Positions 1-64,000 of a stretch of 64,000 nt of DNA are shown one piece after another. The notes under the pieces were generated by a model that was given only the letters and a program-made list of their open reading frames with translations, was not told the origin of the DNA and ran no database searches. This DNA is from Sulfurospirillum diekertiae. GTDB lineage: Bacteria > Campylobacterota > Campylobacteria > Campylobacterales > Sulfurospirillaceae. The DNA is taken from positions 62,001 to 126,000 of the forward strand of contig NZ_CP021416.1 of NCBI RefSeq assembly GCF_002162315.1, written 5' to 3'. Positions within the stretch are counted from its first letter, which is position 1; each line of letters starts with the position of its first letter. The position numbers were made by a program, and so were the translations under genes.

Positions 1-1257
1 GATCAAAAGCAGTTTCAATCTTTAGGTGCTGGCAATATGTTTTCGCAGCTTCAAAAGCAAAGTGATATTCATATCGTCGAAATGACAGAAAATAAGCGTG
101 CGCAAACCGAATTGATGCGATCGCTTTATTCGTCTATCAAGAGCAAGGATTTAGAAGAGGCGTTCGGCATTTTAGAAAAGCATCAACGACTTCATGAAAC
201 GACAGATCTCGAGAAGATAAAAAACGAATACCTCAAAGATCGTCATGATACGTTGCTTCTTGTTGATACGAACGCAAATCGTAGAGCTTTAAACGAGTTA
301 ATCCGATCAGATCTCGTCGCTCAAAATGAAGTAACACAGTCTCAACCGTTATCTATCAAAGAGGCAATCAATCTAAACGAGATTGAAAAACACTACTCGA
401 GCAATTATCAAGTAGGTCAAATTGTTGTCGCACAAAACGCGTTTCAAGGATTTAGTGCCGGGCAAGAAGCAATGATCACCGCGATTGATCATCCATCCAA
501 TACGATCACGGTTACCAAAGATGAGCAAAGGATCAAAATTGATCTAAGCAAAGCTCACGCTCAAGCGATTCAAACCTTTGCTATTAAAGAAAAAGCGTTT
601 GGTATCGGCGACAAAATTGTTTTTACAAAAAACAATCGAAACCTCAAGTTTAGAAATGGTGAGACTGCTGTGATCCAAGCAATTCATGGGAATATCATCA
701 AAGTACAAAAGGGGAATAAAGAGTTGGCGTTTGATGCTTCCAAATATCCTTATATCGATCATGGATACGTGATTACAGCGCATAAAAGCCAAGGGCAAAC
801 AACCAGTAAGGTTATCGCTTTCACGAATGCCCAAATGGCCAATTTAAACCGCTTCTACGTGCAAATTACCAGGGCAAAACGTGATGCCTTAATCTATACC
901 AACAGCATAGCAACACTCAAGGAGAATACACAAAAAACACAAATTAAAACAAGTACCCTAGATTATTTTAGGTCGGCAATGCAGCATGAGGCACATACAA
1001 ATCATAACTACGAAAGGACATTCAATGAGCAAAAAGAACGAAGAATATCAAGAGGATCAACTCTTTCAATACTGGGAGACTATTGCACAAAGTGCAAAAT
1101 TGCACTCGCAGATCTTAGCCGACATCTTGGCTTATTTAAAAGAGATCGATCAGAGGCTTCAAGCACTCGAGGCAAAGATCAAATGAAAAATATCTTACTT
1201 AAAAATGAGCGCGAAAAAGCAGCTCAATCCATAACACAATCACGAGAAAGGAGATAG
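1..1257 (+). CDS. Conjugative relaxase/helicase (MobF/TraA type), C-terminal part
   Basis: The reading frame is open at base 1, so the N-terminal relaxase domain lies outside the window. What remains is the end of an SF1 helicase of the kind fused to MobF relaxases. The window opens in a GAGNMFSQLQ stretch that matches the region just after motif III. A motif V-like TAHKSQGQT is encoded near 772-805 and a motif VI-like YVQITRAKRDAL near 857-893. Such proteins nick transferred DNA at oriT and unwind it during conjugation. The last 75 residues are low in similarity to anything I know and overlap a better-looking small gene at 1025-1186, so the functional C-terminus may lie near base 1030. A coupling protein follows 2 bases after the stop, which fits a transfer operon. 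Confidence 0.8.
   Translation, partial: DQKQFQSLGAGNMFSQLQKQSDIHIVEMTENKRAQTELMRSLYSSIKSKDLEEAFGILEKHQRLHETTDLEKIKNEYLKDRHDTLLLVDTNANRRALNELIRSDLVAQNEVTQSQPLSIKEAINLNEIEKHYSSNYQVGQIVVAQNAFQGFSAGQEAMITAIDHPSNTITVTKDEQRIKIDLSKAHAQAIQTFAIKEKAFGIGDKIVFTKNNRNLKFRNGETAVIQAIHGNIIKVQKGNKELAFDASKYPYIDHGYVITAHKSQGQTTSKVIAFTNAQMANLNRFYVQITRAKRDALIYTNSIATLKENTQKTQIKTSTLDYFRSAMQHEAHTNHNYERTFNEQKERRISRGSTLSILGDYCTKCKIALADLSRHLGLFKRDRSEASSTRGKDQMKNILLKNEREKAAQSITQSRERR
1025..1186 (+). CDS. Small coiled-coil protein overlapping the helicase gene
   Basis: This 53-residue reading frame lies wholly inside the 3' end of the helicase gene, in another frame. Its ATG follows AAAGGA with a 6-base gap, a strong ribosome binding site. 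The product is acidic to neutral with a heptad-like C-terminal half (LADILAYLKEIDQRLQALEA), typical of a short coiled coil. In the same stretch the helicase frame reads like an antisense of composition (clusters of Ser, Arg, Cys), so this frame may be the one under selection. Its stop overlaps an ATG of the helicase frame (ATGA at 1183-1186). Function unknown; an accessory to the transfer machinery is a guess from position. Confidence 0.5.
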   Translation: MSKKNEEYQEDQLFQYWETIAQSAKLHSQILADILAYLKEIDQRLQALEAKIK

Positions 1258-1259
1258 TA

Positions 1260-2831
1260 ATGTCAACGATTTTATTATGTTTATTGTTTAATGCCGGTGC
1301 TTTATGGGTGTTCCAAAAAAATCTTCCAATACCAGGCGGCGCAGTCTTTATTCTACTTTGTATTGCGGAGTATCTAGCTTGGGCATTTATCTTTAAAATG
1401 CAAGAGTCGATCAATGGACGTATTTTTGATGATAAGGCGTGGGTAATGGGAAGTTATCCCAATTACTATGAGCAAACGGAAGGCAATCGATGGACGGCTT
1501 CCCAACGAGTTAAAGAAATTATGTCAAAAGGTGAATTGTTTCTGGATCAGTTTCGATTTGATGATAGCGTTTTATATCGTTTATCAACGGTTTATGGGTT
1601 TGAAAAACGATTTAGTAATTTTGAGTGTTATACAGATCCGACAGACTTTACTCAGTCGGGGATTATATTTGGAGGTATGGGATCAGGAAAAACAGAATTT
1701 TACCACTCGATTATCGCTCAAGATAAGTTCGATCGTGTCATTGCCTATGATACAAAAGGTGATCTTGTTCAAAAGCATTATAGCTCGTTGAAAGATATCA
1801 TCCTCAACCCGTATGATCAACGAAGCCATATTTGGAATCCTTTCGAAGAAGCTAAAACGAGTCCCTTTGTAACAGAGATATTCTTAACCAATCTTTTCAA
1901 TGCGTTAAGTGGCACGCAAAAAGACTTTTTTAGTGCAAGTTCCAAACAACGCTATATGAAGCTTTTTAACGATATTCTTTACAACAATAGTGAACTTTCA
2001 TCGAATGAGCAGTTTGATCTTTTCATTCAGCAGCTTAAAGAGTATTTCGAAGAAAATAAAAATCATGAAAGACGTAGTGAAGCAGATGTTGCCAGTACGA
2101 TGCATTTGACGTTTGAATTTTTTGATTATATGAACTTTTGTATTCAAAATGGCAGCCCTACTTTTACGATCAAAGAATATCTCTCTCGTAAGAGCTGCAA
2201 GCTCTTCTTACTCTCTAGGGATGATCAGCGCTCAAAACTTACCCCGTTTTTTACTGGCTTTTTGGCCGCTTTGACGGCTGTCATGTTAAGCCAAGAAGAT
2301 CAAAAAACCTCTCTCACTCTCTTTGCTCTTGATGAGTACCTCTCTTTTGCTCAAAACCTCGATAGTGAAACAATAGAAGGGTTACATACCAGGATTAGAA
2401 GTAAAGGCGGTTGTTTGCTCCCGGGTGTACAATATTTCCCAGAGCAAAGCAACAAAGCGGACAGTGCTCAAGGGATTACGCAAAAGATGTTAAACTCGGC
2501 TGCATATTGGTTTTTATTTCAAGGTGTGGATGAATATACACTTAAAAAAATCAATAATACAATCGGTAAAGTACGTTATAGAAAAGAGCAGATTAGGGAG
2601 CAACTTGTCGCTGATCCATTAAATCGTAAAAATTACCAAATTGAAGAATCGGATCTTCTAAACACCAGTTTGTTTCAGTCGTTAGGCCAGAATTACGAGC
2701 ATATCACGTTTGTGCCATCGAAACGAATTTTGTATAAAGGGTATACACCAAAAGCGGAATTACCAAGTAAAAAAGCAAACTACATTCAAAGTGAGAATAT
2801 TGAAAGATATTATCGGGAAGTACGGGTATAA
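1260..2831 (+). CDS. Type IV coupling protein, TraD/VirD4 family
   Basis: This 523-residue membrane ATPase would link the relaxosome to a type IV secretion channel and pump DNA into it. Two hydrophobic segments occupy about residues 3-18 and 26-46, as in TraD/TrwB, followed by a cytoplasmic ATPase. Walker A is GGMGSGKT near residues 138-145 and Walker B is LFALDEYL near residue 355. The start has a good AAGGAG and lies two bases after the helicase stop, so the genes are co-transcribed. A perfect inverted repeat follows the stop. It is shorter than F-plasmid TraD, lacking the long C-terminal tail. Family assignment is firm; the cognate conjugation system lies upstream of the window. Confidence 0.88.
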   Translation: MSTILLCLLFNAGALWVFQKNLPIPGGAVFILLCIAEYLAWAFIFKMQESINGRIFDDKAWVMGSYPNYYEQTEGNRWTASQRVKEIMSKGELFLDQFRFDDSVLYRLSTVYGFEKRFSNFECYTDPTDFTQSGIIFGGMGSGKTEFYHSIIAQDKFDRVIAYDTKGDLVQKHYSSLKDIILNPYDQRSHIWNPFEEAKTSPFVTEIFLTNLFNALSGTQKDFFSASSKQRYMKLFNDILYNNSELSSNEQFDLFIQQLKEYFEENKNHERRSEADVASTMHLTFEFFDYMNFCIQNGSPTFTIKEYLSRKSCKLFLLSRDDQRSKLTPFFTGFLAALTAVMLSQEDQKTSLTLFALDEYLSFAQNLDSETIEGLHTRIRSKGGCLLPGVQYFPEQSNKADSAQGITQKMLNSAAYWFLFQGVDEYTLKKINNTIGKVRYRKEQIREQLVADPLNRKNYQIEESDLLNTSLFQSLGQNYEHITFVPSKRILYKGYTPKAELPSKKANYIQSENIERYYREVRV

Positions 2832-2836
2832 GTAAG

Positions 2837-2860
2837 GATAAGGGAGACTTCTCCCTTATC
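2837..2860. terminator. Perfect hairpin between convergent genes
   Basis: An 11-base stem (GATAAGGGAGA and its exact complement) encloses only two bases. It sits between the end of the coupling protein gene and the end of the toxin gene on the other strand, so it could stop transcription from both sides. No long T-run follows on the plus strand. Confidence 0.55.
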
Positions 2861-2876
2861 TGTTAGAATTTGTAAT

Positions 2877-3575
2877 CTAAATAATTTTCCCAAGCGCTTG
2901 TTTAATAGATATAGGTGCATTTTTTGCAACGTTTACGTAAAATTTTATAGGCTCAACGAGGTCGATTTCATCTAAATATTTTTGAGTGTCGAGTCTTGAG
3001 AGGGCATCATGTAAGTCATGTAAATCTTGAAGCGTAACGGCCTCAGAGTTTAAAAGCTTCTCAAAAATAGATGCATCATGATAAAGCGCAACACTTAGGT
3101 CGATAATATCTCTTGATTTATTTTGATCTTTTCTATAGACGATTTTCTTTGCCAGAATATCTTCCAAACTTTCAACATAAATACTCTCATGAAAAAAAGT
3201 GTGACTATCATCGATGATTGCATGACCTATAAAATCTTGTGATACTAAAATGTCAATTTTGATATTTTCTTTCGTGAGCAGCCTAATGTGATTGGCTAGA
3301 TCAATATACTTTACAGTACTAAACAAGCGTGAGTCTTCCAACCAATGCTTTGGACTTAAGTAACCCAGTATTTGCGGATCAGTCACGAATAGATCAATAT
3401 CAAAACTTTTTCGATGTTGGAAATGATAAATCGCTAATGCTGTTCCACCGCCGAATCTTATAAAAGAGAGATCGTTATTCGGTAGCAGTTCTTTACACTC
3501 ACCGATGAGATCATTAAGTGCTTTAATTTGTTTAGCATATGTTTCAAGAATGAAAGAGTGTGTTTTAGTATCCAT
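2877..3575 (-). CDS. Nucleotidyltransferase toxin, AbiEii/DUF1814 family
   Basis: A 232-residue protein with the DNA polymerase beta-like nucleotidyltransferase signature: GGGTALA at residues 42-48, followed by DID at 59-61 and a third acidic residue in KIDIL near 112-116. Family members act as the toxin of type IV or type VII toxin-antitoxin and abortive infection systems, transferring nucleotides to tRNA or other targets. The gene starts inside the end of the upstream HTH gene (11-base overlap), the usual antitoxin-first order with translational coupling. Located next to conjugation genes, it probably stabilises the mobile element. The substrate cannot be told from sequence. Confidence 0.8.
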   Translation of the reverse strand: MDTKTHSFILETYAKQIKALNDLIGECKELLPNNDLSFIRFGGGTALAIYHFQHRKSFDIDLFVTDPQILGYLSPKHWLEDSRLFSTVKYIDLANHIRLLTKENIKIDILVSQDFIGHAIIDDSHTFFHESIYVESLEDILAKKIVYRKDQNKSRDIIDLSVALYHDASIFEKLLNSEAVTLQDLHDLHDALSRLDTQKYLDEIDLVEPIKFYVNVAKNAPISIKQALGKII

Positions 3576-3948
3576 GATGGAGTACTTTATTGACTTTTTT
3601 CATCGGTATTTTAAAGTGGATCGCAAAATCTTCTATCTCTTCTTTGAGAGCTTCTGTTTTAATAATGTCCAAGGCGTATTTTTCAATAGGCTTTTCAGGA
3701 GTTTTTCCCATAAGAAGCTTTTTAATATCATTGGCTCCAAGATGCTTATCTTCATTACCGATAGAAGCATTGACTGTTGATACTAGCATATCGTAAGCTG
3801 TTGCTGACTTGTATAAGTTTAAGATAGATTCTTTATCGACATGTGTTAAAAAATCAGCGAGTATTTTTTTGGAATGCCCCTCTTTTTTCCATTCATTGAG
3901 AGTCGATTGAGGAACACCAAAGATATCAGCGATCTCTTTTGCTTTCAT
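3565..3948 (-). CDS. HTH antitoxin partner of the nucleotidyltransferase toxin
   Basis: A 127-residue protein whose first 23 residues form a helix-turn-helix (IADIFGVPQSTLNEWKKEG); the rest is helical and charged with no domain I recognise. It precedes and overlaps the toxin gene, has a strong AAAGGAG 5 bases before its ATG, and is driven by a near-ideal promoter with a palindrome in the spacer, so it is likely to be the antitoxin and the autorepressor. It is much smaller than classical AbiEi antitoxins (winged helix, about 200 residues), so this looks like a different pairing for the DUF1814 toxin. Antitoxin role is inferred from operon layout. Confidence 0.65.
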   Translation of the reverse strand: MKAKEIADIFGVPQSTLNEWKKEGHSKKILADFLTHVDKESILNLYKSATAYDMLVSTVNASIGNEDKHLGANDIKKLLMGKTPEKPIEKYALDIIKTEALKEEIEDFAIHFKIPMKKVNKVLHHGY

Positions 3949-3969
3949 TGGAACTCCTTTTTTATTTAA

Positions 3970-3998
3970 ATTATACGACTATCGTAGTTTTTTGTCAA
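3970..3998 (-). promoter_or_regulatory. Consensus sigma-70 promoter with operator palindrome for the toxin-antitoxin operon
   Basis: On the minus strand TTGACA (3993-3998) and TATAAT (3970-3975) are both perfect and 17 bases apart. The palindrome TACGA-N3-TCGTA (3974-3986) overlaps the -10 box and the spacer, so a protein bound there would block RNA polymerase. The transcript would start about 15 bases before the antitoxin ATG. Binding by the HTH antitoxin is inferred. Confidence 0.8.
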
Positions 3999-4269
3999 TA
4001 ATTATATATAAACTTTATGAGTTCTTGATTTTGAGAAAATTAAATAGTATGAAATTGACATAATATACAACGCTACGTAACGCTATTTCGCAGTTTAAAA
4101 TCTGTTAATTTATGCATTTCTAGTGTCTTATATTGATAAATTATTAAATGATGAATGCAGTTAATTTATCATTAGAAGATATGGATTTTGTTGATTTTGT
4201 GGGGAGTATGTGGGATAAAATATTTGAGTTTGTTTTAAAAGCTCGTAGTTTAGGGAGTTTAAGGATTAG
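3999..4269. other. AT-rich boundary between mobile element and tRNA operon
   Basis: About 270 bases without a convincing gene. It holds two copies of AACGCTA separated by four bases near 4070-4090 and a 47-codon frame (4148-4291) that runs into the tRNA-Ser gene and has no ribosome binding site. This is where the end of the integrated element and its attachment site would be expected, abutting the 3' end of tRNA-Ser. No duplicate of the tRNA end is visible inside the window. Confidence 0.4.
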
Positions 4270-4357
4270 TGGCCGGGAGAGAGGGATTTGAACCCCCGGA
4301 GGTATTACCCTCAACGGTTTTCAAGACCGCCGCATTAAGCCGCTCTGCCATCTCCCG
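4270..4357 (-). tRNA. tRNA-Ser (anticodon TGA)
   Basis: Eighty-eight bases including an encoded CCA. Acceptor arms CGGGAGA and TCTCCCG pair fully, there is a long variable arm, and the anticodon loop CTTGAAA gives TGA. It is the last gene of a four-tRNA operon; its 3' end faces the conjugative element, making it the probable integration target. Confidence 0.96.
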
Positions 4358-4391
4358 ACAGAAAGTTTGTAGATGATACATAATACAAAGG

Positions 4392-4465
4392 TGGAGGCGA
4401 CACCCGGATTTGAACCGGGGATCAAGGCTTTGCAGGCCCATGCCTTACCGCTTGGCTATATCGCC
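4392..4465 (-). tRNA. tRNA-Cys (anticodon GCA)
   Basis: Seventy-four bases including encoded CCA. The acceptor stem GGCGATA pairs with TGTCGCC with one wobble; the anticodon loop contains GCA. Third gene of the tRNA operon. Confidence 0.96.
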
Positions 4466-4487
4466 ACCGTATTTCTCTATATCGAGG

Positions 4488-4574
4488 TGGTGCCCGGAGC
4501 CGGATTTGAACCGGCACACCCAAACGGGCGAGGGATTTTAAGTCCCTTGCGTCTACCAGTTTCGCCATCCGGGC
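4488..4574 (-). tRNA. tRNA-Leu (anticodon TAA)
   Basis: Eighty-seven bases including encoded CCA. Acceptor stem GCCCGGA/TCCGGGC, long variable arm as expected for class II tRNA, anticodon loop CTTAAAA giving TAA. Second gene of the operon. Confidence 0.96.
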
Positions 4575-4602
4575 AACGCGTTTCTTTTTTAAAAAAACTA
4601 AA

Positions 4603-4677
<75 letters not shown>

Positions 4678-4695
4678 ATCTAAAAAAGAGATGAG

Positions 4696-4724
4696 AGTAT
4701 AGCAGTTTTTTTTTAGAATGTAAA
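4696..4724 (-). promoter_or_regulatory. Promoter of the Gly-Leu-Cys-Ser tRNA operon
   Basis: On the minus strand TTTACA (4719-4724) and TATACT (4696-4701) are 17 bases apart and lie about 20 bases before the tRNA-Gly 5' end. The spacer contains an A-tract. Confidence 0.75.
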
Positions 4725-4806
4725 GTGTTATGGACTAAATTCTTTACATGTAAGCTTTTTTAGAGCGGTTTTGCTATAATCTAAAAAATTTTTTTAAGGA
4801 AGATTG

Positions 4807-6490
4807 ATGCGTAGTGATCAAGTCAAAAAAAGGGTATAACAGAGCGCCACATCGAAGTTTGTTTCGAGCAACAGGTTTAAAAGATGAAGATTTTAATAAA
4901 CCATTTATTGGAGTAGCAAACTCTTATATTGATATTATTCCAGGGCACTTCTTTTTACATGAGTATGGTGTCATCATTAAAGATGAGATTCGCAAGAATG
5001 GTTGTGTGCCGTTTGAGTTCAATACGATTGGCGTGGATGATGGTATTGCAATGGGGCACGATGGTATGCTCTATTCTCTTCCTAGTCGTGAGTTGATTGC
5101 AAACTCTATTGAGACTATGATGAATGCGCACATGCTTGATGCGATGATTTGTATCCCAAACTGCGACAAAATCGTTCCTGGAATGATTATGGGAGCACTG
5201 CGTGTCAATGTTCCAACGGTCTTTGTCAGTGGTGGCCCAATGAAAAAAGGGTATACCAAAGAAGGATCCCCTCTTGATTTAAATTCTGCCTTTGAAGCGG
5301 TTGGCAAGTTTGAAAAAGGGGATATTACCGAATCTGAACTAACGGATATTGAGTGCAATGCCTGTCCAAGTGGTGGTAGCTGTTCAGGAATGTTTACGGC
5401 CAATAGTATGAATACCCTTATGGAAGCGATGGGGATAGCACTTCCTGGTAATGGTACAATCCCCGCTTTGACCCCTGAGCGTGAGGTACTTTTACGCGCT
5501 GCGGCAAAACGCATCTGTGAAATCGCCATTGACGATCGCTTTAAAATCCGTAATATACTTAATGAAAAAGCCGTACGTAATGCGTTTGCGATTGATATGG
5601 CAATGGGTGGAAGTTCCAATACCGTTTTGCACATGTTGGCGATTGCTAAAGAAGCGGGTGTGAAATTTGCGATTAAAGACATCAATGAGATCAGCAAAAA
5701 TGTTTCGCATATCGCTAAAATCTCCCCTTCTCTCTCAACGGTTCATATGGAAGACATCAACCGCGCTGGGGGTATGAATGCCGTGATGAAAGAGGTCAGC
5801 AGACGCGATAATGGCATTTTGCATTTAGATAACCTAACGGTGACGGGTGAAACCATTGGTGAGCGCATCGCCAATGCGGAGATTAAAGACACCACCATCA
5901 TTCATACCCTTGAGAATCCTTACTCAAAAGTGGGTGGACTTGCCATCTTATTTGGCAATTTGGCTGAAGAAGGGTGTGTCATTAAAACCGCAGGTATTGT
6001 GGGTGCTCGTCAATTTATTGGTAAAGCAGTCTGTTTTGACTCTCAGCAAGAAGCGCTTGCGGGCATTGTGGGTGGAAAAGTCACAAAAGGTAATGTGGTC
6101 GTCATTCGTTATGAAGGTCCTCGTGGAGGCCCTGGTATGCAAGAGATGCTCTCTCCTACGAGTTTAATTATGGGAATGGGACTGGGTGCGGATGTGGCAC
6201 TGATTACTGACGGACGTTTTTCAGGTGCTACCAGAGGTCTTAGTATTGGTCATGTGAGCCCAGAGGCAGCGGAAGGTGGACTTATCGGTCTTTTGCACGA
6301 TGGTGATACTATACAGATCGATGTTGATGCCTATACGATTGAAGCGTTGATTGATGAAGATGAACTAGCGCGTCGTAAAGCGACATTTAAACCTAACGTG
6401 AAAACCATTCATGGCAGTTGGTTGAAACAATATCGCCAACTGGTGACCAATGCCAGCAATGGTGCCGTTTTACGTACTGAAGAGGCGTAA
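4807..6490 (+). CDS. ilvD: Dihydroxy-acid dehydratase, with apparent frameshift near the start
   Basis: IlvD dehydrates dihydroxy acids in valine and isoleucine synthesis and carries an Fe-S cluster; cysteines lie in CIPNCDK and [11 protein letters not shown]. Length of about 560 residues is normal. The ATG at 4807 has an AAGGA 7 bases upstream and begins the family N-terminus (MRSDQVKK), but after an A7 run (4825-4831) the frame runs into a stop at 4837. Removing one A gives [17 protein letters not shown], which is what the family has. As written, translation could only begin at GTG 4814, which lacks a suitably spaced site. A TATAAT for the gene lies at 4775-4780. The shift is either a sequencing error or slippage; marC overlaps the stop by TAATG. 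Confidence 0.92.
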
Positions 6491-7128
6491 TGGCAGATTT
6501 TTTTAATTTATTATTGCAACATACCATCACAATGATGGCAATTGTAGATCCTTTAGGAGTGAGTGCGATTATGCTCTCACTCCTACCTCAAAGCACAACC
6601 AAAGAGCATATTAATAAGATTGCTTGGAAAGCGACAATGACCATCATAGTGGCTTTTTTTGTGGTTTTACTTACGGGTAATTTTTTGCTCAATCTTTTTG
6701 GTATCGAAATTGATTCACTTAAAGTGATGGGTGGAATTATTTTGTTGCTTACTGCCATTAAAATGGTTCAAGGCTCGATAGAGTCCAAAAATCAAACCGA
6801 AGAAGAGCGCGAAGAGGCAATCAAAAACGATGAGTTTTCGGTGATACCTTTAGGTATTCCTATTACTTTCGGCCCTGGTATTTTTGCGACGATTATTATT
6901 CTACGTGGGCATAGTGAGGGTGTTATTTCTCTTGCAGCACTTATTATTGCTTATTTAATTGTAGCTCTAAGTGTTTATCTTGCTTTTAAAAATAGTATCT
7001 ATATCCGCCATTATTTAGGGATAACTGGGCAAAAAATTGTCAGCCGTTTAATGGGACTCATCGTAGGAGCAATTGCGGTGCAGTTCATTGTGGGTGGTGT
7101 GAGTGTGCTTGCAAAACATTACATGTAA
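6490..7128 (+). CDS. MarC family integral membrane protein (UPF0056)
   Basis: A 212-residue protein with six predicted membrane helices and the family sequence MMAIVDPLGVSAIML near the N-terminus, a polar charged loop (ESKNQTEEEREEA) at about residues 98-110, and IPLGIPITFGPG in the second half. MarC proteins are inner membrane proteins of uncertain function; an early link to multiple antibiotic resistance was not upheld. The start overlaps the ilvD stop (TAATG), so it is translationally coupled to ilvD. The stop codon is part of a TTACATGTAA palindrome. Confidence 0.88.
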   Translation: MADFFNLLLQHTITMMAIVDPLGVSAIMLSLLPQSTTKEHINKIAWKATMTIIVAFFVVLLTGNFLLNLFGIEIDSLKVMGGIILLLTAIKMVQGSIESKNQTEEEREEAIKNDEFSVIPLGIPITFGPGIFATIIILRGHSEGVISLAALIIAYLIVALSVYLAFKNSIYIRHYLGITGQKIVSRLMGLIVGAIAVQFIVGGVSVLAKHYM

Positions 7129-7137
7129 GGATTTTTC

Positions 7138-7338
7138 ATGAACCAAGGTGGTTGGACGTGCCCTCATGATGTCGAAGGCGTTTGTGATATTATCAAAAAA
7201 GAGTGTGATCCAGGAGACAAAGGATGTGTCCTTTATGGCAAAGCCAAATTTGCCTGTGAAGATTCCCCTTCCAATGAAGCATTTGAAAAGCGGATGGAAC
7301 GTAAAATGCGTGAAATATTGGAAGGAGATACATTATAG
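7138..7338 (+). CDS. Small cysteine-rich conserved hypothetical protein
   Basis: A 66-residue soluble protein with five cysteines, among them TCPHDVEGVC and CDPGDKGC, and a charged helical C-terminus. The cysteine spacing suggests a small metal-binding fold, but I recognise no domain. The ATG follows AAGGATTTTTC, a usable ribosome binding site, 9 bases after marC, so it is probably the third gene of the ilvD-marC operon. A strong hairpin after its stop ends the transcript. Confidence 0.7.
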   Translation: MNQGGWTCPHDVEGVCDIIKKECDPGDKGCVLYGKAKFACEDSPSNEAFEKRMERKMREILEGDTL

Positions 7339-7355
7339 AGTATCTTCTAGTATCG

Positions 7356-7402
7356 TATAAAAGAAGTCAATTGGTAAAATTTGCCAATCAACTTCTTTTA
7401 TA
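7356..7402. terminator. Bidirectional terminator hairpin
   Basis: A perfect 12-base stem (TATAAAAGAAGT with its complement at 7391-7402) is followed inward by a 2x2 internal loop and a 5-base stem ATTGG/CCAAT. It lies between the stop at 7338 on the plus strand and the stop at 7422 on the minus strand and has T-rich or A-rich flanks on both sides, so it can serve both convergent genes. Confidence 0.75.
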
Positions 7403-7421
7403 AGAATTAACTTTCAGTATA

Positions 7422-7526
7422 TTATAGTGATTGTGTTTGGGCTAAATAGACAAAGCCAGCAGCAAATAAAACAGCATTTAGAAGAGTCATAGCCAATCCA
7501 ACTTTTACAATACTTAACTTTTTCAT
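7422..7526 (-). CDS. Small single-helix membrane protein, 34 residues
   Basis: The reading frame starts with MKKLSIVKVGLAMTLL and has one hydrophobic helix at about residues 5-28 preceded by lysines, then a short polar tail. Its ATG has AAAGGAG with an 8-base gap. A TATAAT lies at 7554-7559 on the same strand, about 28 bases before the start, and the bidirectional hairpin at 7356-7402 ends the unit. It could be a regulatory small membrane protein; no family known to me. The ribosome binding site, promoter and terminator together make a real gene likely. Confidence 0.6.
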   Translation of the reverse strand: MKKLSIVKVGLAMTLLNAVLFAAGFVYLAQTQSL

Positions 7527-7908
7527 CTTGGTAGCTCCTTTTTTGTTTTCGGAATTATACGTTAATAAAACTTAATTAAAAATAAATTAATTAAAAATAA
7601 ATTTCTTTTTATAAAAAAATGGTAACATTTCTACACTTTATTTTTAATTAAATTAATAATACTAAAAATATATATTAAGTTATAAATAAGTTAAAAGCAG
7701 ATTTTGTTGATATACTGAATAATTCTTTTTAGTGATATACCGTGAAAATATGTATTAACGCTATGCTATAAAATATACATTGTAATGATGATAACATGAA
7801 AAAATAAAGCTCATGGAAGATTGTTTTAAGAGGTCTATAGTGATACCTCATAGGAAAAAGAGCAAAATTAAGATAAAATTGCACATTTAAAACCTCAGGA
7901 GCGATACA
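7527..7908. other. AT-rich divergent intergenic region with tandem repeat
   Basis: This region separates the minus-strand small membrane protein gene from galU. It holds a TATAAT for the former (7554-7559), two head-to-tail copies of the 15-base unit TTAATTAAAAATAAA (7572-7601), and a TAAAAT (7874-7879) suited to galU. A weak GAGGT/ACCTC hairpin lies near 7830. I see no further gene. Confidence 0.6.
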
Positions 7909-8778
7909 GTGTCAAGTATCTCAAAATATAGCAAAATTAATAGTTTAAAATCTGTAAAAAAATGTCTTTTCCCTGCAGCGGGTTATGGTACAAGGTTCTT
8001 ACCGGCAACAAAAGCGATGCCTAAAGAGATGTTACCTGTTCTTACGAAACCATTGATTCAATATGGTGTCGAAGAGGCAGTCAGTGCAGGCATCGATACA
8101 ATGGCAATTGTTACAGGTCGTGGTAAAAGAGCTATTGAAGATCATTTTGATGTCAGTTATGAATTGGAACACCAAATTAAGGGCACATCAAAAGAGAGTT
8201 ACCTTACTGAAATTAGAAATTTAATTGATAATTGTACATTCAGTTATACGAGACAAGTAGAGATGAAGGGATTGGGCCATGCAATTCTGACGGGTAAAAC
8301 ATTGATTGGCGATGAACCATTTGCGGTTATTTTGGCAGATGACTTGTGTGACAATAACGATGATGATCCTGTACTAAAACAGATGGTCGAAGTGTATGAA
8401 AAATACCGCTGTTGTGTGGTTGCCATTGAAGAAGTTCCTAAAGAAGATACAAATAAATATGGTGTTATTGATGGCAAAATTGTTGATGGCAATGAGTCTG
8501 TTCTTCGTGTTTCAAATATGGTTGAAAAACCAGATCCAAAAGATGCACCAACCAATTTAGCCATCATCGGTCGTTATATTTTAACGCCTGAGATTTTTGA
8601 AGTGATTGAAAATACAAAACCTGGTAAAGGTGGTGAAATTCAGATCACCGATGCGCTTTTAGAACTTGCACGCCAAGGTAAAGTTATTGCGTATAAATTT
8701 ACAGGAAGACGTTTTGATTGTGGCTCTATTGAGGGCTTTGTCGAAGCAACCAATTACTTCCACGATAAAGCAAAATAA
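7909..8778 (+). CDS. galU: UTP-glucose-1-phosphate uridylyltransferase
   Basis: GalU makes UDP-glucose for surface polysaccharides. The nucleotide-binding signature GYGTRFLPATKAMPKEMLP is at about residues 24-42, and NMVEKPDPKDAPTNLAIIGRY in the second half is typical. The 289 residues match the family. The start chosen is GTG at 7909, 9 bases after an AGGAG; it gives about 15 residues more than the usual N-terminus, and no better start lies inside. It is monocistronic, with a TAAAAT about 30 bases upstream and a hairpin downstream. Confidence 0.95.
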   Translation: MSSISKYSKINSLKSVKKCLFPAAGYGTRFLPATKAMPKEMLPVLTKPLIQYGVEEAVSAGIDTMAIVTGRGKRAIEDHFDVSYELEHQIKGTSKESYLTEIRNLIDNCTFSYTRQVEMKGLGHAILTGKTLIGDEPFAVILADDLCDNNDDDPVLKQMVEVYEKYRCCVVAIEEVPKEDTNKYGVIDGKIVDGNESVLRVSNMVEKPDPKDAPTNLAIIGRYILTPEIFEVIENTKPGKGGEIQITDALLELARQGKVIAYKFTGRRFDCGSIEGFVEATNYFHDKAK

Positions 8779-8810
8779 CACTTTATAATTTTTACATGTA
8801 AGCCTCTTAA

Positions 8811-8825
8811 CCCCTCTATAAGGGG
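8811..8825 (+). terminator. Probable terminator after galU
   Basis: CCCCT and AGGGG form a 5-base stem with a 5-base loop, followed within a few bases by CTCTCTTTTA. It lies 30 bases after galU and just past a TTACATGTAA palindrome (8792-8801). Confidence 0.5.
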
Positions 8826-8889
8826 CTTGCCTCTCTTTTATATTTATATTATCGCCTTAAGGATAAACCCTTTATTAGCTTATGTTAGC

Positions 8890-8895
8890 TATAAT
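8890..8895 (+). promoter_or_regulatory. -10 element for pyrG
   Basis: TATAAT, 32 bases before the pyrG start. No clear -35 box is seen, as is common in this phylum. Confidence 0.5.
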
Positions 8896-8906
8896 CTCGC
8901 CATTAA

Positions 8907-12140
<3,234 letters not shown>

Positions 12141-12144
<4 letters not shown>

Positions 12145-12800
12145 AATTCACGACCATCTTTTACAGGGACAAAGAGGCAGTTATCTAATGCCTCTTTGCG
12201 TATGCCCTCTTCCGTTTTTATAAATCGGGTAATAATTTGCTTATCCCCTTTTTCAATAGGAGCTACCAAAATCCCCCCTACTTTTAACTGTTCAAAAAGC
12301 TTCTGTGGTACTTCAGGCGTTGAAGCCGAAAAAAGGATGCGATCGTAGGGAGCAAACTCTCTCCATCCATTTTGACCATCATCAAAGCGCGTGTGTATGT
12401 TGGTAATACCTAATGTTTTAAAGCGTTCACGTGCCTCTTTAAGCAATCTTTCAATGCGTTCAATGGTAAAGACTCGGCGGATAACTTTACTTAAAATAAG
12501 CGCTTGGTAGCCACTACCGCAACCAATTTCTAAAACACTATCAGCACCTTTACATGTAAGGGCTTCTGTCATTTTTGCAACGGTTAAAGGCGAGCTAATC
12601 CATTGGTTTGCAACAAGCGGTAGTGCATCGAGTTTGTAGGCGTGCATACTCATGCCTTGTGGGACAAAAAGTTCACGTTCACTTTGGCAAAAAGCATCAT
12701 AAACGTTAGGACTTATAGGACAAATTTTGGCAATTTCATCTGCCATTTTTTTATGTTTTTGAAAACTAATTTTGGTGTTAAATTGAGCCGTTTGCGGCAT
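12141..12800 (-). CDS. pcm: Protein-L-isoaspartate O-methyltransferase
   Basis: Pcm methylates isoaspartyl residues in damaged proteins. The SAM-binding motif VLEIGCGSGYQALIL lies at about residues 91-105 and the family block MVGRELFVP is represented by SERELFVPQGM; the conserved post-I FTIERIERL is also visible. At 219 residues it has the usual size. The start has an AGGA 10 bases upstream. It is the last gene of the minus-strand cluster that begins with nrdD, 17 bases after the nitrilase-family gene. Confidence 0.92.
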
Positions 12801-12817
12801 TATGGGTTAATCCTATG

Positions 12818-13534
12818 TCAAGATATCGTCGTATTTTTTTTGATTTCATGAAAATCAAAGGTATGCATTATCAGGTTATGGTTATCATCACTGGTGACAT
12901 CACCAAATGGAGAGATGATAGCACTGCTTTTAGCCATGCTTTCATCGGCACTGTTCGCACAAAGTACATATGTTTGATTGGCAATTGCCAACGCTGTCGT
13001 TAGCACTTCAAAATGCTTTTTACGAAGTTTGCCCCAGTAGGCAGGTACTAAAATAAGGTCTGCCCCTTTGATCTTTTCCCAAAGACTTGGAAAGCGAAGT
13101 TCAAAGCAGATAAGTACAGCAATTTTTATTCCGTTAATCTCAATGAAGTTCATTTCTTCTATATTCCCTGCACTAAAATAGTGTTCTTCTTCACCTAGGG
13201 CAAAAAGTTTTGCTTTTGATTGTGTATAAATGAGTTTCCCGTGATGAAAAAGCTTGAAGTTATTGACATACTTTGTATCAATTTTTTCAATCAATGTAAG
13301 TCCATATGTTTTACCTACAGAGAGTTTAGCGAGTTTTGGAAGTATGGCAGTAGTAAATTCTGCCGCTTCTTCCATTTTATCGTAGCTGTAGGCACTTAAA
13401 CAGAGCTCTGGTGCTAATGAAATACTATTTTGAGGTATTTGTTCCAAGAGTGCTTGAAGGGTCTCAAAATTCTCCTCAAAGCTTCGACCTTCATAGGCAA
13501 ATTGTAACGCACAGAGCATTGGGTTAGAAATCAT
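12818..13534 (-). CDS. Carbon-nitrogen hydrolase (nitrilase superfamily)
   Basis: A 238-residue hydrolase with the Glu-Lys-Cys triad of the nitrilase superfamily: Glu in LAPELCLSAY, Lys in QSKAKLF and Cys in VLICFELRFP. Members cleave amides such as omega-amides or N-carbamoyl compounds; the substrate here is not evident. The chosen ATG overlaps the nrdB stop by 11 bases and follows AAGGAAG at 11 bases; the next ATG at 13519 has no ribosome binding site. Its place between nrdB and pcm suggests a housekeeping or repair role, possibly metabolite clearance. Confidence 0.8.
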   Translation of the reverse strand: MISNPMLCALQFAYEGRSFEENFETLQALLEQIPQNSISLAPELCLSAYSYDKMEEAAEFTTAILPKLAKLSVGKTYGLTLIEKIDTKYVNNFKLFHHGKLIYTQSKAKLFALGEEEHYFSAGNIEEMNFIEINGIKIAVLICFELRFPSLWEKIKGADLILVPAYWGKLRKKHFEVLTTALAIANQTYVLCANSADESMAKSSAIISPFGDVTSDDNHNLIMHTFDFHEIKKNTTIS

Positions 13535-14546
13535 CGAATGAGAGACTTCCTTTGCTGTAATTAGAAACATTGCCTTCAAAGAAATTTGTTTTTTGATCAT
13601 TAAATTTGGAAAAATCATCTACCCATTTGATAGGATGTTTGGCATTGTAGAGTTTTTCAAAGCCAACTGCCGTTAAACGGTCGTCAATCAGATAGTGAAT
13701 GTAGGTTTCGATAATATCATCCGTAAAGCCCATAATTTGATTTTTAGTAATGTATTTGCCCCACTCAATTTCAAGATCGCCTGCTTTTTGGAACATCTCA
13801 TAGACTTTGGCTTTAAGTTCAGTGGTAAAAAGCTCTGGATATTCTTTTTGAGCTGAATTAATCATGTTTTGAAAGATAAGAAGATGGGTAATTTCATCGC
13901 GTTGAATAAAGCGAATCATCTGCGCACTTCCTAGCATTCTTCCAGCCCTTGCAAGCGCATAAATAGCCGTAAAGCCAGAATAAAAGTAGATGCCTTCTAG
14001 GATTTGATTGGCAAACATTGCAAGAATAAGTTTTTCATCCGTCACATCGCCCGCTAACTCTTCGTAAACACTTGAAATGTAGTCGTTTTTGCGACGTAAT
14101 ACCTCATCGTGTTTTTCCATCTCATAAATAAGGTCCGTGTTGTCACAAATGGCTTCTGCCATAACAGCATAAGATTTAGAGTGATTTGCCTCTTCATACG
14201 ATTGGCGAGAAAGGCATGCATTAATCTCTGGTGCTGTGATGTAGGGGTTGATGTTGTCGGCTAAGTTGTTCGTTTGAAAGCTATCCATGCTAATGAGTTG
14301 TGACCAAACGAGATCATACATACGTTTTTCGGCATCAGTTAAGTTACGATTATAGTCGATAACATCTTTAGTGGTATCGACTTCTCTGGGAAACCATGTA
14401 TTGGCTTCCATCATATCCCAAAGTTTGAGTGCCCATGAGTATTTTGCTTTGGTGAAATTTAAAATTCCGTGTGGGTTTCCCCCAAAAATTTTACGATCTT
14501 GAAGACTTTCATCTGAGTTGGGGTTGTAGATTTTTTTGCGCTCCAT
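13524..14546 (-). CDS. nrdB: Class Ia ribonucleotide reductase, beta subunit
   Basis: NrdB carries the diiron-tyrosyl radical that starts ribonucleotide reduction by NrdA. Metal ligands are visible in SMDSF (Asp), EANH (Glu, His), LEGIYFY (Glu) and RDEITH (Glu, His). The tyrosine four residues after the first His (HSKSY) is in the radical position, so the subunit looks active. At 340 residues it is of usual size. Unusually, it is not beside nrdA but lies 37 bases downstream of the anaerobic reductase activase gene nrdG on the same strand, while nrdA is 4 kb away behind purB. Confidence 0.95.
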   Translation of the reverse strand: MERKKIYNPNSDESLQDRKIFGGNPHGILNFTKAKYSWALKLWDMMEANTWFPREVDTTKDVIDYNRNLTDAEKRMYDLVWSQLISMDSFQTNNLADNINPYITAPEINACLSRQSYEEANHSKSYAVMAEAICDNTDLIYEMEKHDEVLRRKNDYISSVYEELAGDVTDEKLILAMFANQILEGIYFYSGFTAIYALARAGRMLGSAQMIRFIQRDEITHLLIFQNMINSAQKEYPELFTTELKAKVYEMFQKAGDLEIEWGKYITKNQIMGFTDDIIETYIHYLIDDRLTAVGFEKLYNAKHPIKWVDDFSKFNDQKTNFFEGNVSNYSKGSLSFDDF

Positions 14547-14583
14547 TGACGTTCCTAATACAATAATATCTAAAAAGATTGTA

Positions 14584-15318
14584 TCAAAAATTTCTTAATT
14601 CTATAGGTATGAGAGGGCTGAGCTGGCTCAAATCAAACTGATTTTGTTGCATTTTTGTTTCACCCAATGTGGGCTCTACATGTAAATAATTTTGAAGGTA
14701 ATAGGTTCCACGATAACCTTTTACATGTAAATCTTCTATGATGGTGTTAATGTCCATGGGAGTGAGTAAATCACTGTGTAGTGTTGTACGAACTTCAAAG
14801 GAAATATCGCTTTGAATCAGTAGTTTTAAACTCTCTTCAAAACGCTCAATATGGCGGTAATGTGTTAATGTTTCATACTGATCTAGCGGAGCTTTATAAT
14901 CAAGCGCGATGTAATCCACAAGCTTTTTTGCAATTAACCGTGTCAGTAGTTCTGGATGGGAACCATTGGTATCTATTTTAATTTTATACCCTAATACTTT
15001 GATTGCTTCACAGAAAGGTTCAAGATGTGGATAAAGGGTACACTCTCCACCGCTTAACACAACACTATCGAGGCGTCCTTGGCGGCTTTGTAAAAATTCT
15101 AGGGCAGTTTCGAGGCTAATGGTTCCATTGTCTCGTACAATTTGAGGATTGTAGCAATATGGACATGCCATATTGCATTTGGAGAACCAAAAGATAGACG
15201 CTAGATGATGGGGATAATCTAGCGTCGTAAATTTTGTAATACTATGAATTGCCTTATCGGCAAGGACATTTTTCAACAAATTGAACGCGCTCTCTATGCT
15301 CGCCAGTTTTCCCAACAT
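14584..15318 (-). CDS. nrdG: Anaerobic ribonucleotide reductase activating protein (radical SAM)
   Basis: NrdG uses SAM and a 4Fe-4S cluster to create the glycyl radical on the class III reductase. The cluster motif CNMACPYC lies near residues 48-55, with VVLSGGE following. The 244 residues are longer than E. coli NrdG (154) but fit the long NrdG type that partners this kind of NrdD. The start at 15318 overlaps the separate glycyl-radical gene by 65 bases and has only GAGAG upstream; a TTG at about residue 14 or 15 is an alternative. Two TTACATGTAA-type palindromes lie in the gene. Confidence 0.9.
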   Translation of the reverse strand: MLGKLASIESAFNLLKNVLADKAIHSITKFTTLDYPHHLASIFWFSKCNMACPYCYNPQIVRDNGTISLETALEFLQSRQGRLDSVVLSGGECTLYPHLEPFCEAIKVLGYKIKIDTNGSHPELLTRLIAKKLVDYIALDYKAPLDQYETLTHYRHIERFEESLKLLIQSDISFEVRTTLHSDLLTPMDINTIIEDLHVKGYRGTYYLQNYLHVEPTLGETKMQQNQFDLSQLSPLIPIELRNF

Positions 15319-15418
15319 TAAAACTCTCTACGGGTCTGTGATAACCCATAACACGGGTATAAACGATACATTTGGTACGTTTTTCTTTTAATTTCTCTAA
15401 AATTTCGGTTTGACTCAT
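15254..15418 (-). CDS. Separate glycyl-radical domain of the class III ribonucleotide reductase
   Basis: A 54-residue protein with YTRVMGYHRPV at residues 20-30, FNVGK at 33-37 and EHRER at 40-44. This matches the C-terminal glycyl-radical loop of NrdD proteins (RVxGYxRPV, then NxGK), and Gly25 would be the radical residue. The main NrdD gene ends just before this domain. The ATG overlaps the nrdD stop (ATGA) and has AGGAG with a 7-base gap, so it is translated on its own. No homopolymer or slippery heptamer lies at the junction. The arrangement resembles the spare-part protein YfiD/GrcA of pyruvate formate-lyase, but here the parent enzyme lacks the domain. Assignment rests on motif; assembly with NrdD is inferred. 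Confidence 0.85.
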   Translation of the reverse strand: MSQTEILEKLKEKRTKCIVYTRVMGYHRPVESFNVGKTGEHRERVQFVEKCPCR

Positions 15419-17520
15419 GATGCTTCTCCTTTTCTGTAGTGTTCAACTAACTCTTCATCGCATTTAGGGCAAAATTCATGCTCACCACTGATGTAGCCAT
15501 GCTTCTCACACACCGAAAAGACCGGTGTGATGGTAAGGTAAGGCATACGGTAGTTGGTGATCACGTTTCTAACCAACTTCTTGCACGCTTCACTGGAACT
15601 AATGCGCTCTTTCATATAAAGATGCAGAACGGTTCCCCCTGTGTAGGAGCATTGAAGGTCATCTTGAAGATCCAATGCTTCAAAAGGATCATCGGTAAAA
15701 TTCGCAGGAAGTTGAGAGGAGTTGGTGTAATAGACATTTTTTCCTGATCCTGCTTGGATGATCTCAGGGTAGCGTTTTTTATCTTCTTTCGCAAAACGGT
15801 ACGTTGTGCCCTCTGCTGGGGTTGCTTCAAGGTTATAGAGGTTCCCGGTCTCTTCTTGATAGGCGACCATCTTGTTGCGCACAAATTCTAAGATTTCGTG
15901 AGCAAATTCCATTCCATATGCATCGGCAATATTATGTTTATCATCGGTAAAATTGCGAATCATCTCATTGATACCATTGACGCCAATCGTTGAGAAATGG
16001 CTGTTAAATCCTGGCAAATAACGTGCCGTATACGGGTAAAGCCCACGATTGTACATCTCTTGCACAAACACACGTTTTTTCTCGAGTGTGGATTTTGCAA
16101 GGTCCATCAAGTATTCAAAACGTTCCATCAACTCTTTTTTATTGCCTTTATAAAGGTAGCCAAGACGTGCCATATTTAAAGTTACAACACCAATGCTTCC
16201 TGTCATCTCTGCGCTGCCGAAAAGTCCACCACCACGTTTTAAAAGCTCTCTAAGATCGAGTTGCAAACGACAGCACATGGAGCGCACATGACCTGGTTTA
16301 TAAGCCTTTGGATTTTCAACAAGCTTGCCATCGGCATCTCTGACGTATTGGCTTCCAATGAAGTTTTGGAAGTATGAGGAACCGATTTTGGCCGTATTTT
16401 CAAAGAGAAGTTCGGTATTTTCCCCATCCCAGTCAAAATCTTCGGTGATGTTAACGGTCGGAATTGGGAAGGTAAAGGGTTGACCTGTTTTATCCCCTTC
16501 GGTCATTACTTCGTAATACGCTTTGTTAATCAGGTTCATCTCTTTTTGAAAATGTTTATAGGTCATCGCTTCAAGAGAATTGACACCACGTTTTTGTGCC
16601 TCTTCGATGAGCTCTGCATCGTTAATCTCTTTGAAAAGATGACGTTGACTTGAGGTTGGGATTTGATCGGCCAAATCTTTAGGCACGGTCCAGTCAATCG
16701 TAATATTGGTAAACGGGCTTTGTCCCCAACGTGCAGGAACATTGAGGTTGTAAATAAAGCTTCTAATTGCTTTTTTGATCTCTTTGAAGGAAATTTTATC
16801 TTTGAAAGCATAGGGTGCTAAGTATGTATCGAAAGAGCTAAACGCTTGAGCACCCGCCCATTCACTTTGGAGAATTCCTAAAAAGTTTGCCATTTGTCCC
16901 AGAGCTTCTCTAAAATGCATTGGCGGACGACTTTCAACGCGACCCCTAACACCATTAAATCCTTCATCCAAAAGCACTCTCAAACTCCAGCCAGCACAGT
17001 ATGCTGTTAAACAATCCAAATCATGGATGTGATAATCGCCATTGCGGTGCGCTAAGCCCTCTTCTTTAGAGTAAATTTTATCGAGCCAGTAGTTGGCGAT
17101 GACTTTACCCGCGGTATTATTCACAAGTCCTGCATTAGAATAACCGGTATTGGAGTTTGCTTTAATCCTCCAGTCACTTTTCCCAATATACTCTTCAATC
17201 GTTTGAGTGGAATTGACATAGGTTGTATCTTCATTGAGTCCATAGATATGTTCACGCTGCATTTTGTGCGTATGTCGATAAAGAATAAAAGAGCGCATAA
17301 CGTCAAAATAACGAGATTTGTAGAGTTCTTGTTCGATCATATCTTGGAAATCTTCGACCGCTGCTACCCGCTTCTTCTCAATACGTTTGAGTATCTCTTT
17401 AAAAATACTTTCATCGTACGTTACACCTTCGCTTTTAAAGGCTTTTTTGATAGCATCTTCTATCTTGAAAGGTTCAAATTCTTCTGTTGTGCCGTCGCGT
17501 TTGAGTACTTTGGTTAGCAT
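15415..17520 (-). CDS. nrdD: Anaerobic (class III) ribonucleoside-triphosphate reductase, lacking its glycyl-radical domain
   Basis: NrdD reduces ribonucleotides without oxygen. An ATP-cone occupies about residues 1-90 (VLKRDGTTEEFEPFKI), then the catalytic barrel, with family stretches such as HNGDYHIHDLD-like HRNGDYHIHDLD and PGHVRSMCCRLQLDL. The C-terminus keeps the zinc site region (CEKHGYISGEHEFCPKC) but stops there, 701 residues in, without the RVxGY glycyl loop, which is encoded by the next gene at 15254-15418. Start ATG has AGGAT upstream. First gene of the cluster leading to nrdG, nrdB, a nitrilase-family gene and pcm. Confidence 0.95.
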   Translation of the reverse strand: MLTKVLKRDGTTEEFEPFKIEDAIKKAFKSEGVTYDESIFKEILKRIEKKRVAAVEDFQDMIEQELYKSRYFDVMRSFILYRHTHKMQREHIYGLNEDTTYVNSTQTIEEYIGKSDWRIKANSNTGYSNAGLVNNTAGKVIANYWLDKIYSKEEGLAHRNGDYHIHDLDCLTAYCAGWSLRVLLDEGFNGVRGRVESRPPMHFREALGQMANFLGILQSEWAGAQAFSSFDTYLAPYAFKDKISFKEIKKAIRSFIYNLNVPARWGQSPFTNITIDWTVPKDLADQIPTSSQRHLFKEINDAELIEEAQKRGVNSLEAMTYKHFQKEMNLINKAYYEVMTEGDKTGQPFTFPIPTVNITEDFDWDGENTELLFENTAKIGSSYFQNFIGSQYVRDADGKLVENPKAYKPGHVRSMCCRLQLDLRELLKRGGGLFGSAEMTGSIGVVTLNMARLGYLYKGNKKELMERFEYLMDLAKSTLEKKRVFVQEMYNRGLYPYTARYLPGFNSHFSTIGVNGINEMIRNFTDDKHNIADAYGMEFAHEILEFVRNKMVAYQEETGNLYNLEATPAEGTTYRFAKEDKKRYPEIIQAGSGKNVYYTNSSQLPANFTDDPFEALDLQDDLQCSYTGGTVLHLYMKERISSSEACKKLVRNVITNYRMPYLTITPVFSVCEKHGYISGEHEFCPKCDEELVEHYRKGEAS

Positions 17521-17726
17521 GGTTATCCTAGATTTAAAAGTAGGAAAGATTATAGTAGGTATAAAATTTAAAGAAACTTAATGATTAAGCTGAAACAATT
17601 ATGTCACAGTTTAAAAATAAAGCTTTTTTAGCATATTTTATTAAATCAATTTATTCCTTATTTATGGAGCTTATAGCTATCTTAATATTATTAATATTAA
17701 AATTTAAAATTAATTTTTATTCCAAG

Positions 17727-18428
17727 TTATAGTGTGCAAAATGAACGATTTAATGCTTCCTTGACATGTAAAACGGTGGTATCAAATAGCGGTAAATAAG
17801 CGCTTTTTTGATCCACTAAAAGACCAATTTCAGTGCATCCTAGAATAACAGAATCGATCTGTTCATCATGGCATTTAAGATCGTCAATAATCTTTAGAAA
17901 AATCTCTTTGGAAGTGGTTTTAATTTGACCAATGCAGAGCTCTTGAAAGATGATTTGATTGATGATTTCGATTGCTTTTGCATCAGGAATCACCACATCA
18001 ATATGATGGGCTTTTAAAACGTCTGCGTAAAACGTCTCTTGCATTGTAAATTTGGTTCCAAGCAGAATGGCTTTATGCGCACCTTGTGCATTGAGTGCCT
18101 TAGCCGTCGCTTCGGCAATGTGAATAAAAGGTGTTTTGATCTGAGGTGTGATGAGCGGAAGAATTTTGTGCATCGTATTGGTACATAACAGGATAAAATC
18201 CACTCCTGCTCGCTCTAAGGAAAGGGCCGCTTCTTGGATAACAAGTGCAGCTTCTTCCCATTTTCCTTCACGTTGAAAGCGTTCAATCGGTTCAAAATCA
18301 ACCGAATGCAGAATGATCTTGGCACTGTGAAGTCCGCCCAATTTTGCTTTTACACCCTCGTTTAAAAGGGTGTAATAACTCTGTGTCGACTCCCAACTCA
18401 TGCCCCCGATCAATCCTATCGTTTTCAT
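17727..18428 (-). CDS. Aspartate/glutamate racemase family protein
   Basis: A 234-residue racemase with the two catalytic cysteines in LLCTNTMHK and ILGCTEIGLL and the N-terminal GLIGGMSWES signature of the aspartate racemase (YgeA-like) branch. It would interconvert L- and D-aspartate or a related amino acid for cell wall or signalling. ATG 18428 was chosen over GTG 18434, because GGGTGAG is then correctly placed. It follows nrdA by 28 bases on the same strand, with a TTTACATGTAAA palindrome in the gap. Downstream lie 200 AT-rich bases with the nrdD promoter region. Confidence 0.88.
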   Translation of the reverse strand: MKTIGLIGGMSWESTQSYYTLLNEGVKAKLGGLHSAKIILHSVDFEPIERFQREGKWEEAALVIQEAALSLERAGVDFILLCTNTMHKILPLITPQIKTPFIHIAEATAKALNAQGAHKAILLGTKFTMQETFYADVLKAHHIDVVIPDAKAIEIINQIIFQELCIGQIKTTSKEIFLKIIDDLKCHDEQIDSVILGCTEIGLLVDQKSAYLPLFDTTVLHVKEALNRSFCTL

Positions 18429-18456
18429 TCTCACCCTTTACATGTAAAACATTTTT

Positions 18457-20823
18457 TTATTGACAACCCTCGCACTCAATGCTACGATCAGCGACTTCGA
18501 GTTTATTCTCAGGCGATTGAGAGCGCAGATAATAGGTCGATTTGATACCCAGTTTCCATCCGAGCATGTAGATGTCATTGAGGTACTTTCCACTGGCTTT
18601 ATCAAGAGTGATAAAGATATTAAGGCTCTGCCCTTGATCGATCCATTTTTGACGAATCGCACCTGCTTTAATGAGCACGCGTTGATCCAGTTCATACGCA
18701 GGTGTGTAAAAATTCCACGTATCAGGACTCAAGTTTGGCACAACAACGGGAATCATGCCAGAGAGATTCTCTTCAAACCATTTGCGTTTATAAACAGGCT
18801 CGATCGTTTGCGTTGTACCGACCAAAATAGAGATAGAGCTTGTCGGTGCAACGGCCATCAGATAACCATTTCGCATACCATTCTTTTTCACTTTTTCTCT
18901 CAAACTCTCCCAGTCGTACATGTAACCAAAAAGTCCACCACGATCGACCAGTTTTTTAGCTTCATCGTTAGCGGTATCGATTGGGAAAATACCTCGACTC
19001 CATTTTGAGCCTTGAAATTCAGGATACATTCCTTTTTCAATCGCAAGGTTGGAGGATGCAAGAATAGCGTTGTAGCTCACTGCTTCCATCACTTCATCGA
19101 TTTTACTAAAGTGCTCGTAACTTCCCCACGCAATGTGTTGTTCTGCGAGCATTTGTGCTTCACCCATGACACCTAATCCAATTGCACGTGATTTGAGGTT
19201 GGTATGTTTCACTTTGGCATGTGGATAGAAGTTAAGATCAATCACATTATCGAGCATTCGAATAGCAATAGGAATAGTTCGCTCGATCTCCTCTTTGGTG
19301 TGAATTTTGGAGAGATTTACACTGGCAAGGTTACACACAGCTGTTTTACCTTCAACCATCTCTTTTTCAACAATAAAAATGTCTTTACCATTGATGCTAT
19401 CGAGTGCTGTTATTTTTTTAGCCTCTTTCGTTACTCCACTATCAACTTTCACCAAATCACTCTCTTCATACGTGTCAATTGTTTGATCGTTATAAACAAT
19501 TTTTACTTTATAATGATTGGGTGCTGTATTTTGAAAAATTTCGGTGCAAAGATTGGAACTTCGAATAATGCCCGTATGATCATTGGGGTTAGCACGATTG
19601 GCATTGTCTTTGAAACAGAGAAAGGGGCTTCCACTTTCAAAATAGCTGGTTAAGATTTTTTTCCACAAATCTTTAGCGGGTACATACTCTTTCGAAATGG
19701 CATCGTTTTGCTCATAGGCAAGGTAGCGACGCTCAAACTCTTCACCATAGACTTCCGCGAGATCACCCGCTTCTGCAGGATCAAACAGCGTCCACATTGC
19801 ATTTTCTTCTACGCGTTTCATAAAGAGATCATTGATCCAGAGTGCTGGGAAAAGATCGTGCGCACGACGTCGCTCTTCTCCTGAGTTTTTCTTCAAATCT
19901 AAAAAGTCAGAGATATCCATATGCCACGGCTCTAAATACACTGCAATGGCGCCTTTGCGTGTGCCAAGTTGATCAACAGCGATAGCAATGTCATTGGTGA
20001 TTTTTAAAAAGGGAATAACGCCACCAGCGGCGTTTTTATGCCCATCGATCATGCCACCCATAGAACGTACTAAGTTCCAATCCCAACCAATCCCGCCACC
20101 AAATTTACTGAGCAGTGACATCTCTTTGTAAGAGTCAAAAATACCTTCGATATTATCAGGGGTACTGCCAATGTAGCATGAGCTAAGTTGATGACGTGTG
20201 GTTCTCGCATTGGAAAGCGTTGGTGTTGCGAGCATGACTTCAAATTTACTGATCACATCGTAAAACTTCTTCGCCCAATCTTGAGAGTTGAGTTCATTTT
20301 GTGCTAAGAACATGGCAATGGCCATAAACATGTGCTGAGGCAATTCAATCGGTTTGCCTTGTCTGTTTTTGATAAGGTAACGATCGTGAAGGGTTTTAAT
20401 TCCCAAATAGGTAAATTGAAGATCACGTTCAGGCTTGAGGTAGTCTTCAATATCTTTGAGGTCATATTTGGCTTTCATGCCAAGTGCGATGCGTCCCTCT
20501 TTCTCCCCACGATCCAAGTACTCTGCAAAGCTTCCATAGCCTGTAAAGCCATTGACCTTATGATAAAGGTCATATAGAAAGAGACGTGCAGCAACATACG
20601 TCCAGTTGGGGCGATCGATATCGATCTTATCCACGGCTGTCTTGATTAATGTTTTTTGAATCTCTTCCGTGGTGATTTGATCACGAAATTGTATCTTAGC
20701 ATCGACTTCAAGCTCACTTTGTGAGACGTTGTCCAATCCTTTGATGGCAGAGCTGGTATATTTTTGAATTTTAGAGATATCGAGTGGCTCAATGCGACCA
20801 TTACGCTTTTGGACGGTTAACAT
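18457..20823 (-). CDS. nrdA: Class Ia ribonucleotide reductase, alpha subunit
   Basis: NrdA is the catalytic subunit that reduces ribonucleoside diphosphates. An N-terminal ATP-cone (TVQKRNGRIEPLDISKIQKY) is followed by the large barrel; NLCTEIFQNT and the NLASVNLSK stretch carry expected active-site Cys and Asn/Glu positions, and the tail ends in CEGCQ, the swinging dithiol. At 788 residues it is a usual size. Its start shares a base with the purB stop (TAATG), the purB-nrdA order I recall from Campylobacter. The radical subunit gene nrdB is located 4 kb downstream. Confidence 0.96.
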   Translation of the reverse strand: MLTVQKRNGRIEPLDISKIQKYTSSAIKGLDNVSQSELEVDAKIQFRDQITTEEIQKTLIKTAVDKIDIDRPNWTYVAARLFLYDLYHKVNGFTGYGSFAEYLDRGEKEGRIALGMKAKYDLKDIEDYLKPERDLQFTYLGIKTLHDRYLIKNRQGKPIELPQHMFMAIAMFLAQNELNSQDWAKKFYDVISKFEVMLATPTLSNARTTRHQLSSCYIGSTPDNIEGIFDSYKEMSLLSKFGGGIGWDWNLVRSMGGMIDGHKNAAGGVIPFLKITNDIAIAVDQLGTRKGAIAVYLEPWHMDISDFLDLKKNSGEERRRAHDLFPALWINDLFMKRVEENAMWTLFDPAEAGDLAEVYGEEFERRYLAYEQNDAISKEYVPAKDLWKKILTSYFESGSPFLCFKDNANRANPNDHTGIIRSSNLCTEIFQNTAPNHYKVKIVYNDQTIDTYEESDLVKVDSGVTKEAKKITALDSINGKDIFIVEKEMVEGKTAVCNLASVNLSKIHTKEEIERTIPIAIRMLDNVIDLNFYPHAKVKHTNLKSRAIGLGVMGEAQMLAEQHIAWGSYEHFSKIDEVMEAVSYNAILASSNLAIEKGMYPEFQGSKWSRGIFPIDTANDEAKKLVDRGGLFGYMYDWESLREKVKKNGMRNGYLMAVAPTSSISILVGTTQTIEPVYKRKWFEENLSGMIPVVVPNLSPDTWNFYTPAYELDQRVLIKAGAIRQKWIDQGQSLNIFITLDKASGKYLNDIYMLGWKLGIKSTYYLRSQSPENKLEVADRSIECEGCQ

Positions 20824-22151
20824 TATTTGAATACCCTTTGAAAGATTTTATCGACATTTTTGGTGTAATAAGCATAGTCAAAACACTCTCTGATTTCTGC
20901 TTCACTGAGTTTCGCTCTTAAATCTTCATCGCTAAGAAGATTTTGAAGGTATAAACTCTCCCCTTCACTATTGAGCGCTGGCTTTCCATGTTGAAGGTCT
21001 TCCCAGACTTTCATGGCGTTACGTTGAACAATTTTATACGCATCTTCACGGGATACATTTTTAAGTGGAAGTTCGAGTAAAATACGTTGAGAGAAAACAA
21101 GACCACCTGTGAGGTTGAGATTGCGCATCATATTATCGGGATAAACGACGAGTTTTGAGATAACGCTATTGAGACGATTTAGCATAAAATCAGCAGTGAT
21201 AAAACCATCGGGTAAGATAAAACGCTCAACTGAACTGTGGCTGATGTCACGCTCATGCCATAATGCAACGTTTTCCATTGCTGGGATCGCGTAAGAGCGA
21301 ATCATACGGCATAACCCTGTAATATTCTCACTAAGTACTGGATTGCGCTTATGAGGCATTGCAGAGCTTCCTTTTTGGCCTTTTTCAAAGAACTCTTCAC
21401 ACTCATAGACTTCGGTGCGTTGGTAATGGCGAATAGCAACAGCAATTTTTTCACAACTGGAAGCTAGAAGTGCAAGTGCATTCATCAAAGCAGCATAACG
21501 GTCACGTTGAATCACTTGGTTGGAAACGGGAGCAGGGGTGAGCCCAAGTTCTTCACACACATACTCTTCAAGTTCAATGGGTGAGTGCGCCATATTGCCC
21601 ATTGCACCACTGATTTGTCCTACGGAAATGACTTCCATCACATTTTCAAGATTTTTGAGGCTTCGTTTGATCTCTTCATACCAAATGGCAAGGACTAAAC
21701 CAAAGGTAATGGGCTCACCATGAATGCCGTGGCTTCGTCCGACCATTAAAGTCATCTTGTGTTCCATGGCTCTGGTTTTTAAGGATTCCATCAATGTTTT
21801 AACGTCTTCGATGATTACATGTAAAGAATCACGCATCTGAAGTGCAACGGCAGTGTCGATGCAATCAGAACTGGTCATACCATAATGAACCCACCTGCTC
21901 TCTTCACCAAGGCTGTCTGCAACGCTTGTTAAAAACGCAATCACATCGTGACGGGTTACTTTTTCGATTTCATCAATTCGGTCAATATTAAACTTGGCAT
22001 TCTTAATGATTTTCTCACAATCTGCATCAGGAATGAGCCCTAGTTTATTCCATGCTTTGGTTGCAGCTTTTTCGACTCTGAGCCATGCGTCGTATTTTGC
22101 CTCAATGGTCCAATGCTTTTTCATCTCTTCTCGTGCGTAGCGCTCTACCAT
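20823..22151 (-). CDS. purB: Adenylosuccinate lyase
   Basis: PurB cleaves adenylosuccinate and SAICAR in purine synthesis. The fumarase/lyase signature GSSAMPHKRNP is present, as are HYGMTSSDCIDTA and GRSHGIHGEPITFG. The start at 22151 (MVERYAREE) follows AAGGA at 6 bases and fits the family better than ATG 22157. Co-transcribed with nrdA, which makes sense as both supply deoxynucleotides. A short palindrome GAATTTA-N4-TAAATTC (22197-22214) lies in the divergent promoter region. Confidence 0.96.
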   Translation of the reverse strand: MVERYAREEMKKHWTIEAKYDAWLRVEKAATKAWNKLGLIPDADCEKIIKNAKFNIDRIDEIEKVTRHDVIAFLTSVADSLGEESRWVHYGMTSSDCIDTAVALQMRDSLHVIIEDVKTLMESLKTRAMEHKMTLMVGRSHGIHGEPITFGLVLAIWYEEIKRSLKNLENVMEVISVGQISGAMGNMAHSPIELEEYVCEELGLTPAPVSNQVIQRDRYAALMNALALLASSCEKIAVAIRHYQRTEVYECEEFFEKGQKGSSAMPHKRNPVLSENITGLCRMIRSYAIPAMENVALWHERDISHSSVERFILPDGFITADFMLNRLNSVISKLVVYPDNMMRNLNLTGGLVFSQRILLELPLKNVSREDAYKIVQRNAMKVWEDLQHGKPALNSEGESLYLQNLLSDEDLRAKLSEAEIRECFDYAYYTKNVDKIFQRVFK

Positions 22152-22268
22152 TCTCATTCCTTGTCTATTTGTGATTTTTATGTGATAAAATACGGTGAAT
22201 TTATCTGTAAATTCGTGTTTTATATGATTTTTTATTTTAACAATTTCGGACTAAAAAAGGGTTGAATT

Positions 22269-23177
22269 TTGGCGTATACTTTGAAAAAGTTTGTTCTTGA
22301 AAAACCAACACTTGCCTTTCGCTTCTTGATGGATACCTTTTCAATCAGCATGGGTGAGGCGCAAAAAATAGTGGATAAACGAAGAGTCTTTGTGGAAGGT
22401 GAACAGCTTCTAAAAAAATCAGCTCTGATTGTTGGCAACATTGGTGTGATTGTTTTTGAGGGAGAGTCTAAAGGTCTGCAACCTATTTTTGAGACAGAAG
22501 ACTTTGCTGTTTTTGAAAAACCCAGTGGTGTTATGATTCACCCACGAAAACGTAGCGACGGATATACTCTAAACGATGAAATCAAATCGCTGTATGGAAA
22601 AGATGCTAATGCAGCACATCGCATTGATAAAAGTACCAGTGGATTAGTGCTGGTGGGGAAACATAAGCAGGCAGAAATTGATCTAAAACGTATTTTCGCA
22701 ACGAGGCAAGTTCAAAAGAGTTATTTGGCTTTAGTGCATGGTCGAGTGGATGATGTGATGATGATTGATGTAAAATTGAAACGCGATGTTGAAACCAGTC
22801 AGATTCGACTGAAAGTCCACGTTGATGAAAGAGGTAAGGCGTCACAAACAAAAATAACGCCTCTCTGCTATTTTGCAGACAAAGATGCAACATTGGTGGA
22901 AGCGATTCCCTATACTGGAAGACAGCATCAGATTCGTGTTCATTTGTTCCACGTGAAACATCATATTGTTGGTGATCCAATATATGGAATAGATGAAGAA
23001 GATGCAGAACGATATTTAGATGGTTCTATGAGTGTAGAGGATCAACTGGAAATAACACAAAGTTCACGCCTTCTTTTGCATGCCCAAACGTTAGCATTTG
23101 AGTATAAGGGAATTCCTTATAAAATAGAATCACAGGTTGATGCTAAAACACTGTTTTATAACTTAATGAAAGGATAA
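22269..23177 (+). CDS. Pseudouridine synthase, RluA/RluD family
   Basis: A 302-residue enzyme that isomerises uridine in 23S rRNA or tRNA. An S4-like RNA-binding region occupies about residues 15-75; the catalytic block HRIDKSTSGLVLV follows near residue 117 with Asp as nucleophile, and PYTGRQHQIRVHL is the family motif. The start is TTG at 22269 after AAGGG. One perfect parS site (22945-22960) is embedded in its coding sequence. Ends 2 bases before the FAH-family gene. Confidence 0.9.
   Translation: MAYTLKKFVLEKPTLAFRFLMDTFSISMGEAQKIVDKRRVFVEGEQLLKKSALIVGNIGVIVFEGESKGLQPIFETEDFAVFEKPSGVMIHPRKRSDGYTLNDEIKSLYGKDANAAHRIDKSTSGLVLVGKHKQAEIDLKRIFATRQVQKSYLALVHGRVDDVMMIDVKLKRDVETSQIRLKVHVDERGKASQTKITPLCYFADKDATLVEAIPYTGRQHQIRVHLFHVKHHIVGDPIYGIDEEDAERYLDGSMSVEDQLEITQSSRLLLHAQTLAFEYKGIPYKIESQVDAKTLFYNLMKG
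22945..22960. promoter_or_regulatory. parS centromere site 1
   Basis: The 16 bases TGTTCCACGTGAAACA match the known bacterial ParB-binding parS sequence at every position. It is embedded in a pseudouridine synthase gene. A second identical site lies 2312 bases away in the same orientation. Confidence 0.88.
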
Positions 23178-23179
23178 CA

Positions 23180-23794
23180 ATGAAAACAATTATATTAGAT
23201 GGGCTTAGAGTTGCCCCTAGCAAAGTGGTTTGTGTTGGAAGAAATTATGTTGCACACATCAAAGAGTTAAACAATGAAGTTCCTACTTCAATGGTTTTGT
23301 TTATGAAGCCTAACACTGCTCTAAGCAGTGAGCTTATAACAGGCAAACAAACACCCCTTCATTATGAGGGTGAAATATCTTTTTTAATCAAAAAAGGAGC
23401 AATCGCAGCTGTTGGCTTTGGACTTGATTTAACTAACCGTGAACTTCAAAGTGAGCTTAAAGGAAAAGGTCTGCCTTGGGAGCGTGCCAAAGCTTTTGAT
23501 GGAGCTGCTGTTATGAGTTCGTTTGTCAGTATTGATACTTCGGATGTTGATCTACTCTCTCTGCAATTGTGGATTAATGATGTGTTAGTTCAAGAGGGAA
23601 ATATTGATTTAATGATCTATAAACCACTCACGGTTATTGAAGAGATTAACTCTTTTTCGACACTGATTGATAACGATATTGTGATGAGTGGAACGCCTAA
23701 AGGCGTTGGCAGTTATATGAAGGGTGATAAATTTGTTGGAAAGATTTTTATTGCAGATAGAGAAATTATCTCACACGAGTGGATAGCCAAATAA
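23180..23794 (+). CDS. Fumarylacetoacetate hydrolase family protein
   Basis: A 204-residue FAH-fold protein with CVGRNYVAHIKELNN near the N-terminus, the metal-binding region YEGEISFLIKKG, and MSGTPKGVG near the C-terminus. Members hydrolyse or decarboxylate oxo-acids such as acylpyruvates or oxaloacetate; I cannot choose among these. It follows the pseudouridine synthase gene by 2 bases in an operon. The transcript is probably ended by a palindrome 7 bases after the stop. Confidence 0.85.
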   Translation: MKTIILDGLRVAPSKVVCVGRNYVAHIKELNNEVPTSMVLFMKPNTALSSELITGKQTPLHYEGEISFLIKKGAIAAVGFGLDLTNRELQSELKGKGLPWERAKAFDGAAVMSSFVSIDTSDVDLLSLQLWINDVLVQEGNIDLMIYKPLTVIEEINSFSTLIDNDIVMSGTPKGVGSYMKGDKFVGKIFIADREIISHEWIAK

Positions 23795-23800
23795 CCCAAA

Positions 23801-23822
23801 AGAGCTTTACATGTAAAGCTCT
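23801..23822 (+). terminator. 22-base perfect palindrome built on TTACATGTAA
   Basis: The core TTACATGTAA (23807-23816) is extended on both sides by AGAGCT and its complement, giving a perfect 22-base palindrome that could fold as a hairpin, followed by CACTTCTCTTTT. It sits 7 bases after the FAH-family stop and touches the stop of the convergent small gene. Confidence 0.55.
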
Positions 23823-23920
23823 CACTTCTCTTTTAGAAAGAGGACTTTAATCAGTCCTCCTACTCCTACGATCACCACGATTATTAAAAATCCAACTTGA
23901 AAAAGGTCAAGCGTTGTCAT
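23822..23920 (-). CDS. Small single-helix membrane protein, 32 residues
   Basis: Begins [12 protein letters not shown] and continues with a very hydrophobic Val/Ile/Gly helix (about residues 8-28), ending in LFLKEK. The ATG lies 8 bases after AAGGA and overlaps the last 14 bases of rlmN, so it would be translated from the rlmN transcript. Amphipathic start, helix and charged tail resemble small regulatory membrane proteins. Family unknown to me. Coding is supported by the ribosome binding site and protein character only. Confidence 0.55.
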
Positions 23921-24983
23921 TGTTTTTTTCCTTGTCTTTAAGCTGTCCGCATGCGGCACTGATATCTAAACCTTTGGATTGCCGAATCGTGCAAAGCACT
24001 CCATGATCGACAAGGTACTGCTGAAATGCAATCATATCTTTTTCTAATGGGCGTGCAAACTCACTTCCAACATGTGGATTGAAATAAATCAGATTAACTT
24101 TCGATTTTATGCCATGTAGAAGCTTCACCAGCTTGCGAGCGCTCTTTTGGTCATCATTTACCCCTTTCATGACTAAGTATTCAAACATGACCCGTTTACG
24201 TGCGTCTATGGGGAATGCTTTAACGGCATTGATAATGGACTCGATATTATAGGCTTTATTGATAGGCATCAATGTTTGTCTTAGTTCATCATCCACCGCA
24301 TGCAATGAAATCGCTAACAAAACACCTAGCTCCATCAGTCCTAGTTTTTCTATTTGAGAACTCAAACCACTTGTGGAAATAGTCTGCCTACGAGGAGAAA
24401 TAGAAAGGCCATCAATATCCGTAAAAATACGCACGGCTTTGCTCACGTTAGCTAAATTATCCAGCGGCTCACCCATCCCCATATAAACGATATTAACACG
24501 TCTATTTTCAGCGATAGCATTATCCCTTTTGATCATCAAAATTTGGGATGTTATTTCTCCTGCTGTTAGGTTACGTTTAAAACCACTTTTGCCCGTAAGA
24601 CAGAAGGCACATCCAATTTTACAGCCCACTTGAGAGGAGATACAAATCGTATAGCGTGTATGGTGAATGAGCTTTCCCTCTTCATCGTTTTGTTCTTGCT
24701 TCATCGGCAAAAGAACCGATTCGACAGTGTTGCCATCTTTGAGTGCAAAAAGGTATTTTTTACTACCGTCCCTACTCTCTTCTACTTTTGCGATGACAAG
24801 AGGGTCTAAATAGTATTGTGCTTCAAGCTGATCTTTGAGCTCTTTGGGAAGATTTTTCATCTCATCAAATGAGTTGACATATTTTTGATATAACCATTGG
24901 TAAATTTGTTTCGCTCGAAAAGCGGGTTTGATAATTTCCGATAGCTCTTCTTTCGATAGATCGAATATATTCTGTTTTTCCAT
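23907..24983 (-). CDS. rlmN: 23S rRNA (adenine2503-C2) / tRNA methyltransferase
   Basis: RlmN is a radical SAM enzyme that methylates A2503 of 23S rRNA and A37 of some tRNAs. The cluster motif CKIGCAFC is present, the methyl-carrying cysteine is in ISAACGQL near the C-terminus, and MGMGEPLDN is typical. At 358 residues it matches the family. It lies 6 bases downstream of the nucleoside phosphorylase-like gene in a hisF operon. Confidence 0.95.
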
Positions 24984-24989
24984 AATACC

Positions 24990-25538
24990 TCAAATTTTCA
25001 TATTTTTTTCTACATGTAACGTAATGAGTTCTTTTGCTTGCGCATGATTGTGTATAAAATCAAGATGGGCATTTTCATCGCAATAATTGGTCACAACAAA
25101 AAGACCAGAACAGGGAATATGGAAGTGATTGGCAACACTTACAACGGAAAAAAACTCCATATTCTCTAATTCAATATTTTTTTCGATCATGTTATTTGCG
25201 AATGTTGTATCGGTAGTAATATAATTACTTGAATTGACAATAGGTGATGGATAAATTGTTCCACGTGAAACATGAACTTTTTCAACATCAACAATATTTT
25301 GTAAAGGGGTGTAGCACCTATTTTGTAAAAAACAAAGTTCAATATTTGCAGCACTGTGACTATACACCAAATCAAAAGGCTGATGGTTTCCATAGCTTCC
25401 AGCTGTTCCTACAAAAAATAAAAAAGCAGGCTTCTCTTCTAGAATCAACTTGGTTAGAGAAATAGCACTTTCAATCAGTCCAACACCAATGGGTTTGGCA
25501 AAATCAAATGTTTCATTCCTTCCCGCGCAAAGAATCAT
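24990..25538 (-). CDS. Nucleoside phosphorylase/nucleosidase family protein
   Basis: A short, 182-residue member of the purine nucleoside phosphorylase/MTA-SAH nucleosidase fold, with FVGTAGSYG as the ribose-binding loop and [16 protein letters not shown] matching the usual E-M-E active-site region. It is shorter than typical family members (about 230), lacking part of the N-terminus. Starts by ATGA overlap with the hisF stop. The second parS site lies inside it. Substrate is unknown. Confidence 0.75.
25257..25272. promoter_or_regulatory. parS centromere site 2
   Basis: A second perfect TGTTCCACGTGAAACA, in the same orientation as site 1, inside the nucleoside phosphorylase-like gene. Confidence 0.88.
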
Positions 25539-26293
25539 AATCGTACTGCGATTCCCTCATGTGCGAGGTAATGCTTAAGATCCATAATATCAATCTCTTT
25601 AAAATGAAAAATAGAAGCAGCAAGAGCCGCATCGGCACCATTTAAAAAGGCATCTTTAATATGCTCCATCGTTCCTGCTCCACCACTAGCAATGACAGGA
25701 ATATCTAGCATTGTGCTCATTTGTGAAGTCAGTGGAATATCATAGCCATTTTTAGCACCATCACAATTCATAGAGGTGAGAAGGATTTCTCCTGCGCCTC
25801 TTTCTTGAGCTTCTTTTGCCCAAGCAAGCGCATCGATTCCTGTATCAATTCTTCCCCCATTAACAAAAACATGCCATGAATCACCTGTGCGTTTAGCATC
25901 AATGGCGACTACAATACATTGTGAACCAAAACGCTTGGAGGATTCATCGATAAAAAGAGGATTGGCAATGGCTGGAGAGTTGATACTCACTTTATCGCAT
26001 CCTACATGTAAAAGAGCATAAATATCATCAAGGGTTCGAATGCCCCCACCAACAGTCAGTGGAATAAACACTTCACGTGCAACCTTCTCAACGATATCTA
26101 CAATCGTCCCTCTTCCTTCATGACTGGCTGTAATATCTAGAAATGTGAGCTCATCTGCGCCTTCTTCATTGTACCGTTTTGCAATTTCAACAGGATCTCC
26201 TGCATCTTTAAGTCCAACAAAATTAACACCCTTTACAACACGTCCATTTTTGACATCCAGACAAGGGATAATACGTTTAGCAAAATGCTCCAT
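25535..26293 (-). CDS. hisF: Imidazole glycerol phosphate synthase, cyclase subunit
   Basis: HisF closes the imidazole ring in histidine synthesis with ammonia from HisH. The catalytic aspartates lie in [12 protein letters not shown] and VAIDAKR; IASGGAG is the phosphate-binding loop. The 252 residues are standard. First gene of a unit with the phosphorylase-like gene, rlmN and the small membrane protein; no other his genes are near, so histidine genes are scattered here. Confidence 0.96.
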
Positions 26294-26442
26294 AAGGCTC
26301 TCTTTTTAGATAAATATAGGTTGAAATGATAGCGCAAGAATTAAAAAAAAACTTCTGAAAAGTAAGATTAAATCTGCATATAACTCTTTTATAAGTAAAG
26401 ATTAGCTACAATCAATGAAAGTTTAAAAAAATAGGGTGCAAA

Positions 26443-27291
26443 TTGATAGAGGCAAAAAAGAAATTTGGCCAAAATTTTTTACAAGATACGACCGTCGTTA
26501 GCAAAATCATCCAATCGATGCCCCGAAATGAGCGTAAGCTTGTTGAAATTGGGCCTGGCTTAGGTGATTTGACGCAAGAGCTATTGAAGGTGAAAGCCTT
26601 AGTAGCATATGAAGTCGATGAAGACTTGTGCGTTTATTTGAGAAAAAAATATTCGACGAAAATCGATGAGGGTGAGCTTACATTGGTGCAAACTGATGTT
26701 TTAAAGCAATTTGAAAAAGGATCTCTTTGTGAAGAGCCTTATGATTTGGTTGCTAACCTACCCTATTACATCGCTACGACTATTATTTTGGAAGCCTTGG
26801 AAGATCCGAATTGTAAATCAATGACGGTCATGATCCAAAAAGAGGTGGCAGAAAAATTTGCTGCGCTTCCAAAAACAAAAGAGTTTACCTCTTTAGCGAT
26901 TCTGGCACAAAGTATTGGGACGGCTGCAATACTTTTTGATGTATCTCCAGAATCGTTTGAACCACAACCTAAAGTGGTGTCGTCTATTCTCAAAATTGAC
27001 AAACAAAAAGAGTTTGTTGAAGGAAAATTTTCTGGCCTTTTTGAATCTAACGAACAGTTGCAAAAATTTAAAAAATATTTGCGATGTTCCTTTCAAAGTC
27101 CACGAAAAACTTGGTTGAAAAATATTTCATCTGAGTTTGATAAAGCGTACGTAGAAAAAATTATGTACGACCAATCCCTTCCCATAACAATTCGTCCTCA
27201 CGAAATTAGCGTCTTGTCTCATCATCTACTATTTAAAACATTAAGGTTGAATGATGCAAGAAAACGAAGTAACGCAACAACAGAACAGTAA
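26443..27291 (+). CDS. rsmA: 16S rRNA dimethyladenosine transferase
   Basis: RsmA (KsgA) dimethylates A1518 and A1519 in 16S rRNA. The SAM motif is VEIGPGLGDLT and the catalytic NLPYY motif is NLPYYIAT; FGQNFL at the N-terminus is typical. Start is TTG at 26443 after AGGGTG. The stop is 41 bases inside the next gene, so rsmA and rnj are coupled, as in other Campylobacterota. Confidence 0.95.
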   Translation: MIEAKKKFGQNFLQDTTVVSKIIQSMPRNERKLVEIGPGLGDLTQELLKVKALVAYEVDEDLCVYLRKKYSTKIDEGELTLVQTDVLKQFEKGSLCEEPYDLVANLPYYIATTIILEALEDPNCKSMTVMIQKEVAEKFAALPKTKEFTSLAILAQSIGTAAILFDVSPESFEPQPKVVSSILKIDKQKEFVEGKFSGLFESNEQLQKFKKYLRCSFQSPRKTWLKNISSEFDKAYVEKIMYDQSLPITIRPHEISVLSHHLLFKTLRLNDARKRSNATTEQ

Positions 27292-29248
27292 CGAAGCCCC
27301 TAAGGATAAGACACCAAATTCAACAGGGCATCCAACAAAACAACCGCCTCACGCTAACGCTAAAAAACAGGTGAGCCAAAATCCACAAAATGGTGAGGCT
27401 AAAGAGCCTACAACAGAAGCAGGCGAAAAAAAACCACGAAATAATCGAAGACGAAAAGGCAATAAATCTCCAGCCGCCTCAATTGAAGGTAACGAGCTTT
27501 GGCAACGCGATATGAAAAAAGCGATTGAAGCCAATCAAAAAATGCACAAAGATAGACTTAATCGTTCTAACTTAATAGATCAATCATCTAAAGGTAAGAT
27601 TAAAATTACGCCACTTGGTGGATTGGGCGAGATTGGTGGTAATATCTGTGTCTTTGAAACCGATACGTCTGCAATTGTGCTTGATGTTGGTATGAGTTTT
27701 CCTAGTGAAGATATGCACGGTGTCGATATTTTGGTTCCAGATTTCAGTTATTTGCGACAAATTAAGAAAAAAATAGCTGGAATTATTATTTCACATGCGC
27801 ACGAAGATCATATTGGTGCCGTTTCGTATCTCTTTAAAGAGATGCAATTTCCACTTTATGCTACCCCTCTTCCACTTGGGATGTTGGCTAATAAATTCGA
27901 TGAGCATGGGCTCAAAGCTTATAAAAAGTATTTTAGACCTGTTGAAAAACGTAAAATTTATAAAATTGGTGAATTTGAAATTGAATGGATACATATTACA
28001 CACTCAATTATAGATGCCTCTTCCCTTGCCATTACAACAGAAGCTGGAACAATCATCCATACGGGAGATTTTAAAATTGATCATACACCTATTGATGGGT
28101 TTGTAACGGATCTTAATCGTTTTGCAGCCTATGGTGAAAAAGGAGTTCTGTGCTTAATGAGTGATAGTACAAACTCTTATAAAGAGGGTATTACACGCAG
28201 TGAAAGCACGGTTGGAAAAACGTTTGATTCTATTTTTGCAAAAGCAAAAGGTCGGGTCATTATGTCAACCTTCTCTTCTAATATTCACAGAGTCTATCAA
28301 GCCATTGATTACGGATTAAAGTATGGCAGGAAAGTTTCTGTTATTGGTCGTTCAATGGAGCGAAATCTTTTTACTGCAATTGAACTCGGTTATATACAAC
28401 TCGATAAAAGTATTTTTATTGATCCACATGAGGTTAATAAGTATCCAGATAAAGATGTTCTTATTGTTACAACGGGAAGCCAAGGTGAGACTATGAGTGC
28501 ACTTTATAGGATGGCAACCGATGAGCATCGTCATGTAAAAATCAAACCAACGGATCAGATTATTATTTCAGCTAAAGCAATCCCTGGAAATGAAGGCAGT
28601 GTTTCTAAGGTTCTTAATTTTTTACTTAAAAGTGGTGCTAACGTAGCGTACCAAGACTTTAGTGAAATTCACGTGAGTGGGCATGCTGCACAAGAAGAGC
28701 AAAAACTCATTTTACGCTTGGTAAAGCCACGCTTTTTCCTTCCAGTGCATGGTGAATACAACCATATTACCAAGCATAAAGAGACAGCAATGCAGTGTGG
28801 AATTCCTGAGCGCAATATCGTCTTAATGAGCGATGGCGATCAAATCGAAGTGTGTGCAAAATACATGAAAAAAATCAAAACCGTTAAAACAGGTAAAGTG
28901 TTTATTGACAATCAGATCAATGAACAAATTGCGGATGATGTTGTCATCGATCGTCAGAAGCTAGCTGATTCTGGTCTTGTAATGTTAGTAATTCAGTTAG
29001 ATAAAGGTGAGCACAAACTCATCTGTAAACCAAAAATTATTAGTTATGGATTAGTTCCTGACAAAGATGATAAAGCCTTCTCCATTGAAATGGAAGGTGT
29101 TATTGACCAATTTGTTCTTAATGCTAAAGCGGAGCTTTTGGAAAATACAAGAGCTTTGGAAAATGAGATACGTCAAGTTGTGCGAAAGCATATATATAGA
29201 CAAATGAAAAAATATCCAACGATCGTACCAACGATCTTTATGATGTAG
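27251..29248 (+). CDS. rnj: Ribonuclease J
   Basis: RNase J is the main mRNA and rRNA processing nuclease in Campylobacterota, which lack RNase E. A metallo-beta-lactamase core with SHAHEDH as metal motif and a beta-CASP domain follow an unusually long (about 115 residues) disordered, Lys/Gln/Asn-rich N-terminus, as known in Helicobacter pylori. At 665 residues it is typical for the phylum. Start ATG overlaps rsmA. Confidence 0.95.
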   Translation: MMQENEVTQQQNSNEAPKDKTPNSTGHPTKQPPHANAKKQVSQNPQNGEAKEPTTEAGEKKPRNNRRRKGNKSPAASIEGNELWQRDMKKAIEANQKMHKDRLNRSNLIDQSSKGKIKITPLGGLGEIGGNICVFETDTSAIVLDVGMSFPSEDMHGVDILVPDFSYLRQIKKKIAGIIISHAHEDHIGAVSYLFKEMQFPLYATPLPLGMLANKFDEHGLKAYKKYFRPVEKRKIYKIGEFEIEWIHITHSIIDASSLAITTEAGTIIHTGDFKIDHTPIDGFVTDLNRFAAYGEKGVLCLMSDSTNSYKEGITRSESTVGKTFDSIFAKAKGRVIMSTFSSNIHRVYQAIDYGLKYGRKVSVIGRSMERNLFTAIELGYIQLDKSIFIDPHEVNKYPDKDVLIVTTGSQGETMSALYRMATDEHRHVKIKPTDQIIISAKAIPGNEGSVSKVLNFLLKSGANVAYQDFSEIHVSGHAAQEEQKLILRLVKPRFFLPVHGEYNHITKHKETAMQCGIPERNIVLMSDGDQIEVCAKYMKKIKTVKTGKVFIDNQINEQIADDVVIDRQKLADSGLVMLVIQLDKGEHKLICKPKIISYGLVPDKDDKAFSIEMEGVIDQFVLNAKAELLENTRALENEIRQVVRKHIYRQMKKYPTIVPTIFMM

Positions 29249-29256
29249 GAAATGGT

Positions 29257-30222
29257 ATGGAAGATTTTAAAGCCATAGCCAAAGAAGTGTTAGAGCTTGA
29301 AGCTAAAGAGTTACTTAATGCAGCTGGAATGATTGGCAATGAAATAGGTGTAGCAACAAACTTAATTGCTAACATCAAAGGCAAATTGATCGTAACAGGT
29401 GTGGGGAAAAGTGGACTGATTGGAGCAAAAATTGCTGCAACACTTGCAAGTACAGGTACCAGTAGTTTTTTCTTACATCCCACAGAAGCTATGCATGGTG
29501 ATCTCGGAATGGTGGGAAAAGACGATGCCGTGCTTGCCATTAGCTACAGTGGTGAGAGTGAAGAGCTTATTAAAATATTACCACACATTAAGCGTTTTGA
29601 TATCCCTCTTATTGGTATGGCGCGTTCTCGTGAGTCCTCTTTAGGACATTATAGCGACGTCTTTTTGCCATTACATATCGAAAAAGAAGCGTGCCCATTG
29701 GATGCTGCACCAACATGTTCGACAACACTCACATTGGCACTTGGTGATGCGTTAGCTGTTTGCTTGATGAAGAAGAAAAACTTTCAAAAAGAGGATTTTG
29801 CTTCATTTCATCCAGGTGGAAGTTTGGGGAAGCGTTTGTTTGTTAAAGTAAAAGATTTGATGCTCACCAAGGAGCTCCCAATCATTCATAAAACAACCAA
29901 ACTCAAAGAGGCTATTCTTAAAATGAGCGAGGGAAGACTGGGAAATGTGCTGATTACCGATCAAAACAATCATTTAATAGCCGTTTTAAGCGATGGCGAT
30001 TTACGCCGTGCGTTGATGCGGGATGATTTTAGTATGGATGCAACCGCATATGAATATGCAACAAAAAGTCCTAAAAAACTAGACGATGAGACGCTATTAG
30101 CCAGTGATGCTTTAGCGTTTATCGAAAAGTACAAAATACAACTGGTCGCCATCACGGATAAAGTCGGTGTGCTTAAAGGGGTGTTACATATCCACGATTT
30201 AGTGGAAGCAGGAATAAAATAA
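29257..30222 (+). CDS. kdsD: Arabinose-5-phosphate isomerase
   Basis: KdsD makes the precursor of KDO for lipopolysaccharide. An N-terminal SIS domain (VTGVGKSGLIGAKIAATLASTG) is followed by two CBS domains (VKDLMLTKELP..., AYEYATKSPKKL...). The 321 residues fit KdsD/KpsF. It is 8 bases after rnj and directly joined to the next gene, so all are in one transcript. Confidence 0.93.
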   Translation: MEDFKAIAKEVLELEAKELLNAAGMIGNEIGVATNLIANIKGKLIVTGVGKSGLIGAKIAATLASTGTSSFFLHPTEAMHGDLGMVGKDDAVLAISYSGESEELIKILPHIKRFDIPLIGMARSRESSLGHYSDVFLPLHIEKEACPLDAAPTCSTTLTLALGDALAVCLMKKKNFQKEDFASFHPGGSLGKRLFVKVKDLMLTKELPIIHKTTKLKEAILKMSEGRLGNVLITDQNNHLIAVLSDGDLRRALMRDDFSMDATAYEYATKSPKKLDDETLLASDALAFIEKYKIQLVAITDKVGVLKGVLHIHDLVEAGIK

Positions 30223-31041
30223 ATGGAATTAATGAGACTAAATAAAATGATTTCGCATAACACGCACTACTCAAGGCGTGAGGCGGATGAACTCATCAAA
30301 GCAGGACAGGTTAAAGTGGATGGTATTGTTGTCCAAGACCTTTCAACGCAGGTGAGTTTTAAAAATAAAATCGAACTAGGCGGTAAAGCCCTTTTTGAAA
30401 AACACGGTTATTCCGTGATTGTGTATCACAAACAAAAGGGTGAGTTAGTGAGCAAAAAAGATGACCGTGGTCGTAGAACCATCTACGATACATTGCCTGC
30501 ACAATTTGGTCATTATCTCAGCGTAGGAAGACTTGATTTTGCCAGTGAAGGTTTACTGCTTTTGTGCGATTCTCCCTCTGTCGTTTCTGCTTTAATGCAT
30601 GGCGATTTAGAGCGTGTGTATTACGTTAAAATCAACGGCATGATTACACCTGCTATGGAAAAGGCGATGCAAGAAGGTCTCTTCCTTGAAAATGCACGCA
30701 AAGGTGGGCATTCCCACAGTGAGATTCGTTCTATGGATTTTGCACCCTTTGTTGCATATCGTATTATCAAAAACAACCCAACCTTCTCAACGATAAAAGT
30801 GACCATTAATGAAGGTAAGAACCGAGAGCTTAGACGTTTCTTTGGTTACTTTGATGTGGATGTTGTTGATCTCAAACGTGTCAGTTATGGCAAGGTTGAT
30901 TTAGGCATGCTCCGACCTGGTAAACACCGTTATTTTGATGGCGGTGAATATGCTGCTCTTAGAGATTATCTTGAATATATCAAAAAAGATAATGGCAAAA
31001 TTCCAGTAGCTGATGAGGACGACGAGGACGATGATCAATAA
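30223..31041 (+). CDS. Pseudouridine synthase, RsuA/RluB/RluE/RluF family
   Basis: An S4 domain (MRLNKMISHNTHYSRREADEL) precedes the catalytic block GRLDFASEGLLLL with the nucleophilic Asp, and INEGKNRELRRFF is a family motif. The target may be 23S or 16S rRNA. The C-terminal tail is strongly acidic (DEDDEDDDQ). It begins one base after kdsD ends and overlaps rarA by 11 bases. ATG 30232 is an alternative start. Confidence 0.9.
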   Translation: MELMRLNKMISHNTHYSRREADELIKAGQVKVDGIVVQDLSTQVSFKNKIELGGKALFEKHGYSVIVYHKQKGELVSKKDDRGRRTIYDTLPAQFGHYLSVGRLDFASEGLLLLCDSPSVVSALMHGDLERVYYVKINGMITPAMEKAMQEGLFLENARKGGHSHSEIRSMDFAPFVAYRIIKNNPTFSTIKVTINEGKNRELRRFFGYFDVDVVDLKRVSYGKVDLGMLRPGKHRYFDGGEYAALRDYLEYIKKDNGKIPVADEDDEDDDQ

Positions 31042-32233
31042 CTTCGCCCTCTTCTTTCGCCCTAAGGTGATTGAGGAGTTAGCTGGGCAAAAACATCTCA
31101 GTAGTGCAAGTAGCCCTTTTCGGAAGCTGTTAAAATCAGGTTCAATGAGCCATTCTCTTTTCTTTGGCCCTGCGGGTGTTGGGAAAACAACGTTAGCGCG
31201 TATTGTCGCTAACGAGTTACAACTTCCTTTTTACGAGTTAGACGCAACTAGCGTTAAAGTAGAAGAGATTCGCAAGATTCTCTCTCAACACCGAGGTTCA
31301 TTTCAAAAGCCACTCATTTTCATTGATGAAATTCATCGTCTCTCTAAAACCCAACAAGAAGTTCTGTTATTACCAATGGAAAACCATGAAGCGATTATCA
31401 TTGGTGCTTCCACCGAAAACCCCTACTTTGTTCTTAGTTCTGGCATACGTTCGCGTATGATGCTCTTTGAATTCTATCCGCTTGATGAAGACGATCTTAA
31501 AGCGATTATCAAACGGGTTCGTGAAACGATCACATTTGAGATAGATGAAGAGGCCATAGCGTATTTGATCAGTTCCAGTGCAGGCGATAGCAGAGCACTG
31601 TTAAATTTACTTGAATTTGCACTCAAAGTAGATTTACATGTAACGCTTGAAACCCTCAAAAATTTACGTCCGAGTGCTTTAAAAGATGGTGTTAGTTCGG
31701 ATAACACACATTATAATTTGATTAGTGCAATGATCAAAAGTGTCAGAGGTTCAGACGTGGATGCAGCACTCTATTATCTTGCCCGTCTCATTGATGGTGG
31801 AGAGAGCCCTGATTTCATCGCAAGAAGGCTTGTTATCCTTGCCAGTGAAGATATTGGCAATGCTAACCCTAATGCGCTTAATTTGGCTTCTAGTACGCTT
31901 CTAAGCGTGAGTAAAATTGGTTATCCCGAAGCACGTATTATTTTATCGCAATGTTTGATTTATCTTGTCTGTAGCCCTAAATCCAATAGTGCTTATTTAG
32001 CAATCAATAATGCGTTAGCGTATGTGAAAAACGAAAAAGCTCTGAAAGTACCAGCGCATCTGAAAAGCCCTTCGCCTAAAGGGTATTTGTATCCGCATGA
32101 TTTTGGTGGGTGGGTAGAACAAAAATATTTAGAGAAGCCTCTTCATTTTTATGATAATTTGTCGATAGGGTATGAGAAAACACTTTCTGAATGGCTGATT
32201 AAGATTAAAACAAAAGATAACAAACAATCGTAA
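31031..32233 (+). CDS. rarA: Replication-associated recombination protein A (AAA ATPase)
   Basis: RarA (MgsA) acts at stalled replication forks. Walker A FGPAGVGKTT lies near residue 48 and Walker B FIDEIHR near residue 97; ASTENP is the sensor 1 region, and the C-terminal helical domain with YLYPHDFGGWV is typical. ATG 31031 (MINNFALFFRP) was chosen over an earlier in-frame ATG, because the family begins there. A TTACATGTAA codes for Leu-His-Val at 31634-31643. Confidence 0.94.
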   Translation: MINNFALFFRPKVIEELAGQKHLSSASSPFRKLLKSGSMSHSLFFGPAGVGKTTLARIVANELQLPFYELDATSVKVEEIRKILSQHRGSFQKPLIFIDEIHRLSKTQQEVLLLPMENHEAIIIGASTENPYFVLSSGIRSRMMLFEFYPLDEDDLKAIIKRVRETITFEIDEEAIAYLISSSAGDSRALLNLLEFALKVDLHVTLETLKNLRPSALKDGVSSDNTHYNLISAMIKSVRGSDVDAALYYLARLIDGGESPDFIARRLVILASEDIGNANPNALNLASSTLLSVSKIGYPEARIILSQCLIYLVCSPKSNSAYLAINNALAYVKNEKALKVPAHLKSPSPKGYLYPHDFGGWVEQKYLEKPLHFYDNLSIGYEKTLSEWLIKIKTKDNKQS

Positions 32234-32263
32234 AAAGGTTCATACTATGATAGGGATATTGTA

Positions 32264-34150
32264 ATGGATATTTCTACTACTTCTCTTCTTACAAATCAAC
32301 TGCAGACTCTTGATCCAAAAGCAACTGCCAAAGAGAATGCCACAAAAATTATTCAAGAAAGTGCGAATATCCCTCTTTCGATTACAGCCCAAAAAACTAC
32401 AACGACACCCAATAATGCACAAGACGTCATTGGTCAATTGCTAGGAAGTGCCGTGAACGAGGCTAAATCCAAGAGTGCTATTTTTGAGATATTACAGAAC
32501 AATCAGCTTTTTAAAAATATGGGTAATTTTGCTGAAGATATTAAAAATCTAAGTTCTCTTGTTAAAATGGACTCGACTATTGCAAAACCATTAGCTCTTT
32601 TACAGCTATTCTCGAAAAATATTGAACAGATAGATGTGAAAATGCTACAAGAACAAATTCAAAACTCTGGAATATTTTTTGAATCAAAATTATCAAATAT
32701 TGTAACTCAAAAAGGAGTCCAAGATACGCTTCAAACGCTAGCTTCTGCTCTCCAAGAGCATTTCAGTCAAATGAATACAAAGACGGTCATTCCACTTTTA
32801 AAAGAGATCAATGTCATTATGGATCATTTAAATTCAACACAAAATATCTCTTCAAAAGAGGGGCAAGCAAGCCTTAAAATGCTCCTTGATCTTTTCCGTC
32901 AAAGTGTCAAACAGGAACTTTCCTCTGAGGGAAATTCTGTTTTCAAAGAGGTGTATCAAAATGTACAAAAGCTGGATTATGCTATTAAACAGATGGATTT
33001 AATTGCTTCAAAAGTTGAGAATTATCCACTAGATATGAAGGTTGAAGAAAACTTTAGTACACAGGTCAAAGTTATTTTAGAAATGCTCAAAGAAAATCTC
33101 AGTGCTCTTCAGCTTGATGATCTTCAACCTCAGATTGACCAATTACTCACAAAAGGAAGTCTTTTAAAAGAGAGTAACAGTGTTTCCCTCCCCTCAAGTG
33201 AATTATTAGCAACACCGCTTACTGTTTCAAAGGATGAAGGAGCTTTGAAAATACCTCCTCAACCTAATGTTATAAAAGCAGAAGATATGGGACAACCTGT
33301 AGAAAAACGGTTAATGGAAAATACTGTAGAGGAGATAGAGGGATCGACTTTATCAAAGGAAGCGTTGGTTCTTAAGACAGAGAGTACGTTCCTCTCTTCT
33401 GCGATGGCAACAGCAGTGATGAATGGTGCTGTCACTAAAGCTCCCGAGACGACAGAAGAAGCCTTAAAAATGGTTGCTAATCGTATTAAGCAACAAATCG
33501 AGATTCTTGATCCTAAAAGTGTTCAACAGTCTGATTTTGTTGATAAGAGCACCATTTTAGAGCAAAAAATTCATGGGTTGATCAAACCAGAGCTTTTTGT
33601 TGGTAAGGCGATTGCACAAAAACTCTCACTTGACCCAACGGATGTAGAGTTGCTCAGTGATATGAAAGGTGTGTTGACCAAGCTTAGCGACAATCTTCAA
33701 ACATCACCTCAAAATAAGGAAGCATTGGAAATTACCAATCGCCTCCTAACACAAATTGAGTATCATCAGTTAGTTTCGTACGTGAGTAGTTCCACGCATT
33801 TATATGTGCCTTTTAGCTGGGATGGGCTTCAAGGTGGCTCCATGATGATGAAACAATCTAGCGACAATAATTTTCACTGCCAGATTGATCTTAATCTTGA
33901 AGCCTATGGCAAGCTTAATATGATGCTGGTACTCTCAGGAGAGAAGTATATTGATATCTCAATTGCGGTACAAAAAAAAGAGTTAAGCGAAAAAATAACT
34001 CAGCAATTAAATAATCTTAAGCAAGCATTTAATGAAGTTGGATTGATAACAGGCAATGTCAAAATGCTTGAATACAAAGATGTGAGCACAGTCAAAAATG
34101 ATTATTTTAGTGGTGAAAAACTTCAATTTGGGATTAATATAACCATATGA
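32264..34150 (+). CDS. FliK-like flagellar hook-length control protein candidate
   Basis: A 628-residue, Gln/Ser/Leu-rich protein with a long helical, probably unstructured N-terminal part and a globular C-terminal 130 residues (YVPFSWDGLQGG, then FHCQIDLNLEAYGKLNMMLVLSG...) resembling the Flg_hook/FliK C-terminal domain. The next gene, overlapping by ATGA, encodes an FlhB-C-terminal-like protein; FliK acts on FlhB to switch export substrate, so the pairing supports the call. No other flagellar genes are here. Similarity is weak, so I keep the symbol empty. Confidence 0.6.
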   Translation: MDISTTSLLTNQLQTLDPKATAKENATKIIQESANIPLSITAQKTTTTPNNAQDVIGQLLGSAVNEAKSKSAIFEILQNNQLFKNMGNFAEDIKNLSSLVKMDSTIAKPLALLQLFSKNIEQIDVKMLQEQIQNSGIFFESKLSNIVTQKGVQDTLQTLASALQEHFSQMNTKTVIPLLKEINVIMDHLNSTQNISSKEGQASLKMLLDLFRQSVKQELSSEGNSVFKEVYQNVQKLDYAIKQMDLIASKVENYPLDMKVEENFSTQVKVILEMLKENLSALQLDDLQPQIDQLLTKGSLLKESNSVSLPSSELLATPLTVSKDEGALKIPPQPNVIKAEDMGQPVEKRLMENTVEEIEGSTLSKEALVLKTESTFLSSAMATAVMNGAVTKAPETTEEALKMVANRIKQQIEILDPKSVQQSDFVDKSTILEQKIHGLIKPELFVGKAIAQKLSLDPTDVELLSDMKGVLTKLSDNLQTSPQNKEALEITNRLLTQIEYHQLVSYVSSSTHLYVPFSWDGLQGGSMMMKQSSDNNFHCQIDLNLEAYGKLNMMLVLSGEKYIDISIAVQKKELSEKITQQLNNLKQAFNEVGLITGNVKMLEYKDVSTVKNDYFSGEKLQFGINITI

Positions 34151-34425
34151 ATACGCCAACTCCAAAAACACAAAAAGCCGTTGCACTTAAATACGATCGT
34201 GAAAAAAGTGCTGCACCAAAAGTGGTTGCTTCTGGTAAAGGTGAAGTTGCCAATAATATTATCAAATTAGCTCAAGAACACGATATATTTATTAAAAAAG
34301 ATGCTGATTTGGTTGAGCTTCTCTCAAAAATCGAGATTAATAAAGAGATCCCACCAATGTTGTATAAAGCAGTTGCCGAAGTCTTTAGTTTTATCTATAA
34401 AATCACGAATGATAAACGAAAATAA
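34147..34425 (+). CDS. FlhX-like protein, homologue of the FlhB C-terminal domain
   Basis: A 92-residue soluble protein matching the cytoplasmic domain of FlhB/YscU export proteins after the NPTH cleavage site: AVALKYDREKSAAPKVVASGKG, then ELLSKIEINKEIPPMLYKAVAEVFSFIYKI. Stand-alone copies (FlhX, FhlB) are known in Campylobacterota and can replace the cleaved part of FlhB. It overlaps the FliK-like gene by 4 bases. A 16-base palindrome TCTTTACATGTAAAGA follows the stop. Confidence 0.85.
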   Translation: MNTPTPKTQKAVALKYDREKSAAPKVVASGKGEVANNIIKLAQEHDIFIKKDADLVELLSKIEINKEIPPMLYKAVAEVFSFIYKITNDKRK

Positions 34426-34454
34426 TCTTTACATGTAAAGAAGAGGAGATACTC

Positions 34455-34742
34455 ATGTTTGCTGTTATTTTTAGAGCAACAGTGAAAGAAACGGATAGTG
34501 AATATAGAATAATGGCAAACAAATTAAGAAAATTAGCTTTTGAAACTTATGGTTGTTTAGATTTTGTAGCAGTTTGTGAAGGTGATCAGGAGATTACAAT
34601 CTCGTATTGGGAAAGTAAAATGGCAATTAAAACGTGGAAAGAAAATGCTGAGCATCTCATCGCTCAAGAACTTGGTCAAAAGCGATGGTATAGCTCTTAT
34701 AATGTTCAAATCGTCGAAGTAAAACACGAATATCGATTTTAA
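34455..34742 (+). CDS. Antibiotic biosynthesis monooxygenase (ABM) domain protein
   Basis: A 95-residue single-domain ABM-fold protein: MFAVIFRATVKETD at the start, AFETYGCLDFVAVCEGDQEITISYWES in the middle, WKENAEHL near the end. Such dimers include haem-degrading and quinone-modifying enzymes; the role here is unknown. SD GAGGAG lies 9 bases upstream. The stop overlaps that of the convergent ydcF-type gene. Confidence 0.82.
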   Translation: MFAVIFRATVKETDSEYRIMANKLRKLAFETYGCLDFVAVCEGDQEITISYWESKMAIKTWKENAEHLIAQELGQKRWYSSYNVQIVEVKHEYRF

Positions 34743-35527
34743 ATACCTCTAAATTTCAAGCTAAACAGTCCCATATATTCATGTAGTGCCACATAGCTTT
34801 TATAAAAAGCATGGGCATTAGGAAGATAGTCCCACTCATCTTTTGTTTTTGCATTGATTTTAAAGTTGGTTGCAGCGGGGATGACCTTAAACCCAAAGTG
34901 CTCATAAAGTCTAATAGAACGCTTCATATGATACGCAGAGGTGACAAGGTAGATCGTTGGTTCTTTTAATCCTGCTTTTTCAAATGCAACTTTGCTCAGT
35001 TCGGCATTTTGATACGTATCAATGCTCTTATCTTCAACATGCAAAGAGAACTCTTTAGCATTAAGGCTCTTAGATGTGGGCGTTGGAATTTCCAAATAGA
35101 GTTTGAGCTCTTTGAGGCTATCTAAAAACGCATCGCTTTCTAAATACTCTTTACTGGTACCTCCCCCACTAAATAAAAGTGGTAAATTGTTCGATTTTGC
35201 AACCATCAATCCCCACATCATACGCTTATAGGCGTCGGTGCTTAAAGGTAAATTTGCTACTCCTTTGGTATTTCCCCCACCTAAAACAATAACAGCATCT
35301 ACAGAGGTCTGTTTTTCAAGTGGCTTATTAAAGGGAGTTTCTAAGGGGGCAAGAAGCCAATCGGCAACATACGTTGTACTCAAAAGATAAAAAATAATAG
35401 CATTGCCAAGAAAAAGAGACGAAAAACGTTTGGCATAAAATGAGGCGAGTAAAAAGAAGACAATAAAAATACCTGGTGGCAAAACCAGGTATGTAAAGAG
35501 TTTTGAGAGAAAGTAAATGCTACTCAT
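34739..35527 (-). CDS. YdcF/ElyC-type DUF218 membrane protein
   Basis: A 262-residue protein with two N-terminal membrane helices (about residues 8-28 and 36-56) and a DUF218 domain: VDAVIVLGGG, LLFSGGGTSKEYLES, SIDTYQNAELSK and LVTSAYHMKRSIRLYEH. Members such as ElyC and SanA act in envelope and undecaprenyl-linked metabolism. Starts by TAATG overlap with the purM stop. Confidence 0.87.
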   Translation of the reverse strand: MSSIYFLSKLFTYLVLPPGIFIVFFLLASFYAKRFSSLFLGNAIIFYLLSTTYVADWLLAPLETPFNKPLEKQTSVDAVIVLGGGNTKGVANLPLSTDAYKRMMWGLMVAKSNNLPLLFSGGGTSKEYLESDAFLDSLKELKLYLEIPTPTSKSLNAKEFSLHVEDKSIDTYQNAELSKVAFEKAGLKEPTIYLVTSAYHMKRSIRLYEHFGFKVIPAATNFKINAKTKDEWDYLPNAHAFYKSYVALHEYMGLFSLKFRGI

Positions 35528-36522
35528 TAGAGCATAATGGCACTACGTTCGCCAGCTTTAAGTTCACCGATGATATAACCATCACTGTTTGCAAGGACAT
35601 CATTGACATTTTCAGGACTCACCACAAGAATCATCCCTACTCCCATGTTGAACGTACGGTGCATTTCACTCTCCTCAACGTATTGACTCATAAAGTTAAA
35701 GACAGGAAGTGTTTTAATTTTTGATTTGTAAACATGCGCTTGTAAGCCTTCCGGAAGAACGCGAGGGAGGTTCTCAACAATACCACCGCCAGTGATGTGC
35801 GCTAAAGCGTTGATTTTAGACTTAAGTGTTTTAAAAAGCTTCACATAAATGCGTGTCGGGGTTAAAAGTGTTTCGATGAGCGGTTTGCCATCAAACTCGG
35901 TATCAAAAGTATAACCGAGCTTGTCAAAGAAGAGTTTACGTACCAGAGAAAAGCCATTAGAATGAACACCTGAGCTTGGAAGAGCAATGAGAATGTCTCC
36001 TGCTTTGACGTGTGGTAAGCGGTTCATTTCGTCTTTTTCAGCGATACCGACTGCAAAACCAGCAAGATCAAAATCTTTACTGTGGTACATGCCAGGCATT
36101 TCAGCTGTTTCGCCACCGATGAGTGAACATTCCGCTTGAATACAACCCTCTGCAATCCCTTTAACAATGCTTACCGCAGCATCAATTTCAAGTTTGCTCA
36201 TAGCATAGTAGTCAAGAAAAAAGAGTGGTGTTCCAAAGTTACAGATAAGATCATTCGCACACATCGCAACAAGGTCAATGCCAACTGTGTCGTAAATACC
36301 TGAATCAATCGCTAGTTTGAGTTTGGTTCCAACGCCATCTGTTGCACCTAAAATGACAGGTTTTTGATAGCCTGATGGCAACTCGTAGGCTCCAGCGAAT
36401 GAACCAATACCTCCGATGACATTTTTATCAAAAGTAGATTTGACCAGTGGTTTTATATTTTCGACAAATTGGTTTCCCGCGTCTATATCGACACCAGCGT
36501 CTTTGTAGCTGACTGTGCTCAT
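35527..36522 (-). CDS. purM: Phosphoribosylformylglycinamidine cyclo-ligase
   Basis: PurM makes aminoimidazole ribotide in purine synthesis. YKDAGVDIDAG at the start, GATDGVGTKLKLA and MCANDLICNFGTPLFFLDYYA, and the HITGGGIVENLPRVLP block are diagnostic. The 331 residues are standard. It is divergent from coaE and upstream of the DUF218 gene. Confidence 0.97.
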   Translation of the reverse strand: MSTVSYKDAGVDIDAGNQFVENIKPLVKSTFDKNVIGGIGSFAGAYELPSGYQKPVILGATDGVGTKLKLAIDSGIYDTVGIDLVAMCANDLICNFGTPLFFLDYYAMSKLEIDAAVSIVKGIAEGCIQAECSLIGGETAEMPGMYHSKDFDLAGFAVGIAEKDEMNRLPHVKAGDILIALPSSGVHSNGFSLVRKLFFDKLGYTFDTEFDGKPLIETLLTPTRIYVKLFKTLKSKINALAHITGGGIVENLPRVLPEGLQAHVYKSKIKTLPVFNFMSQYVEESEMHRTFNMGVGMILVVSPENVNDVLANSDGYIIGELKAGERSAIML

Positions 36523-36612
36523 GGATATGCCTTTAGTGAGGTTATTGTTTAATAGATTTTAACAAAACTATGTTAAAATCGTTATAAAAATAGTCAAAGG
36601 TATTAGGATTAA

Positions 36613-37218
36613 ATGGCGTATGAACATGCAATTGTTTTAACAGGTGGAATAGCCACAGGCAAAAGTACTGTTTCGTCGATGCTAAAGTCGCATGGATTTG
36701 AAGTGATCGATGCAGACGTAATCGCGAAAGAGGTTTTACCTTTACATGTAAAAGAGGTTGAAACTCTTTTTGGAGATCGTGTTATTCGCAATGGATCAAT
36801 TGATCGCAAAGCACTTGGCGCACTGATTTTTAACGATAAGAAGGAGCGTGAAAAACTCAATACTTTTTTGCATCCGTTGATTCGACAAGAGATTTTTAAG
36901 CGATGTGATCAGTTAGAAGAGAAGAAAAAGCCTTATATCATCGATATTCCACTCTATTTTGAAAGCGATGGCTATGCCTGCAAATTAGTTGCTGTTGTGT
37001 ATGCTCCTGTTGAAGTGCAACGAAAACGGTTAATGATTCGAGAAGATTTTAGCAAAGAAGAGGCACAAAAACGAATCGATGCTCAAATTAGCATTGAAGA
37101 AAAGAAAATCTTAGCCGATTTCCTCATCAATAATTCTTTTGATATGAAATTTTTAGAGAGTGAGATCGAAAAATTTATTAAATTTGTACGGGGTACGTAT
37201 GCAAATCGCAAAATATAA
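36613..37218 (+). CDS. coaE: Dephospho-CoA kinase
   Basis: CoaE phosphorylates dephospho-CoA to coenzyme A. P-loop GGIATGKST lies at residues 11-19, IDADVIAKEV and IDIPLYFE follow as expected. The 201 residues are standard. AGGATTAA precedes the ATG. The end overlaps dapF by 20 bases. TTTACATGTAAA occurs in the coding sequence (36741-36752), reading Leu-His-Val. Confidence 0.95.
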   Translation: MAYEHAIVLTGGIATGKSTVSSMLKSHGFEVIDADVIAKEVLPLHVKEVETLFGDRVIRNGSIDRKALGALIFNDKKEREKLNTFLHPLIRQEIFKRCDQLEEKKKPYIIDIPLYFESDGYACKLVAVVYAPVEVQRKRLMIREDFSKEEAQKRIDAQISIEEKKILADFLINNSFDMKFLESEIEKFIKFVRGTYANRKI

Positions 37219-37942
37219 TGCCAATGGCAATGATTTTATTATTTTTCATACCTTTGTTGAGGTTGATCGAAGTAGATTGGCACAACAGCTATGTGACAGA
37301 CAAAAAGGTGTGGGTGCAGATGGCTTAATTATTTTGCTACCCCATTCTGAATATGATTTTAAATGGCAATTTTACAACAATGATGGAAGCGTTGCTTCTA
37401 TGTGCGGGAACGGCACACGCGCATGCGCTCATTATGCCTTTACTAACCAATTAGCAGGTGCTTCTATGCGTTTTCTAACAGGGGCTGGCGTCATAACTTC
37501 TTTGGTAGAAAATGATGTTGTCGAAACAGAACTCACAACACCACAAGTGCTCAGTGAATCATTTGATGAAAATGGTTTAACATGGCATTTTTGTGATACG
37601 GGAGTACCTCATCTGGTGACATTTGTTGATGATACTGCGTGCTTTGATAAAGTGATTGCTCGTCAAATGCGCTATAAGTATAACGCCAATGTGAATTATG
37701 CAATGCTTAGGGAAAATACTTTACATGTAAGAACTTATGAGCGAGGGGTCGAAGATGAAACGCTTGCCTGCGGTACAGGGATGGCGGCATGTTTTTACAG
37801 TGCATATCGTCAAAAACTCATAGGGACAAGCGCAAAAGTCTATCCTATTAGTGGAGAAGAGCTAAATTTACGAATTGAAAATCAAAGACTTTTTTTCAAA
37901 GGAAGGGTACAAAAAGTCTTTGAAACGGTGCTGGAACTTTAA
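37199..37942 (+). CDS. dapF: Diaminopimelate epimerase
   Basis: DapF converts LL- to meso-diaminopimelate for lysine and peptidoglycan. The two catalytic cysteines are in SMCGNGTRACAHYA and LACGTGMAACFY. At 247 residues it is slightly short. ATG 37199 (MQIAKYNANGNDF) was chosen because the family begins there; an earlier ATG would add 13 unrelated residues. It overlaps coaE and the next gene. Confidence 0.95.
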   Translation: MQIAKYNANGNDFIIFHTFVEVDRSRLAQQLCDRQKGVGADGLIILLPHSEYDFKWQFYNNDGSVASMCGNGTRACAHYAFTNQLAGASMRFLTGAGVITSLVENDVVETELTTPQVLSESFDENGLTWHFCDTGVPHLVTFVDDTACFDKVIARQMRYKYNANVNYAMLRENTLHVRTYERGVEDETLACGTGMAACFYSAYRQKLIGTSAKVYPISGEELNLRIENQRLFFKGRVQKVFETVLEL

Positions 37943-38666
37943 ATTCGTGAATTTTTTCTACACACTTTTTATCGCCTCATGCTTGCTTCTCCAAGGAGCG
38001 CTTAATGCAGGAGGTTTATCTTCAGAATATTATCAGATTGAAGATAACGCAAAACAAAAAGAAGAATTTATTCGTGAAATGAAAATTCTTGTGGATAAAG
38101 GTAATGATGAAATTAAGAAAGATCGAGAATTCATTACTAACTTTTTTGCCAAAGCAGTGCCTGATGCCTTTCGAGGGCTGAATTATGCTAATGTGGGGTA
38201 TCTTATCTCATTGCGCAACAAATATGGCATAGAGTCTCTCTTTGATCGAGATGAATATTTTAAACGTATTGATGTGATTCCGACTTCTTTAGCCCTATCA
38301 CAAGCTGCATTGGAAAGCGGTTGGGGGAAAAGTCGATTTGCACGAGAAGCCAATAACCTTTTTGGTCACTGGTCTTATTCAGGTGTTGGTTTAATGCCTC
38401 AAAATAGGGCAATAGGTAAAACACACATGATCCGTATTTTTGGTTCATTGCAAAAATCAGTGAATTCTTATATGCTGAATCTTAATACGAATGATGCATA
38501 TATCACATTTAGAGAAAAGAGACTGCAATCAAGAAATAATGGAAAAAACTTTGGAGGTATGGAAGCTTCTAAAACGATGGGTAATTATTCTGAGCTCAAA
38601 GAGGAATATATTAAAATGATTAAGGAGATGATTGATCAAAACAATCTTCTTATCTACGATAAATAG
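37920..38666 (+). CDS. Secreted glucosaminidase, Bax-like
   Basis: A glycoside hydrolase 73-type domain with the catalytic Glu in LSQAALESGWGKSRFA, followed by NNLFGHWSY and YMLNLNTNDAY. A signal peptide is visible (NFFYTLFIASCLLLQGALNAGG), so it acts on peptidoglycan in the periplasm. The start is uncertain: TTG 37920 gives a well-formed signal peptide after AAGGAAGGG, GTG 37947 and TTG 37875 are alternatives. It overlaps dapF, joining two cell wall functions in one operon. Confidence 0.82.
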   Translation: MKRCWNFKFVNFFYTLFIASCLLLQGALNAGGLSSEYYQIEDNAKQKEEFIREMKILVDKGNDEIKKDREFITNFFAKAVPDAFRGLNYANVGYLISLRNKYGIESLFDRDEYFKRIDVIPTSLALSQAALESGWGKSRFAREANNLFGHWSYSGVGLMPQNRAIGKTHMIRIFGSLQKSVNSYMLNLNTNDAYITFREKRLQSRNNGKNFGGMEASKTMGNYSELKEEYIKMIKEMIDQNNLLIYDK

Positions 38667-38673
38667 ATTGTTT

Positions 38674-39741
38674 TTAAAGGTTTGCTTCTTTCATAAGCTC
38701 TGTTTGGTAATGCGTAATAATAGGGTCTATGATTTCATCATAAAAACCACCTTCCATAATAGCATCTAAGCGATACAATGTAAGCCCCACTCTGTGGTCG
38801 GTAATACGGTTTTGTGGATAGTTGTAGGTACGAATACGAGCACTTCTATCACCTGATCCTACTTGTGTTTTTCGCGCTTCACTCTCTTTAGCATTGCGTT
38901 CTTGCATCTGCATATCATAAAGTTTTGCTTTGAGCACTTTCATTGCAGCATCTTTGTTTTTATGCTGAGATTTGCCATCTTGATTAACCACCACAAGACC
39001 AGTCGGTAAGTGGGTAATTCTTACGGCACTATCGGTTGTATTGACCGATTGTCCACCATTTCCAGAAGATCGCATAACATCGACTTTCAAATCTTTTTCG
39101 AGTATCTCGATCTCAACATCATCAACTTCAGGCATAACAGCAACGGTAACTGCTGAAGTATGTACCCTACCCTGTGATTCTGTGAGAGGAACACGTTGAA
39201 CTCTGTGAACGCCACCTTCATATTTAAGACGTGAAAAAGCCCCCTGCCCTTTAATAAGCGCAATAACTTCTTTATATCCATTTAGAACACCTTCACTGAG
39301 TGAAACAACTTCAACTTTCCAACCACGGTTTTCTGCGTAGCGAAGGTAAGATTTAAAAAGATCAGATACAAAAATAGCGGCCTCATCACCACCTGTACCA
39401 GCGCGAATTTCTAAAAAGATATTGCGCTCATCATTTGGATCTGTAGGAAGTAAGAGAAGTTTAATCTCTTCTTCGATCTCTTCTTTGCGAGGTTCAAGAA
39501 TTCGAAGTTCGTCTTTTGCAAGCTCACCGAGCTCTTCATCATCAAAGAGAAGTTTATTTTCCTCAATTTGATCAAGTGTTGAAAGATATTCAAGGGTTTT
39601 ATCTTTGATTTTCTCTAATCCTGACTGTTCTTTGGAGAGTGCTGTCATTTTCTTAATATCTGTAGCAATATTAGGATCACTTAAAAGTGTAGAAAGCTCA
39701 TTATAACGTTCTAGAAATGGGAGTAATTTATCTTTCAACAT
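38674..39741 (-). CDS. prfA: Peptide chain release factor 1
   Basis: RF1 ends translation at UAA and UAG. The GGQ motif is in [18 protein letters not shown] and the codon-reading domain is complete; 355 residues is standard. It follows rpsT on the same strand by 36 bases. Its end is 7 bases from the convergent glucosaminidase gene. Confidence 0.97.
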
Positions 39742-39777
39742 GGATAGGAACTAAAATAAAGAGGGAGTTGCCGCAAG

Positions 39778-40053
39778 TTATGCAGCAACACTACCTAGCG
39801 TATTAACGAGTTGTGACAATCTGCTTACACGGCGAGCAGCTGTATTTTTAGTTAAAATACCTTTGCCTGCATAAGAATGAAAGTTTTTATTCACATTTTT
39901 CAACGCAACTTCAGCTGCTGCTTGATCACCTGCTTCTACAGCTTCTCTTACAGCACGTGTTAGATTTTTGATTCTAGTTTTATAAAATCTATTTCTTTCA
40001 GTGCGTTTTTTTGTTTGTCTAATACGCTTTTCTGCTGACTTGTGGTTTGCCAT
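39778..40053 (-). CDS. rpsT: 30S ribosomal protein S20
   Basis: Ninety-one residues, very basic, beginning [21 protein letters not shown] as the family does and ending in a helical hairpin. Upstream on the minus strand a TATAAT (40087-40092) gives a leader of about 30 bases. Forms a unit with prfA, an arrangement known in this phylum. Confidence 0.97.
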
Positions 40054-40382
40054 AGATAAGCCTTTCGTTTTTAAATTTAGGCGTAGATTATATAAAAATA
40101 AATATTAAATACAACTTATTTTAAGGCCAATTTAAAATAAAAAAGGCATTGTTTTGAGGAAGTTGATCAATTTTTAATTATATTATAACCATTGTTCTAT
40201 TTCAAAATAATTTTTTATTGTTATGTATTAGAGTATATTAATAGGGTTATTTGACACTGATAGATATAGATAAACTGTAGAAAACGAGTAGCATACCCTT
40301 TTACATGTAAAGATTAGAAAAGTTTTGTTACAATTTCATAATTATAATTGATTGAATGTATAGATGACAATTAGGAAAAACA
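40054..40382. other. Divergent promoter region rpsT / glmM
   Basis: A 329-base AT-rich region. It holds the TATAAT for rpsT (40087-40092, minus), a TATAAT at 40343-40348 suited to glmM, a lone TTGACA at 40251-40256 without a matching -10 box, and a TTTACATGTAAA palindrome (40300-40311). I see no gene. Confidence 0.6.
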
Positions 40383-41705
40383 ATGAAACTTTTTGGAACC
40401 GATGGTGTTAGAGGTAAAGCAGGCAAAAAACTGAGTGCTTTTATGGCGATGCGTTTGGCAATGGCAGCAGGTATCTATTTTCGTAAAAATTCTATTACGA
40501 ATAAAATTTTAGTAGGTAAAGATACGAGGCGCAGTGGTTATATGATTGAAAATGCGATTGTATCAGGCTTAACGGCCGTTGGTTACGATGTAAGACAAAT
40601 TGGTCCTATGCCAACTCCAGCGATTGCTTTTTTAACGGAAGATATGCGTTGTGATGCAGGTATCATGATTAGCGCATCCCATAATCCTTATTTTGATAAT
40701 GGAATTAAATTTTTCGACTCATTTGGTAATAAACTAGGCGAAACAGAAGAAGCAGCCATTGAAAAAATTTATTACGATGATGCATTAATTGAAGCAAATC
40801 AAAAAATGGAATTTGATATTGGCCGTTCTAAAAGAGTTGATGATGTGATTGGTCGTTACATTGTACAAATCAAGAATTCTTTTCCTAAAGCGTTAACGCT
40901 TAAAGGATTGCGCATTGTTCTTGACACTGCCAATGGCGCGGCTTACAAAGTTGCACCAACTATTTTTAATGAACTCGGTGCTGATGTTATTATGATCAAT
41001 GATGAACCTAACGGTAGCAATATTAATCTTAACTGTGGAGCATTACATCCTGAGGAACTTGGGGAAGAAGTACGCCGTCTTCGTGCAGATTTAGGTTTTG
41101 CTTTTGATGGTGATGCTGATCGCTTAGTGGTTGTTGATGAAAACGGAAATCCTATTCATGGTGATAAGCTCATAGGAAAAATTGCCACTTTTTTACAAGG
41201 GCAAAATAGGCTTGCTAACAAAGGTGTCTGTGTTACTGTTATGAGTAATCAAGCGTTAGAAGATTATCTTAATAAATCAGGTATAAAAACCTATCGTTGT
41301 GATGTAGGGGATAAAAATGTTTTAGAAGCCTTATATAGGGAAAAAATAAACTTTGGAGGCGAGCAAAGTGGGCATATTATCTTGTCTGATTTTGCTAAAA
41401 CAGGTGACGCGTTAGTAGCTGCTCTTGCTGTTATGCACTGTATGCTCACAGAAAAACAAAAAGTGAGTAAATTATTTAGTCCTTTTGAGCTTTATCCTCA
41501 ACTTCAACAAAATATTAAAGTCGATAATAAAATTCCTCTTGCTGAACTCAAAGGCTATGACAAGTTAGTATCCGAACTAGAAAGCAAAAAAATCCGAGTT
41601 CTTATCCGTTATTCAGGAACAGAAAATTTATTACGTATTTTACTTGAAGGTCAAGATGAAAAGCTTCTTGAAGATCGTATGGAGAAAACAGTCAAATTTT
41701 TTTAA
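40383..41705 (+). CDS. glmM: Phosphoglucosamine mutase
   Basis: GlmM converts glucosamine-6-phosphate to glucosamine-1-phosphate for cell wall precursors. [13 protein letters not shown] at the start, the phosphoserine loop [19 protein letters not shown], metal loop FDGDADRL and sugar-binding GGEQSGHII are all present. The 440 residues are standard. lspA follows after 11 bases. Confidence 0.97.
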
Positions 41706-41716
41706 AAGTGCCTTGA

Positions 41717-42166
41717 ATGAATAGAAGATGGATTGTTCTTATTGCTTCATTATGTTGTGTTTTTTTTTGTAGATCAATTGATTAAAACTTTTTTTCTTAG
41801 AAGGATTTCGCTGGCAAGGGAGTTTCTTTTCATTGATTTTGACTTACAATAAAGGTGTAGCATTTTCAATGTTCGCTTTTTTAGAAGAGTATCTAAAGTA
41901 TATTCAACTGTTTTTAGTTGGTGGTTTAGGTATTTATCTGTTATTTTATAAAGACATACTTCGAAACTATAGTTTTCCTATAGGAATTATTTCAGGTGCA
42001 GCACTGAGTAATATTTACGATCGCTTTATCCATGGCGGTGTTGTAGATTATTTTTTTCTGGCATTATGGTTTTGAATTTGCTGTTTTCAATTTTGCCGAT
42101 GTAATGATTGATTTTGGAGTAATTCTGATTTTATATCACTCTTGGAAAAGCAAAAAAGAAGGTTAG
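41717..42166 (+). pseudogene. lspA: Lipoprotein signal peptidase, reading frame broken at three T-runs
   Basis: LspA removes signal peptides from prolipoproteins in the inner membrane. The pieces of the protein are all here: MNRRWIVLIASLCCVFF, then DQLIKTFFL, then LTYNKGVAFSMFAFL, NIYDRFIHGGVVDYF with the catalytic Asp pair, and FADVMIDFGVILILYHSWKS. They lie in three frames. Each junction is a T homopolymer with one base too many: T9 at 41760-41768, T7 at 41789-41795 and T7 at 42051-42057. Deleting one T at each gives one frame of about 149 codons ending at TAG 42164-42166. LspA is normally needed for growth, so sequencing error is the simple reading; decay or slippage are alternatives. Confidence 0.85.
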
Positions 42167-42201
42167 ATGCTCGATTTATCCACCTGCTATGATGAAAATA
42201 G

Positions 42202-42229
42202 TTGCAATTTTATTTTTTTTTGGTATAAT
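42202..42229 (+). promoter_or_regulatory. Promoter of tRNA-Val
   Basis: TTGCAA (42202-42207) and TATAAT (42224-42229) are 16 bases apart with a T-rich spacer, 20 bases before the tRNA. Confidence 0.75.
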
Positions 42230-42248
42230 CTCAGCTCTTAAATTGTGT

Positions 42249-42324
42249 GGTCGCGTAGCTCAGTTGGTAGAGCACTACCTTGACATGGTAGTGGTCGGAG
42301 GTTCGAATCCTCTCGTGGCCACCA
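42249..42324 (+). tRNA. tRNA-Val (anticodon GAC)
   Basis: Seventy-six bases including encoded CCA. The acceptor stem GGTCGCG/CGTGGCC pairs with two wobbles, and the anticodon loop TTGACAT gives GAC. It stands alone between lspA and thrS. Confidence 0.96.
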
Positions 42325-42334
42325 TATTTTTGTT

Positions 42335-42352
42335 CTCCCGTCTGTTTGGGAG
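42335..42352 (+). terminator. Small hairpin between tRNA-Val and thrS
   Basis: CTCCC and GGGAG form a 5-base stem with an 8-base loop, 10 bases after the tRNA and 25 bases before thrS. Without a T-run it may be a processing signal or a weak terminator. Confidence 0.35.
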
Positions 42353-42377
42353 TTCATACAAGTAAAAGGATCTTATT

Positions 42378-44195
42378 ATGATGAATGATGTTATAGCCTA
42401 TAAAGAAGGTGCTCTCGTCATTGACACCCAAACTGCTGCTGCCTCCTCAAAGACTTACGAAGACAAAATCTTATTTGATAATTCAAAAGATGCTCTTGAA
42501 GTAATCCGCCACTCATGTGCACATTTAATGGCTCAAGCGATTAAAGCATTATATAAAGATGCACAATTTTTTGTCGGACCTGTCATTGAAGACGGTTTTT
42601 ATTATGATTTTCGTGTTAATGAAAAGATTGGTGATGCTGATCTTAAAGAGATTGAAAAGAAGATGGCAGAGCTTGCTACTGCTAAGTTGCCAATTGAGAA
42701 GATTTATACGACTAAAACGGCTGTTATTAAACGTTTTGAACATGACAATCTTAAACAAGAAGTTTTGCTAAGAATTCCTGATGGTGAAGTATCTATTTAT
42801 AAACAAGGGGATTTTGAAGATTTATGCCGTGGACCTCACGTTCCCAATACTAAATATCTTAGATTTTTTAAACTGATTAAAGTTGCAGGTGCCTATCTTG
42901 GTGGTGATGAGAAACGTGAAATGCTAACACGTATTTACGGTATAGCTTTTGCAGATAAAGAGAGCCTCAAAGATTATATTACTATGATTGAAGAAGCAAA
43001 AAAGAGAGATCATCGCAAAATCGGTAATGAACTTAAGCTCTTTACCTTTGATGATGAAGTAGGTGCAGGTCTTCCAATTTGGTTACCCAATGGTGGTAAA
43101 TTAAGAAGTAAGTTGGAACAACTCCTTTTTAAAGCACATCGCAAGCGAGGTTATTTACCTGTAAGAGGGCCAGAACTTCTAAAATCTGATGCATGGAAAA
43201 TTAGTGGTCATTACCAGAATTATGGTGAGAATATGTATTTCACTGTCATTGATGAGTCTGAATATGGCATTAAACCAATGAACTGTTTAGGGCATATTAA
43301 AGTATTTCAAAGTGAAGTGAGAAGTTACCGTGATTTACCACTTAAATTTTTTGAATACGGTGTTGTACATCGTCATGAAAAAAGCGGTGTACTCCATGGG
43401 CTATTCCGCGTGCGTGAATTTACTCAAGATGATGCTCACATTTTCTGTACACCGGATCAAATTAAAGAAAATGTTATAGAAATTTTAAGTTTTGTCGATT
43501 CTATTATGAAAACATTTGGATTTAAGTATGAGATGGAAATTTCGACTCGCCCTGAGAAATCAATTGGTGATGAAAAATACTGGGAGGCAGCAACGGAAGG
43601 CTTAAAGAATGCACTTGATGAAAACGGCATTCATTATGGCATTGATGAAGGTGGTGGAGCTTTTTATGGCCCTAAAATTGACATTAAGATTACCGATGCG
43701 CTTAAACGTAAATGGCAATGTGGAACCATTCAAGTTGATTTTAATTTGCCAGAGCGTTTTGATATTTCCTACATTGATGCAAACAATGAACATGCACGTC
43801 CAGTCATGCTACATCGTGCAATTTTGGGTTCATTTGAGCGTTTTATTGGTATTTTGATTGAACATACATCGGGAGAATTTCCATTCTTCCTTGCACCAAC
43901 GCAAGCCGTGATTATTCCAATCTCAGATGCACATTTGGCTTATGCTAAAACATTAGCAAATGAACTTATGGCTGAAGAAATTGATGTAGAAGTCTCTTCC
44001 AAAAATGAGAGCCTCAATAAACGCATTCGCAATGCAGAAACGATGCGCGTGCCAATGATTTTGGTCATTGGTGATGCCGAAGTTGAAGGACAAAGTGTTG
44101 CCGTAAGAGATAGACGCGAAAGAACACAGTATAATTTGACAAAAGAAGCATTAATATCAAAAATGAAGGAGAAACTTAGTGAGGTACACTTTTGA
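42378..44195 (+). CDS. thrS: Threonyl-tRNA synthetase
   Basis: ThrS charges tRNA-Thr. The editing domain has [11 protein letters not shown]; the catalytic core has the zinc-binding Cys in MNCLGHI and His in [15 protein letters not shown], and motif 3 is [13 protein letters not shown]. At 605 residues it lacks the N-terminal TGS domain of E. coli ThrS, as usual in Campylobacterota. AAAAGGA lies 8 bases before the ATG. The stop overlaps the infC start. Confidence 0.97.
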
Positions 44196-44668
44196 GTAAA
44201 GACAAAGATGTCATACTGAACGACGAGATCAGGGCAGCTGAGGTAAGATGTGTTGGTGATGATGGTACACAATATGGCATTATTACCAGAAAAGAGGCTC
44301 TTGCAAAAGCGGATGAGCTAGGACTAGATCTCGTTTTAATCGCACCTGATGCAAAGCCCCCGGTTTGCAAAATTATGAACTATGGTAAGTTCAAATACCA
44401 ACAAGAAAAAAAACTGAAAGAAGCACGTAAAAATCAGAAAATTATTGAGATCAAAGAGATCAAGCTTTCTGTAAAAATTGCTGCTAATGATGTTAATTAT
44501 AAAATCAAACATGCTCGAGAGTTTTTGGAAGAGGGCAAACACGTACGTTTTAGGGTATTCTTAAAAGGGCGAGAGATGTCTAATCCAGAGATTGGAGAGC
44601 AGGTTTTAGAAAGTCTTTGGCCAATGTTGGAAGATATTGCTGAGCGTGAAAAAAACGCCAAAGCTTGA
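44192..44668 (+). CDS. infC: Translation initiation factor IF-3, TTG start
   Basis: IF-3 checks the start codon on the 30S subunit. [16 protein letters not shown] and [19 protein letters not shown] are typical; the 158 residues are slightly short. The start codon is TTG, in TTTTGA overlapping the thrS stop, after GAGG. A rare start on infC matches the known autoregulation of IF-3, which rejects its own non-ATG start when abundant (ATT in E. coli); this use here is inferred. Confidence 0.95.
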
Positions 44669-44836
44669 AGGTCGTTATATTAATATGTTGGTTACTCCTA
44701 AAAAATAACCTATAACTCGTCGTAACTTTTCTTTATTTTAATCCTCTCTAAGGAAAATTAAGCTATTATAGCCGTTTTCTAACGCTAGAGGGGATATTTC
44801 CTCATTTAGATTTTAGAATAAATATAAGGAGTATGC

Positions 44837-45031
44837 ATGCCGAAAATGAAAACGGTACGCGGTGCCGCTAAGCGTTTTAGAGTAGGTAAGAGCAAGATTA
44901 AAAGAGGCGCAGCCTTTAGAAGTCATATTCTTACTAAAAAACCAACGAAAAGAATGCGTGGTTTGAAAGAATCTAAAGTTGTAGATGCACGCGATGAGAA
45001 GTCCATTAAATTAATGCTTTGTAAAGCATAG
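44837..45031 (+). CDS. rpmI: 50S ribosomal protein L35
   Basis: Sixty-four basic residues with [15 protein letters not shown] at the start and RMRGLKE in the middle, diagnostic of L35. It lies 168 bases after infC, with a TATTAT near 44764 that could drive it separately and AAGGAG before the ATG. Confidence 0.97.
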
Positions 45032-45079
45032 TTTAAAAAGAGTTTTTGACAAGAGTCATTCACCCTACATGTAATGTTC

Positions 45080-45113
45080 CCCTCATAATGAGGGTAAGTT
45101 CCCGAGACGGGAC
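45080..45113 (+). promoter_or_regulatory. Two hairpins in the rpmI-rplT spacer
   Basis: CCCTCAT and ATGAGGG pair around one base (45080-45094), followed by a second hairpin with CCCG/CGGG (45098-45113), 35 bases before rplT. This is a candidate for autoregulatory binding by L20, which controls rpmI-rplT in other bacteria through leader RNA; that function is inferred. A CTACATGTAA lies just upstream. Confidence 0.4.
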
Positions 45114-45146
45114 ACCGACATTGATTTATTTGGTCAAGGAGACACC

Positions 45147-45500
45147 ATGGCAAGAGTAAAAACAGGTATCGTCAGAAGAAGACGTCACAAGAAAATTTTA
45201 AAGATGGCAAGAGGCTTCTTTAGTGGAAGAAGAAAACACTTTAGAAAAGCAAAAGAGCAAATAGAGAGAAGTTTAGTTTATGCATTCCGTGATAGAAGAC
45301 AAAAGAAAAGAGATTTTAGAAGACTTTGGATCACACGTATTAACGCAGCATGCAGACTTAATGACATTAGCTACTCACGCTTCATCAATGCGCTAAACAA
45401 AGCAAATATTGATTTAGACAGAAAGATTCTTGCAGATATGGCGATGAATGACCCTGAAGCCTTTGCAACTGTTGTAAAACAGGCAAAATCAGCGCTTTAA
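45147..45500 (+). CDS. rplT: 50S ribosomal protein L20
   Basis: The 117 residues are rich in Arg and Lys, with [20 protein letters not shown] and a C-terminal globular part ending in [24 protein letters not shown] precedes the ATG. Last gene of the thrS-infC-rpmI-rplT unit, which ends in a hairpin terminator. Confidence 0.97.
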
Positions 45501-45512
45501 TACACTCCACAT

Positions 45513-45545
45513 ATAAGACGAATGGTTAGCATGCCATCGTCTTAT
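45513..45545 (+). terminator. Terminator of the rplT operon
   Basis: ATAAGACGA pairs perfectly with TCGTCTTAT, with an inner TGG/CCA extension, followed by TTCCTCTTAT. It is 13 bases after the rplT stop. Confidence 0.75.
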
Positions 45546-45615
45546 TTCCTCTTATACTTTCAGAACTTATTCCATTAATATAAAATCTAGGATTTGAGAT
45601 TGTAAAAAGGAGAAA

Positions 45616-45657
45616 GTGTATACAAGAGAAGATTTAAACTTCTTATCTTGCATACAC
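45616..45657 (-). terminator. Terminator of ccoG
   Basis: On the minus strand a stem formed by GTGTAT/ATACAC and CAAGA/TCTTG with one mismatch is followed by a pyrimidine run (TTTCTCCTTTTT). It lies 11 bases after the ccoG stop. Confidence 0.7.
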
Positions 45658-45667
45658 AAATAGTATT

Positions 45668-47035
45668 TTAAGGCTGAACATCACTTCGTTTAGGATAGAT
45701 AAAAATTGTATGTCGATTAACAATAATCTTTTCCTTTGCATCAACAGCATATGCTTTAATTGTAATTGGCAAATCTTCGCCTTCTTCTCTTAGCTCTTTT
45801 GGTGCAGCATTAAGAATAACAACTTTCTTCATTTTTTCACCTGCTTTCAATAAAAAAGGCTCACTTGGTTTATCAATTTTGATATCTTTATTTGAAATTT
45901 CAAAATAGTATGTATGATCTTTAGTGTCAGTATTTTGAAATAAGAATGTATAGACATTTTCAACTGTTTTACCATCGTCTGCCATTTTGTAAAGTTGGCT
46001 AGTTCTATTAATATTTAAAAGCATATACTCTTTTTGAGTTCCCATAGCAAAGAGCCCGATAAGTGCAATACTAAGGGCAACCATATATGCAATGGTTCTA
46101 AAACGAAAATATTGTGTTTTAACACCTTTTTCTGCTGCATTATAACTTGTCCATGTAATGAGAGAAGGTTTACCTAGTTTTTCCATAACAGGGGTACATG
46201 CATCTGCACATTCCAAACAGTTAATACACTCTAGTTGCATTCCCTTACGAATGTCAATATGCGTTGGGCAAACTCTAACGCATGCCTCGCATCCTGTACA
46301 ATCATCGGTTGCTAAAGGTGGTTTGCTACTAAGCTTCATTCCTTTTGCATCATAGATTTGACCACCGCGCTTTACATCATAAATTGTTTGAATGGTGTTT
46401 TCATCAAAAAGTGCAGATTGAATACGTGCATAAGGACAAATATAGACACAAAAATTTTCTTTAAGTGCAACGACATCGTAGATCAAAAAAGTAGTAATGC
46501 CTATTAAAAAGCCATACATAATTGTGTTATCCAAAGGATGTTGAAGGTAAACAAAAAAATCTTCAGGAGGGATGAAATACCACAAAAAGTTTGATGCTGC
46601 GAGAAGCGCTAGACATGCCCAAATAATGATAGCTATAAAGCGCTTTACGATCTGATTTTCAGGTTCTTTTTGTTTGTTATGAATATTTTTACGAATTCCT
46701 AACAGTTTGGTTTGTATAAGATCACGAAAAATAACTCTAAAAATCGTTTGTGGACATGACCAACCACACCAAACTCTACCCCCGAGAGTTGTAATAAAAA
46801 AGATACCTAAGAAAAAAAGCATAATGACAAAAGGCATTAAGTAAAGTTCTTGCATATCGAAAGCAGTAAAGAAAAGGTTTAACTGCTTTTTATCAAAACT
46901 AAGCAAAAAGAAGTGTTTACCTTCTATGGTGATAAATGGCAAAACAAGGGATATAAATGTAATAATGCCAAAACTCATATAGCGTTTCAACCTATAATAA
47001 GTAGGCTGAGTTGAACAATCGTTGCTACAATTCAT
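45668..47035 (-). CDS. ccoG: Cytochrome c oxidase accessory protein CcoG
   Basis: CcoG (FixG, RdxA) is an inner membrane ferredoxin-like copper reductase needed to assemble cbb3 oxidase. Five membrane helices are visible; CGWSCPQTIFR and the two 4Fe-4S motifs CTGCEACVRVCP and CINCLECADAC are present; the C-terminal 120 residues form a periplasmic Ig-like domain. The 455 residues are standard. It overlaps the recombinase-like gene upstream by 11 bases and so is co-transcribed with it. The cbb3 genes themselves lie elsewhere. Confidence 0.94.
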   Translation of the reverse strand: MNCSNDCSTQPTYYRLKRYMSFGIITFISLVLPFITIEGKHFFLLSFDKKQLNLFFTAFDMQELYLMPFVIMLFFLGIFFITTLGGRVWCGWSCPQTIFRVIFRDLIQTKLLGIRKNIHNKQKEPENQIVKRFIAIIIWACLALLAASNFLWYFIPPEDFFVYLQHPLDNTIMYGFLIGITTFLIYDVVALKENFCVYICPYARIQSALFDENTIQTIYDVKRGGQIYDAKGMKLSSKPPLATDDCTGCEACVRVCPTHIDIRKGMQLECINCLECADACTPVMEKLGKPSLITWTSYNAAEKGVKTQYFRFRTIAYMVALSIALIGLFAMGTQKEYMLLNINRTSQLYKMADDGKTVENVYTFLFQNTDTKDHTYYFEISNKDIKIDKPSEPFLLKAGEKMKKVVILNAAPKELREEGEDLPITIKAYAVDAKEKIIVNRHTIFIYPKRSDVQP

Positions 47036-47720
47036 GTACGGTTCCTTCTGTGTAATCTACTGGTGGTTTAATGAGTGAACATTCTTTCGAAATAGAAGAT
47101 TTTAGTGTGAGTGGTGGTTGTTTGGATGATTTAAGGAGCGAAAATTTAGCTTTTACAAGCTCTTTTAGTCCTCTAGAATTTACATAGTCTTTTAATGAAG
47201 TACGACTAACCTTTAAAATTTTTGCAATTTCACTAATAGAAGTGCTTTTTTCAAGGAGTTCAATAACATAAGGGCGATGGACGTCAAATTTTGATTTTGA
47301 CATTCTACCTTTTGGCCTTCCTTGCGTTTTTTCTTTATCAAGTTGTTTATTGAGCTCTCTTTGTTTAACAAGAAGATCAAGTAAAATTAAAGGTTTTGAG
47401 TCGACATGAATACAGGTATTGACATCGGCAATATGTATAGAAATGGAACGTGTGAGTAGACATTCGAAGATTTTGACTAACTCTTCAACATTGTTAGAGA
47501 AGGTTAAGAGATCAAAGATGAGAATATGATCATTTTTAGAAAGAGATCGCAAGAAGCCTTTGAACTCTTTACGTTCTTCAAGTTCTAATGTCGGATCCGA
47601 ATTTTCGATCTCAGTAGTATCGATTTCGATATCATGATGATGAGCATATTTCAAGATTTGTTTCTGTTGAACGACCATTGAAGAGTCATTACTCCTCGCC
47701 TTTAAAAGGACAATATTCAT
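47025..47720 (-). CDS. Resolvase-fold protein, probably without recombinase activity
   Basis: A 231-residue protein with a serine-recombinase-like N-terminus (MNIVLLKARSND, then QQKQILKYA; KNDHILIFDLLTFSNNVEELVKIF) and a Hin-type DNA-binding C-terminus (QGRPKGRMSKSKFD, then ISEIAKILKVSRTSLKDYV). The catalytic block normally written LDRLSR is LLTFSN here, so the acidic and both arginine residues are missing, and the serine position is shifted. It lies upstream of ccoG with an 11-base overlap, which suggests a regulator rather than a mobile element. There is no transposase or inverted repeat nearby. Confidence 0.7.
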   Translation of the reverse strand: MNIVLLKARSNDSSMVVQQKQILKYAHHHDIEIDTTEIENSDPTLELEERKEFKGFLRSLSKNDHILIFDLLTFSNNVEELVKIFECLLTRSISIHIADVNTCIHVDSKPLILLDLLVKQRELNKQLDKEKTQGRPKGRMSKSKFDVHRPYVIELLEKSTSISEIAKILKVSRTSLKDYVNSRGLKELVKAKFSLLKSSKQPPLTLKSSISKECSLIKPPVDYTEGTVHEL

Positions 47721-47783
47721 AAAAATGTCACCTTTTTATCATTGTTTTATTTGAAAGTATACATTTAATGACGTATAAAGTCA

Positions 47784-47816
47784 ATATAAAATTAGCTTTT
47801 ATCGTCAATTTTATAT
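47784..47816. promoter_or_regulatory. Inverted repeat between the resolvase-like gene and rpsU
   Basis: ATATAAAATT and AATTTTATAT, 10 bases each, are separated by 13 bases. It lies 64 bases upstream of the resolvase-like gene and 105 bases upstream of rpsU, so it could be an operator for either. AT content lowers its weight. Confidence 0.35.
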
Positions 47817-47920
47817 TATAAGCATTAATACAGATAATCAGGGAAATGATTTAAGCTTACATGTAATTGTAGTTAGATAAAATGCATTCCTAAATTCATC
47901 AGAAAGGTGGTGGATAGAGT

Positions 47921-48133
47921 ATGCCAGGAATTAAAGTACATCCTAACGATTCGTTTGACGAAGCGTATAGAAAGTTTAAAAAACAAGTTGATCGTAACCT
48001 AGTTGTAACTGAAGTGCGTGCAAGACGTTTCTATGAAACAGCAACAGAAAAACGCAAAAAAGATAAAATTAGTGCTCGCAAAAAACAGTTGAAAAGACTT
48101 TATATGCTTCGCCGTTACGAGTCACGACTCTAA
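47921..48133 (+). CDS. rpsU: 30S ribosomal protein S21
   Basis: Seventy residues with [21 protein letters not shown] and the basic C-terminus typical of S21. AAAGGTGG precedes the ATG by 11 bases and TAAAAT at 47878-47883 is a likely -10 box. A strong terminator follows. Confidence 0.96.
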
Positions 48134-48140
48134 CACACAC

Positions 48141-48167
48141 AGCCAAGAAGTTATCTTCTTGGCTTTT
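48141..48167 (+). terminator. Terminator of rpsU
   Basis: AGCCAAGAAG and CTTCTTGGCT pair perfectly around TTAT and are followed by TTT and more pyrimidines, a classic intrinsic terminator 7 bases after the stop. Confidence 0.9.
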
Positions 48168-48266
48168 CTTCTTGTCCTTCAAAACAATTTCCTCAAACTA
48201 AACTAAACTAAGCTGTGATAACATAAGAACAAATATATTTCTCTTCGTTAGCAAAGGGTCATCAAG

Positions 48267-48980
48267 ATGGATAAAAAACTAACTGTTATTGAGGCAGCAA
48301 AGCTTTTAGGCGTGAGCAAAGAGGCTATCTACAATCGTTTGCGACGTGGTTCCTTGCAAAGTATTATTGAAAATGGTGTCAAGTACATTTTACTAACAAA
48401 AAGTAGTCTAAAGGAAGGTCCATCGATCCGCAAAATAGACAATATGGCAGAGAATGCTTATGTTGAGCTTCTCAAAGTACAACTTGAAGAGATGAAACTT
48501 AAAAATGAAAAACTTGAGGCGGATAAAGAGCGTCTCATCGCCGATAAAGAACGTTTGTTGATTGAATCAAAAGAAAAAATCGAAATGATCTATAAAGAGA
48601 GAGATGAGCAACTTAAAGCGATTCTGACTTTAGCCAATCGACAAATTACACACACAGGGAATGAAGCATCTACTAACACACCTACGACTATCGTTCCTTC
48701 TAGTGCTACCACAGCTTCACAAACACCTTTTTCATTTGAAGAAGCAGACGTTTTAGATGAAGATGAAGAGAATAGGGTCGTGGAAGATATGTTTGAGTCT
48801 TATAGTGATTGGAGAGATTTGAGAAGTTATCTCAAAGAAAAAGGATTTTCCAAAAAAGAAAAACAACATATCAGTGATAAAATTGGTAAAAAGATAGGTC
48901 AACTGAATGATGTTATGGATAAAAATGGCAAACTTTTTATCAAAAAGGGTAAAAAACTTAAAGAAATTCTAGGAGAGTAA
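48267..48980 (+). CDS. HTH DNA-binding protein with coiled coil
   Basis: A 237-residue protein with an N-terminal MerR/excisionase-like helix-turn-helix (LTVIEAAKLLGVSKEAIYNRLRRGSL, residues 5-30), a long coiled coil (about residues 66-125, with two near copies of EADKERLIADKERL), a Thr/Ser-rich linker and a charged C-terminal domain ending in KKGKKLKEILGE. The layout is that of a dimeric nucleoid or regulatory protein. No symbol known to me. It precedes the UPF0323 lipoprotein gene by 6 bases. Confidence 0.72.
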   Translation: MDKKLTVIEAAKLLGVSKEAIYNRLRRGSLQSIIENGVKYILLTKSSLKEGPSIRKIDNMAENAYVELLKVQLEEMKLKNEKLEADKERLIADKERLLIESKEKIEMIYKERDEQLKAILTLANRQITHTGNEASTNTPTTIVPSSATTASQTPFSFEEADVLDEDEENRVVEDMFESYSDWRDLRSYLKEKGFSKKEKQHISDKIGKKIGQLNDVMDKNGKLFIKKGKKLKEILGE

Positions 48981-48986
48981 AAATCG

Positions 48987-49616
48987 TGCAGTATATCCGT
49001 AAAATTTCAGATTATATGATCGCAGGAGGCATTGGTGTAATGGTTCTTGTAAGTATGCAAGGCTGTGATCAAAAAGATGAGAATAAAAAATGCTCTTGCA
49101 GATGCAGCAAAAACACAAGGAGCACTTGTCATTGTTGATGAAAGCGCTACAGGAGAGTATAAAATAGCCGAAGAGTATCCAAGTTCAACCACACGTGTTA
49201 TTGTTCGAAAACCTGATGGAAGCGAGCGGATTTTATCACAAGCTGAAATAGATGCTTTAGTCAAAGAAGAGGCAAAAAAAATTGATAACAACACATCTCC
49301 TCTGACCAATTCAAATATGAGTTCAGGACAAATGGGATTGGGCGGCATTCTACTCTCAAGTATTGCTGGAGGTATGATTGGTAGTTGGATAGGTGGAAAG
49401 CTTTTTAATAACCCAACATATCAAAATCAAAGAGCAACCAATTATTCAAGTCCGCAAGCTTATTCTCGTAGTACAACTAGTTTTAACAAACCAATGTCCA
49501 CCTCTAGCACAAGCAGTACAACGAAAAGCAGTGGCTTTTTTGGCTCAAGTTCTGGAAGTGGTAGCTCATCTAGTGGTACTTCAAGTTCAAGCGTACCTTC
49601 AAGTTCAGGAAGTTAA
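48987..49616 (+). pseudogene. UPF0323 family lipoprotein, frame broken at an A-run
   Basis: The N-terminal part from GTG 48987 reads MQYIRKISDYMIAGGIGVM and a lipobox-like VSMQGC, the signal of a UPF0323 lipoprotein known in Campylobacter and Helicobacter. After A6 (49085-49090) the frame stops; with one A fewer it continues as [19 protein letters not shown] and through [23 protein letters not shown], a Gly-rich membrane-like segment [14 protein letters not shown]-type and a Ser/Thr/Gly-rich tail, ending at 49616. The full product is about 209 residues, of unknown function. The stop overlaps the next start by TAATG. This is another +1 homopolymer event. Confidence 0.8.
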
Positions 49617-50800
49617 TGATGTTACATGTAGAAAAAATAAAACCGTTAAGTAAGGAATTTTTGGAGTCAATTGGTTTTTATTGGCATACGGATACGGATC
49701 AAACATCGTATGTTGCCGATGAGTTAGTGCTTGTCTGTAATGATGAAGTTGAAGCCTATTATGAGGCAGCCAATGAGCTTTATGATATGTTTGCTGATGC
49801 TGGGCAATATGTGATTGACAATAATCTATTTCATGAATTAAATATTCCATTCAATTTAGTTGATCTGATCAAAAACTCATGGGCAAATGACGTACATTGG
49901 CATCTCTATGGCCGGTTTGATTTTGCAGGTGGCGTTGATGGTAAGCCGATTAAACTGATCGAATTTAATGCAGATACCCCAACATCGTTGTATGAAACGG
50001 CCATTATTCAATGGGCAATGCTTAAAGCCAATGGTATGAATGAAGCGAAGCAGTTCAATACTGTTTTTGAAGCACTCAAAGAGAATTTCAAACGTCTTGT
50101 GGTACTTGATGGCAATACAGAAGATTTTGCTGCCTCTTATGAGGGATGGAAGATTCTCTTTTCTTCAATTCGTGGTAATATCGAAGATGAAAACACGACA
50201 CGTTTTCTTCAATCTGCTGCTAATGAGGCAGGCTTTCATACAGATTTTGCCTATGTCGATGAGGTTCAATTTAGTGGAAAAGAAGGTATTTTTAAAGGGG
50301 AAGAAAATTTCGAATTTTGGTTCAAACTTATTCCTTGGGAAAATATTGCAATAGAAGAGGGTGACTTGGCACTTCTTTTAGACGAGATGGTCAAAGAGCA
50401 ACGCGCAATTATCATTAATCCTGCTTATACATTACTGTTTCAAAGTAAAGCTTTTATGAAAATTTTATGGGATCTTTTCCCCAATCATCCATTGCTCCTT
50501 GAAACTTCCTATGAACCGCTTACAGGTAAAAAGCAAGTTGAAAAAAGAGCCTTTGGACGAGAAGGTGCTAACACGATTATTTACGATACAGATATGTCTG
50601 TTATGGCAAAAGTTGAGGGTGATTATGGTAATTTTAAACCAATCTATCAAGAGTATGTGGAACTTCCAAAAGACGTTGAAGGGAAATCTTATCAAGCGGG
50701 TGTTTTCTTCGCGTATGAGGGTTGCGGACTAGGCTTTCGAAGAGGAGGGCTCATTATGGAGAACTTCTCAAAATTTGTTGGGCATAGAATAAAGGACTAA
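49616..50800 (+). CDS. Glutathionylspermidine synthase-like ATP-grasp protein
   Basis: A 394-residue member of the GSP_synth ATP-grasp family: YGRFDFAGGVDGKPIKLIEFNADTPTSLYE is the diagnostic block, with IINPAYTLLFQSKAFMKILW and a C-terminal GCGLGFRRGG. Stand-alone synthetase homologues like YgiC lack the amidase domain and have an uncertain substrate; peptide-amine ligation is likely. TTACATGTAG lies at its third codon. It forms a run with the dehydrogenase and yajQ genes, as in Campylobacter. Confidence 0.85.
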   Translation: MMLHVEKIKPLSKEFLESIGFYWHTDTDQTSYVADELVLVCNDEVEAYYEAANELYDMFADAGQYVIDNNLFHELNIPFNLVDLIKNSWANDVHWHLYGRFDFAGGVDGKPIKLIEFNADTPTSLYETAIIQWAMLKANGMNEAKQFNTVFEALKENFKRLVVLDGNTEDFAASYEGWKILFSSIRGNIEDENTTRFLQSAANEAGFHTDFAYVDEVQFSGKEGIFKGEENFEFWFKLIPWENIAIEEGDLALLLDEMVKEQRAIIINPAYTLLFQSKAFMKILWDLFPNHPLLLETSYEPLTGKKQVEKRAFGREGANTIIYDTDMSVMAKVEGDYGNFKPIYQEYVELPKDVEGKSYQAGVFFAYEGCGLGFRRGGLIMENFSKFVGHRIKD

Positions 50801-50803
50801 GTA

Positions 50804-51736
50804 ATGAAGATTGTTTTTTTAGATGCTACAACGATGGGAAATGATATTGATTTAGAGCTATTTCAACAATTTGGGATAATTGAGGCATTTGAGACGACAA
50901 CTGTGTCTGAGCGTGTTGAACATATTAGCGATGCTAAAATTATTCTGACCAACAAAGTTGTTATTGATAAAGAAGTGATGGATGCTTGCCCTAATTTAGG
51001 GTTGATTTGTATCACAGCTACAGGGACGAATAACGTTGATTTGGAGTATGCTAAAGAGAAGGGTATTGTTGTTAAAAACGTTGCTGGCTATTCAACTGCA
51101 TCGGTAGCGCAAACTACGATGATGTTGGTTCTAAACCTCTTGGGTCAATGCGGCTACTATAACCAATTTGTCAAATCAGGGCAATGGACAAAAACCTCTA
51201 TTTTTACCCATTTAGATCGCTCTTTTTGGGAGATTAAAGGGAAGCGTTGGGGCATTGTTGGGTTAGGAACAATCGGTAAAGAGGTCGCAAAAATTGCTTC
51301 TGCATTTGGCGCAAATGTAGTGTATTTTTCAACCAGTGGCACTAACAATGATAGTAATTATGAACGTGTTAGTCTTGAAGTAATGATGCAAACATGTGAT
51401 GTGATTTCCATCCATGCACCACTAAATGACAAAACAAAAAATTTGATTGCCAAAGAGCAATTCAATCAAATGAAAAAAAGTGCTATTCTTGTCAATGTTG
51501 GACGGGGAGGTATCATTAACGAAGATGATTTACGTGAAGTGATTGATACCAAAGAGATTTATGTAGGGCTTGACGTATTGGCAGTTGAGCCGATGATAGA
51601 GCATCATCCACTTTTACATGTAAAGCATCCTGAACGCTTAATTATTACACCCCATATTGCGTGGGGGAGCATTGAAGCTAGGCGTGAACTGATGCGACAA
51701 GTTGGCGAAAATATCAAAGAATATCTAAGACACTAA
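50804..51736 (+). CDS. D-isomer-specific 2-hydroxyacid dehydrogenase
   Basis: A 310-residue NAD-dependent dehydrogenase: Rossmann GIVGLGTIGKEVAKIA, the catalytic Arg in LVNVGRGGIINE, Glu in GLDVLAVEP and His in TPHIAWGS. Substrate may be glycerate, lactate or phenylpyruvate; not decidable here. Three bases after the preceding gene. TTTACATGTAAA at 51613-51624 reads Leu-His-Val. Confidence 0.9.
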   Translation: MKIVFLDATTMGNDIDLELFQQFGIIEAFETTTVSERVEHISDAKIILTNKVVIDKEVMDACPNLGLICITATGTNNVDLEYAKEKGIVVKNVAGYSTASVAQTTMMLVLNLLGQCGYYNQFVKSGQWTKTSIFTHLDRSFWEIKGKRWGIVGLGTIGKEVAKIASAFGANVVYFSTSGTNNDSNYERVSLEVMMQTCDVISIHAPLNDKTKNLIAKEQFNQMKKSAILVNVGRGGIINEDDLREVIDTKEIYVGLDVLAVEPMIEHHPLLHVKHPERLIITPHIAWGSIEARRELMRQVGENIKEYLRH

Positions 51737-51745
51737 GGAGAATAT

Positions 51746-52246
51746 ATGGCAGCAAAAGAGCATAGTTTTGATATCACAGCAGAGATTGATAAGCAAAAGT
51801 TTAAAGACGCGTATGAGCAAGCGAAAAAGGTTATCACGAATCGATGGGATTTTAAAGGCATTACGTGTGAGTTTGAACACAATGAAAAAGCCAAGACAGT
51901 GACACTTATCACAACCACGGATACGAAAGCTGATGCAATGGTTGAAGCACTCATTTCAGAGGCTATCAAACGTGAGATCTCTTCGAAAGCACTCAAAGAG
52001 ACGAAACGTGAAGTTGCCGGCGGCAATAAAACCAAAGTAACGGTGAGTATTGTCGATGCAATTTCTGGCGATGATGCTAAAAAGATTGTTAAAGAGATTA
52101 AAGAGCTCAAACTTAAAGTCCAAGCTTCGATTCGTGGCGATGTTGTCAGAGTTGAAGGCAAAGCAATTGATGATTTGCAAGAAGCTATTAAAGCGATTCG
52201 TGGGTGCGATTTTGATTTCCCTGTAAATTTTACTAACCTCAAGTAA
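51746..52246 (+). CDS. YajQ family nucleotide-binding protein
   Basis: A 166-residue protein of the YajQ/UPF0234 family with EHSFDITAEIDKQKFKDAYEQAKK and VTVSIVDAISGDDAKKIVKEIK. Some members bind cyclic di-GMP and act as cofactors of transcription regulators. Length is standard and AAGGAG precedes the ATG. It follows the dehydrogenase by 9 bases. Confidence 0.93.
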   Translation: MAAKEHSFDITAEIDKQKFKDAYEQAKKVITNRWDFKGITCEFEHNEKAKTVTLITTTDTKADAMVEALISEAIKREISSKALKETKREVAGGNKTKVTVSIVDAISGDDAKKIVKEIKELKLKVQASIRGDVVRVEGKAIDDLQEAIKAIRGCDFDFPVNFTNLK

Positions 52247-52249
52247 CCT

Positions 52250-52555
52250 ATGGAACAAGAAGTCCCTCCTATTATTGAGATTATTCCCAAAATAAAAGGG
52301 TTTTGGTGTCGCGTAGTGATGTTTAGCCTTTATGGTCTGTTAACATTTACTCCATTTCTTGTGGGTAGTTGGTTAGGCTATTCCTATAATATCGTAATAG
52401 GAATAGCCTTTTTCCTTTTTTTAACCTTGGTAAGTGGTGTCATAAGTTCAAAAATGCGTGTTTGTTCAATTCCTTTTGAACAGCGAGAAATGAGTTATTC
52501 AACAATGGCAATCGTGAAATGGTATCTCGCAAAAAACATTTGTTTAAAAAACTAA
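52250..52555 (+). CDS. Small two-helix membrane protein, hypothetical
   Basis: A 101-residue protein with two hydrophobic segments at about residues 22-42 and 48-66 and charged ends. It lies 3 bases after yajQ, so it is probably co-transcribed, and before eptA. Ends with NICLKN. I do not recognise a family. Confidence 0.65.
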   Translation: MEQEVPPIIEIIPKIKGFWCRVVMFSLYGLLTFTPFLVGSWLGYSYNIVIGIAFFLFLTLVSGVISSKMRVCSIPFEQREMSYSTMAIVKWYLAKNICLKN

Positions 52556-52596
52556 ACTATACTTTACATGTAAAACCAACTATCAAGAGAAAATAA

Positions 52597-54186
52597 ATGA
52601 AATTTAAAATGACCCGCAATCAGCTTATCGTTGTTGTAGCACTTTTTTTAGTGTTTTTTGACAATATTTCTTTTTTTAAACATGTTACGCAAGTCTATGA
52701 TGTATCCATTGCCAATAGTGGCTTTTTACTCTCTTTAGGCGTTGTATTAGTTGCTAGTATAACAGTCTTGCTGAGTTTATTCGCTTCACGTTATACTCTA
52801 AAACCACTCGCAATAGCATTTTTATTGCTTGCCTCGTTAACAAATTATTTTATGAATACTTACAACGTCATTCTTGATGATACAATGATCCAAAATGCCA
52901 TGGAAACCAATGCCAATGAGTCATTGGATCTTGTAAACTGGAATCTTTTAGGGTATTTCTTTTTCTTGGGTATTATTCCTTCATTTTTAATTTATCGTGT
53001 ACCTATCCTTCATGGAAGTTTCAAACAAGAGGCTTGGAATAAGGCAAAAAGTATTGGTATTGCTCTTGTTTTGATTGCAGTGATGCTATTTGCTTTTAAT
53101 CGTTTTTACACCTCATTTTTTAGAGAAAATAAACCTTTACGTTACTATACTAATCCAACGTATTGCCTTTACTCTGCAGGAAGTTATATATATAATAGCT
53201 TTTATAAGAAAGAAGCAACATTAAAACAAATTGGCCTAGATGCAACAAAAGAAGAGGGTGGAACTCGTAAATTGACTATTGTCGTTGTGGGTGAAGCGGC
53301 TCGTGCCAATCGCTTTTCACTAAATGGTTATGAAAGACAGACCAATCCTTTACTGCAAAAAGAGGATATTATTAATTTCTCAAATGTCTATTCTTGTGGA
53401 ACATCGACTGCTATCTCCGTACCATGTATGTTTTCTAATTTAGGACGCCAAAACTATAGTGATAAAGAAGCGAAGTCAACTGAAAATGTTATCGATGTAC
53501 TTAAACATAGCGGTGTCAATGTATTGTGGAGAGACAATAATTCTGATTCCAAAGGCGTTGCTTTACGGGTAGAGTATCACGATTATAAAATAAGTCAAAA
53601 CAATACACTGTGTGAAGATGAATGTCGTGATGAGGGAATGTTAGTAGGGTTACAAAAATATGTTGATGCACAAAAAGGTGATATTGTTATCGTCCTTCAT
53701 CAGATGGGTAATCATGGTCCAGCGTATTATAAACGCTATCCGAAAGCATTTGAAAAATTTACCCCAGTATGCCAAACCAATCAGGTCGAAAAATGCAGTG
53801 CTGAAGAGATCGGAAACGCATATGATAATGCTATTTTATATACGGATTATTTTCTCTCTAAAACCATTGCTTTTTTAAAACAGAATGACCAAAATTTCCA
53901 AACGTCAATGATTTATATGGCAGACCATGGAGAATCTTTGGGTGAAAAAGGGCTCTATTTGCATGGGATTCCTTATTTTATGGCTCCCGAAGAACAGACA
54001 CATATAGGGGCATTGATGTGGTTTGGTTCTCAAAGCAAGGAACGCATTGATGTAGTATCTCTCACGCAAAGATCATCACAAGAATACTCACATGACAATC
54101 TTTTTCATACAATTTTAGGTGTGATGGGGGTTAAAACAGCACTCTATGATCGTACAAAAGATATACTAACCTACAAACATCAATAA
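52597..54186 (+). CDS. Phosphoethanolamine transferase (EptA/EptC type)
   Basis: A 529-residue inner membrane enzyme that moves phosphoethanolamine onto lipid A, core sugars or flagella. Five N-terminal membrane helices end near residue 175; the periplasmic alkaline phosphatase-like domain has VVVGEAARANRFSLNGY, the Thr-bearing block SCGTSTAISVPCM near residues 267-279, and ADHGESLGEKGLYLHG for metal binding. Such changes give polymyxin resistance in Campylobacter. dgkA, which recycles the diacylglycerol by-product, follows by 9 bases, a functional pair. Confidence 0.93.
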   Translation: MKFKMTRNQLIVVVALFLVFFDNISFFKHVTQVYDVSIANSGFLLSLGVVLVASITVLLSLFASRYTLKPLAIAFLLLASLTNYFMNTYNVILDDTMIQNAMETNANESLDLVNWNLLGYFFFLGIIPSFLIYRVPILHGSFKQEAWNKAKSIGIALVLIAVMLFAFNRFYTSFFRENKPLRYYTNPTYCLYSAGSYIYNSFYKKEATLKQIGLDATKEEGGTRKLTIVVVGEAARANRFSLNGYERQTNPLLQKEDIINFSNVYSCGTSTAISVPCMFSNLGRQNYSDKEAKSTENVIDVLKHSGVNVLWRDNNSDSKGVALRVEYHDYKISQNNTLCEDECRDEGMLVGLQKYVDAQKGDIVIVLHQMGNHGPAYYKRYPKAFEKFTPVCQTNQVEKCSAEEIGNAYDNAILYTDYFLSKTIAFLKQNDQNFQTSMIYMADHGESLGEKGLYLHGIPYFMAPEEQTHIGALMWFGSQSKERIDVVSLTQRSSQEYSHDNLFHTILGVMGVKTALYDRTKDILTYKHQ

Positions 54187-54195
54187 AGGCTTAGC

Positions 54196-54558
54196 GTGAG
54201 AAACCAACCGAAATATCATTTTTTTAAAAATACAACCTATGCGCTCAAGGGTTTAAAAGATATGATCGCTAATGAGACTTCATTTAAAATAGAGCTGGGG
54301 CTTGTAGTGATTTTACTTCCTGTTCTATATCTGCTCCCTTTGGATCTTTTGTATAAACTCGTGATGTTTATAGCGCTTATGGGCATTCCTATGGCAGAAG
54401 CGATTAACAGTGCAATAGAACGTGTGACAGACCTTGTAACGCTTGAGTATCATGAAATGGCGGGGCGTGCAAAAGATGCAGGCAGTTCTGTTGTCTTTTT
54501 AAGTATCGTTATTTTTGTAGTTGTGTGGGGATTTTCACTTATTCACTTTTACATGTAA
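54196..54558 (+). CDS. dgkA: Diacylglycerol kinase
   Basis: DgkA phosphorylates diacylglycerol released by EptA and by periplasmic glucan synthesis. The 120 residues have three membrane helices and EAINSAIERVTDLV with the family motif. GTG start at 54196. The stop codon is part of TTTACATGTAAA. Convergent with the membrane protein gene at 54606. Confidence 0.93.
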   Translation: MRNQPKYHFFKNTTYALKGLKDMIANETSFKIELGLVVILLPVLYLLPLDLLYKLVMFIALMGIPMAEAINSAIERVTDLVTLEYHEMAGRAKDAGSSVVFLSIVIFVVVWGFSLIHFYM

Positions 54559-54561
54559 AGA

Positions 54562-54586
54562 TGCAAGGCTAAACTTTAGCCTTGCA
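54562..54586. terminator. Bidirectional terminator between dgkA and the convergent gene
   Basis: TGCAAGGCTAAA and its exact complement are separated by one base, giving a 25-base near-palindrome just after dgkA and 20 bases before the end of the opposing gene. Confidence 0.75.
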
Positions 54587-54605
54587 AATAGCGATAAATA
54601 GCCAC

Positions 54606-55796
54606 CTAGAGCGTATTTTTAAAGACAACGACAAGTCCCCATGTAATGAAAACTAATGCCCAAATAATCATAATACCAACCGTCGTATTAGCCAGTTTTG
54701 TCACAGTACCATCTGCGGTATAAAGACCTTTGGTGCGTCCTGCTCTCCATGCTAAGGTGAGCATAAATCCAACACCTGTAAATCCAACACAGACAAAGGT
54801 AGAGAGGAACATAATAACCGTTGGCCAGTCGATGTTCATTGGATAATCGTAGATGCTGTAACCGTATTTGCTCATGATGTTCATACGAATTACTTCACGG
54901 AGTGTTGAAATCAAAAGTGCTGTGACCACTAAAACAATGGTTGTAATGTAGCTATTGCTCTCTTTGATGACCATGAAAAGTAAAATAAGCACAAAAAGCA
55001 CAATGGCAAGTACCAATGGATGGAGAAGCATATTGAGTGTGAGTACCCAAACGGCAAAAAGAACGGCACTAACGAGCAATCCTACGATGGCTATTTTTTT
55101 ACCAAGGTTTTTCACAAATGCGAGATACTCCGCGGTATACCCATCGCATTTTGAGGTGTAATCTACATAGTTAAGTAAAAAGATACCTGTAACGGGCGCG
55201 CTAAGACTGACCATAAAGGCCAATCGTAAAAGATCAATGTGTAAAACCGTTCCTGATGTATCGATCACACCATTGGGTGCGTACCAGTTCATCCATTGTT
55301 CAGGTTGAATGGATTCGTTAGCAAACGCGTGCATTAAGACACCTGCTCCGATGAAAGCAACAAAAGAGACGATGCCTATGATTCCTGCCATAGGAGAGTT
55401 GCTTCTATTGGCATAATAGAACCAATACCAAAGAGAGTATGCTAACACAAGAATATAGATGAAAGCAACGACCCAAAGCCCAGAAATGGTATTTGTGACA
55501 TACCAGTTAGCATCGTAAATAACTTGCGTGAATAAAAGAGGTGCAACCCCTAAAACAATCAGTAAAGAGACACTAATTTTTGCCACTTGTGTCATATGAC
55601 TGCTCAACTTTTTCCAGTTCTCATCAATCGCTTTTTTAGCAGAACCTATCAATGCAAGGGGTATACTTCCTAATGCTAAAAGAACAAAAGCAATATGCAA
55701 TGCCCATGTTAAAATATACAATGCTTGAAATACAATAGGGTAAAATGGTACGCCAGCAGGATCGCGTAGCGTGTTTAAAACAAGACCGATATCCAT
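54606..55796 (-). CDS. Multi-helix membrane partner of the CydA-like cytochrome
   Basis: A 396-residue protein with about nine membrane helices. ALHIAFVLLALGS near the N-terminus carries a His in a helix, and GVAPLLFTQVIYDANWYVTN and TLREVIRMN are further charged or polar intramembrane stretches, resembling a divergent CydA-like or CydB-like subunit. The ATG 55796 follows AGGAGG by 6 bases; an earlier ATG would extend into the upstream gene. It lies 10 bases after the CydA-like cytochrome c gene, so both probably form one complex. I cannot place it in a named family with certainty. Confidence 0.65.
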   Translation of the reverse strand: MDIGLVLNTLRDPAGVPFYPIVFQALYILTWALHIAFVLLALGSIPLALIGSAKKAIDENWKKLSSHMTQVAKISVSLLIVLGVAPLLFTQVIYDANWYVTNTISGLWVVAFIYILVLAYSLWYWFYYANRSNSPMAGIIGIVSFVAFIGAGVLMHAFANESIQPEQWMNWYAPNGVIDTSGTVLHIDLLRLAFMVSLSAPVTGIFLLNYVDYTSKCDGYTAEYLAFVKNLGKKIAIVGLLVSAVLFAVWVLTLNMLLHPLVLAIVLFVLILLFMVIKESNSYITTIVLVVTALLISTLREVIRMNIMSKYGYSIYDYPMNIDWPTVIMFLSTFVCVGFTGVGFMLTLAWRAGRTKGLYTADGTVTKLANTTVGIMIIWALVFITWGLVVVFKNTL

Positions 55797-55806
55797 AGTT
55801 TTCCTC

Positions 55807-57144
55807 CTATTTATTTTGCGTAGCAAGCCAAGCTGCTAGCGCTTTTGTTTCATCAGCTGGTAGTTTAATCGGTGGGATATAACTACGAACTCCTGCCGCT
55901 ACAACATCTGTCAATATGGTCTCAATGGTATCCGCATCCATTTCTGGGAACCTATCTGGCAATGGTCTAAACTTAGCTCCTTTTTCCAAAGAGTGGCAGT
56001 TTGAGCAGGCAATTTTAGCAATGAGCTTTCCTGCTTCAAGTTGATTTTCAGGCGTAATGGTTCTAAGATGATCTGGAATGAATGGGTCTAGTTGTAATAA
56101 ACCTTTTTCTGCTACAAGTGCCATTTCAGATTTGACATGTTTGCCAGGAACATCGCGTGCAATCAGCTGATTACTATAGATGTAACGACCTGCAACATAA
56201 GGTTTACGCATACTTTCACGCATTTTTTCACCCGGCCAAACACCAATAATACCGATGACAAGCATCATTACGACGGCTAAAACGGTATTGATGGAGCGAG
56301 GAAGCACAAAAGCTAACAGCAGATAAAGTGCAATAACACTGACCACAATAATACGAGTCATGCCATCGCTTGCCCATAAAACATCGTGGAAAAGATCCCA
56401 TGCACTTTGAGGCAATGTTTGGATATACCATAAAAAAGACATCATCACTGTGAGTCCGCCAATCATACCAATAACAGCTAGTTTACGGGTTAGTTCAATT
56501 CTAAGTTCTTTCTCTTTAAGACTGCTACTAATGATGAAGCCAATAATGGCTGACATAACAATCATAAAACCGATACGTAAGAACATATGAGGGAAGGTAT
56601 TGATACCAAAGAATGCATCACTGGCTGAGCCTGTTTGATACCATGCTTCGGTTCCTGGCCACATCATAAAGCTGATGATACCGATAATAAGGAAAAGCGT
56701 TGAAACAGAAGCCAACGCGAACATATAGGTAAGTTTAAGATGCGTTTTGCGATCAATTTTCCCAATAGTGTAAATCAGTGTAAAGACACCAATGACCTCC
56801 ACAATAAAGAAAACCCATTCTGTTGCCCATACCCAAACAAAGTTATGAATCAGCGCACTAATACCTCTTGGGCTTGCCGCTGTGGCAGTGTACCAAATAC
56901 CAGGTCCTGTAATAGAGCCAATGACATAGGAAAAAATAATCAAGAACATACCATATTTCTTCATATAGTCATACAATTCTGGTCTATCTTCCTTGTACGC
57001 CTTGTGTGCTAAAAAAGCAAACAATAAAGCCGCACCCACAGACGTATGTGACGCCATAATGTGAATACTGCCCGTAATTCCCATCAGCCAAGCTGAACCA
57101 ATTTGCGGAAAATAGAATAGAGGATATAATCCAATGTATTCCAC
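55807..57144 (-). CDS. CydA-like membrane protein with C-terminal haem c domain
   Basis: A 445-residue protein. The N-terminal 320 residues have about eight membrane helices with CydA-type features: a His in GSIHIMASHTSVGA, and HNFVWVWATEWVFFIVEVIG with two Glu seven residues apart, like the E99/E107 pair of cytochrome bd. The C-terminal 100 residues are a periplasmic cytochrome c with CSNCHS (haem site CxxCH) and later methionines. It is therefore a bd-superfamily relative that takes or gives electrons through cytochrome c rather than quinol. Its partner gene is at 54606. Strong AAGGAGGTG before the ATG. Whether it reduces oxygen is unknown. Confidence 0.72.
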   Translation of the reverse strand: MEYIGLYPLFYFPQIGSAWLMGITGSIHIMASHTSVGAALLFAFLAHKAYKEDRPELYDYMKKYGMFLIIFSYVIGSITGPGIWYTATAASPRGISALIHNFVWVWATEWVFFIVEVIGVFTLIYTIGKIDRKTHLKLTYMFALASVSTLFLIIGIISFMMWPGTEAWYQTGSASDAFFGINTFPHMFLRIGFMIVMSAIIGFIISSSLKEKELRIELTRKLAVIGMIGGLTVMMSFLWYIQTLPQSAWDLFHDVLWASDGMTRIIVVSVIALYLLLAFVLPRSINTVLAVVMMLVIGIIGVWPGEKMRESMRKPYVAGRYIYSNQLIARDVPGKHVKSEMALVAEKGLLQLDPFIPDHLRTITPENQLEAGKLIAKIACSNCHSLEKGAKFRPLPDRFPEMDADTIETILTDVVAAGVRSYIPPIKLPADETKALAAWLATQNK

Positions 57145-57165
57145 CTAACACCTCCTTAAGATTTT

Positions 57166-57265
57166 AAAAATGGTTTGCGAAAGCAGAGTCTCTTAATACG
57201 TACTATTTTTGTGACATAATGTTGCACCAAGAGGGGAGGTGTCTCTGCCTTTGCAAACCATTTTT
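57166..57265. repeat. Long inverted repeat (23-base arms, 54-base loop)
   Basis: Arms starting AAAAATGGTTTGC and their complement end the 100-base unit; one difference is a G-T pair. On the minus strand the repeat ends just before the AAGGAGG of the CydA-like gene, so it may form a hairpin in its leader. On the plus strand it ends in TTTTT like a terminator. Confidence 0.6.
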
Positions 57266-57366
57266 GATCATTACATGTAAGAATGTGCTTATGGTTAACG
57301 CAGAAAAAAGCTTAGTATTTAAGCCTTGTTTGAGTAGAATTTTTTTGCGTTGCAACAAGCACGTTG

Positions 57367-57407
57367 TGTTTACCCGATGTAGGTTTGGCGATCAACTCGG
57401 GTAAACA
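57367..57407. repeat. 11-base perfect inverted repeat
   Basis: TGTTTACCCGA and TCGGGTAAACA flank 19 bases. Possible RNA hairpin or regulator site in the CydA-like upstream region. Confidence 0.5.
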
Positions 57408-57561
57408 GCACTTCAAAACTAAAAATTTCCTTGTGTAAAACAATGACATATCAGTGTTAATTTAATGTTAAATTTAGAGATAGTGAAAAAGAATGGAAAA
57501 ATGAAGAAGCTTGTAATATATTGTTGGTTTGATGTTTGTTTTGTTTGAAATATAGCAGTGG

Positions 57562-57594
57562 CTATAAGAGGAGAGAGGTTCTCTCCCCTTATAG
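57562..57594 (-). terminator. Hairpin after the cytochrome c553 gene
   Basis: CTATAAG/CTTATAG and GGAGAGA/TCTCTCC pair with one mismatch between them, directly after the stop at 57596. No T-run follows on the minus strand, so termination efficiency is uncertain. Confidence 0.6.
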
Positions 57595-57595
57595 A

Positions 57596-57892
57596 TTATT
57601 TGATTGAAGAGATATAAGTAGCGAGTGCTTTTACATCATCAGCACTAAGATTTTTGACTTGAGCAGTCATTGTACCTTTTAATACACCACCGTATGTACC
57701 TGCTTTGTAACCGTCAAGAGCTGCTGTAATTTTAGCTGCATCCCAACCTGCAATGATTTGTGATTTGTTCAATGCTGATTTTTCTGCTTTTGCCCCATGA
57801 CAGGTTGCACAGGTTTTAAAAAGGGTTTCACCATCTGCTGCAAAAATAGAAGTAGCACATACAAGACCTGCTAAAAACAATACCTTTTTCAT
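57596..57892 (-). CDS. Periplasmic cytochrome c553
   Basis: A 98-residue monohaem cytochrome with signal peptide MKKVLFLAGLVCATSIFA, haem site CATCH at about residues 28-32 and a distal Met in LKGTMTAQ. This type carries electrons to cbb3 oxidase in Campylobacterota. It has its own AAGGAG and a 70-base gap to the preceding cytochrome-like gene, with a terminator hairpin after. Confidence 0.92.
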   Translation of the reverse strand: MKKVLFLAGLVCATSIFAADGETLFKTCATCHGAKAEKSALNKSQIIAGWDAAKITAALDGYKAGTYGGVLKGTMTAQVKNLSADDVKALATYISSIK

Positions 57893-57964
57893 CGTAACTC
57901 CTTATGTAAATAATAGGATAATTATATAGATTAAAAGTGAATTTATTGTGAAATAAAAAAGTAA

Positions 57965-58300
57965 TTATTTTAATTTATTAAAAACTTTGTATTGCTCCCA
58001 ATATGTATCAAGTGCTTCTTGGAGCTCTGTGTCAGTTAGTGTTGTTTTTTTCTTCACTCCAAAGCGGTTAATCAGTCCATCCACTAAGATAGAATTTTCT
58101 GCTTTTGGATTTTTAAGATACTGACTCATGGCATGTTTAACTTCCATCTCACTACTGTATTTGAGAAGGTAGCGGTAGAAAAATTTATCAATTTTTATAG
58201 CCATGTCTTCATGGCAGGGAATACAATTCTTCTCATATACACCTGTCTTTGCCCAGATAAAAGAGGCTATAATCATTAAAATAAGAACTTTTTTTACCAT
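57965..58300 (-). CDS. Small cytochrome c-like protein
   Basis: A 111-residue exported protein with signal peptide MVKKVLILMIIASFIWA and haem site CIPCH near residue 27; the rest is helical and charged with no clear distal Met motif. It overlaps the histidine kinase stop by 7 bases, so it is the last gene of the two-component operon. It may be a redox sensor input or the regulated product; both are guesses. Confidence 0.75.
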   Translation of the reverse strand: MVKKVLILMIIASFIWAKTGVYEKNCIPCHEDMAIKIDKFFYRYLLKYSSEMEVKHAMSQYLKNPKAENSILVDGLINRFGVKKKTTLTDTELQEALDTYWEQYKVFNKLK

Positions 58301-59481
58301 GCAATCCTCACTGTTGTTCCCTCGTGTAGTTGAGAGTCTATGCTTACATGTAAAGTATATTCTTTGGCGATGGCTGCTACGATACTAAGTCCTATGCCAA
58401 AACCTCCAACTGTACGATCAAACCTCACGTAGCGTTCAAAGGCTTGATTGATTTTTTTGGTTTCGATGCCTCTTCCACTATCACTAATCTCAATATATTC
58501 AGGTGTCAAAAGTACATGAATCGTTCCACCAATTTTATTATACTTGATAGCATTCGAGAGAATATTATCAATCAGTTTGGCAATTTTCTTACGATCTATC
58601 ATCAAAAAAACATTTTCTTCAAGCGTAGATGTTAGCGTAAGTTTTTTTGATTCAATCAGAAGTGAAAAATACTCCAGTCGCTCTTCAATAATAACTTTAA
58701 GATTGACCTTTTCATCATGAGAAATGATATGATGAGAAAGCACTAAATAGGTAAGATCATCATAGAGATTTGAGATAGTTTTAGATGCAATGGTAATGCG
58801 TTTTATTTTTTTTACTAAACTCTCGTCCAAGGTTGCAAGCTCAATCATTTCAATATTAGAGAGAATTGTATTGACAGGCGTGTTGAGTTCATGGGTTGTG
58901 TCTTTAATGAAGCGATCTAAGAGCGTAATAGTATCTCTCATCGGGCGTAGAAGAAGACCCAGTAAAAAATAACCAATAACAATCAAAATACCAAAAATGA
59001 TGGCACCATATGTCAAAAGCTTACGGAAAACTTTTTTCTCCCATGAAAGTGGTGCATCGATTTCAATCACAATATACCGAGCACCCAAATAGTAAGATTC
59101 TAACTCTTTAACAAAGTAGATATGATTTTTTTTGAGGTAAATATCTTCGTAAAGGTTGACTTTATTGGTACTCAATGTTGAAAAAATTTGTTTAAGACTA
59201 CTATCGTAAATGGCAGAATTGAAACGTTCATCTCTTGGATATATTTGCTCTTTTCCAAGGTTTACATGTAAAGATTTGAGACGCACAATTTGCTCATTAG
59301 CAAGGGTAGAAAGAGCTTCTCTTTGATTTTGAAGCATCAAATCACGTTCCAAACCATAGTATAAAAAAGCTACAAATCCTAAAATAAGCAGTGCTAAAAA
59401 GGCGTAGAGAACTAAAAACGATCGAAGCGTTTTCTTCTCACGCGAGCGTAAATTTATATCCCAGTTTTTTAATGCTAACAA
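58294..59481 (-). CDS. Sensor histidine kinase
   Basis: A kinase of about 396 residues. Two membrane helices (about residues 20-42 and 150-172) enclose a periplasmic sensor of about 105 residues. The phospho-acceptor is in HELNTPVNTILSNIEM, with ILSNAIKYN (N box), ISDSGRGIE (G1) and GGFGIGLSIV (G2). TTG 59481 with AAGGA six bases before it is the most likely start; an ATG at 59541 would overlap the regulator gene by over 100 bases. TTACATGTAA occurs twice in the gene, reading Leu-His-Val. Confidence 0.9.
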   Translation of the reverse strand: MLALKNWDINLRSREKKTLRSFLVLYAFLALLILGFVAFLYYGLERDLMLQNQREALSTLANEQIVRLKSLHVNLGKEQIYPRDERFNSAIYDSSLKQIFSTLSTNKVNLYEDIYLKKNHIYFVKELESYYLGARYIVIEIDAPLSWEKKVFRKLLTYGAIIFGILIVIGYFLLGLLLRPMRDTITLLDRFIKDTTHELNTPVNTILSNIEMIELATLDESLVKKIKRITIASKTISNLYDDLTYLVLSHHIISHDEKVNLKVIIEERLEYFSLLIESKKLTLTSTLEENVFLMIDRKKIAKLIDNILSNAIKYNKIGGTIHVLLTPEYIEISDSGRGIETKKINQAFERYVRFDRTVGGFGIGLSIVAAIAKEYTLHVSIDSQLHEGTTVRIAW

Positions 59482-60112
59482 TACGATCCTTCCCCATAAT
59501 TTTACGAAGATTTTTGATGTAAGTACGCAAAGTATCGTCACTACCTTGTTCGTCGTATTCCCACAAATGTGTCATAATCATCTCGTGACTGATAATTTCA
59601 TTTTTCTTTTGTAAAAAGAGTTTGAGTAGTTTTGCCTCTTTATTTTGGAGTTGTGCTGCTTTTTGATTGACTAACAGTTGGTTACTCAGGGGGTCATACT
59701 CAATACCTTCATCAATGCAAATTTTAGGACTTTGAGTATGAAAGAACTCACGTTTTAAAATGGTTTCGATACGAAAGAGAAGCTCTTTAAGTGCAAACGG
59801 TTTGCGTAGATAATCATCACAACCACTCTCATAACCATGTTCTAAGTCTTCAATAGCATTCAGGGATGTCAAAAAAATGGCAGGGGTTGTATTGTTCTCG
59901 TGGCGAATGCGTTTGAGGAGTTCAAATCCATTTAAAGAAGGAACATTGACATCAAGTAAAAAGAGGTCATATTGATGCTCGTATATAAGCTCTTCTGCGG
60001 CTTCACCGTCATATACAGGAGTAACATGATAGCCTTTAGACTCTAAAAACTCACAGACTGTTTCGCTAAGATTGATGTCATCTTCCAAAAGAAGGAGTCT
60101 AGTTTTGGGCAT
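59438..60112 (-). CDS. OmpR-family response regulator
   Basis: A receiver domain (RLLLLEDDINLSETV, phospho-acceptor Asp in FLLDVNVPS, Lys in RKPFALKE) and a winged-helix DNA-binding domain (LLKLFLQKKNEIISHEMIMTHLW, then TYIKNLRKIMG). ATG 60112 (MPKTRLLLLEDD) was chosen; it overlaps the DUF1104 gene end by 14 bases. Cognate kinase is next. Targets are not visible; the cytochromes and the Mla genes of the same operon are candidates. Confidence 0.92.
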   Translation of the reverse strand: MPKTRLLLLEDDINLSETVCEFLESKGYHVTPVYDGEAAEELIYEHQYDLFLLDVNVPSLNGFELLKRIRHENNTTPAIFLTSLNAIEDLEHGYESGCDDYLRKPFALKELLFRIETILKREFFHTQSPKICIDEGIEYDPLSNQLLVNQKAAQLQNKEAKLLKLFLQKKNEIISHEMIMTHLWEYDEQGSDDTLRTYIKNLRKIMGKDRIVSIKKLGYKFTLA

Positions 60113-60326
60113 TGTCTCTTCTTTTTTTATCCTCTTCATAGAGTGCTTTTTCTTCTTCACTCATGGTTGGTACACGTTTGTCAAGTTCTTGGTAAAAATG
60201 CTCTTCTGCCTTTTGATCGACATACCCAATAAGCGCTATCAGCTCTTCGGTACTCATTTCACTAAAATCGGTTTTAGCAAACAACAAGCTCATAAGAATT
60301 AAACAGCAGAAGAGCGCTTTTTTCAT
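60099..60326 (-). CDS. DUF1104 family exported protein
   Basis: A 75-residue protein with signal peptide MKKALFCCLILMSLLFA and the family stretch FSEMSTEELIALIGYV followed by a charged helix. DUF1104 proteins are confined to Campylobacterota; function unknown. It lies between the lipoprotein gene (3-base gap) and the response regulator (overlap), so it may feed the two-component system from the periplasm. Confidence 0.8.
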   Translation of the reverse strand: MKKALFCCLILMSLLFAKTDFSEMSTEELIALIGYVDQKAEEHFYQELDKRVPTMSEEEKALYEEDKKRRDNAQN

Positions 60327-60329
60327 TGT

Positions 60330-60926
60330 TTATTTCCGAAGTTCATTGATCCAGATAGAGAGGCTTTTAATCACATCTTCTGTTGCTGCATTAAATGCTT
60401 CTACTGCACCTTCTGCGCCATGGGTATTGGTGACATCTTTTTTTGAAGAAAGTTTAGTACTGCCTAACACTTCACCTGTTTTGATTTCAACAAGACGAAA
60501 GCGTATGCTTACATGTACATAGGATGTCCCATCTTCACGAAAAACCTCTTCAAAATTTTGAATAACTGGTTCTAAGACCAAGTTATTAGATGCCATAGAC
60601 GTTCCTGAAATGACAGATCCAAAATGGTGTTGGTCTTGTAATGCCTCCGTGATGAGGTATTGAAGTTTTAAAGGAGGTGTTTCGCTCCATGCGCCGTATT
60701 TATAAGGCAACATTGCACCCTCTTTTTTATACACAATGGCTCTAGAATTAAGACCACTGGGCGCGTCAACATAAGCAATTTTGAGTACATCCTGATTGGC
60801 AACACTAAATCGCTCTAATTTCATCATAGGCTCAAGGGTGTAGTTGTAGGGTCTTTGCGACGCTTCTTTGATGCTACAACCGCTAAGAAGCATGAGTGTG
60901 GTAAGCGCTAGAAGTACGTTTTTCAT
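60330..60926 (-). CDS. ABC-type transport auxiliary lipoprotein of the Mla system
   Basis: A 198-residue lipoprotein with signal and lipobox MKNVLLALTTLMLLSGC and a PqiC/DUF330-like periplasmic domain (NSRAIVYKKEGAMLPYKYGAWSE, IQNFEEVFREDG). It likely anchors the MCE protein to the outer membrane. ATG 60926 follows AAGGAAATAAG; the frame extends upstream but overlaps mlaD. Separated by 10 bases from mlaD. Confidence 0.87.
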   Translation of the reverse strand: MKNVLLALTTLMLLSGCSIKEASQRPYNYTLEPMMKLERFSVANQDVLKIAYVDAPSGLNSRAIVYKKEGAMLPYKYGAWSETPPLKLQYLITEALQDQHHFGSVISGTSMASNNLVLEPVIQNFEEVFREDGTSYVHVSIRFRLVEIKTGEVLGSTKLSSKKDVTNTHGAEGAVEAFNAATEDVIKSLSIWINELRK

Positions 60927-60936
60927 CTTATTTCCT

Positions 60937-61890
60937 TTATCGTTCATTAGGTGCTGGTTGGATGGTCTCTTCTTTAAAGAGAAGATCGCTTGGACTGTCT
61001 TTGAGATTACTGACAAGATCTTTCGTTTCATTAACCAACACTTGTAAATCTTGAAGCGTTCTTTGAAGTGGCATTAAATTCTCTTTGAGCAAAATATCAA
61101 CATCAAAGGAGCCTTTTTCGACTTTTTGGTTTAAACTACCCATGACAGTTTTAACACTTTGTGCAGAATCTCGTACATTATTCATCATATCAATCCCTGT
61201 ATTATCAACTGCAGAAGAGAGGGAGTATGACATGTTCTTAATCCCAGTCGCAGCATTTGTCGCTTCTTTGAGTAACAGATTGATCTCTTTATTTTGGGCT
61301 TCAATATTTGCCATGGTTTTGCTAGTTGACTCAGCTATCTTGGCACTATTGGCAATAATGATTTCAAGGTTTTTGACATTTTTTTCGCTCATGATACTTT
61401 CTGCTCGCTCAAAAATCATTTCCGCTTTTGCACTTAGCGATGTAATCGTTTTATCAAGTCGTGAAAAAGTAGATGGGCGTGAATAGATGATGCCGTATTC
61501 TTCATCTTTATTACTTGTTTTAAGGTTTTTTGCTTCATTGGTTCCTCCTTGTAACTGGATATAACTAAGTCCAGTAATACCTTGTGCCTCAATCACGGCA
61601 TACGTATCTTCTTTGATAGGAGCATTATCTTGAACACGTACAGTCACTAAAACTTCTTCAGCATTATACGGATTGATGGTAATACCTCGTACTTCACCGA
61701 TCTGCACACCTTGAAGTTTAACGGGCGCTTTTTCATTTAAGCCAGAAACAGACTCTTTGGTGGTTATTTTGTAAAATTTGAAGTTTCCTTTATCGGAGTA
61801 ATTACCGAGCCAAAGAATGGAGAAAACACCTCCAATAAGTAATACAAAGATAAATGCGCCTACTAAAATATAACTTAACTTATTTTCCAT
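60937..61890 (-). CDS. mlaD: MlaD-type MCE domain protein
   Basis: A 317-residue periplasmic substrate-binding protein anchored by one helix (ILVGAFIFVLLIGGVFSILWLG). The MCE domain follows (SGLNEKAPVKLQGVQIGEVRGI, GITGLSYIQLQGG), then a long helical C-terminus that can form a tube. Together with MlaE and MlaF it moves phospholipids between the membranes. Longer than E. coli MlaD (183), as in Campylobacterota. Confidence 0.9.
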   Translation of the reverse strand: MENKLSYILVGAFIFVLLIGGVFSILWLGNYSDKGNFKFYKITTKESVSGLNEKAPVKLQGVQIGEVRGITINPYNAEEVLVTVRVQDNAPIKEDTYAVIEAQGITGLSYIQLQGGTNEAKNLKTSNKDEEYGIIYSRPSTFSRLDKTITSLSAKAEMIFERAESIMSEKNVKNLEIIIANSAKIAESTSKTMANIEAQNKEINLLLKEATNAATGIKNMSYSLSSAVDNTGIDMMNNVRDSAQSVKTVMGSLNQKVEKGSFDVDILLKENLMPLQRTLQDLQVLVNETKDLVSNLKDSPSDLLFKEETIQPAPNER

Positions 61891-61897
61891 CTCAGCC

Positions 61898-62632
61898 TCA
61901 ACTTAAAAATTTTTTCAACTCTTCATCGGTTGTTTGCTTTAAAAGCTCCATAGTTCCTTCAAATTGTACTTTTTTATTTCCTAAAATAATAAAACGATCC
62001 AGTACATTTGCCATTGTATCTTTATCATGGGTTACCATCACAACAGTAACACCAAGTGTATCTCGTAAGGTAACGATGAGTTCATCAAAGGCTCTTGCAC
62101 TTTGAGGATCCAGTCCCGACGTTGGTTCATCTAAAAAAAGTAGCTTCGGGTCAAGTGCAAGGGAACGGGCTAGACCTGCTCTTTTTTTCATACCGCCACT
62201 GAGCTCGGAAGGATACATCGTTGCAACTTTGGGAGGAAGACCTACTATTGAGAGTTTCATTAACGAAGCTTCTTCGATGAGCCAATCGGGAACCTGCGTA
62301 TACTCTTTCATAGCAATGGCTACATTTTCTAAAATAGTAAGAGAGGTAAAAAGAGCGCCAAATTGAAAAAGAACACCCCATCGTTGCCTCAATTTTTGAG
62401 CTGTTTTTTGAGAAGCAGTTAGAACATTTGTTCCTAGGACAATCATCTCTCCAGAATGCGCTTTTTGAAGCATGATCATCTCTCGAAGGAGCGTTGTTTT
62501 ACCACTACCACTGCCACCCAAAAGTCCAAAAATCTCTCCTTTTTGGATTTTAAAACTAACACCATCATGAATAACATTGTCTCCAAAAGATGTGACAATC
62601 TCTTTTGCTTCGATGATCACAGGAGTTTTCAT
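61898..62632 (-). CDS. mlaF: Phospholipid ABC transporter ATPase
   Basis: A 244-residue ABC ATPase: Walker A GGSGSGKTT, signature LSGGMKKRAGLARSLA, Walker B LLFLDEPTSGLDP. The start at 62632 (MKTPVIIEA) overlaps the mlaE stop by ATGA; the longer frame would intrude into mlaE. It ends 7 bases before mlaD. Confidence 0.93.
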   Translation of the reverse strand: MKTPVIIEAKEIVTSFGDNVIHDGVSFKIQKGEIFGLLGGSGSGKTTLLREMIMLQKAHSGEMIVLGTNVLTASQKTAQKLRQRWGVLFQFGALFTSLTILENVAIAMKEYTQVPDWLIEEASLMKLSIVGLPPKVATMYPSELSGGMKKRAGLARSLALDPKLLFLDEPTSGLDPQSARAFDELIVTLRDTLGVTVVMVTHDKDTMANVLDRFIILGNKKVQFEGTMELLKQTTDEELKKFLS

Positions 62633-63759
62633 AACCCAAGCTCCGTCAATAAGACTGAAATAATTGCATCCATCGCAATAACCCAAAAGATAGCATTGAC
62701 CACGCTGATGGTAGTGTATTTACCCACACTTTCAGTACTGCTATCGATCTGAAAGCCACGGAAACAGCCAATTGTTGCAATGATACATCCAAAAATAGGT
62801 GCTTTAATAAGTCCAATGATCAGATGTTTTAGCGCAACAGTTGCTTTGATACGGTCAATAAATTCGACAAAACTGACATCCAGTTTTGTGGTTGCAATCA
62901 CCATACCACCAAAGATGGAGACAATATCTGCAAAGAATACTAAAAGGGGTAAAGAGATAATCAGGGCAAAAAGACGAGGTAAAACTAAAAAATTCCACGG
63001 TGAAAATCCCATAGAGCTCATCGCATCCACTTCATCGGTAATTTTCATAACGCCAATTTGTGCAGCATACGCCGAGGCACTCCGTCCTGCTATGACAATC
63101 GCTGTTAAGAGAGGAGCAAGCTCACGCACAGCTGAAATAGTCACCATCTCCACAATAAAAATATTTGCACCAAATTTTTCCAGCTGCGTTGCCCCTTGAT
63201 AGGCAATGACAATACCGATTAAAAAAGAGGTCAGTAAAATAATCGGAAGAGCCCCCGCGCCACTTTGTTCAATATGATAAAGCGTTGCTTTGAGTCGAAT
63301 TGTTTGTGGTTTCAGAAATGCTGCAAGTACAAAATGAGCAAGCTCACCTGTAAAAGAGAAGAAGGTTGCGAGGGTTTTATACCCTTCAAAGGCAAGTTTT
63401 CCAACATTTTCAAGGTACGAGAGTATAAAAATTTCTTTTGGTTCTTGAATTTTCTCTTTGGGGTAGTTCATTTCACAGACACTTAAAAGTTTTTCCAAAG
63501 AAGTGCTTGCTCCAATTTTTTCGACCGTACAGTCATGTGCTTCAAGTTGTTTTACATGATGCAAAATCAGCATAATTCCATACGTATCAAAATCTTTGAT
63601 TCTTGAGAGGTCAATCGTATAGGTTGCTTTTGGCTGGCATGTTAGTGTATTGAATGCAAGTTCTAGCTTTTGAATCGATTCTTTGACCCAAACACCCTGC
63701 AATGCAACACTAAAATGATCTCCACTTTGTGTTATTTGCAGTGAGGGTTCTCTTTTCAT
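62629..63759 (-). CDS. mlaE: Phospholipid ABC transporter permease with N-terminal STAS domain
   Basis: A 376-residue permease. About residues 1-95 form a STAS domain (TYTIDLSRIKDFDTYGIMLILHHV) that in E. coli is the separate MlaB; the rest is the MlaE permease (TSFLIGIVIAYQGATQLEKFG, AGRSASAYAAQIGVMKITDEVDAM). This is the first gene of a long minus-strand operon. The fusion is common outside enterobacteria. No MlaC gene is seen nearby. Confidence 0.92.
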   Translation of the reverse strand: MKREPSLQITQSGDHFSVALQGVWVKESIQKLELAFNTLTCQPKATYTIDLSRIKDFDTYGIMLILHHVKQLEAHDCTVEKIGASTSLEKLLSVCEMNYPKEKIQEPKEIFILSYLENVGKLAFEGYKTLATFFSFTGELAHFVLAAFLKPQTIRLKATLYHIEQSGAGALPIILLTSFLIGIVIAYQGATQLEKFGANIFIVEMVTISAVRELAPLLTAIVIAGRSASAYAAQIGVMKITDEVDAMSSMGFSPWNFLVLPRLFALIISLPLLVFFADIVSIFGGMVIATTKLDVSFVEFIDRIKATVALKHLIIGLIKAPIFGCIIATIGCFRGFQIDSSTESVGKYTTISVVNAIFWVIAMDAIISVLLTELGL

Positions 63760-63839
63760 TACACCACCCTATTTTTTTGTTCCATTATAACATAATTATA
63801 TTACTCAAAATGACATAGAAAGGTTTTAGATCAGGATGT

Positions 63840-63845
63840 TATAAT
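63840..63845 (+). promoter_or_regulatory. -10 element for msrA
   Basis: TATAAT, 22 bases before the GTG of msrA; the AAAAAAGGAG ribosome binding site lies between. Confidence 0.5.
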
Positions 63846-63867
63846 CATTGAAAAAAGGAGACTTAAC

Positions 63868-64000
63868 GTGAAAAAAGCATTTTTTTTTAAGTATGGCTCT
63901 TTTAATATTTAATACACATTTTTTCGCAAAGGAGAATTTGATGAAAACTGAAGTTGCAACACTTGGAGGTGGATGTTTTTGGTGTTTAGAAGCCGTTTTT
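63868..64000 (+). CDS. msrA: Peptide methionine sulfoxide reductase A, N-terminus, with frame break in the signal peptide
   Basis: MsrA repairs oxidised methionine. GGGCFWCLEAVF, with the catalytic Cys, is encoded at the window edge. Two starts are possible. GTG 63868 has AAAAAAGGAG and, if one T of the T9 run (63880-63888) is removed, reads through a signal peptide (KKAFFLSMALLIFNTHFFA) into MsrA, giving an exported enzyme. As written this frame ends after 14 codons. ATG 63941 has its own AAAGGAG with a 6-base gap and would give a cytoplasmic enzyme. The gene continues beyond the window. Confidence 0.85.

Follow-up and report, generated by a model that had tools for sequence, protein, structure and literature searches.

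What does a CydA-like membrane protein do when it ends in a haem c domain and is accompanied by a second multi-helix subunit in the place of CydB? This question is raised by two adjacent genes, referred to here as A and B, in a 64,000-nucleotide stretch of Sulfurospirillum diekertiae DNA that is called the window (Table 1). A preliminary description of the locus had favoured cytochrome c over quinol as redox partner and had left the substrate open among oxygen, nitric oxide and others. The analysis presented here leads to the proposal that A-B is probably a bd-type cytochrome c:oxygen oxidoreductase that needs no copper ("cytochrome cbd") and is used when copper is low. The proposal builds on predicted fold, residue conservation, gene pairing and genomic context, from which we infer its activity, its haem content, the role of B and the copper response of the window copy.

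Table 1. Features of the A-B locus and of neighbouring genes, in window positions.
Feature	Position	Strand	Basis or remark
Subunit B, 396 aa with the ATG start or 406 aa with the TTG start at 55826; CydA-type paralogue	54606..55796	-	
B H34	55695-55697	-	Kept; alignment with A
B E301	54894-54896	-	Kept; alignment with A
Subunit A, CydA-like membrane protein with C-terminal haem c fusion, 445 aa	55807..57144	-	
Membrane-embedded part of A (residues 1-345) with 8 predicted TM helices; Q-loop absent	56110..57144	-	AF2 helices, loop charges
A H28, counterpart of CydA His19 (haem ligand)	57061..57063	-	71/71 conserved; structural alignment with 6rx4_A starts 11<->2
A E109 to E116, counterpart of CydA Glu99/Glu107	56797..56820	-	71/71 conserved
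A motif E306-x-x-R309-E310-x-x-R313-K314	56203..56229	-	Alignment; model 327 <-> 6rx4_A 462
A haem c domain, periplasmic, residues 366-445	55810..56049	-	Pfam and model; CSNCH at 55993-56007
A I423, where the distal haem-c Met usually stands	55876..55878	-	Met in 66/71 aligned sequences
Candidate electron donor, a small cytochrome c with one haem (98 aa)	57596..57892	-	In relatives, such genes are over-represented near A-B
Small CIPCH protein, 111 aa, without confident family	57965..58300	-	
Sensor histidine kinase, candidate regulator	58294..59541	-	
OmpR-type response regulator, candidate regulator	59438..60160	-	

Subunit A combines a predicted CydA fold with a periplasmic haem c

The fusion of a CydA-like protein to a cytochrome c, recognised in the preliminary description, was borne out by domain searches and by structure prediction. 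Pfam placed Cyt_bd_oxida_I on residues 18-234 (E = 1.6e-5; 24.1 bits, just below the cut-off of 26.2) and Cytochrome_CBB3 on residues 367-439, and the AlphaFold model (mean pLDDT 81.3) found its best matches among CydA structures, superposing on Escherichia coli CydA (6rx4_A) with Z 28.4 and an rmsd of 3.2 over 312 aligned residues. Profile comparison of A with canonical CydA gave weak scores (E = 0.016-0.021). The start codon is GTG, with a clear AGGAGGT upstream.

The two-Glu motif and the helix His noted earlier belong to a larger set of residues that are invariant in all 71 aligned sequences, namely H28, H100, E109, E116, R190, E306, R309, E310, R313, K314, P315 and the CxxCH motif (C380-C383-H384). 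The Glu pair is spaced by 7 positions, compared with 8 in CydA. Most of these residues also hold in an Agrobacterium relative (27%) and in one from Thermus, which shares 33% identity with the A of Hydrogenophaga; H28, E109 and CxxCH are kept down to 27% identity, and E116 is replaced by Asp in Thermus. If the end of the model-based alignment is ungapped, E310 and R313 would match Glu445 and Arg448 of CydA. H186, which may correspond to one of the haem b558 ligands of CydA (His186/Met393), is conserved in 64 of the 71 sequences and is Gln in the other seven.

Neither TM9 nor a Q-loop was found in A by inspection of the AlphaFold model and loop analysis, and the loop between TM6 and TM7 has about 4 residues, against well over 100 in the canonical CydA of the same genome. 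The predicted cytoplasmic loops are richer in Lys and Arg, and the haem c follows the eighth helix; these loop charges, together with the eight helices that precede the haem c, place it on the periplasmic side. A CydA fold that has lost the Q-loop and gained a periplasmic C-terminal haem c supports the earlier view that cytochrome c, rather than quinol, is the partner.

Subunit B is a probable CydA paralogue

The second subunit had been described as something other than a normal CydB, and this held: the best reading of B is that of another CydA paralogue (CydA'), leaving the pair with no recognisable CydB. Among the bd entries listed, the best structural chain for the B model (mean pLDDT 89.4) is CydA (6rx4_A; Z 25.5, rmsd 3.7, 331 aligned). 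Profile matches of B are weak, with a lean towards CydA (E 0.03) over CydB (E 0.14), and a Pfam search of B returned no match. H34 and E301 of B (71/71 each) and R304 (70/71) align with H28, E310 and R313 of A, and no counterpart of the Glu pair was found in B in the 71-row alignment with A. Direct comparison of the A and B profiles gave E = 5.5e-6 (probability 85.7) from 42-row alignments and E = 0.0052 (probability 6.9) from 71-row alignments; because these scores vary with the alignment, the kinship of A and B rests on fold and motifs.

B follows A on the same strand. The listed open reading frame of B has 406 aa and a TTG start, and an ATG at 55796 is preceded by its own AGGAGG 6-7 bases upstream, so that the two genes probably do not overlap and lie 10 bp apart. 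The two genes stand side by side in 79 of 80 loci, and the remaining locus, L072, stops at a contig end, which argues that the pairing is not due to chance.

Relation to known bd-type enzymes

The quinol oxidase CydAB shares with A the CydA fold and the residues of the O2 site. A-B differs from it in having no Q-loop, no TM9 and no recognisable CydB, and in the added haem c. Archaeal CydAA' resembles A-B in that two superfamily paralogues replace CydA and CydB; it uses quinol and is not known to carry haem c. Members of the OR-C family carry haem c, and A-B, judged by architecture, probably belongs to the OR-C clade. The OR-C and OR-N families (Murali et al., 2021, as described in PMC8509429, PMC10839748 and PMC12342949) share with A-B a bd core without a quinol site and with cytochrome c as likely donor, and a CydA-CydA' pairing, the arrangement favoured here for A-B, has been proposed for OR-N. 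Published accounts divide the superfamily into three families and ascribe the quinol site to one alone (PMC8509429; PMC10839748), and an account from 2021 called all bd members characterised by then quinol oxidases (PMC8509429). Cable bacteria have CydAh, a homologue of CydA that likewise carries a cytochrome c domain in the periplasm and for which O2 reduction is proposed (PMC13047784).

In Methylococcus capsulatus Bath, MCA1187 is reported to be upregulated 28.3-fold, and its neighbour MCA1185 13.8-fold, when copper is withheld; the MCA1187 protein was present in the inner membrane only without copper, and cytochrome c oxidases that do not depend on copper were postulated there under the name "cytochrome cbd" (PMC4831470). 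As published, cytochrome cbd (MCA1187/MCA1186/MCA1185) has, like A, eight TM helices and a C-terminal haem c, no Q-loop and no TM9, and MCA1187 keeps the His19 and Glu counterparts, a likeness that rests on the published description (PMC4831470). Further points of likeness are a third protein, proposed for the complex, and a neighbouring cytochrome c (PMC4831470); MCA1185 is a di-haem c4, whereas the cytochrome c near A-B in the window is mono-haem.

Because its architecture matches cytochrome cbd and is probably that of OR-C, A-B represents a kind of enzyme that is already known. In the literature searched, which left Murali et al. (2021) and most subscription journals outside, the name "cytochrome cbd" was met only in PMC4831470, no paper was found that links CruR to a bd-like cytochrome c enzyme, and no cytochrome c-linked bd enzyme had a shown activity or job. 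Nor did that literature describe B as CydA', a CruR or methanobactin setting for these genes, or the loss of the haem-c Met.

Distribution, phylogeny and the window locus

Relatives were collected in a single scan of species genomes with peptide patterns of the window's A (100 found, 80 kept), a design by which distant members are missed. The window's A is 97% identical to an S. diekertiae copy. The 80 loci comprise 48 from the Campylobacterota group and 32 from elsewhere (Pseudomonadota, Verrucomicrobiota and Aquificota). Within a sample of 150 Campylobacterota genomes, A was found in 10, one copy being distant (E = 5e-63). This distant relative (464 aa; genome G116, contig 1, 664432-665808) comes from another Campylobacterota genus and perhaps represents another subfamily. 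A haem-copper oxidase family protein accompanied A in all 10 carriers, so A-B is never the sole oxidase in that sample. The genome of the window itself encodes cytochrome b (PF00033) proteins, one haem-copper oxidase family protein and one canonical CydA.

The tree was built from 71 A sequences, to which those of Methylosinus, Thermus and Agrobacterium were added. Of the 80 loci, nine are absent from it, their A having been missed or cut by the ORF step. The window's A belongs to a five-member clade (support 100/100), the sister group of all other Campylobacterota sequences, whereas the copies from S. cavolei and S. arcachonense branch from within other parts of the tree. The window copy (48144-64000) and that of S. 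cavolei have the same gene neighbourhood in spite of their different clades, which suggests replacement or sorting of A-B copies. Ile at the distal haem-c position is confined to the window's clade of five (with L003, L004, L005 and L046). With the distal Met lost, the haem c of this branch may be five-coordinate or otherwise bound, and Ile423 could alter or impair electron entry.

Upstream of A, on the same strand, lie the genes for the monohaem cytochrome c, the CIPCH protein, the kinase and the OmpR-type regulator. The CIPCH gene beside A-B is confined to Sulfurospirillum-type loci. Against the heavy-metal models TIGR01387 and TIGR01386, the two-component system scored 125.2 and 69.2 bits, under the cut-offs of 279.2 and 292.55. 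A conserved functional island in Campylobacterota was rejected, neighbours being mixed apart from response regulators and cytochromes c, and PCuAC and DUF2946 were absent from the 25 most frequent neighbour families of the Campylobacterota loci. Large genes beside A-B in S. cavolei (L031) and in L005 had been considered as TonB receptors; the Pfam tally identifies them as two malate synthases.

Copper-related context in relatives

Evidence for a link to copper is drawn from relatives that share about 56% identity or less. In the 480 bp that follow B, a CxxCH frame is present in 24 of the 32 non-Campylobacterota loci (two of the eight misses are contig ends) and in 3 of 47 Campylobacterota loci; small monohaem cytochromes c make up 24 of 333 called ORFs near A-B, compared with 2 of 378 far from it. 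Among 103 neighbour ORFs scanned, 15 matched Cytochrom_C, 7 matched DUF2946, which is the CruR family, and 4 matched PCuAC.

CruR is a copper-responsive upstream ORF with CxxC and a C-terminal RAPP 45 residues apart (to within 1-2); the genes downstream are made without copper, and transcription stops when copper is present (PMC9426467). CruR-type ORFs were defined here as small same-strand ORFs upstream of A with CxxC-45..47-R[A/G]PP that end 2-7 residues later. Such an ORF heads the operon in 11 of the 32 non-Campylobacterota loci, 111-480 bp before A, and occurs in 1 of 366 control windows, the sole positive (L059) being a DUF2946 gene itself, beside PCuAC. The 11 loci belong to eight genera of Alpha- and Betaproteobacteria and are thus not fully independent. 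Because none of 47 Campylobacterota loci has a CruR-type ORF, we infer the copper role of the window's copy from its relatives. The direction of the copper response at A-B is likewise drawn by analogy, since CutF, a CruR-related protein, works in the opposite sense (PMC9973294).

PCuAC lies directly upstream of A in two Bordetella-labelled contigs (L060 and L062) and also near A in L054, and MbnP and MbnH stand beside A-B in Alcanivorax (L063). Together with L060, L062 and L063, the 11 loci headed by a CruR-type ORF bring those with a copper marker to 14 of 32. On a Methylosinus plasmid, A, B and the cytochrome c gene adjoin mbnF, mbnM, mbnC, mbnB and mbnA of a methanobactin cluster. Bordetella illustrates the logic of such an enzyme: its CydAB, which contains no copper, is essential when copper is low (PMC12914433).

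Proposed function and alternatives

In the proposed mechanism, a soluble cytochrome c would reduce the haem c at A's periplasmic end. This haem would in turn feed electrons to a haem pair, ligated by H28 and E310 near the periplasmic face of A, and there O2 would be reduced. Protons from the cytoplasm would reach this site past E116/E109. B would occupy the place of CydB as a scaffold and perhaps as carrier of a relay haem. Cells could thereby go on oxidising their cytochrome c pool at low copper, when haem-copper oxidases cannot be built, for example in sulfidic water or inside copper-hungry methanotrophs. Sulfide that keeps copper scarce is a plausible reason for A-B in sulfur-cycling Campylobacterota.

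A mainly protective role, in which A-B would scavenge oxygen, nitric oxide or peroxide at the membrane and copper scarcity would be one trigger among several, is unlikely. Canonical bd oxidases have such roles (PMC10839748), and the varied contexts of A-B, including two-component systems, zinc genes and dehydrogenases, would suit it; however, copper markers far exceed the control rate, the window's own genome has just one haem-copper family protein, and carriers of A show no enrichment of nosZ (PF18764; 2 of 10 carriers versus 39 of 140 non-carriers). The same counts leave the tie to nitrogen-oxide respiration, raised in the preliminary description, unsupported, and the once open choice of substrate is narrowed to favour O2.

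It is rather improbable that A-B serves copper acquisition or oxidase assembly, for instance as a haem-based membrane reductase that would act on cupric or ferric ions via cytochrome c. CruR operons consist mostly of copper import and assembly genes, including one for a PepSY_TM protein that supports haem-copper oxidase function, and PCuAC, TonB receptors and MbnP/MbnH occur beside A-B in some relatives. Such a role would not, however, account for the kept counterparts of the CydA O2 site (the Glu pair and Glu445) alongside the loss of quinol-site features, or for Aquificota and Campylobacterota copies that have no copper-uptake neighbours. That A-B moves electrons in reverse or sideways, for example as a cytochrome c:quinone module without catalysis, is very improbable: some bd relatives may not reduce oxygen, as had been pointed out at the start, and the haem c of the window's branch is altered, but A has no Q-loop and its O2-site residues are conserved.

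Building on the copper-free oxidase as the preferred reading, a broader one can be put forward tentatively. Two CydA paralogues would together make up a widespread cytochrome c oxidase without copper, and this would form a respiratory branch for copper scarcity, which Alpha- and Betaproteobacteria would switch by a copper-sensing arrest peptide heading its own operon; the Methylosinus copy would travel with methanobactin genes, and in one Sulfurospirillum branch the distal Met would have been lost and the haem c thereby retuned, so that the entry haem would be five-coordinate or re-ligated. If true, this would explain how bc1-based respiration is kept going in sulfidic or copper-poor habitats, and the CruR-type ORF and methanobactin context would give a poorly understood bd family a testable job.

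Observations at individual loci

Zinc-type genes, which include CobW, occur at two loci: ZigA and Zur-like genes lie beside A-B in Thiomicrorhabdus (L070, 4864-12589), and a Zn/Mn-type ABC binding protein is encoded beside A-B on a Thermus plasmid (L117, 5036-10081). These neighbours weaken a copper-only account.

Several candidate assignments were rejected. The RAPP-bearing ORF ahead of A in L066 lacks CxxC and is not included among the CruR-type ORFs. Genes in L052 and L054 considered as SCO are both DJ-1/PfpI. TonB receptors could not be assigned as copper receptors, only that of L070, among those scanned, matching TIGR01778, with 129.5 bits against a cut-off of 472.45.

In Paraburkholderia tropica (L067, 4642-9958), A, B and the cytochrome c gene follow what appear by eye to be GMC oxidoreductase and gluconate dehydrogenase subunit genes. 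An Agrobacterium plasmid (L118, 6300-9573) carries a distant A/B pair together with a DUF1775 (YcnI) fragment. The Methylosinus plasmid (L119) has two more CruR-like ORFs on the minus strand (11490-12125 and 16660-17547; spacing 51 and 48), both just upstream of TonB receptors by the methanobactin cluster.
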